Of a stretch of DNA of 39,987 nucleotides, positions 1 to 39,987 are shown piece after piece. The position numbers and the translations under genes were made by a program. A model generated the notes under the pieces. It had not been told where the DNA came from. It ran no database searches and saw only the letters and a program-made list of their open reading frames with translations. Every line of letters starts with the position of its first letter. The first letter of the stretch is position 1. The stretch comes from Spirogloea muscicola (taxonomy: Eukaryota > Streptophyta > Zygnematophyceae > Spirogloeales > Spirogloeaceae): contig WELB01000146.1 of the NCBI GenBank assembly GCA_009602725.1, positions 63,660 to 103,646 of the forward strand, read 5' to 3'.

Positions 1-160
1 CTCCCTCCTCCCCCTCCCTCCTCCGCTCCCCCCTTCCGTGCGCACCTCGTGCCCTCGATTGTTACGTGCTGACTCGTTGTTACTGAGCGGGTCAGCTTAG
101 CAGCAGGTGATGAACATCTGTCAACGTGCTTGCCTTTGTACTTGGCCACTCGGGCCCTCC
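1..160 (+). mobile_element. 3' end of a decayed retroelement copy
   Basis: The window opens with a pyrimidine-rich stretch (1-50). After a TACTGAGCGGGTCA segment near 80 comes a tail (GTGCCTTTGTACTTGGCCA type) that closely matches the sequence after the stop codon of the copy ending at 36290, and more loosely 1004-1090. I read it as the 3' untranslated end of an element whose body lies outside the window. It is a fossil and too short to classify further. Confidence 0.5.
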
Positions 161-230
161 ATCACTCGATACACACTCCACTCCATGGCTGTCGTGAGGA
201 CGAGCTCGTTCCGCGAGGAAACTAAGAATG

Positions 231-1095
231 AAGGCTCTTCCAGTAGAGGGCGATGGCTGTGCTTGGCCAGCACAAAATGAAAGAATGAAGAAGAATATCG
301 GTGGAGCACACGAGGGACGGACAGCTATTCCTGAAGGCCGCAATGGCTGTGAAGGCCAGCCCAACGATATGAAGGCTGGCTTTCACAGTCGCTCCTTGCG
401 ATCAGCAGGAGCATCGTCCCTTGGAATGAAGTCAAGCAGCCATTGTAAAAGGGGCAATACCTGTGTCGCGGTTGTCACGGAAGCTTACAGAGGCCCAGCA
501 TCGACATGCTTTGCTGGCCATGTGACAATGAAGCGGCTGCTTAAGTCAAGCCAGAGTGCATACAGCAACTTTTGATGCTTCTGTGTTCACAGCATGCGAA
601 GCTGCCGGCTGGGCCCTCAAGGTCGCGCGTTGGGCAGTGCAGGAAATGGATAACGCAGCACCAGTTTGACTACCCCCGCAATGATCACCTCCTTCCAGCT
701 GCAGTTGACGCCTGGTATTGCATATAGGTCCTCATTTCCAAACTCTGCTTGAGACTGTTGCCAACCTAGGGTATGCATGTTGTGAGAGTGTGGCTTCCGG
801 TCAGGATGGGCTTGCCGGCAGCCATGCTGTCAATCTTGCACAGAACGACCACACTGCTGTGTGTCAGTCTGTCTGCAGTGGGCCCATGCTCTACTCAGGC
901 TATCTGCCCGGAAAGCTGGACAAGCTTTAGTTCGTGGCAGAGGGACCTCGCAACCTGCAGTCCAGCATTTGGGCATCGACTAGCGACCTTCACCTGCTGA
1001 CCAGCGCCTACTGAACGGGACCGCATAGCAGCAGGCGGCTTGCGTCTGTACATGTGCTTGCCCTTTCTTGTTGGCCGTTCTGGCTCTCCATCTCA
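231..1095 (+). mobile_element. Degenerate retroelement copy with C-terminal domain remnant
   Basis: Segments line up in order with the better preserved copy at 35.7-36.4 kb. They are a GGCTGGCTTTCACAG stretch (372-395), a VVTEAYRGPAST-like coding stretch (about 470-515), a DYPRNDHLLPAAVD-like stretch (about 668-712), and the 3' tail after about 1004. Two GGCTGTG...CCAGC hairpin modules lie at 240-275 and 348-362. No reverse transcriptase is present, so the copy is 5'-truncated. It is broken and old. The family is placed by resemblance to the C-terminal part of retroelement ORFs seen in algal and animal genomes; the class (LINE or other) is not settled. Confidence 0.55.
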
Positions 1096-1314
1096 CACAC
1101 CTTTTTCGTCCATAGCCGCCCTCGCCAACAAGGTCCGAGCTCCTGATCGCCACGCCCCTAACTTCGTGCCACTCTTGAGCCCTTGGCTCTGAGTTCGTCT
1201 GAACATACGTGGGCGCCCACATCAAGGGCCCCCACCTTCACTTCACCGTCGTTCACTTCAACGTCGAGTCCGCGGCGGCGGCAGCAAAGCCAGACCCTGA
1301 ACTTCGGTTTCGCA

Positions 1315-2584
1315 ATGACGCCGGCGGGCGATGCGGTGCTGGCCGGGAGCGCGGGCCAGGGCCTGTGGCTCGCCTCGTGGGCGCGCTACCTCGTGGGCGC
1401 CCGCCTCGCGCCGTTCGTCCCGACCCCGCACCACGTCGCCGCTGCCATGCTCGCGCTCGCCGCCGTCGGCCCCGGCGACGCCGTCCTCGACCTCGGCTGC
1501 GGCGACGGCCGCCTCCTCATTGCCGGTGTAAACCCAAAACCCAGCACCGTAAACCGTAAACTCTCATTGCCGCACTGCTGGCCGCAGCGAGGAGCCTTTG
1601 CTGAGCTTCTCTCGTCAGTGACCAATCGCTGAACGCCTGCGGTGGCGGGGGTGGCGGCAGCTGCGAAGCTGCACGGCTCGCGGGGCCACGGCGTGGAGCT
1701 CGACCCTAAGCTCCTGGCGGCAGCCCAGAAGGCCGTCTCGCAGCAGGGCCTGGGCGATGCCGTCACGCTCTCGCTCCAGGACGCCGAGCGTGCCGACCTC
1801 TCCACAGCCTCCGTTGGTGAGAGCCCTCCACCATCGCTGTAGCTGACTGTTGGCCACTAGATATTAGGGTTTTGGGTTGGGGTTTAGGGTTTAGGATTTA
1901 GGGTTTAGGGTAGGGTTAAGGGCTTAGGCTTCGTCTTTGTCGTCTAACGGCTGGCAATGGGGTGTGCCCTGGGGGCAGTGACGCTGTACCTGAGCGAGCG
2001 CGGTAACCGGCGGCTCCTCCCCCGCTTGCGCCAGCAGGTCTCACACCCCTTGACTCTACCTCACTGGAAGCTTTGTAACCTGGACTCGCAGCCCAGCTTC
2101 CCCCACACCCGGCCGGCAGGCCAAATCCTCCTGCTGAACCCTATAACCTAACCCCTAAACCCCTAAATCTTAAACCCCTAATCCCCTAAACTCGAAAACC
2201 TAAAACCAATGTAAAGCTATGCCTGCGCATTCCCAGCTTTCAACGGGAAGCAGCAGCATCGAGTGCCAGCCAGATTGAGTCGTGGATCCTGCACTTACTC
2301 CATCTGGGGCTTGACAAACGTTTGGTGAAGCAAGGCCTGTGGCCTGCGTGGCCAACTACGCATCTGAGTGGCGGTGCCAGCAACCCTAGCGACCCTGCGT
2401 CCTATCTCACTGCAGCTACTTAACTCTCACTGCAACGACCATGTCGCAGTTGCGCCTTGAGGCGAGGGTGGTGTCCTTCTGCTGGAGCTTTGGCAACGAC
2501 GTTGTGCCCTCAGCCGTGCGGCATGTCGATGGTATCCCCCTCTATTTGTATACCGCCCAGGCCCTCCGAGCGCCTCCGCTGTGA
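1315..2584 (+). CDS. FAM173/ATPSCKMT-like SAM-dependent methyltransferase
   Basis: Spliced exons 1315-1525, 1661-1816, 1979-2037 and 2450-2584 give 186 residues with the frame intact. The N-terminal half has a PFVPTPHHVAAAMLALA segment, then the SAM-binding motif DLGCGDGRLLIAAAK (about residues 58-72), the acidic GVELDP loop, and a VVTLYLSERGNRRLLPRL strand-helix. It ends with ARVVSFCWSFG and IPLYLYT strands. This order is that of the FAM173 lysine methyltransferases, whose animal members (ATPSCKMT, FAM173A) modify mitochondrial ATP synthase subunit c and the ADP/ATP carrier. The substrate here is unknown. The ATG at 1315 is the first in frame; the frame is open upstream without another ATG. 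Introns 2 and 3 carry telomere-like repeats. It converges on the phytochrome gene ending at 3578. Confidence 0.82.
1861..1928 (+). repeat. Telomere-like TTTAGGG repeats in methyltransferase intron 2
   Basis: Degenerate G-strand repeats (GGGTTTAGGG, GGATTTAGGG, GGGTAGGG) fill most of the intron between exons 2 and 3. The unit matches the plant-type telomere TTTAGGG with substitutions and spacing errors, so this is an interstitial telomeric sequence, not a chromosome end. Confidence 0.8.
2136..2212 (+). repeat. Telomere-like CCCTAAA repeats in methyltransferase intron 3
   Basis: C-strand repeats (CCCCTAAACCCCTAAA, then CTTAAACCCC and CCCCTAAACTC variants) lie in the intron after the 59-nt exon 3. 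The orientation is opposite to the block in intron 2, so the two blocks are complementary in the pre-mRNA. Confidence 0.8.
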
Positions 2585-3577
2585 AGACCGATGTCACAGT
2601 GGATTTTGTGTCGTGAGCGACCCTAAGAAATCAAGCCTGAGTATGTACGGGAGTTCCACAATGGGGCAACGTCAGCTAGTGCAGGTAAGCACACAGTTAC
2701 TTACGGGCCTACATTCACAATTGCGAATTGCCTGGATTCTGCTTGCCAGCTGCCTCCAACCTGCTGGAGATGCACTGCTTGCTGTGAACATTACAGAGGG
2801 TGACATGACACTGATCACCTGGAGATTCAGAGATTGCCAGTTCCAGGTACAAGTAACTACATGCATAGCAAATGCACGCTCTTACTTGTGCAAGGCTACG
2901 GTTGCTTGTAGTGAGGCTAATTCAAGTTGTGCTGTTGTGGCCTCCTTTGAAAACATTGAATCAACGACTTCGCCCATCAACTTGGCTGTCAAGCCGCCCG
3001 CCCGCGCCCTGGGCGGGCCACTTGCTCGTCAAGCAGCTAGCGGCCTTGTAGCTTGGCGATTTAGAAAGTGCGCAATGGTAACCATACTTATCACAGCTCC
3101 GTGCTGCTATTAGTGCCAAAAGACAACTGGCGGTGTGCAATTTAAGCAAGATCAGCGAGGCTTGCTGACCACGTAGCCTACTTCAGATGCAGTAAGTTTG
3201 AGCTGTAAAGAGCTGTGTGGACTTGAATGACTGGATCTCTGGAGCTGGTGTTGCACCTGGCACGTGGCCCCCTTCACCTGCTCCGAGTATTGTAAGAAGA
3301 AGAAGAGGGTGAGAGGAACTAGAGCAAGCACTGGTCTTATAATGCTGATTCCCGCTGCTGAAGCACCGAAGGACATATACACATCCGCATGCCTTGAGAG
3401 TGGAGCACCGTATACGACAGAGTTCCAAGCTCAGCTTGCCAGAGGTAGCAAGGACAACCAGCACCAATTTGCACTACCACAGTAGTCACACGGGAGACGA
3501 AGCTCCAGAATGAAACAAGAGGGAACGCAACCCACGACTGCACATCACCTAAGTCCCATGGGGCTCGGGGACCCTGC
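2585..3577. other. Convergent intergenic spacer
   Basis: This is the gap between the methyltransferase stop and the stop of PhyL, presumably holding both 3' untranslated regions. A 218-codon open frame on the plus strand (2457-3113) overlaps methyltransferase exon 4 out of frame and resembles nothing. A perfect 8-bp GC hairpin (GCCCGCCC / GGGCGGGC, 7-nt loop) sits at 2996-3018. I see no gene. Confidence 0.6.
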
Positions 3578-6500
3578 TTAATCAACAGGCGGGCTTGGTA
3601 AGGAGGGAGGCGTGAAGGCATGCGTGGCAGCAATGAGTGCGCTCCTCGTTGCAGCACGCAGCGTCTCGCCAAGCGTGCTGAGACGCGGCGCAGAGCCCCA
3701 CTGCGTGAGCGACCCCAGCAGCCGGTTGCCATTGTGAGGGTCGAGGAGGTGTATTTGCAGGAGCACGGCGGCCTCCTTGGCCTCCACAACCTCACGTACC
3801 ACTTGCACGGCCACCCTCCCGCCATAGATCGCCTCCAGGTGCCGCAGTGCATTGTGCGCGGCAACATCCGCCACTGAGGCCGCCTCCGCTAGCCTCAAGT
3901 CGCTTGCCTCTCCGTGCTGAGCTGCTTGTGGCTGCTCCCACTGTCTGTCTTGGTAATTGACTGCCGGAGTATATGAAGTGCCTGCCTCTTGGTCGCTCTC
4001 CACCCCACCGAGGCGTTCCGACACCGTCACTAGCGGCGATCTGGTTTCAGCAGCTGCAGACGAGCCAACTGCCGGCTCCTCGCTCACCTCCGCCAGCTCC
4101 CGGGCATGCAGCATTGTGGGGCCCATCACTGGCGCCACACGAAGCTCCTCCTTGGAGCTCCACTCACCCACATTCGTGTATATGACGCCGCGCTTGCTGC
4201 TCTCCAGCTCCGCGGCATCCTTACTGAGGAGCGCTGTTGAGAGCGTGCTCGTCGACGTGGGCGCCAGTTGTAGGGGAAGCTCCAGGTCGAGCGAGAAGCA
4301 CGAGCCGACACCCAGTCGAGACTCGCAGGTCACCTTGCCACCCATGAGGCGAGCAAGCTTGTGACAGACAACGAGCCCCAAACCGCTCATGCCAAACGAC
4401 CTCCTGCATGCAACAGGCATGGAAATGATCAACAGGCAATGCAAGAAGAGACATGCACTTAGCCTTGCATGCTCAGCAACAGAGACTCCCTTGATCATCA
4501 CACCAATCATGCTGCCATTGCACCTCCTCCATGAGAGGAGTTGGCTTCCTTAACACGGCACGTACCGATTGTTTGGATGATCCACTGGTGGCTGTTCTGG
4601 CACCTGGAAAATGTTTTCCTGCTGTTCAGCTGACATTCCCTTGCCAGAGTCTGAGACTTTGATGAGGAATCTGAAGCTGCCTGGCTTCTGTGGCTCAGCT
4701 GCCTGGAGCTTGATCTCCACCCACCCGTGAGTCGTGTAATCTACTGCGTTCCTTGCAAAGTTGGCAATGATTTGCTGCACGCGGAGGCCATCGCCTTTGA
4801 CGCAGATGTTGGCGCACGCTGGGTCCATGACGCAGTACAGCTGAAGTCCCTTCTCAAACGCGGCAAAGGCCTCCTGTGCAGACGAGGAAGGCGGAAAGTC
4901 ACCAACCAACTCGTGAGTTACCTAATAGGCAAGGATACGTTGAACTCCACCACTTCTACGGCACAACAAGCGCAAGCTTGATCAGATGCCACTGACCTGC
5001 GCAAGGACCGCCTCCAGGACTTCCTCTAGAAGGAACTCGAGCTCGTCAAACTCCAGTTTTCCTTCCTCTATCTTGCTCAGATCTAGCACGTCGTCTACCA
5101 CTTGCCGCAGATACTTTCTGGTGACCCAGAGGAGCTGGGTTAAGGAGATGGCTGAATAAGACAGCATCCAAGATGCACAAAAATCTACTCACAAGAGTTG
5201 CAAGCCAATGAATGTGAAAACTTTCTCTGTACTTTTCTGCATACCCGCAAGTAGCAGTAGTAAGAACAAGATCTCGCTGCTCAGAAGTCATATTGGTGTC
5301 TTCCATGAAGCTGATGCTGCTCAATATGCCATTGAGAGGATTGCGTATCTGTAAAGACAGGAAGCTGTTGACATGAGATTTTGCTGCCCATCTTGGATAC
5401 TCAACCTGGGATTGGCTATTAGGAGCATGCATGTTGCATGTCAAGAAGTAGCTATCGCTTAGGTGACCAATTTGCAACTGGACTGATGGGCACTGCCTTG
5501 AAGACATAACATGCACCTGACAGGCTTCTGTTTACAGAACACCAAATAAAGCTATGAGATATGGATGGTGTAAAGGGTAGACAAGTTGCGATGTCGTACT
5601 TCATGACAGAGGCAGGCTAGCTGCATCGTCTTTGCCTGTGATGCAGCCTCAGCAACTATTCTGACAGCGGAGGCATTCTCGGCTGCCCTTCTCTCCAACA
5701 TGTCTTGCATGAAGCACGTGGCTCCAACAGGCTCCCCATTCTCTCCTTTCCTGTTGCAAGCAAGGCAACAAAGCTTAATAAAGACGCAAGTCACTAGTAT
5801 GACATTACCTTTGCTGATGGGGAGAGTGTGAAATTCAAAGTACTGTTTGTGCACGTCTACAATGTATTGTAGCTTCATGCACCCACATGATACAATTTAT
5901 GACACTTCATGCACACCTCAACCGTCCTGCTGACCATGTCCAGACAAACAGCACGCAGCCGTCAAGACCTAGGGTCTCAGGTACCTGCTAATGATGTGCA
6001 TCAGTGTGTCCATCTGCTTCCCGTCTCGAGTTTGAAAGTGAAACTCATGATTGCGTGAATCCTGTCCATGCAGAGCCTGGCATAGGCCAATTTCGAAGCT
6101 CACAAGCGAGTCCTGCCAGAAAGTGAAAACAGTCTCATCAGTCTGCTAATACTGATCTGCCGAGTCACTATAGGTTGGGCCTCGTGCAACTGTAGCATGT
6201 GGATGTCAAGTCCTGTACCACCTGCATTGTCACACTGTAGTCGTACCTCTGCCTCTCTAAACAAGCCCAACATCACCAAATTCCTGGAAGGACTTGAGGT
6301 ATTGTCGATCATGCTTAAGACTTACTGGTTCTGGCACCATGATCATGGGGGAGCTGCTAAGAACTTCCCCCACTAGACGTTTGCCCAGGACTTCATCCCG
6401 CCTCAAGCCACTTATCTTCTCCATACTCGCATTCCACTCACAAACGCGCCAGGTCTCATCAATTGCAAACACTAGCATGTCAGCCTGGTCCAACAGCGAG

Positions 6501-9500
6501 CTCGTTTCCTCCAGCCCCACAGTAACCTGTTAACGCACCAAGTATTAGTTCCAAGTCAAGTCCTTAAGAGAGAAAGTGACCCACAGCCCGGGACAGACCC
6601 AGAATACTGGCAGGAATATTAGTGCATGGAACACTAATACAAGCTGGGTAGGTACGTAAGGACTAACGTTGCCCGCAAGGAGCTTGATGGTACTGATATC
6701 CTGGCCCACCATACGAACACCAAGCAGGTTACCATGAACATCATGGTGACCATAGAAGGTACTCAGAAGGTGCAGCTTCCGGTCAAGTGGTCCGTTTTCC
6801 TTGGTGCAAGCCTGAAGGCACAGATCCACTGGCTCTACTTCGACTCCTTCGATCACCTTGTTCAAGGCTATCTTGAAGTCATCTCTTGACTCTTCACAGA
6901 GTACCGCATCGAGAAACTTGTGTCCTACTACATTTTCCTGCACTCGCAAGTAAAAGTAGAAGAATAAGTTGGCAGGTGTACGCAGGCAATGGCCAAGCTT
7001 TAGCTTGGGATTTACCACATCACAACTGTAACAGTTCAGCGCTTGGACTGCGATTTACCCACCACTTGCGCGCAACAGCACATATATCACGAGCATTGTA
7101 CCTTGCTGCGCTTGGTCAACTCTGACGCCTTCATGTTCCATTCCAAGACTTCCCCAGCTCCTGAGAGGCCAATGATGGGAGTCTTTGCAGTCTCCATTTC
7201 AGTCTGGAGATTGCGAGCCACATCCAACAGCTGCTTCTGAACCTTCAAACGCTCCTGATTCAATCTTGTCTGCAAATAACGTCATCAAGTGTTCAAATCA
7301 AGAGTGCCTACATATATCTGCTTCACAAATCTCTGACTTGCTCCATAGCTGGGGCTAATATACAGGTGCTTCCTGTCCCTGCTGGAAGGCTGAAGCAATG
7401 GACGAGTGAAGCAACTATCTCATTGATATATACAAAATTAAGGTGCTATTAAATATCGCATCTGTGCTAAGGACACTAAGGAGGTCTTCTTATGATGTTG
7501 ATTAATGCCTAGGTTTTTGCTCAACACTGGCCAGTCACACTTGCTAGATGTCAGATCAGTACACACCTGAATTTTCAATCGGAGATCATTCACAGCAGGA
7601 TCAGGAAGAGAGTCCCGTACAATCAGCTTGAGACCTTGCATTGCATCAACCTGCACTATGAAGGTTACAATCTTGTCTTAGTCATAGCACCTCACTACTG
7701 GAATGACCACTGGAATGACCACTTCCTGCATAGTGCTCAATAGTTGGCTGACCTCACTGTCCTCCCATGGAGAGCTCTGCTGGCCTGCAACCTCCAAGAA
7801 TGCATCAAAAGATAGACGGGGGTGCATATTTGCGCCCTCCTTGACTTTGTGGGAAGCCTTGTCTCCAGCCCACTTGATGGTCTTGGTGATGCCTGGACAA
7901 AGTGGAGATGCTGCCCGTAAGCACCAACTTATAGCACGTCCATGTGCTGCAAACCCTTATGCTCATCAAGGCATGAAGTTCAAGGAGGTATTGTGATGAT
8001 TTGTCCGTGCAGTCTATTCTGCATAAGGTGCATACAAGCTTACCAGTGCGGAACCACATGAGAAAGTCCCCTTTTCCTGAGATTGGAGTGGCAGCAAGTC
8101 CACAGACAGCAGGAGCTATCTCTAAGGCACGTGGGTATCCAGCTACTTCAAGGCTGCTGCTCACAAAGACACTGTCCTCTGGCGCCTTCATATCTGTCAT
8201 CCACTTGGCCAAATCCAGGATCTGCAATGCCACACATTGCTTATGATATGAGAATATGGTATGCACATAACAACAAAGACATTTGCACAGTGAAGTCACT
8301 CTGGGGAAAAAGCAATGACCCTAGCAGCCAAGCAGGAAGTCTTTGAAACGATAGATGCCAACCTGTTCTTCACTTGGAGCAGAGCCAAGAGGGTAGACCT
8401 TGCCAGCATGGATAAGAGCTGCTCCATCAGCTGGGACCTGACAATGGAAGGTCAATTGCAGCAAGCTTTATCAAACCCGTCAACAAAACTCAGATCAAAG
8501 GTTCCTCTTTTGAATGCATGGGAGTATACTCATAGCCATGACACGATGGACTACTCACCAAGTCAAGAATGTTGGGCTTTTGTTTGATAAGACCAAGCGG
8601 AGCGTCTCTAGTAAGCATCCCACAAAGGACTGCCTGCGTCTGAGTAATTCGCTTATCTTTCACATCCTCGGCTGACTCAATTTCCGTTGTTAACTTCAAA
8701 GCAAATGCCTGCACGCAATTGTAATGAAGGGGGAGAAACATTATTGTATATGAAGAAAGATCCAACCACAATTGGACAAGTCCATCAGCACCATGTTGTT
8801 GATTGACTACCTACACTTAACTGCTGCACACAGATCAGCTAGATGATGCAGTCTTGAAATTATGAGGGGCCTGCTCATCACTTTCCCCTGCTTCTATAAG
8901 AAGAAGGCATCATAGCACGATGTAGTGCAAACAAGGTGGTCTCTCGGCATGTAGACATGCATACCTGAATGATGAAGTCACAGGCATACCGCTGAGGGTA
9001 CGGCAAGACACGCTTGCCAGAGTGGTGGTGGCAAACAACAAGGCCCCAAAGCTTCGGCGATCGCGTCTGAGCAACATTGACGACCACTGCCATAACCAGC
9101 GAGGCTTGGCAACCCATGTTCTTCGAGTACTCCTTGTGGCAGCCAGCAACTCCTGAGCTCGCCATCCAGAGGTCAGTTTAATGCGTCAAATTGGATGCAC
9201 TTGAGCTGGATACACAAGTAACCAGTTTAATTTTGTTATTTTATGCCCTCATTGTACTCTCATTGTGTGGCTGGTAATGACAGCTAGCAACATGCAGAAC
9301 ACAGAGTATGCCAGCCAAGACTTGAGTACATCATTGCAACCTCGCATAGTAGATCGTGATAAGATGATGGGCTTCTCCAAGGAAGGGTGTTGTATGATGT
9401 CAATATTAACGCCGTCCATGTCTGAGATGAGCCGTAAGCGCACTTGTACAAACATCTCCCTTGCTGCCTACAAAAGCATCCAAACAGACCTTGCTTAAAG

Positions 9501-12500
9501 TCAAAATGCAGCAAGACAAGGGCACCCATACAGCTGCAAGAAGCAAATTGAAGCTGTGCGCACGTGTACACACAAACAGCAGCTTACAGCAACTGTACAG
9601 CATCTGCAAGATTCAACCACTCACAGCAACATCAAGTGTTTGAGGCCTTACCTGGGGCACATCATTTGCAGGGTAATGAAGACCAAGCAGAGTAGGTAGC
9701 CAGTCTTCCATAGCATCGGCAATGACCTACGGGACATACTTTGTACATCAAGGAGGTAAGGACTCGTACACAAATACGCGACAAAAGGCATAGCTTCGGC
9801 TTGTAACCTAGCAAAACTGCATTGTGCAGCGCGTCAGGGACAACACAATGAGCGCAACCATCTCAAACTTCAACTTGTTCTACACATTACAGGCAGGGGA
9901 GAATATCTAGAAGGGCAATGGCACCTCTCCATGCTGATCCTCGTGGAACTTGTACACCATGACTCTATCATAAGCAGAGAGGGCCTTTATTTCCTGGTTC
10001 ACAATGTACAGTTGCCAAATGCATAAGGCGCTTACGACGGCAGACATATGTTGGAATGAAGTACAGCAGCTGTGGCAGTATCGCTATAGAGGCTACTCAG
10101 CAATGCTGGACACCTTGCAAACTTCTTATCAATGGAAAGCTTCACATTCTCTAGGCTTAAGCTCCAAGGCTGCAAGGCTGCAAGACTTCAAATTCAAGGC
10201 TTTGAGTCGTCAAGGCTACAAAGCTTCAGGCTTCAAGGCTTCAAGGCTTCAAGGCTTCAAGGCTTCAAGGCTTCAAGGTTTCAAAGCTTAAGGCTTCAAA
10301 GCTTAGAGGCTTCAAGGCTTCAAGGCTTCGAGGCTTCGAGGCTTCGAGGCTTCGAGGCTTCGAGGCTTCGAGGCTTCGAGGCTTCGAGGCTTCGAGGCTA
10401 CAAGGCTTAAGGCTTAGGGCTTCCAGATCTCAAGGCTTCAAAGGTCAAAGCCTTCGAGGCTTTTTTGCAATACTTGGTCACCGACAAAGGCTGTAATGAG
10501 CACCTTAGCAACCGTTTCAGCCAAGTCGCTAATCTCAGCAGAAGACATAGCCTGCAATTTTGCGATGCTGGCACTCGCCCTGTCGTGTTTCTCCAGAGCT
10601 CTTTCCTCCATCTCGTTTGCCTCTGTCACAGCTCAAAAGAGATTAGCAGTGTAAGCAACTCCCGTTGCTTGTCTGACATGTACCTCAAACTGTTGTCTGC
10701 CTCTGCCTGCACTGTCCACCTTATGAGTATATCATCAATTTCATTCCTTCTACTTCATCGGGACTTGTTGTCCACATGAAGGAGAAAGACATGAAACCAG
10801 CAGAGGCAGTCAGCAGTAATTTCCATACCTTCTGCTGCAATTGGCTCAAGATCAATGACAACACCTTCTTGCAACCTATGCATTATAGCATAGATTGGCC
10901 GCCCTGAAGCATAAATGAGCAGCAACAAGTAACCAAACAACATTTAGTAAGTAAACTTGAATGCTCCAGCCCGAAGGGGCATACAGGCTGTAGCTTTGCA
11001 ACGAGCATGTCAGACCTCTGCGTGAGCAGACATTCATATATGGTGCTACTCAATTGTCCAAACCAAGGCTGTCAAGAGCTCACGTGCTTTTGCCGTCCTG
11101 ACGACCAATGGATTTGCTATACTGATATCATCGTAGGTGAAAGCCGTCTCAAAGGCATTTGGTGACTGAAGACAAGCACACATGTGAAGCTCAGTACACA
11201 TTTATGTATATTAAAGGACCAATGAGCGGCAGCAAGCATCGGCAAGCTTGCTTGTGCTAGTGGTGATGGAGTCAAGCCTGAGAAGGAAACCCATGCCACG
11301 TAGTACCTTCGCACCAATGATGCAGAACATGGCAGCCATGTTAGAAAGGGTACAGATTTGATAGTGCTGGCAAGAAGAGGCAGAATGCTTACATCACTGA
11401 TCAGGAAGGATCGAACGTCCCGGCCCAGCAGCGCCTGCACTGGCTGACCTTCAAACTCCTCATCCACGTAGTGCCACACATTTTCAGCTGCAGCTAAGAT
11501 CTGCATGGTTGCCAGTTGCAACAGCATTACAGCCCTAAGAGGCGTGTAATTGTTGTAGTGCATTTATGCAAGACTTAGAGGCCTTATGTTTACAGAATTC
11601 CAAGCCCTTCAGCAAATCCATTACTGTGCCACTGTCTGTGTGAAAAATCTATAGGTGCTGCAATAAATAAACAGGGACGCTGCTAAGCTATTTGATGATC
11701 TTTTCAGTACTCTTCAGTACTCTTCAGTCCTCTTACTCAGACTTTCAGTTCACGTCTTCGATGCCAGCTAGCAAGACATACTGGATGCCACAGTTGTCGA
11801 CGGCCTGTCTGTCACCTAGACATGCACTGGAGATGCAACAATCATGTGTGCTGAAGATTACCGCAACCGAATTGGGAGTGCCAACCTACTGTGCATCCCA
11901 TTTCCAAGTCGAAGCCTGAACAAAGGCAGAGCTGTGACCTGAAACTGCTCGTTGACCATTAGCAGAGTGCCGTGAGGCTGGATGAAGCCAGGGCGCTGCA
12001 TGTGCTGCAAATAAGCAGCCACGTCGACCTCCGTTGCAGCATCTGGTAGGTCCTCCATGTGCCTGCTCGACTCCTGAACGCGATTTCTGACTGGCATCTG
12101 CAGTAGGAAAAGGAGCAAAGGCCTCTCCTGCTCATTTCAGACTATGTACGAGGGTCATGCCCACAACTTCACCAATAGCCACGTGCCTGGGACCATCTAC
12201 CACATCTCAGAGCACGCACTCTGTAAGTCTGTCAATTTATTACAGACGACACAGTCTGTATACTGTGACAGGACCATTTCCTGGAGCTGCACAGGACCTC
12301 TGGCTGAGATGATGCCTGTGCAGCATGCCATCGGCACTTGCTGCCCTCTTTCTGTGGAACAGTGTCACGATGCTGCACACTTACTGCTAAGCCGCTGCAT
12401 TCCATCTACCCTCCTCAGAAAACAGTCTGAAAAGAGCTCGACTGTTTCAATCGCGCAAGCAAATTGCCCTTCTAAAATGGACCACACTTGAGCAGGTGCC

Positions 12501-13001
12501 AAAGGCCGCCTTCAGGCCCTGCCTCACACAGCCCAGGATTGCACAAGTGGAGCACTGCTCGCGTCCACTTTGACGCTGAGCTCCCTTTGGCTGCTCAATC
12601 TCCCCCACCCAAAAAGCAGTAGCACCAGTAGCAGCAGTAGCACCGATCACGCCCCGGGGATCAGTCGATTATCGATCAAAATCTCAGGCCTTGGGGCAAG
12701 CAGTAGGTGTGAAATCGTCGAGAGTCGGAAATGTCGTCGTCTACGCGTGGACGCGAGCAGAAGTGGATAGCCGAACGACCAGGAGAAGGCCAGCAAACGA
12801 GAGGCTGGGAAGGTAGGGGAGAGAGCAAGGCTTGAGGCGCGCACCCTCCATGAGTGCTGCACGAGGCGCGACTGCTGCACCACCTGGCCCTTGTAGTCGA
12901 AGCTGCGAGGCGTGCCGGCGCGCGAGTGCGCCTCGTAGTCCGAGTCCAGGCGCGCGTCGGTAGCCGCCTGCGCCCCGGAGAAGTTCTTCTTGTACCGCGC
13001 G

Positions 13002-13032
<31 letters not shown>

Positions 13033-13072
13033 TGNGCGGCGGCGGCGGCGCGCGCAGGCCGGGCCGCGTCAT
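3578..13072 (-). CDS. PHY: Phytochrome PhyL (PAS-GAF-PHY-PAS-PAS-His kinase, extended C-terminus)
   Basis: Exons: 13072-12845, 12097-11939, 11500-11393, 11165-11084, 10903-10829, 10622-10504, 9993-9925, 9726-9652, 9467-9341, 9152-8965, 8708-8559, 8437-8363, 8221-8044, 7892-7753, 7650-7567, 7269-7102, 6937-6668, 6526-6326, 6112-5985, 5750-5600, 5348-5245, 5117-4997, 4921-4566, 4403-3578. They sum to 4182 nt (1393 aa) with no frame break. An N-terminal extension with the SFDYKGQV phytochrome signature is followed by PAS (about 82-215), GAF (218-415), PHY (411-600), two PAS domains (640-890), HisKA (about 905-1000) and HATPase (1040-1163). Key residues are Cys352 in GCHKEY (bilin thioether), D302 in NDVPQ, PRLSF in the PHY tongue (569-573), H924 in HEIRNPL, N1058 in NFARNAV, D1091 in DSGKG, and SGLGL. 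No receiver domain follows; a 230-residue tail does. Expected role: red/far-red sensing histidine kinase. The start exon contains an N, so the N-terminal glycine run may be misread. Confidence 0.92.
10148..10440. repeat. 8-bp minisatellite in PhyL intron 6
   Basis: A tandem array with period 8 lies in the intron between exons 6 and 7. The upstream block (about 10200-10320) is mostly CAAGGCTT; the next block (about 10320-10400) is homogenised to CGAGGCTT, with degenerate edges. Several frames stay open through the array only because the unit lacks stop codons. PhyR has no matching array in the same intron. Confidence 0.9.
13004..13055. repeat. GCC/CGG run with an N in PhyL exon 1
   Basis: A (CCG)n run turns into a (GCGGC)n run at the single N (13035), so the two sides are nearly inverted copies. 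On the minus strand it reads as a short proline run, then a glycine run just after the PhyL start codon. The turn at the N suggests an unresolved fold-back or gap of unknown size. Confidence 0.75.
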
Positions 13073-13299
13073 GCGGCGGGGAGCGCGGAGTGGGGGGCGG
13101 GCGGAGCGAGCAGCAGTAACGGTGTGGTCGTCAGCTTTGATGGGGGCGCTAGATGGTCAGACGGGCCAGCCGCCGTCGGGGGGGTTGCCTGGGAGGCTAG
13201 CCACGACGGCGGCCGCTGGAAGCCGCTTGAGGCCCGTCGGCCATCGTTTTCCCGCCGCCTTACTGCGGGACGAGGCCACGCCGGCCAGGGAGAAGGGCT

Positions 13300-13860
13300 C
13301 GCCCATTGAGGATAGGGGCTGGAAAAAGCCAGCCCAGAAAAGAATGAACAAAGGACGAGAAGGGGCCAGGGGAAGTACGAAGGAACAACAAGCACTAAAA
13401 AGAAACGAAGCAGCTACGAAGCACTCAGTAACCCCTGCTAAGCAGCCTCAGGTCAGAGAGACTGGGTTCCTGGAAGCGGGTCCCCTGGCCAGAGCCAGAG
13501 GCAGCAGCGAGGGCTCTGCCTGCACGCAGGTGCAGCGCGCGGACCTTGTCGAGTCTTTCCCACTTCTTCCCATGCGACCACGTCTTCCCATGCGCCGTGG
13601 ACATATACGGCGGCTACGGAACGAAGTGGTCTTCCCAGGCACTCGCGATACACCAGCGTGCTGGTCGTGCGTTAGCCCAGGCTAATGGCTTCCGTGGTGG
13701 TGGTTTGGCTCCTCAGTATAGCTTATCAGATATGCATGTAATCACTCGGGGATATTAGTGTCCCCCTTAGCCAGCTCATTACCCAGTTAAAAGGATTTGT
13801 TAGGCCAGAATTGGCCTCCTTTCAATTTCATGCGCACCGCGCGCCTTCTCTCTGTCTTTC
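13300..13860 (+). mobile_element. Retroelement fossil with C-terminal tail
   Basis: Starts with the hairpin module (GGCTGGAAAAAGCCAGCCC, 13317-13336) followed by GGGGCC about 45 bases on. A short coding remnant at 13582-13758 has HVFPCAVDIYGGYG, which aligns with LLPAAIDIFGCLG of the 35.7 kb copy, and ends in ...LAPQYSLSDMHVITRGY. The tail TTGGCCTCC...TCATGCGCACCGCGC (about 13812-13845) is shared with several other copies. Broken and 5'-truncated. Confidence 0.55.
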
Positions 13861-13979
13861 TAGGCATGGCTTTCCACCTTCCCACCCCTGCCATCCCTCC
13901 TGCCACTGTAGCTGCCCCACTCCTCTAGCAGCTCCAGGAAGGGTCGGCAAGGCCCCCATTTCCGTGCACTAGTTTTTGT

Positions 13980-14400
13980 CTGAACATTGTATTGGCTTGA
14001 ATTGGCCACGCTTTCATGTCATGCGCACCGCGCATTTCTGTGTTCACAGCCCGGCCCCTTTGGAAGAGCTCAGTTCTTCCTTACATCCTGCTCGCCTGTA
14101 CGGCTGCCGGCTGCTCGCCTAAGTTCCACATTTCCGCTGGGCTTCCGCGGAGGTGCTCCGGCTCCCATAGTGCGCCTGATATCTCTATACTTGATAACTC
14201 GTGGATGCTTTATGTGCCTTCAGCTGTGGTTTCGCCCTGTAACCTCAGTTCCTCTGGCCTAGGGCTTCTCTCTCTTTCTGTCGCTCCAATCTCTGCACTA
14301 CATCTGCCCGCACTGCGTACTAGCTCCCGCTTCAAGTCCCTTGCAAAGTCACGCGCACCGCGCGCATTGCCACTCCTTTCTCTGTCCCCTAGCGAAGACA
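13980..14400 (+). mobile_element. Retroelement 3'-end fragments, nested
   Basis: Two more copies of the shared tail (ATTGGCC...CATGCGCACCGCGC at about 14000-14035, and CACGCGCACCGCGCGC at 14350-14368) enclose a remnant ending in a YLITRG-like stretch (about 14130-14215), similar to the VITRGY end of the preceding copy. They look like successive insertions of the same family. Fossil. Confidence 0.45.
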
Positions 14401-14993
14401 ATGTAAGGCAATGGCTGTGAGAGGCCAGCCTAAATTGATGCACAAGGTCTGAAAGAGGCCGCCATTGCTGCACCACGCCCCATTGCCGCCGTCTCAAAGG
14501 TGGTGGCAGCCCCATTCCACATCCCGTCTCGTCGCCAACGTCTCGTGGTAGGGGTGGCGGTGGCCGCCTCGCCGCCAGAGAGCACGCCAGCTGGAAGCCG
14601 GACCCGCCGTCGCCACGCGGCCCTGCGCCAGGGCGCCACGAGGTGCACCGGCATCGTCGAGTGCGGCAACCCGCACGAGCGGCCAGGGCGAGCAGGAAGT
14701 TCGTGGAAGCTGCAGGTCGCGCGGGGGCGCCGGCCGTAGATCCCCCCACTCGGCCGCGCCGCCTGGCTCACCACCAACTCGGGCACCCGCAACCCTAACC
14801 CTATATGATCCCTTACATTAACAACCCTAGATTCCAACCACCACATTCCAAACCCCTGATCCTGGACCAATTCACCCCCTTCGGATAGTACTTTGTGATA
14901 TGTAGCCCCACCGTTTGCACTAGCTTTTGCCTGAACATTGTATATGCTTGCATTGCACGACCTCATCCGCGACGCAATGGCATCTTCCAGGAA
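14401..14993. other. GC-rich island plus short telomere-like stretch
   Basis: A hairpin module (GGCTGTGAGAGGCCAGCC, 14413-14430) opens the segment. A GC-rich stretch of about 280 bases (14470-14760) is open in several frames but I recognise no protein in it. At 14790-14830 there are CCCTAACCCTA-like units, a weak interstitial telomeric motif. No gene is supported. Confidence 0.4.
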
Positions 14994-15869
14994 GAAGTGG
15001 CTCTCCCAATGGGGGCAAGGGCTGTGAGAAGCCAGCCCGAAAAGAATTGACAAGGTTCGAAGGGGCCAAACTACGAGCTAAGCAGCGACTGCGGGGCCTG
15101 AAGAGGCTATGGCAGAACGGGGGAGGATGGACCAATTAGTAGTTACGAGTGAGGAGCAGGAGGCCGGATACACAGTTGCGATGGAGAATTCGTTTGTCAT
15201 GCCCATCCTCCAGAGGGCCGACGGACTCCACACGCGCCGCGTCGACCTGGTGGTGTCCACGACGGGCGGCGGCGGGCACATCATTGCCGATATGGTCACC
15301 ACTGATGTGGTCGACCGCTCCAACCCGGGGCTTTCTGCCTCGCGGGCTGGCCACGCTGCGGCGAAGGCCGCTCGCAGCAAGGCGGCCAAACACGCCGACC
15401 ACCCGGCTGCCGATGAGTTCGTCCCCCTGGCTTTGGACGTGCACGGGGCTCTCGGATCCCACTGGCTCGACCTGTTGGCCAGGCTTGCTCGGCGCGCTGT
15501 GTCCCGCAGGCGCGGTAAGCCAGCTGACTTCAACGCCGCTGGCTTGTGGGCTCAGGTGTATCGTATGCGCTTGTCCGTCTCCCTCCAGCGGTCCATGGCC
15601 CACGCCTTGCATCTGCGTACTGGCCGTGCTCTCGCTGCGGCCTCCAGCTTTCGTCAGGGGGATAGTTTTCCGGCAGCTAGTCTGTCGGATGTGAGGCTCC
15701 TTGTTCGTAACTACTGAGTGGTTCATCCTCCCCCCTTCTGCCATAGCCTCTTCAGGCCCCACAGTCGCTGCTTAGCTCGTAGTTTGGCCCCTTCGAACCT
15801 TGTAATTCTGTTCGGGCTGGCTTCTCACAGCCCTTGCCCCCATTGGGAGAGCCACTTCTATCTTGCATT
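14994..15869 (+). mobile_element. Inverted-repeat unit enclosing a retroelement ORF
   Basis: The segment 14994-15152 recurs in inverted orientation at about 15710-15869 with only a few differences. Both arms start outside with AAGTGGCTCTCCCAATGGGGG, continue through the hairpin module and AAGGTTCGAAGGGGCC, and end inside with TAGTAGTTACGA-like sequence. The 202-codon ORF (15109-15717) begins in the left arm and ends in the right arm. The close match between arms suggests a recent or gene-converted structure. It may be a fold-back produced when two copies of one 3' end landed in opposite orientations, or a real terminal inverted repeat. Confidence 0.7.
15109..15717 (+). CDS. Retroelement-type C-terminal domain ORF (202 aa)
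   Basis: The frame is open from an ATG in the left inverted arm to a stop in the right arm. It has a VDLVVSTTGGGG strand, an alanine/lysine-rich helix (SAAKAARSKAAKHAD type), then EFVPLALDVHGALGSHWL, and a final helix ending in RALAAA. This order (D-V-V strand, Ala/Lys helix, P-L-A-x-D/E-x-x-G strand) resembles the domain after the reverse transcriptase in many algal and animal retroelement ORFs, possibly nuclease-like. No reverse transcriptase lies upstream, so it is a truncated element or a stand-alone derivative. Assignment is from memory of the family; moderate certainty. Confidence 0.5.
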   Translation: MAERGRMDQLVVTSEEQEAGYTVAMENSFVMPILQRADGLHTRRVDLVVSTTGGGGHIIADMVTTDVVDRSNPGLSASRAGHAAAKAARSKAAKHADHPAADEFVPLALDVHGALGSHWLDLLARLARRAVSRRRGKPADFNAAGLWAQVYRMRLSVSLQRSMAHALHLRTGRALAAASSFRQGDSFPAASLSDVRLLVRNY

Positions 15870-16310
15870 GGCCTCCGTTTCATTTCATCCACACTGCGCG
15901 CGCCTTCCCCATTCAGAGAAACTGCTGCCTCTTATACTTTTCTCTTATATTTGCAGGCAGGCCGCGATGTGGCTGCTGCGTCTGGACGCCGTGTTGACAG
16001 ATTTTCCGGCTGCTAGCGACTCTGACTTGCGGCTGCCGACAAGGAGTTCTTAAGCACCCAGTCGTAGCTACTTAGCGTAGTTGTGTGTTTAGCACTTCCC
16101 AGCCCCTTCAGACCTTGTCCACTTATATGGGTTGGCTTTTCAAAGCCCTCGCCCATTTTGAAAAGGCTGCTTCTTCATTCACAGCCATCGTTCCCTATTG
16201 CATCCATCACACGTTCAGAGATGCAGCTCTTTTAAAGGGGGCGAGGGCTGTGCCAAACCAGCCCAACAAAATTGAGCACTGTACTCAGAAAAGCAAGTAA
16301 TTGCTGAGGA
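15870..16310. mobile_element. Retroelement fragments in both orientations
   Basis: The shared tail TTGGCCTCCGTTTCATTTCATCC...GCGCGCGCC (15878-15907) is followed by a decayed coding remnant (about 15955-16050). Next is an inverted hairpin module (GGTTGGCTTTTCAAAGCCC, about 16130-16150) and a direct one (GGGCTGTGCCAAACCAGCCC, 16243-16262). Broken copies of the same family; individual boundaries are not clear. Confidence 0.5.
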
Positions 16311-17203
16311 AGGCCACTCGGTAACACCTTAGTCAGCAGCCGCAAGCCGGAAATCCCAGCAGCCGTAAACCCCGCCTACAGCCGAGGTGGCAGCCAGGGC
16401 ACGACCAGCATGCAGATGCGAAGGGCTTGAGCCAGGGAAGCAGAAAGCCGCATATATCAAACCAGGGCTTTAGAGCCTGCAGACTTGACATCTGCCTGCT
16501 CCCCGTGGTGCTGTTGGGACATGTCAGGTTAACTGCGTGCTGGGAATTATTTGCGGCATGCAAGGAGCACCCCGCGTATATAAAGTGGCTAACTGAGGTT
16601 CAAGACATGGCAACTCAAGATGGGAAAACTTGGGGATAACTTGTCTCGGTCGGGGGTCATGAATGCAGAGAAATTGGAGGGCGGGTACAGGAAAGGCCGC
16701 ATAGCTGCTACCTCACATGAACGCAGTGAAAATAAATAAATAACAATGGTCAGCTATTTCACTACGCACAAAAATTTGTTCACCTATTCCTGCACCAGAG
16801 CATGGTTGGCATCTATGACGACTGCAGTAGGGGTGAGCACTGGCTCTACAGCTGTCACTACAATTGTTACGGCATGAGCAGCTGTAGTTGTGAGGCGGTC
16901 ACTCTTGCCGGACACTCAGTCAAACATAGCAGCAGGCTAGAGGTGTGTTCCTAAAGGCACCTACAAGAGCTCAAAGGTAGCTTCCACGTAATAAAAGTGG
17001 AGCACAAGGCAATCACAAAACAACGAGCTAGAGTGCATCCTGCATTGCATTACAGTGTAGGACTGTAAGAGGATGCAGGCTCTGAGTAAAGTGGCAAGTT
17101 GCAAGAGTTAGTGGTTTACCCTTTCTGCGGGCTCCTCGCAGATCCATCTACACGCCTGTCAAGTGTCTCAAGATTAGGCAGCTGCCCAGTTATCACGCTG
17201 AGC
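16311..17203. other. Spacer downstream of PhyR
   Basis: Non-coding sequence between the repeat cluster and the PhyR stop codon. Open frames are short and match nothing I know. It presumably includes the PhyR 3' untranslated region; I see no other feature. Confidence 0.5.
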
Positions 17204-20200
17204 TCAGCTGGGTGGCTTGAGGGGCCAGAAGGGCGGCGCCGTGGGGCTCACGACCTGCGCAGCCTGAAGCTGCTCTGGCGCACTCCACTCGCCAATAGTG
17301 GTGTGGATGACGCCCTCCTGCTCGATCAGCGCATCGCTGGAGTTGTGGACCTCTGCTCCTGGAGGTGCGAGTGGCAGCTCAAGGTCAAGGGAGAAGCTTG
17401 AGCCGTGCCCCTCTCGGGACACGAATGAGAGGCTGCCACCCATTATATCGGCGAGGTTCTTGCAGACCCCCAGGCCAAGCCCCGGGCTAGAGCCCCTGTT
17501 GTCACAAGGCATCACATATAAACATCAGCATAGGTAGCTGCCTACACTCGCAGATGGTGACATTCCCAGAACAGGTCGGCAACAGAATGCTGATTATGTA
17601 CAATAGCTAGCATGAAATACAGTCTGTTGACTATAAGAAGTAGCTCTCGAACCGCAGGCATATATTGCTCATTCACTGAGGTTGTTTGGATCAGCCAGCC
17701 ACTGTGAGCAAGCAATGAGCATGCTGCAATGCTATAAGTGAAAGCAGGGCCGTTGTCAAGTCCAGCGTATGACAAAGCTGCATAGAAGCGCTGCACCAGC
17801 ACGCACCTGGCTCCGATTGGCCGGTCTTGCGGCTGCATCTCGAAGGTGTCGTTAAGCCGCTGCATAGACATGCCCTTGCCAGAGTCGGAGACCTTGAAGA
17901 TGAATCTGAACGTCCCTTCCTTGGAGGGGGCCGCTGCCTTCAGCTTGATCTCCACCCAGCCTACTGCTGTGCTCTCCACGGCATTCCTCGCGAAGTTTGC
18001 CACAACCTGCTTTACTCTGAGGCTGTCCCCGGTGACTATGGCACTGTCGCAGGCAGGGTCCTGTGTGCCATACAGCTTCAGCCCCCGCTCCAGTGCATGA
18101 GATGACTCCTGTGAGTCCACAACGAGCAGAGGTCAGAAAAAGCTGTCCACTGCAGCCCATGCAGCGGCATCTATCCCTCCATCGACTATTGTTGGGCAAG
18201 GACGGCTGACATCAATTACATGCAGACATATCTGGTAGAACCAACTTGCCCAATGTCAACATATCATGCAGCTGGTATTGGGTAACCCACTCCTCAATCG
18301 TGTGACTGCACCCTCAGTAGATTGGAGGACTGTCACCTGAGCTAATATCTCACTCATGACTTGAGTCAGCATGAAATATTCAGTAAGAAGTTCAAGTCGT
18401 CCCTCTCGGATGAGGCTTGCTTTTAGCATGTTCTGGACAACTCCTTGCAGAAACTCCCTGCAGAGGAATGGAGAGCAGGATTATCGAATATTGTGGAAAG
18501 CGCTGGAAAGGCTGACACCCTTCATGGCAGACTGTTAGACTCCTGATATAACACCATATATGTACAGCTGAACCCTTTCCCCATCAATGAGGGACAAGAC
18601 AAGTCAAGGCATGCTTTGACTCCAAGACAAATTGCCTTTATTCAGATAGCGGAAGACAGCTTGCAAGTCACTACTTACCCGCATACTGAAGTAGTAGCCA
18701 CCAGTTCCCGCTGCTGTCGTGTCATCTCTGTGTCCTCCATGTACTTGATGCTCTTTAAGATTCCATCGAGAGGGCTACTAATCTGCACTTGCACTTTCAA
18801 TAATGCGATGAGATTGTCTACCGCTACAGTCAACGCTATCCACTCCCAGGTTCTTTGGCAAGTATTCTGAGGAAAGCCTGCAATATTGCATTCAGGAAGC
18901 TATTATTCAGGAAGGGGCAATACCTCATGGCAGAGACACGCCAGCTGCATAGTCTTCGCATGTGATGCAGCCTCGCCAACGATCCGCACAGCTGTTGCAT
19001 TCTCGGCTGTCCTCCTCTCCACCATGTCTTGCAAGAAGCAGACTGCTCCTACTGGTACCCAGCTCGTGTCCATTCTAAGTTTGTTCCAAGTAGCATACAA
19101 GATAAGTGATATTAAGGCTCAACAGTCAAGTAACCATTAGTAGGTATTTGGACATAAGTGGCGTGAAAGTCATGACTACGTTTGGATAGCCAAGCAGATC
19201 TGCCCCTGCAATAAGAGCAATGCCCCTAGATGCGTGAAATACCTGGAGATGACATGCAAGAGAGTGTCCATTTGTTGGCCATCCATGGTGCGGAAGCGGA
19301 ACTCGTGGTTCCGGAGGTCACGACCTTGCAGGGCTTGGCCAAGTCCAATGTCAAACAAAACGAGGGCATCCTCCTGAAGTAAGGATAGCAAGCAATGTCA
19401 TCCTAAGTACGATCACAAAGGCGCCACAATGTTTCGGGAGTATACCCAACCACAATTGTGACGGCAGCCAACCTAAGACCAACATCAGCACCAGACATGT
19501 GACTGTGATCATATTCGTACATTTATCATGTCAGAAACCCGTATGTCCCATTTGCATGCACAAAAGGGAATCACGGACATGACATGAGCTAATCAGAAGC
19601 AAAGCTTGACTACGGTAACGGGAGAGGCAGTACGGTAGACTGTGCAGACCGGGTCCATGATCATGGGGTTGCCCTTCAGCACGTCACGTATCAGGTGCTT
19701 CCCCAACACATTGTCCTTGCCGATGTCCAGCACCTCCTCCATGTGCCTGTTCCACTGCGTTATGTTCCAGTCCTTGTCTATCCCAAAGGCCAGCATGTCT
19801 GTCTCGTCCAGCCATCGCCCCAACTCGGGGCCTGCCAGCTGGGCCTACGGAGCACTACTAAACAAAGTCAGCCCATGTAAACTGCCCCAATTCTATTAGA
19901 GATGGATGGGAAATGCAATTAAAAGATCAACTGCAGAGCCAAAATATTGCATGTGAATGCTGGGCCCTTGGTCCTGTCTGCTTGGGGCAAGAGTACCTCT
20001 CTGGAGAGGAGCTTGATGAGGCTGATGTCCTGGCCCACCATCCGTATGCCCACCAGCTTGCCATGCATGTCGTGTTGGCCATACAGCGACATGAGGAGGT
20101 ACAGGCGGCGTCCATCACCTGCTTTCAGGCACAGGTCAACGGGTTCCAGCTCATCGCCAGCTGACACAGCCTCGAGGGCACGTCGGAAGTCCTCATGAGA

Positions 20201-23200
20201 CTCCTCTGCAATGACAGACGAAAAGGGCTTCCCCATGACAGCACCCTACAATGCAGCAACATCATCATGCGTCAATAGGAAGGTATGAGCAGAGAAGGTG
20301 AATGCAGAATGTAAAGCATCAACTTAAAGCTTGGAAGTTTAAGATGAGCAGCTGATGAGGCATTTTCTACGGCAGGGGGCTACTTAAGTATATCAAAGGC
20401 TGGTCAAGTAGAGACTGCCTCATGTGCAACAGACTGGTTTGCTTCAGCTCACAGCTTCTAGCAGTTGACTGATTCTAGCAGCCAGGGTACTGTGATGGGT
20501 CAGTTGCTCTGACCTAAGTCATGCATGTTAAGGTGCTCAAATCTTCACATATCTGGACAGTGAGTGCTATCACAGCTTGCTACCTTGTCAAGTTGCATAA
20601 GCTTGCTTGCGCGAGTATTCCACTCGTACACATTGCAACTTCCAGAGAGTCCAATGACTGGTGTTCTGGCGCCTTCCATTCCAGAGTGGAGTTTCCTTGA
20701 GACTTCAATGAGCTGCCGCTGGACCTTCAGACGCTCGTTGTTGAGATGGGTCTGCAGATCAAGAGAGCAGTCAGGCACGAAGTGAATAAGTTGAAAACTG
20801 TCCAGAAACTTGACCCAAAGTGGCTTCTGTATTCTGCACTTCTTGACACTACATCCTCTCAAGCTGTCTCTCAAGCTTGTCTGAGGGCGGCCAGGCATCT
20901 ACCAGGCAAGGAGCAGGATCGAGAAAATGATTGCCACACAAAGCACCGCTCTCATACTAGGTGACTGAACTCATACAAGTTGAGAGATGCAGATTTGACT
21001 GCTCATAGATGGTCTGAAGGGACTGGTGGATGTGTAAAGGAACACGTTCCTTCAGGTAGTGATGCCTGCCTGGTCAACATACAAGGTGACTCCAATGGAA
21101 TACCTGAATCTTAAATCGAATAGCATACAAGTCTGGGTTCTCCGGCAGCGAGTCCTTTACAAGCAGCCTCAGCATTTGCATCATCTCAATCTGCTCCATG
21201 AAAGCTTCAATTTTATGATCAGTGGTGCAATGTGACATGCTGGGAGCTTCTCTTGCTTAATGTTGGCTTCCCCAGCATCTTCGCAACCTACCCACTCAAA
21301 GGATCCAGCTGAATCTTCTTGCCACATCAGTTGTGCGCACCGGGTGCATAGTGACATATACCTCTGGATCCTCCCACGCAGGACTTTGCTGGCGGGCTAT
21401 CTCATAATATGCGTCAAAGGAGTAGCGAGGGTGGAGATTGACGCCATCAGGCGGAGCGTGTGTAGACTTGTCGCCAGCCCATTTGATAGTCTGGGCAATA
21501 CCTGTGCGTATGCACAAGGCAAATTTTTAAGTTGCTAGGTAGGTGAGTATGGGAACCTACGAATAACTGCGAGCAGATGGTGAGATGATGTCATCAACAC
21601 TAAGCCCTCAGCTTTGACTTGGTGTACCCCTAGCCCTCATAGCCTATTTGCAGATGTGGATCTAGAATTTCATAGCCTTGTGTGAACTCAGGACCACGTG
21701 TAGGGACGACGACAACTGGGAAAATGAGCATTACCACTCCGAAACCACATGATCAGGTCCCCTTCTCTGTTGACGAGAGCAACAGCAAGGCCGCAGACGT
21801 TAGGCCCGAGGGCTGCAGCTCCAGGGTACCCTGCGCCCTCCAGGCTGTTTGTCACGTAGACTCCCTCTTCGACATCGTCCTTCTCCAGCAGCCATTTGGC
21901 GAGGTCGGCAATCTGATACGCCAAGCCCCATGAAGCTTAGCAGGGGTTGTAAAGCAGGGGTTATGGAGGTCGCCGTATTGGCAAATGTTGATTGATAAGA
22001 GCCTGAGGCAAGCAAGGGCAAGATCCTGACCTCTGACTCGCTAGGCGCCGTCCCACGCACAATGACCTGCCCTTTACAGATGAGAGCGGCACCCTCACAT
22101 GGGACCTGTGAGCCGAAAGTGGGATGGTTGGAACCCACAACACTTACATGATGACAAGGAAGGGCAAGCATATGCCTGTTGCTGTTCTTAAATACGATAT
22201 TGTATCAAAGCCAAGCCTGCTAAATGCAATCCCAGCTCTCTTAACTTTACAGTACTTGTGCTTAGATTTCCAACTCAGTGCATCTGACAATAAGTCAGCG
22301 CTCACAAGGTCATGGACGCCAGGGCTCTGAGTGATGATCCCAAGCGGAGCGTATCTTGTGAGCATGCTGCACAGCATGGCCCTTGTGTGCATCTCCCCCT
22401 TCTGCTGCGCCTCTTCACTCGCCTCAATGTCCATTGCTAGCTGCAGAGCGAATGCCTGCAGAAACAGTTGCCTTGCCTTTAGCAACAACAGATTTGTTGC
22501 AGTGGGTTGCCTACTATGCAATAGCACATACAGATGCCCCCCATTCCCGAACCCTGCCTGCCTCCCTCCCTCTCCCTCCCTCCAAGTCATACTGACTTGC
22601 AGGGTAGCACCTGCCAGCAGTAAGTATATGCAGGTGCTGCAAGAACCTAATTGCAGCAACACAAGAGCTTATCTAAAATATAATCATCTAAGCCTGCGGT
22701 GACCTCAATGTGCCTTGTGATGACAAACTCAAACCAAAGGCAGCGCCCCGACAATCCCGCCAAAATCACGATGCAAGTTGAAAAAAGCCTGATGAGTACC
22801 TCCTTAATGAGATCACAGGCATAGCGTTGAGGATAGGGGACCATCTTAGGGCCGTTTTGATGATGGCAGACCACCAGACCCCACAATCTTGCAATTCTGG
22901 CGTGGCCAATCGTAACGACTATGGCCATGACCAGGGTTCCCGAGCACTTCAGGTTCTTGGAGTACTCTTTGTGGCAGCCAGACACTCCTGCTTGCAGGAG
23001 TGGGAGTACTTGGTTAGCATCACGAATAGCATAACATTTGCACAAAGAAAAGGGCAAGCTGCTACTTACTGAGGCTTGCTTCAAGCTCAATGATATATTG
23101 GTACTCAAGCTAATACGCTTTGTACTGACTCTGTTCCAGTCAAGTCAAAGGGGTGACATTGCTTCCAGAAGCCATGAGGGTCGCACCTCGGAGAGTGGAT

Positions 23201-25688
23201 GCAGTGAGAATCATTGGCTGCGGCAATGAGGGGTCCTGGATGATGTCCACGTTGGGAGCTTCGTTATCCACGATGAGTCTCAAACGCACCTTGACATATG
23301 CCTCCCTTGTAGCCTGCCACACTCATCCAACAGTATAGGGCACTGATCACGGGTCAGCTTCATTACTGCGAATGTAGCTGCATCTACTGCTGCCAAGTAC
23401 AAGATGGCCTCCAGTGTCTTTGAGTATTGGTCCATCTCACGGCTGTGTTGACCAACAGGCGAGTCAGACGGTGTTGTCGCTTGTGCAGCAAACGGGAAAC
23501 TGCTCACTTGGGGAACATCATTGGCTGGAAAATGTAGACCTAAGAACGGCTCCAGGAAATCCTCCTTGAACTCAGAGATGACCTGTTCCAGCAAAGAAGG
23601 CGTTATTACCTCGTCCAAGTGCACTTTGGCTCTTGCAGGCATTTTGTTGCTGTTTGCGAGGAACTTGCAAGACACTGCAGGACGACCTTATGCTATATAT
23701 GCAGAACAAGGACATTACCTCTCCGTGCTGGTCCTCATGAAACCTATAGACCATCACCCTTTCATACCCCGTGAGCGACTTCACCTCCTGTAGAAGCAAA
23801 GCCAGTGCCAAAAGGCGCCACGCATGTAACCTTTAGAAGCTTGCCTTGCTCGAAAACCTGCAAGTGACTCTGTCTCGAGGAGCCTGACAAGGACCACATT
23901 AAGTCAACGTGGAATGAGCTGTTAACCTCCACTATCCTGAGCACAGGTACAAGCGGACACCGGAGGAAATTTACTTGTGCTACTGTGTCAGCAAGCTTCT
24001 GCAGCTCGCCAGGTGCGGTTTGCTGGAGCTTGGTGATACTGGCACTGGCCAGTCCGTGCTTCTCAATTGCACCAGCTTCAAGCTGACCAAGTTCTGCATA
24101 CTCCAGAGAGAACTTCAATCAGGCAGACGTTATAGGGTAACATACAAGTAGCAATGCATTGTAGGCCCCCAAGCTGCGTGTTGTCGTCACTGCTTGCCTC
24201 CTTCAAAGGGCTTGCAAGCTACAATGGTCAAGGATACGGTAAGACCTTCTGGTAAAATTGGCTCGAAGTCAATGACAACTCCTTCTGTTGTCCTGTGGAT
24301 GATGGCATACAATGGTCTTTCTGCACAGTGGGAGGTCAACGAGGTCGTAGCAATGTGAGGTCATTACAGTTACGCACTTAAAATAGGGTGTTGAAATGGC
24401 CCGATGTTTGGTAACAATGCAGCCTGCGTGTCAGTGGCTAACTTGCCGCGCCAGGGCTGCAAGACTATTGCCTGCTCATATGACTTGCAGAGCTGTGCCT
24501 GCGACCCATGCAGAGGCTGTCTACTCACTGTGCAGTGTTGCAGCAACCAAACAGAAGGCCAATACTAGTACGCAAAGCACGCACTTGACTTGGCGGTGGC
24601 CACTTGAAGCGGGTTGACTATGTTCAGGTCTGGAAACGTGAAGGCTCGCCTTAGCAGTTCCGCACTCTGCGGACCCGCCGCCTGAAGGTAAGCATTGAGA
24701 CTATACGCCAAAGGAGAGAGAGTGAAAGCTAGAAATTAGTTTTTTGGTTGAATGTGTCAGTGTATGGGCAGACGACTACTGGTGCCTTATGCCTTGCACC
24801 TTTGGCTCCAACAGGTTCCGAAAGTCTCTGCCAAGCAAGTCATGTGCGTCGACGTCCTCCTCATGGTCCATGAAGTCGTAAATGTTCTTTGCCAGCGCGA
24901 GAATCTGCACATCCGAGGAACTCTCAGGGGCTGTCATTGTCCCCTCTGCACGGCTTGTCGTTCTTTCTGTCTGTCGCGCTCGCAAGCCACATGCGAAACG
25001 TGCTCCGTGAGCTGCTGCAGGGTGACGAAAGCTGCAGCTCTGACATGGGCACGATGGTTAGAAGGGCTGCCAGTTGGACCTTATACTTCTTCGCGTGGAC
25101 CAGCAGGAGGGTCCCAAACCCCTGGATGTAGCCTGGCCGGTGGGCGTGCTGCAGGTAGGCGTGCACATCCGCGCCGTACACTGTGACAGGCGTGTGCTCC
25201 ACCTCCTTCTCCTTGTCGCCGTCCTCTGTGATGACCTAGACGCAGGCACCAGCAGACGAGCTCGACAATCAGCTCACAGGTCGTGGTTGGACACAGTCTG
25301 TGATCACATCAGTGCCAGTGTGCACATGCCTGTCTCTGTGCTTGCGAGCTGCTAAAGTTCGCCTGCCGCGGCTGTGACCAGCAGCTGCAGTTCCCTGCCA
25401 GTGCGGGCTGCATAGCAATGCTCCTGGGGACAAGTGCAAGCTGCTATATGATGAGTGCAACTAGCACTGTGATGCCCACGTCGAAAAGAAGGGTTGTCAC
25501 CAGCTTGACGTCGTTGAGCTCACCTTCCAAGCATTCTGCATGAGCCGGGTCTGCTTCACAGCATGGTACGGGCTGCCGCTTTTGGAGTGCTTGGCCACCC
25601 AGATGGAGGCGTCGACCTCGTCCTGAGGCCGCGCGTAGTTCCTGTGGAAGGTGTACGGGCCGACATTGACCATCACGCCACCGTCCAT
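17204..25688 (-). CDS. PHY: Phytochrome PhyR (PAS-GAF-PHY-PAS-PAS-His kinase)
   Basis: Exons: 25688-25524, 25235-25080, 24904-24800, 24681-24585, 24320-24246, 24093-23975, 23787-23719, 23582-23508, 23313-23187, 22987-22800, 22455-22306, 22105-22031, 21912-21735, 21501-21362, 21190-21104, 20751-20584, 20245-19997, 19844-19650, 19373-19243, 19074-18924, 18782-18679, 18457-18337, 18108-17807, 17495-17204. They sum to 3519 nt (1172 aa), a usual phytochrome length, with the frame intact. Domain order matches PhyL. Key residues are Cys334 in GCHKEY (bilin), NDVPQ in GAF, PRYSF in the PHY tongue, H899 in HEISSPL, N1017 in NFARNAV, D1050 in DSGKG, and GLGLG. The tail after the kinase is about 55 residues and holds the GEWS motif shared with PhyL. 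The ATG at 25688 is the first in frame; the frame is open upstream to an N at 25831, so a longer N-terminus is possible. Expected role: red/far-red photoreceptor kinase. Confidence 0.92.
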
Positions 25689-26624
25689 GGCGGCTGGAGC
25701 AGGGCCCGCCCGCCCCGCCCGGCTCTCCCAGAGCAAGCTCGCCCGGCCCTCCGTCTGGCCCGGGCCTGCCTCGGGGGCCTCCCGCGTCGGAGGAAGAAAA
25801 CGGCGCAATGCGAGCCGCCACGCTGCCTGCNGCAGCTTGCTCCTAGTGAAAAGGTTGGATGGCTTCCCCGCTCTTCCTGGCCAGGTACTTGACTGCCGTA
25901 GCTCTCCTCACAACATTTTATATGTTCACACATCAGAGCCTCTGTATAGGAGTTGCTTACCCTCTGTTGGCTTCAACAAGCTTCTAAAGCACTAATGAGG
26001 CTGCTCCGCTGGCCAGGCCACCTTGTCATAAGAGTGCAAGCAGGCAGTTAGCCGGGAGAAGGTGCTGCGCACCGATGAGGTCGGACAGGGTCTTGATGAG
26101 CCGCGGCTTCATCGTCTTGATAACCGTCTCCTTCTTCATGCGCAGCACCTCCAGGTGCCTCGTGGCCAGCTTGGAGGCCTGGCCCTGGCCAGGCGCCCTC
26201 GGCTGTGCCGGCGTCGTCGCCGACGGCGTCGCCGGCAGTGCATCCATCGCCGTGTCGGGGGTCGCCTGCCAGGACTCTTCCCAATGAGCACGCCGGTCGC
26301 CACACCAGGGCTACTATTTGCAGCTGAGGACTGAGCGTCACTAGGAACTATGCAAAGAGCTCAGCAAAATTCAAAGAGCTCAGCAAAGCCGCCGGCCGTG
26401 AAGCCCCAGGGCTCGCCATGGTCGCCACGACACGGCAGAGCGTGGCGTGGCCAACGACCAGAAGCACCAGCTTGCCAATGCCAAGGTCTGCGGGCGTGGG
26501 CCTCACCATCGGAGCGTCAGGCGCAGGTCCTCGCACCACTCCACGAATTTGCACACGCACGCGGTAAGAGAAGACGGAATCGCGCGACACGGATCACTGA
26601 GCCGAAGCGGCCAGCCGCCAAGTT

Positions 26625-26659
<35 letters not shown>

Positions 26660-26915
26660 AGCTGCGACGCTGCAGGCGTCAGCTGCCGTGGTGGCCGGTC
26701 AGCTGGCGGCGTGCGCCTCGCCGCCTTCCAGGGGCCTCGGAGGCTGCAGCGGCAACCATGTCACGTGAGCCCCGAGCGGCCTGCGCGGCCGCGGCTAACG
26801 CAAGCGACGGGGCGTCGCCGCTACTCATCTGGAGGCAAGGAGGACTGAGCGTGCCAGGAGACGGACAGGGCCTGCGGTAGTGCAAAGCAGAGCACTCGTG
26901 GGGTGAGACGCAGTG
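25689..26915. promoter_or_regulatory. Divergent promoter region between PhyR and CPSF73
   Basis: PhyR runs left and CPSF73 runs right from this spacer, so it must hold both promoters and 5' untranslated regions. It includes an N (25831) inside a CTGC-N-GCAG palindrome, and a GCC run at about 26620-26660. I cannot point to a TATA box or a light-response element with confidence. Large open frames here on both strands reflect GC-rich composition. Confidence 0.5.
26073..26247 (-). other. Possible unassigned minus-strand exon
   Basis: From an ATG at 26247 a 59-residue frame ends in a basic helix-like stretch, HLEVLRMKKETVIKTMK then PRLIKTLSDLI, directly followed by a good donor (G/GTGCGC). The composition is more protein-like than the low-complexity frames around it. 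It could be an upstream exon of PhyR, although the phase to the acceptor near 25842 does not match as assembled and an N lies between. It could also be the start of an unrelated short gene, or chance. I do not recognise the sequence. Confidence 0.25.
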
Positions 26916-29900
26916 ATGTCGAAGCGCGAGGGCGGCGCGCTGGAGGGTGGCGAGGACAAGATGGAGATCATTCCGCTAGGAGCTGGCAGCGAGGTCGGGC
27001 GCTCCTGTGTCTATCTCACGTACAAGGGCAAGCACCTGCTGGTCAGTACAGAAGCCTAAACCCCAACCTAAACCACAACCCTAGACCCCAGCATTTGACA
27101 TCCAAAGCCCGGAGCCTCCTCTCATTAGCGAATTACAAGCAGGAACCTGCTCGTAAGTACAGAGATTCTTACTGACTCCGTAATCCAGGTAATCAAACTC
27201 GTACTCTAGAACCTAGATATCGTACAGCAAGGCCTGGTGAATGTCACAGGTCGTTAAGACTGCAGCAAATCTCGTCTCTCCGCAATGACTGTCTGGTGCT
27301 CTTAGTTGGGCTGCTACCGCTCCAGCAGTTGTAGTGGCAACCCTTGTGCATGTCAATAAGCACGTTGTGAGATTGTGGGATCCGTATCTGAAGTCTGGAT
27401 ACTGGACTTAGCCCCTTAAAGTAGATCCAGAACTCAGGAATGCAGGGAAAAAGCTGGTCTCTTGTGGTCAGGCCCTCTGCTGCCGCTACGATTGACTTGT
27501 CAGCATAGTGTTTGTCGTTGCAATTCACGCGTCATTGCAGACGAACTTTTGACACTTCTACCCGAGGATGTTGCATGCACTTAGCCAGCTGCTGCATGAG
27601 TCCTGTCAGCAATGTCTGCTGACGCTCTTGTCATGTTATGCTAGCTTGCGCTTCTTGTGGTCTAATGGCGGCTGATTCTTACTAATATCAGCAACAAGTT
27701 GTGACCTCCAGTTTGATTGCGGCATACACCCAGCATACTCGGGCATGGCGGGCCTCCCATTCTTTGATGAGATTGACCCCTCGGTGGTCGACGTTCTCCT
27801 TGTTACGCAGTCAGTGCCCAGCCTTGCATTTGAAGCTCTTGCTTACTGTCATGCTGCCTCCACTAGCATAGGCAGTGCGGCTGCTGCGGGTGCAAGCTCT
27901 TTCACCGCACTCCGCCCCTTGCATAGTCTTCCTCAAGGTTCTGCACATTGCTGCACACCTTACCTTCCTTCATGTCACGATGTTGCAGCTTCCACTTAGA
28001 TCATGCTGCATCTTTACCCTACTTCCTCCGTAAGGTAATAATCTCAAAGAGCCTGCTTGGAATATACAAGAATCGCTACGTGCTAGCTCAGGCATCCAGG
28101 ATTGTGTGCTCAGCGAGCTCTTTGTGTAGTCACAAAACACACAAGCTTTCGAAATGTTTCACTAATGGCACGAAGTCATCATATTGAAATAGCAAGCTCC
28201 TGCTTACGTGTTGCCAAGCATGACCAATTACCATGCTACAGACGTCCTTCAAGGGCAGAGTCTTCATGACCCATGCAACGAAGGCTGTTTACAAGTTGCT
28301 GTTGTCGGACTTCATCAAGGTCAGCAAAGTTTCAGCGGAAGACAGCCTCTTTGATGAAAGCGACATACTCAAAAGTATGGAGAAGATTGAGGTATGCACA
28401 GGTCCTCACCATATCAATTGACCTGCCCAAAGAACCACTCATTTGATCTCTCCAAGTGGTTGCGCTGCGCGAAATAGCCTGTTACTTCAACAGCACGAGT
28501 ACCATGTCACTGTATGTGGCTGACTGTCAGCAGAGTCAACAGAAGAGATCTTCTGGCTTCTGGTCAGAAGCCAGAAGAGACAGTCAACAGAATCAAGTTG
28601 AAGATTTTTGTTCCTACCTTGCATATGAAGAATGGGCTTTTAGTCAGAGCGTGTTGACAGTGTACGTATCTCTGCATCATGTTTTTGTAGGTCATAGACT
28701 TTCATCAGAGCATGGAAGTCAATGGGATCAAATTCTGGTGTTATACAGCCGGACATGTCTTGGGTGCAGCCATGTTCATGGTAGACATTGCTGGAATCCG
28801 TGTCCTGTATACTGGGGATTATTCCAGAGAAGAAGATCGACACCTACGTGCTGCTGAGCTCCCTCCTTTCTCACCAGAGGTTTGCATAATTGGTCAGTGC
28901 TGATGGTCAGACACAATCATAAGACGCTGTGCATATCATATGGAAGTCCTATCTAGACTGTTGTAAGGCTCCTGATTCCACCACCACAAGTACCTCTGGT
29001 TCCAAATACTTTTCAATAAGCAGTTTAGCCACTAGTCTGACTTGTATTCAGCAGTATCTGCCTGCCTTTCGCCGTGGCCCTTCCTTGAGCACGGCAGTGG
29101 CAGCGATGTCTGAAGGAAGATTGGCTCCAGTAAGATGACTTTGCTGATGCTTTCGTTGCAACTTCTGGGTCGTCACCAGAATCCACTTACGGCGTTCAAG
29201 TCCATGCACCAAGACGAGATAGGGAGCGAAGATTCACGGACGTTATCTCACAGACTGTGCTGAATGGTGGGAGGGTGCTGATACCTGCTTTTGCCTTAGG
29301 GAGGGCTCAGGAGCTGCTCCTCATCTTGGATGAGTACTGGGCAGCTCACCCTGAGCTCCATCAAGTTCCCATCTACTATGCGTGAGTATGACTTCAGGAA
29401 CTTGATGGTGGCGGAGTGTAACTGCAGAGGAAAAACTCTTAATAAGCACCTGCAAGATTGAATTTGCAGTTGTTAAGCTCAGGATTGACCCGTCATTGCT
29501 GCTGCACTTGGTATTGGCATGAATAATGCCCACGCTATTTTCCCATGTTGCTATGGCCACACGGACTTACACCTCTATGCATCTGCTTCTGACCAGTTCC
29601 CCATTGGCGAAGAAGTGCATGGCTGTGTACCAGACTTATATAAACTCAATGAACGACAACATACGGCAGAAATTTGAAATATCAAACCCCTTCAACTTCA
29701 AGCACATACAGAGCCTCAAGTCGATTGAACACTTTAAGGACACTGGACCTTCGGTCGTGATGGCCAGTCCTGGCGGCTTGCAGAGCGGCCTCTCTCGGCA
29801 GCTCTTTGACACTTGGTGCCAAGTATGATATCCCCGTCAACCCTCACTCATCTTGCACTTCAAGCAAATGCAGCAGTTCGTATGCGTGGTGAAGGCATCA

Positions 29901-32089
29901 TCCTGCACTTGGCACTTGAATCGATTGAAACAATAGTGAAGCCTATAACCTGACTTATCTCTTGTTTCCCGTGTATTTCATGTTCTGTTGGATTCCATTG
30001 TCTTCATGATTATGGTCTCCGGCGATATCAGGACAAAAGAAACGCTGTTGTTGTTCCCGGTTATGTTGTGGAAGGAACTTTGGCCAAAACTATACTGCAC
30101 GAGCCCAAGGAGATCACACTCTCTAGTGGCAAGGTAGTCCCTCTTCGGATGAGAGTCCACTACATCTCCTTCTCTGCTCATGCGGACTTTCTGCAAACAA
30201 GCGACTTCCTGGAGCAATTGAGGCCACCTAATGTGATCCTAGTCCATGGTGAAGCCAACGAGATGGGCAGACTGAAGGTCTGTGCATATTTGAGCTGCAG
30301 CAGATCCATCCATTGTTCTTGAAGCTTTATTGTTTCAGTGTTTCATGGGGGACACCACGGCAGGTGTAATTTGTCCAATGCTTCTGAGACCTTTATCAGT
30401 GCATAAAATCGTCTAGTGTGGTCACGTCTGGATCTTTGTCAACTGTGGTAGACCTCCTCCATGACAGGGCAAGTTGGTAACGCAATTTGAGAAAAGGGAG
30501 ACCAAAATCTTGACACCCAAGAATTGTCAGACTGTGGAGTTGTTCTTCAAGGGGGAGAAGACTGCCAAGGGAGTCGGCAGACTGGCAGATGTGACGCCAA
30601 AAGAGGGCACCATCATTAGCGGCTTGCTTGTCAAGAAGGGTTTCAGGTATAGATTCTTCAAGCATTCAAATGAGCGACATCTACCCATTCTCACACACTT
30701 GTTGCTAATGTGATCTTGCACTAGCATGCCAAGCCTCCATGATACATGGATCAAATACTATCCTAATGTATCTGGAGTGTCCTTCATAGTTGCCTGATCA
30801 ACTTTTGTTGGCTGGTATGATGGATTGACGAGGAACATCGTGAGTGGGCTCTGTCATTGTCCTGCAGCTACCAGATCATGGCGCCTGAGGACTTACAAAC
30901 CTACACGCAGCTGTCAACCGGCCGAGTCACTCAGCGTCAATCCGTGCCCTATTCAGGGTCCTTCACAGGTGTGCAACTGAAGCACTCGAGGCTGAGGAAG
31001 GCAGCTTAAGAGCACCAACCCAGCTATAATGGCTGCAACCGTGGCTGAGAATGGTGTCACTTGATTTTCATAAAGAATACCACATGGCAATCAATTGGAG
31101 AGAATTTAATCGGCATCTTTCCTTTATGCACCAAGCATCAATGCCTGAATACTGAGGCCACAAGATCAAAATCTGCAGATGTTGTAGGTGTAAGGCAGGC
31201 ATAATTTGTCAGCATCATTGGCAAGGTTTACAGTAGACAAAATTACAGGAACGTTTAGTTGCTTTTAGTTGCAAATAGCTCAATTGTCAACTCTTGTGTG
31301 CTTGTGTGTTCTGCCCTTGGCTCGTTGCAGTGCTCAAGTATCGGCTGCAACAGATGTTCGAGGGCGTGGAGGAAGTGGCCAAAGCTGAGCTGCCAACAAT
31401 TCAAGTCCTTGACAATGTGACAGGTAGAGGAGCTCATGTGTAGCTTCCATGCTTGTGGATTACCTCAGTCCAAAACAAGCAGCTCATTTGTTGCCTTGAT
31501 TGCCCATGTCAATCCACAGTTCGCAATCACCTCCATTGAATGCGCACTTTTTACTGTATCTATGTCTGAGATGGTTGTACCTTAAAAGCAGCCACATGAA
31601 CTTGGCTGACCTTCTATGCTCCGTGCTCCATTCTCGTGATGTATATGCATGACAAGGTGCTGATGTCACTTCGTTGATTTGATAATACCAGTTGCACATG
31701 CTAGCAGTGAGAATGTCATTCTGAATTGGGAGTCGGACCCCACCAGCGACATGATAGCAGACTCGGTGGTTGCGACCATTATGCACCTCAACACGCAGTC
31801 GGCAAGGTTGACAGCGAGCAGTAGTGATGAAAGCGTGCAGTTGGAGGAGCTGGGAGGCATGAAGGAGGTTGGGATTGTGAAGGAGCTCCTGGCGGGAATT
31901 TATGGGCGGGAGAATGTGCAGGAAGGCCCTGAAGAGCTGCGGGTGAGTGTGGACGGCGTCATTGCGGTCGTTGCAAGGATGGGCAGCGGCGGCATGAAGC
32001 AGGTGACGTGCTCGGACGAAGGGCTGAGGAGCCGCATCAGCCTCGCCCTCAAGCGCATCCACACCGCCTTGCACCCCCTCAAGCTGTGA
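26916..32089 (+). CDS. CPSF73: CPSF73-I, pre-mRNA 3'-end processing endonuclease
   Basis: Exons: 26916-27041, 27712-27809, 27989-28034, 28242-28391, 28691-28892, 29180-29381, 29597-29822, 30032-30277, 30468-30646, 30868-30968, 31331-31423, 31692-32089. They give 688 residues (about 690 in land plants) with no frame break. It is the metallo-beta-lactamase/beta-CASP nuclease that cuts pre-mRNA at the poly(A) site within the CPSF complex in the nucleus. The N-terminus reads [14 protein letters not shown]. Zinc ligands are visible as HFHLDH (75-80), H162 in TAGHVLGA, D183 in [10 protein letters not shown]400 in SAHAD and H422 in VHGEAN, all conserved. The beta-CASP domain is marked by [13 protein letters not shown] and [10 protein letters not shown]. 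The C-terminal domain (from about residue 557) aligns with plant CPSF73-I through [17 protein letters not shown]. Several donors are GTC-type. All catalytic residues are present, so the gene looks functional. Confidence 0.96.
27056..27100. repeat. Telomere-like C-strand repeats in CPSF73 intron 1
   Basis: CCTAAACCCCAACCTAAACC and CAACCCTAGACCCC units, a degenerate form of CCCTAAA, start about 15 bases after the exon 1 donor. This is another interstitial telomeric stretch inside an intron, as in the methyltransferase gene. Confidence 0.65.
28534..28592. repeat. Fold-back in CPSF73 intron 4 flanked by direct repeats
   Basis: A perfect 14-bp inverted repeat (TCTTCTGGCTTCTG, GT spacer, then its complement) lies at 28549-28578. 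AGTCAACAGAA occurs at 28534-28544 and again at 28582-28592. It could be a tiny fold-back insertion with a target-site duplication, or a chance hairpin. Confidence 0.6.
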
Positions 32090-32439
32090 TTGAGGATCGA
32101 GATCAATTAGCACCTTCTTGCCACCCGACCAAGCACGTGATCTGAACAGTCTGCAGCCTGACATTTCCACGCTCTGCTGTAGAGAGTGAAATCTGCCCTA
32201 GGCTATCTGTTGTTGCTCTATTACAAGCATTATGCCAGAAGGTAGTCATGTCCTTGTTACAGCTGCACTGCTGAGACTGTCCACCACCTGCGCTTTCAGA
32301 TTAAGCGTCCAAAATGATCAGCCACCCTTCAATACATGCTACTTGCAAGTGAGCAAATAGAAGTGATGAAAGCTCCACATGCAATCTCGGTCTCTAGTAC
32401 CACACACGTGCCTTTCTAGGACACTTCAGAAGAGTTTCC

Positions 32440-32960
32440 CAAAAATGCCCACAGCCGTGTGGACGGCTTCCCAACAAGCAGGGCTTGGTCGAGGTGTCGT
32501 CTCCGTTATGCTCGATCGCAGTACACGCGCTAGAGCCGGAGCTGTGGGCAGTCCAGCGAAGAACAGCACTTGCAAAGTGAGGCGATGGTTGTGAGAGGCC
32601 AGAGCCAGCAGCAGCAGCGGAGAGCAGGAGCGCAGTGCGCGTACAGTGAGAGGGAGGCCTAAGCAAGCCAGTAGAGTTGTAAGAACAACCAAGATGGTCA
32701 TATGAGGGGCTAAGTTACTTAGCGGCTGGAGGGAGAGCGAGAGACTCTTCCAGTACAGCATCGGGCAACCTCCGTTGACCTGGTCATCAACTGGACGCTT
32801 CAGGCAGTCTACTTCTGGGCAGGCCTGTCGCAGCGTGAGTCGCTTTGTGCTTCAACGCTTTTCTGGCCCCTTCGGACTTGGTTCTTCCTTAGAAGAGGGC
32901 GATGGCAGTAGTTGGCCAGCCCAGAAATGAAATGAAGAGACTTCGACGGGGCCAGGACGC
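32440..32960. mobile_element. Retroelement end fragments upstream of PFD6
   Basis: A hairpin-module variant lies at 32582-32604 (GGCGATGGTTGTGAGAGGCC). An inverted GGCCCCTTCGGACTTGGTTC stretch (32864-32883) is immediately followed by a direct module (GGGCGATGGCAGTAGTTGGCC, then GACTTCGACGGGGCC, 32896-32955). These match the arms of the unit at 15.0-15.9 kb. Short broken pieces; no coding remnant is recognisable. Confidence 0.45.
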
Positions 32961-33266
32961 TGCAGCATACAGCGACTCAAGTGGCCAGTGAGTGTGAAAT
33001 ATCCCCTGGAACGGCCAGAAAAGGTGAGAAACGGCTCTCCAATGCAATGGCGATGGGATGTCTCTTAGAGGCTTGGTGGCGCAACGAGCCAGTCGGGGGA
33101 GGCTTCGACGGGGTGCCCCAGGCGGGCGGGCGAGGGGCGGGTCCCCGCAGCGACGGCGCGAGACCGCGGCGGCCATCAAAATCTAACGGTGGGACCCGGC
33201 ACCGGATCGTTTCGAGCACAGCGAGCGGCACCCGCTCGCGGCGCCGCGGGCCTCGCGGCGGCGGCC

Positions 33267-34457
33267 ATGGCGGCGGCCGCCGCGCGGGAGNAACCCTGCC
33301 CCGTCCGCCGTCGCCGCCAGCGCCGGCGCTGCCGCTGCGGTGGGGAACTGACTTGGGACGGCCCTCGCACGCCGCGGCGTTCGCTCCTTCGCCGGCGGCG
33401 GTGGCGGCGGCGGCGGCGGGGCAGACATAGCGCGGAACCACCAGATGCGCAAGCAGTACACCATCCAGCATGGCGAGAACGACATGGTGCAGAAGGTGGG
33501 CCGCAGCCGGCCCAGGCCCTTCACCGTGACACTGTGAAGCCTCTGAGCTCTCGACCGTCAGACCATGGAACCCATATGATAGCCGTGGCTGCCGCGGCGG
33601 CGGCCAGGAGCTGGAGCTTCTGGAGGACGACGCGGCGGTGTACAAGCTCATCGGGCCGGTGCTGGTGCGACAGGACCTGGTGGAGGCGCGCGCCAACGTG
33701 GCCAAGCGCATCGAGTACATCACGGCGGAGCAGTGAGAGCCAGCCCCTCGATATCCTTTCCTCGACTTGAGGCGACGACGCCCATAGCTGAGGGCGCCCA
33801 CCTGCCAGCCACGCCTACGGGCCACTCGAGGACGTCTTGTTCGGTGCCCAACAGGAATCACTAGCCAGGCAGCCTCATACCAGCAACTGGCTGGCTGGTC
33901 AAGGGTGCCTCACTTCTAGGGGCAGAGCTTGGACGCGCTGCAGACTTACTGCTGCATGCTTGAACAAGTGTAGCTTGCCACAGTGTAGTCTGGAGGACCT
34001 TAATCTAGTCGGCTAGTAAATTCGCTTGATCTTTGCGAAGCTGTCATTGACGTGCAGACTCACGTCCCCCCCAATCACTGCCGCTCTGCTGGCACAGGAA
34101 GCGGCTTGATGCTACGCTGAAGCAGCTGGAGGAAAGGCAAGACACAAAGCGAGACGAGGTGGGTCAGTTAGAGATCAAGCATACAGTGCCACGGGTGGCA
34201 GCAGCAATGACAGCTAGACAACAGCACGACTGGCTAGCTGGCCATGCTGGCTATGCTAGCTGGCTATGGAGCCCTTGCACTGGCGCTCATATAGACCTGC
34301 ACTTGCGCTGGTGCCCTCTGCACTGCCGTACTGGCTGGAAGCAGATAAGCAAGATAAGCGAATGCCTCTTCTGGTGCCGGTGCTGTGTCATGTGCAGGTG
34401 CTGAGAGTCCAGGGACGGCTACAGCAGATGCAAGGGCCGCAGCCGATGCAAGCCTGA
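33267..34457 (+). CDS. PFD6: Prefoldin subunit 6 (N-terminus obscured by an N)
   Basis: Exons 33425-33495, 33608-33732, 34098-34158 and 34398-34457 join in frame. They give IARNHQMRKQYTIQHGEND, ELELLEDDAAVYKLIGPVLV with RQDLVEARANVAKRIEYITA, QKRLDATLKQLEERQ, and a C-terminus VLRVQGRLQQMQGPQ. This is the beta-type prefoldin fold (two coiled-coil helices around a central hairpin). Prefoldin is the cytosolic hexamer that passes unfolded actin and tubulin to the chaperonin CCT. The first exon should hold about 30 residues. An ATG at 33267 begins an alanine-rich run that meets an N at 33291 before a GC-rich stretch, so the start exon is incomplete or misassembled here. It lies in the same orientation as CPSF73, 1.2 kb downstream. 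Confidence 0.9.
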
Positions 34458-34461
34458 CGTC

Positions 34462-34730
34462 CCTCAGCTGGACATAGCAGAAGAGCCAGCAAGTGCAGGT
34501 AGCTTCTGCTAGGACGTGCATTCGGCTTCCTCTGAGGACAAAGGCAAACGGGAGTCACTGAAGTCCTTGAGAATGCGACAGCACCTGGTGTCACCTCAGC
34601 TGTACATAGCAGAAGAGCCAGCAAGGGCAGGAAGCTTGTGCGAGGACGTGCGTTCAGCTTCCTCTGAGGACGAAGCCAAGCGGGAGTTACTGAAGACCTT
34701 TGAGACTGTGGCAGCACCTAATAGGGCAAC
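34462..34730 (+). repeat. Tandem duplication of about 132 bp after PFD6
   Basis: The block beginning CCTCAGCTGGACATAGCAGA at 34462 recurs at 34594 as CCTCAGCTGTACATAGCAGA. The two run in parallel through GCTTCCTCTGAGGAC and CGGGAGT...CTGAAG to about 34720. It starts five bases after the PFD6 stop codon. Part is open in one frame (34516-34803), but no known protein matches. Confidence 0.8.
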
Positions 34731-35639
34731 TGCTAGGGAGGAGCACCTGAGCTGCTATCAACAGGCAGGCACTGACAGGTGCTCGTGCATGCTACGTAAA
34801 TAGCTGCAAGTAGTCAGGAGCCAGGCACTGGGGCTGCAGCTACAGCAGGCTTCATGCCTGCTTGTCAGCAGAGGCGATTGGAAGCAGCCAAGGCGAGGAT
34901 GCCAGGAAGGTCATTGTTGCGTGACATGAGGGTGTCAGTTCACTTCTTACATCAACAAGGAGTCATGCCACTGTCGTATAACGGATACAAAGAAGTGGAG
35001 TACCCCTTTGCTTGTTGTAGCGAGCAAAGGCTGGCAGTAGGCCCACATCCAGACTCCCGCCTCCAGCTTGTGCAGCAGGGTTCCTCTTTCCTCCCTCAGC
35101 TCATCTGAGTTCCTCTTCCTGACAGAAATACTGACTGGGCCTTGAGCTGCGCAGTCTGCGGCTCCACATGGCCTAGACGTAGCCCCAGGATAGGCTTGGT
35201 ATACACACGGCTGGCGCTCACAGCCGCCCTTAAATACTGGAAGTTGCTGGCCACGAGCGCAGGCTGATGATGGCTGCCATGCTGCGGCTGTCGTCGTGGA
35301 ACAAGTGGCCACCATGAAGGCCATGGCGGCGGCGCGTCGGCCGAAGCCACACAGAAACACCGTCTTGCAGTGGTCTCTTCAGCGGCCGCCTCCGCCAGCG
35401 CCGCCGCTGCCGACGACGCCGCCTCCGCCACCGCCGCCGCCGCCTCTTCCGGCGATGCCGCCGCTAGCAGCTTGCCCGGCTGCGGTAGTGGTGCGAGCGT
35501 AGGCGAGGACGAGCGCGGCGGGAAGGAGCACCATCTCTGCCAGCGTCGCCGCGCGAGTCACCAGCGGCACGGCCATGGCCGCCGCCGCCGCCGCCGCCGA
35601 CGCCGCCGCTGCGGCGGCCCGTCGCCTTGGCGTTAAATT
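34731..35639. other. Spacer with a GC-rich, glycine/proline-coding stretch
   Basis: The first 550 bases show nothing recognisable. From about 35380 to 35620 the sequence is GCC-rich. On the minus strand an ATG at 35576 opens a 65-residue frame with one hydrophobic segment (AEMVLLPAALVLAYA) followed by a glycine run. This could be a small signal-anchor protein or an artefact of composition. No homology is recognised. Confidence 0.35.
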
Positions 35640-36385
35640 TAAGGAAGCGGAAAGATGAACAATGCCACTGCTCTGGCCCGGGCACCCCGCCTGCGCTTCT
35701 GCTGGCTTTCACAGCCGCTCGTTTGGTGGCAGCCGCATTACTTCTCGCCTCTGCGGGCCTCTCTACCTCCCGCGGAGAAGGCGGGATGCCTATCACCACG
35801 GATGCCCAGGGACGTCATCATCGCCGCACACTTGACATTGTGGGCGTGCAACCTGGTGGAGGACGTCGATATTGTGGTTACGGAGGCCTACAAAGGTCCA
35901 GCATCGACACACATCGCTGGCCACGCGGTGGGCAGTGCTGAACAAAGAAAGTTGCAGCACTACTCCGATTACCCCCGATGTGATCAGCTCTTGCCAGCAG
36001 CAATCGACATCTTTGGCTGCTTAGGTCCTCGTTTCCTTACTCTCCTTCAAAACATAGCCAATCTAGGCTACACACGACATGCAGATGTGTTCCCGGCTGA
36101 GATGGGCTTGCCAGCTGCTTATCTGTCGTTGTTGCGACGACGAGTTTCGGCCTGTTTGCAGCGTGCTCAGGCTAATGCTTTGCACCAGAAAGCTGGGCGA
36201 GCTCTAGTTGGTAGCAGAAGGGCTTCGTATCTGCCATCTAGTATCCAGGCATCGGTTAGCGACCTTTATGTTTTGACCCGTGGTTTCTGAGCGGGTCAAT
36301 CTAGTGTAGGTTATGTAGGTCTTAAGATGTGCGTGCCTTTGTACTTGGCCATTTGGCCTTCGTTTGTTTCAAATACAAGAAATCT
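35640..36385 (+). mobile_element. Best preserved 5'-truncated retroelement copy of family A
   Basis: An open frame from 35655 to 36290 (211 codons) contains VDIVVTEAYKGPAST, a DYPRCDQLLPAAIDIFGCLG stretch and a C-terminus SDLYVLTRGF. The same domain order is seen in the ORF at 15109-15717 and in decayed form at 0.47-1.0 kb. A GGCTTTCACAGCC hairpin half-module lies at 35704-35722, and the 3' tail (GTGCCTTTGTACTTGGCCA) matches the window start. There is no reverse transcriptase, so most of the element is missing. Class uncertain. Its coding part looks open, unlike the other family A copy. Confidence 0.55.
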
Positions 36386-36389
36386 TTTT

Positions 36390-36890
36390 CTACCTCCCGC
36401 GGAGAAGGCGCGTGGTGCGCATGAAACTGAAAGGGAGGCCAATTCTAGCACTTTACAGATGTCCTGTTAATTGGGCAATGAGCTGGCTAAGGGGGACACT
36501 AAATATCCTCGAGTGAGCGCATGCTTATCTGACATGCTATACTGAGGCGCCAAACCACCACCACGGAAGCCATTAGCCTGGGCTAATGCACGACCAGCAT
36601 GCTGGTGTATTGCGTAGAGAGAAGGCGCGTGGTGCGCACGAAATGAAAGGGTGGCCAATTGTATCCAACACATTGCTCGGGCAGAAGCTAGTGCAAAAAG
36701 TGGGTTTTACATGAGATCGAAGCCCCATGCTAAGGTGGCTGGTGTAAGAAGTGTCACGGTAGTACCTACGAGTGAGCACACTATCAATCGACAGGCTACT
36801 TTGGGGAGCCGGAGCGCTGCGTCGGAAAACGGTGGCCTGACTGAGTGCAAATGGAAGAGAAACACGATAAGAGAATCTCGACAAATAGCT
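36390..36890 (-). mobile_element. Two nested retroelement 3' ends, inverted
   Basis: On the minus strand, an outer remnant with SAPAPQSSLSIDSVLTRRY (about 36760-36820) is followed by the shared tail (TTGGCCACC...GTGCGCACCACGCGCC, about 36620-36660). A second remnant with GRALAQANGFRGGGLAPQYS (about 36510-36600) and its own tail (about 36405-36450) come next. The second matches the fossil at 13.6-13.85 kb closely. Broken copies. Confidence 0.5.
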
Positions 36891-38088
36891 CTTCCTTATC
36901 TCAATGATCCCGTTGCACCTTTTGAGGCATTCTCCTGATCCACGCCGAGCTCCCTACGTAAGTGACTGCCGTGCACAGCCGTGCTTCAATGGTCAGTATC
37001 TCCTCTGTTGGGTTCTCCCACGTGGGCTGCTTCACTCACTGCCACCGTGCCTTGACGAGCGAGTGGTATCTTATTCGTCGAGTGTCACGGGATGAGCAGA
37101 CACGCAACAACTGTTGCTTGTGCCACCAACATCATCAAGCACTCTGTGAACTTTGGTACTCCATCCTTTGGAACAGGCGTGTCACTTTTGGCATCGCGGC
37201 ATCAAGACGCCCACAACGCGATTTGCCATTGTCAACACCCATGTTGAGCTTCTCAGTGCTCCTCCAGGGGGCTTGGCGGAAATTGTGGGTTGTTGTGCGA
37301 TGTCTCCCTTGTGCCTTCGCAGATGGACTTTCTCTCAAGCGCCTCTACTGCATATTAAGCTCTCGTTCTCGTGTCATTGCTGCTTTCCCCTTGCTAAGAC
37401 TATATGACAGGTCATTTCATAAGCAGACTAACCCTGATCTTTGTAATCCAATCCTAAAATGAAAGCTGGTCTCGGCATCATGGCAACAAGAAGCCCACAA
37501 CGCACTACTTGCCCTCGTGATTACTATTGTTCTACCTCCGCACATGATCTGGGGGTTTGGAAGGAAAGATTGCGGATTGTCGCGCAGCGATCATGCCATG
37601 CCTTCGCAGGTGAAGTGATACTCAGCGCCTGTAAAATTAACAGTGTAGAATTTCTTAAGTTCCTCATCATGCTTGCGACTGCTGCTTTGCCCTTTCTATG
37701 ACCACATAACAGGTCGTCAAGAAGCAGAGAAAGGGGTTGGGCAATCTATAACCTCTCCAAGATGCAACAGACCGTCATGGAACCCTGCTTATAAGCACTA
37801 GCTCAGCAATGCTCGTCACTCCCTCATGGTCAATTACTAGCCGCTCTGAAAAATGCATTACATTCGATGAATCTCGCAACGATGACTTGCTATTGACCAC
37901 TATTATACAAGTAAATCTCGTTGAGGGTGTTCACGAAGGCTTGATAAGACGGGCTTCAACGCTCTTCTGCAATATATTTTCGGAGGTGAAATCAGAACTA
38001 CTGAAACCAATCCAGCTATTGTTCTGACTTCAGCATGTCATCAATCGATGACAAGCATCATGATTTAGGTCTAAAAGCAGCGCAAGCT
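36891..38088. other. Spacer with a diverged tandem repeat
   Basis: A block at about 37190-37430 recurs at about 37470-37735 in the same orientation with many differences. Shared landmarks are GGCATC..GGCA.CAAGA.GCCCACAACGC, CCTTCGCAG and ATGACAGGTC-like ends. Open frames up to 166 codons run through it, but none resembles a known protein. Sequence from 37740 to 38088 shows nothing recognisable; the latter part probably holds the 3' end of the RING-H2 transcript. Confidence 0.5.
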
Positions 38089-39688
38089 TCAGCTTGAGGA
38101 GCGACTGCCCTCTATCTCCGGCTGCACCTGCAGCACAACATGGCCATCGTGCTGCTCAACCTGGGTGGCTTGCTCGGCTGGCTGTCTGGGTTGCGCGGTT
38201 CCTACAGCCGAGGTGCACTCTTGGCTAGAATCGACTTCTTCCTGTGCTGGGCAAGCGCCCGCCGCTGGCCGTGGGCTGTCCAGGACCTTGGATGTGAGGA
38301 GTGACGTGCGGCAAATGGGGCACGTAGTGTGGTGCTCCAGCCAGGCATCAATGCACTCAACATGGAACACGTGCCGGCACGCTGGCAGTTGCCGAAGCTG
38401 CTCTGACGGCTGGTAGTCGCTCAGGCACACGGGGCACCTGCAGACATACGACCAGTCATATCAGGTTTCGCTTATCGTCAGGCTTGGCAAGAGCAAGTGG
38501 CAAGAAGCTTGCTCTACAGGTGCTAAGGCAGGCAGTTGATGTCAGCACTTGCTCTTGACTACCTAAGCTTGTTTTGGTGACCAACCCCAGCTTTACTGAC
38601 AAGCTGAGAAGCCTCTGCAGAGCAAGACAGTGGGCCCGAAGACACCAGAGACAGAAACATCATGTAGCATATTCAAGTGTCTGGACTGAGACCAAGCGTG
38701 CACAATATACTCGCCCACATTCGTTCTCCTTTGTCACACCCCTGATTTTGTGAGGAAACGTCCATGCGCCTGACACTTTGCATTGATCAAACTCCTGCTT
38801 TTGCCGCTTGATGTGCCTGCGACTGGCAGACTGTGTCCACCCTCCTTCTAATCTGCTAGTCCTCTAGGCTTCCCAGAGTGCCAAAGATCCAAAGAAAGTT
38901 CCGTCCTTTGTGTGGGAGCAGATGACTTATGAAGGAGCGACTCAACACTTGCCAGCCCTGCAAGACGTGGCACAGTGAAAGGCCCTAAAATTGCCAGCAT
39001 CACTCACTGGGGCTCCTCAACGGTCGCTGCAGGTGCTTTAGCAGCCGTCATGATGGGGAAGGACTCGGTGATGGCGCGGTCGAGCCCGTGGCTCCGTGGT
39101 TGCTGCAAGGAGTCAAAATCATGTCAGAAAGTCAGAAACATTCAGTGCAGCCTCCCTGCTGGTTGCAGCTTAGACATGTCACACTTCGTATCAGCAATAT
39201 CAGCAGAATTGGCCCTGTGCGTAAGAATCTATGATTTCCAACTACATGCCTCTGAAGCAAGTAAGCCAAGTCAGTGAAAGTCAGCCGAAGTCAACCCAAG
39301 TTCCGGAACGTCAAGGCCGTCTCCAGAGCTTCAGATAACCATGGCAACCCGCTAGCACATGCCTGGTGTCGCCGGCAGCCGGCAGAGGGCGCCGGCGCTC
39401 GGACAAGCGCTGCAGGCAAGTCTTGCAAGCTGAGAGGAGTAGTACCTGGCTAGCGGCCTGGCCCACCATGATGCTGATGGCGCGCGAGCGGGCGAAGCGG
39501 CGGCGGAAGCGCTGCCGCCGCTTGATGTAGAGGACGCAGAGGAGGATGAGGAGGATGAAGGTGAAGACGATGGGCGTGAGGAAGATGAGGCCCTGGTACA
39601 GCTGCAGCGCGCGCACTGTGCAGCCGTCGCCGCTGCCGTCCGCGGAGCAGCCGGACGCCGCCGGCGGCGGCTGGGAGCCAGTGGACAT
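38089..39688 (-). CDS. ATL-type membrane RING-H2 E3 ubiquitin ligase
   Basis: Exons 39688-39446, 39102-39008 and 38437-38089 join in frame to 228 residues. A single transmembrane helix (about residues 32-53, LIFLTPIVFTFILLILLCVL) is followed by a basic stop-transfer stretch (YIKRRQRFRRRFARSR), then the GLD signature SHGLDRAITESFPIM (about 85-99). The RING-H2 finger has Cys114, Cys117, Cys133, His135, His138, Cys141, Cys152 and Cys155, with Trp145 in IDAWL. This order (TM, GLD, RING-H2) defines the plant ATL family, which ubiquitinates targets at membranes. The C-terminal 70 residues are low-complexity. The ATG at 39688 gives a standard ATL protein, but the frame is open upstream into the trihelix-like segment without a stop. 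Confidence 0.88.
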
Positions 39689-39987
39689 TGCTTCAGTACG
39701 CGCGGCAAGGGCCGGGGCCCTGGCAGCCGCGTCGATGACTCCCGAGCTCCAGAAGGAGTCGGCGGCCAAGGGCCGGGCGGCTACGGCAGAGCGCGTCCGG
39801 CCGCGGCCATGGCCGGCGGCGGCGGCGGCGGCGGCGGCGCGCTCGTGGGTGGCGACGCGCTTCACGTCGCCCAGCAGGTTCTCCCACTTGATGCGGCCCT
39901 GGTGCTTGGAGCGCGCCACGCCCGCGCCGAAGCACCGGTCCTCGATCCACTTCCACTTGCGGTCCGCGCTCAGCGCCGCCGCCTCCG
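39689..39987 (-). CDS. Trihelix-like DNA-binding segment, runs off the window
   Basis: The frame is open from the window edge. It reads LSADRKWKWIEDRC, then GVARSKHQGRIKWENLLGDV and KRVATHER. This matches the last two helices of the GT/trihelix (Myb/SANT-like) domain: W-x-x-I, C, G-V-x-R-S, Q-x-x-x-K-W-E-N-L, K-x-V. An alanine run, a basic stretch and an ADSFWS segment follow, the last resembling the F/Y-W motif found after this domain in trihelix proteins. It would be a nuclear transcription factor. Its 3' end is unclear because the same frame continues into the RING-H2 protein. The first helix lies beyond the window. Confidence 0.65.

Follow-up and report, generated by a model that had tools for sequence, protein, structure and literature searches.

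The window, that is, the whole stretch of 39,987 nucleotides that was analysed, corresponds to C146:63660-103646 of the 153 Mb assembly of Spirogloea muscicola and carries two phytochrome genes, PhyL and PhyR, arranged head to tail and both on the minus strand. PhyL (3578..13072) was modelled by comparison of three copies as 25 coding exons for 1358 amino acids, with an uncertain start codon. Its tandem paralogue PhyR (17204..25688) has 24 exons, encodes 1182 amino acids and is 51% identical to PhyL. In addition, reading of the ORF list by eye pointed to a CPSF73-like nuclease (27676-30322, plus strand), a RING-H2 finger (38089-38460, minus strand) and a methyltransferase-like stretch (1312-1530, plus strand), and a PhyL intron contains a short tandem repeat (GAAGCCTC/CTTGAAGC type) at about 10180-10480.

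A PHY family scan of the assembly gave 21 matches at nine places. Contigs C48 and C72 each carry a further PhyL-PhyR pair like that of the window, whereas C16, C101 and C175 each have a single gene, the canonical phytochrome. The longest aligned blocks between copies show 86-91% identity, introns included. This threefold occurrence of the phytochrome loci fits what is expected after the whole-genome triplication cited for Spirogloea muscicola in an excerpt of PMC11547041.

Both gene models were obtained with a comparative exon finder applied across the three copies and were then curated; they supersede the first automatic models, in which the N-terminus was mis-joined and false exons of one or two bases appeared. 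From exon 2 onward all acceptors are AG and all donors GT in the three copies of each gene. Exon lengths agree among the copies of PhyR except for an in-frame difference of 9 bp in exon 2. Those of PhyL agree from exon 2 onward apart from 9 bp, again in frame, in the last exon; C72 departs further, by +1 in exon 13 and by -2 in exon 18, and this one of the three copies may be broken or misassembled. Exon 1 (12845..13072, minus strand) encodes an N-terminal extension with a glycine run and contains one unknown base. Its last 52 residues, from ARYKKNF onward, are identical in all three copies; before this point the copies differ over 219 columns, and stops interrupt the C48 and C72 copies, so that their start must lie further in or elsewhere. 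If PhyL were unexpressed or its exons wrongly joined, the two frame-changing differences of C72 and the closed upstream part of exon 1 in the C48 and C72 copies would be understandable. In C146 and C48, however, the frame stays open throughout exons 2-25, the splice sites are conserved and the sequence is under constraint, and we regard such an artefact as hardly credible.

The domain order of the spliced PhyL protein, namely N-terminal extension, PAS-GAF-PHY with the bilin cysteine, PAS-PAS, HisKA and HATPase_c, exceeds the Pfam cut-offs in full. Its photosensory part matches phytochrome B of the PDB (7rzw, presumably the Arabidopsis protein) over 504 of the 531 residues given (3-506; E 6e-130), with C352-H353, the DxP aspartate, LWGLVVCHH and PRxSF (as MHPRLSF) all kept. 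Specifically, exon 10 (8965..9152, minus strand) encodes the GAF segment with the bilin cysteine C352 (9139-9141) and H353, reading GCHKEYS in all three copies, and exon 14 (7720..7892, minus strand) the PHY tongue with PRLSF. Bilin binding by PhyL is expected from these features.

The kinase centre lies at the other end of the gene, and the original prediction that PhyL keeps it complete is borne out by the spliced model, in which the H, N, G1 and G2 boxes were all found on the minus strand. The H-box CHE/IRNPLNG is assembled across an intron whose donor and acceptor are the same in all three PhyL copies: exon 20 (5600..5750, minus strand) carries the linker and the first half of the box and ends with the H, the phospho-acceptor H935 (5603-5605) being followed by E936 (5600-5602), and exon 21 (5245..5348, minus strand) opens with IRNP, carrying the second half IRNPLNG, with N939 (5340-5342), and DHp helix 1. 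Neither exon length (151 and 104 bp) is a multiple of three, so that skipping of either would shift the frame. DHp helix 2 follows in exon 22 (4997..5117, minus strand), the N-box asparagine N1053 (4748-4750) and the G1 box DSGKG with D1086 (4649-4651) in exon 23 (4566..4873, minus strand), and the G2 box SGLGL (4373-4387), the end of HATPase_c and the start of a C-terminal extension in exon 24 (4088..4403, minus strand). Of the interval 4566-5750 to which the four motifs had been assigned, the H, N and G1 boxes hold their place and SGLGL falls outside. Similarly, the residues numbered H924, N1058 and D1091 in that prediction exist, but they become H935, N1053 and D1086 in the present model. 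The 16 residues by which the earlier distance from H to N was longer correspond to the stretch between two acceptors, 4921 and 4873; the shorter form of exon 23 is favoured by a one-base length difference in this stretch in both other copies and by the matching PhyR exon.

On the spliced protein the Pfam scores are 54.3 bits for HisKA (E 1.4e-14, cut-off 26.9) and 76.9 bits for HATPase_c (E 2e-21, cut-off 26.4). PhyL thus combines the four boxes with both family matches over cut-off, as is characteristic of HisKA-type kinases, and, given these domain scores and the H-box intron sites shared by three of three copies, its kinase motifs are not due to chance. Among Pfam matches up to E 0.5 there was no protein kinase domain, which a neochrome would carry, together with LOV domains, in a phototropin module fused behind the phytochrome.

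The kinase modules of PhyL, PhyR, the genome's own canonical phytochrome and phytochrome B (7rzw) were aligned with a histidine kinase chain (7z8n). In this order, the H site reads H, H, Q, Q, H, with E, E, E, V, E one position on and N, S, N, N, T four positions on, and the G1 aspartate site reads D, D, H, C, D. The N-box asparagine is present in PhyL, PhyR, the canonical protein and 7z8n, with S in phytochrome B. The PhyL module scores 124 bits against 7z8n and 103 bits against phytochrome B. An H-box of the form HExxN is the one which, in HisKA kinases, also permits phosphatase action. All three copies of the canonical gene read RQEIKNPLNG and THAGDG, with both the H and the G1 aspartate lost; the HisKA match of the canonical protein nevertheless reaches 49.2 bits, so that the family score alone would not reveal the loss of the H. 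The further statement that land-plant phytochromes generally lack the H-box histidine agrees with an excerpt of PMC4525182, as well as with the Q of phytochrome B and of the three canonical copies.

Conservation of the kinase centre was then assessed by counting changes between C146 and C48 and between C146 and C72, respectively, the C72 codons being projected through the alignment (1357 and 1355 of 1358 PhyL codons comparable). Over the 125 codons around the H-box (the DHp region), PhyL was free of replacement changes in both comparisons, whereas 18 and 19 silent ones were counted. The corresponding silent and replacement counts were 15 and 18 against 4 and 4 in the HATPase region, 25 and 22 against 4 and 6 in PHY, 23.5 and 23.5 against 8.5 and 6.5 in PAS-PAS, 20 and 21.5 against 13 and 19.5 in PAS-GAF, and 28 and 29 against 10 and 22 in the C-terminal extension, with a whole-gene dN/dS of 0.087 (versus C48) and 0.123 (versus C72, on projected codons). 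The DHp of PhyR showed 10 and 10 silent and 5 and 6 replacement changes and is therefore also constrained, less tightly than that of PhyL.

These data bear on the alternative that the kinase fold serves structure, dimer contact or signalling of a Ser/Thr type, as it does in canonical phytochromes, the histidine being present without a two-component output. The canonical protein does retain the fold without the H, and PhyR, with an H-box reading HEISSPLDG and its H, E, N and D in place, scores only 15.4 bits for HisKA, below the cut-off of 26.9; the motif set alone is thus no proof of function. PhyL, however, holds every catalytic motif together, including the G1 aspartate that the canonical protein has lost, and its DHp is free of replacement changes. 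Such a role without two-component output is conceivable, but in our judgement rather unlikely, and a light-regulated two-component output of PhyL appears likely from its sequence.

In order of similarity, the best 30 of the 78 HisKA matches of the genome, searched with the PhyL kinase module, were headed by three copies of a further gene (C16:661879, C123:134039 and C331:21247; 67% over 81 amino acids, best pieces 114-116 bits), all reading CHEIRNPLNG. The canonical phytochromes came next (70.5-70.9 bits), with other kinases close behind (68.2 bits). The PHY family scan had missed this third gene. In the C16 region (C16:653500-667600), the part upstream of the kinase module aligns in pieces with the GAF and PHY domains of PhyL and reads GVDDKQAEV where PhyL has GVAGCHKEY, that is, without a cysteine at that GAF site. 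Downstream, four open stretches with the receiver signatures VIDDEPVN, FDALLLDE, VPIIGISAN and VMGKPI were recognised by eye; a Pfam search that extended up to the first of them recognised no receiver. The third gene thus resembles PHYX1, its putative receiver being read by eye on the C16 copy only.

Two trees were built. The photosensory tree comprised 23 rows (three PhyL, three PhyR, one canonical phytochrome, phytochrome B and 15 bacterial phytochromes chosen from 80 loci) and separated the first eight rows from the bacteria (100/100), joining the canonical protein to phytochrome B (100/99) and PhyL to PhyR (100/99); PhyL and PhyR fall outside the canonical clade, which consists here of the own canonical protein and phytochrome B only. 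In the kinase-module tree of seven rows, in whose alignment the C16:661879 gene shares 50% of the PhyL module, the five phytochrome-type modules stand apart from two generic kinases (100/99), PhyL groups with PhyR (94/99) and the canonical pair is recovered (100/100); the order among PhyL with PhyR, the canonical pair and the third gene has a support of 35/0. End branches are 0.085 for PhyL, 0.097 for the canonical protein (behind an inner branch of 1.1), 0.41 for the third gene, 0.67 for PhyR and 0.93 for phytochrome B.

Could the histidine have been regained, or could PhyL have acquired its kinase module by a swap with a hybrid histidine kinase? The PhyL module is nearer to the generic kinase 7z8n (34.6% identity) than the phytochrome B module is (23.3%). 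Moreover, none of the kinase-module introns of PhyL coincides, by eye, with a position in the canonical gene, which made intron positions unhelpful as evidence of a shared descent of these two. Both points would suit a regain or a swap. The four kinase-module introns of PhyR, for their part, match those of PhyL in place. Against a regain or swap, PhyL and PhyR branch outside the canonical pair on the photosensory part, the phytochrome-type kinase modules are set apart from the generic ones even with their inner order so weakly supported, and the most similar modules among the best 30 of 78 matches are those of the third triplet and then of the canonical genes, though other kinases are close. 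We consider this origin very improbable, and retention of the histidine the better reading.

The original prediction had also noted that no receiver is attached to PhyL, and this holds for the last 200 amino acids (Pfam up to E 0.5) and, in a search with a 25-residue query from the start of the third gene's putative receiver, for window positions 1-3700, where it had no match. This C-terminal extension (3578-4370, minus strand; 200 amino acids; dN/dS 0.11 and 0.24) gave no Pfam match of any kind up to E 0.5; exon 25 (3578..3997, minus strand), which encodes extension sequence without a known domain, had no match among PDB sequences up to E 10. PhyR has no last exon resembling exon 25, and an 11-residue stretch of the extension resembles one of equal length in PhyR. 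A weak match of the extension on C3 (E 0.02, 29%) is interrupted by a stop and was dismissed as due to chance. In the C16 copy of the third gene, between kinase and receiver, 43 amino acids match the extension (42%, E 1e-5 pairwise), and the last 140 residues of PhyL score 33.1 bits against this gene, compared with at most 26.6 in 100 shuffles. The 43-residue match may indicate that an ancestor of PhyL carried a receiver.

With no receiver found in PhyL, the phosphate acceptor would be a separate protein, as had been predicted, and both HPt and receiver genes are indeed present elsewhere in the genome. Plant-type HPt exons with the motif HQLKGSSS were found on C241 and C252 (LQDESNPEFVTEVITLFFEDS and VDYKKVDSFVHQLKGSSS) and, two of them being joined by hand, match HPt protein 1 of the PDB (9h6e) at 1.4e-20. 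A pattern search of the genome gave five HPt matches, and both of the two that were read further are HPt-like; the Hpt family profile scan of the genome gave none, as would follow from a gene split by introns, which we think is the case. At least 51 receiver matches were counted, 51 of the 147 first-look candidates being scored, and for roughly 23 of them no HisKA match lies less than 10 kb away. Because the PF00072 and PF00512 scans treat each exon separately, domains divided between exons escape them, and their counts are lower bounds: the HisKA of PhyL is absent from the 78 HisKA matches and the putative receiver of the third gene from the 51 receiver matches. The sole receiver match on C146 (184679) lies about 108 kb from PhyL.

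All together, we think it quite probable that PhyL is a non-canonical, PHYX2-type phytochrome of streptophyte algae which has kept the ancestral histidine kinase and passes its phosphate to a separate receiver. In this mechanism, a bilin on C352 would sense red and far-red light, the light-induced change would travel via PHY and PAS-PAS to the DHp-CA module, and this module would phosphorylate H935 from ATP. The phosphate would then move to a receiver on another protein, either a separate response regulator or one reached by relay via a plant-type HPt; given the HExxN form, light might set the balance between kinase and phosphatase activity. The gene structure, the motifs, the constraint, the negative receiver searches in the gene and the HPt and receiver genes of the genome are direct observations, whereas bilin binding, kinase activity, light control, the partner and the retention rather than regain of the histidine are what we infer for PhyL. 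The observation from which the original prediction started is right, and its reading is probable.

A variant in which the pair is split, so that the light-sensing PhyL kinase phosphorylates in trans the receiver of the PHYX1-like protein, perhaps within mixed dimers, and PhyR with its diverged DHp acts as a partner that senses light, is suggested by a PhyL without receiver, a PHYX1-like protein with receiver signatures and no GAF cysteine, and the stretch that the two share between kinase and receiver; we hold it to be improbable. For the preferred reading of PhyL, the wider meaning is that land-plant phytochromes lost their histidine-kinase output, and that one genome, probably that of a streptophyte alga, holds an intact kinase form, its diverged tandem copy, a receiver-signature form without GAF cysteine and a histidine-less canonical form. 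With these four side by side, the ancestral kinase output becomes directly testable.

With regard to earlier work, our literature search found no paper on a streptophyte-algal phytochrome with histidine kinase and phosphorelay, and none besides Li et al. 2015 (PMC4525182) on a Zygnematophyceae phytochrome with a conserved histidine. On autophosphorylation of algal phytochromes it returned reviews, such as PMC10813442 (seen in excerpt), and the excerpt of the algal photoreceptor review PMC12558739 adds nothing further on PHYX. According to excerpts of the primary papers, PHYX1 and PHYX2 of Zygnematales and Coleochaetales retain the histidine (Li et al. 2015, PMC4525182) and form the sister lineage of plant phytochrome (Wang et al. 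2019, PMC7027972), the latter paper proposing that one duplicate lost both its receiver and its histidine.

Compared with these and other known systems, PhyL shares a histidine-bearing kinase domain with the phytochromes of glaucophytes and with those cryptophyte ones that have PAS-PAS, and PAS-PAS plus a histidine kinase domain with those of prasinophytes; unlike PhyL, most prasinophyte forms carry a fused receiver and the glaucophyte C-terminal part has one PAS (excerpt of PMC4525182). With canonical plant phytochromes it has in common the domain order, the N-terminal extension and the photosensory signature, whereas the canonical protein and phytochrome B have replaced the H and the G1 aspartate, and phytochrome B also E by V and N by S. 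PHYX1 keeps the histidine as PhyL does, but in the excerpts of PMC4525182 and PMC7027972 it is without the bilin cysteines of the PAS-GAF region and in some cases with a receiver, while in PhyL the GAF cysteine is present and the searches turned up no receiver. PHYX2 is described in the same excerpts as non-canonical, outside the canonical clade and with a conserved histidine, like PhyL; a receiver is not reported there for PHYX2 and none was found in PhyL. On its features (cysteine kept, no receiver) and on its place in a tree with two canonical proteins, PhyL seems to fit the PHYX2 type best, the comparison with PHYX2 being by description; it differs in its tandem pair, its three genome places and its 200-residue C-terminal extension. 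In conclusion, PhyL is not a new kind of phytochrome, retained-histidine forms of Zygnematales and Coleochaetales having been published in 2015 (excerpt of PMC4525182); the present analysis contributes a gene model, evidence of constraint around the H-box, a comparison with the canonical phytochrome within one genome, a tandem copy of diverged DHp and, as a possible partner, a PHYX1-like gene with receiver signatures.
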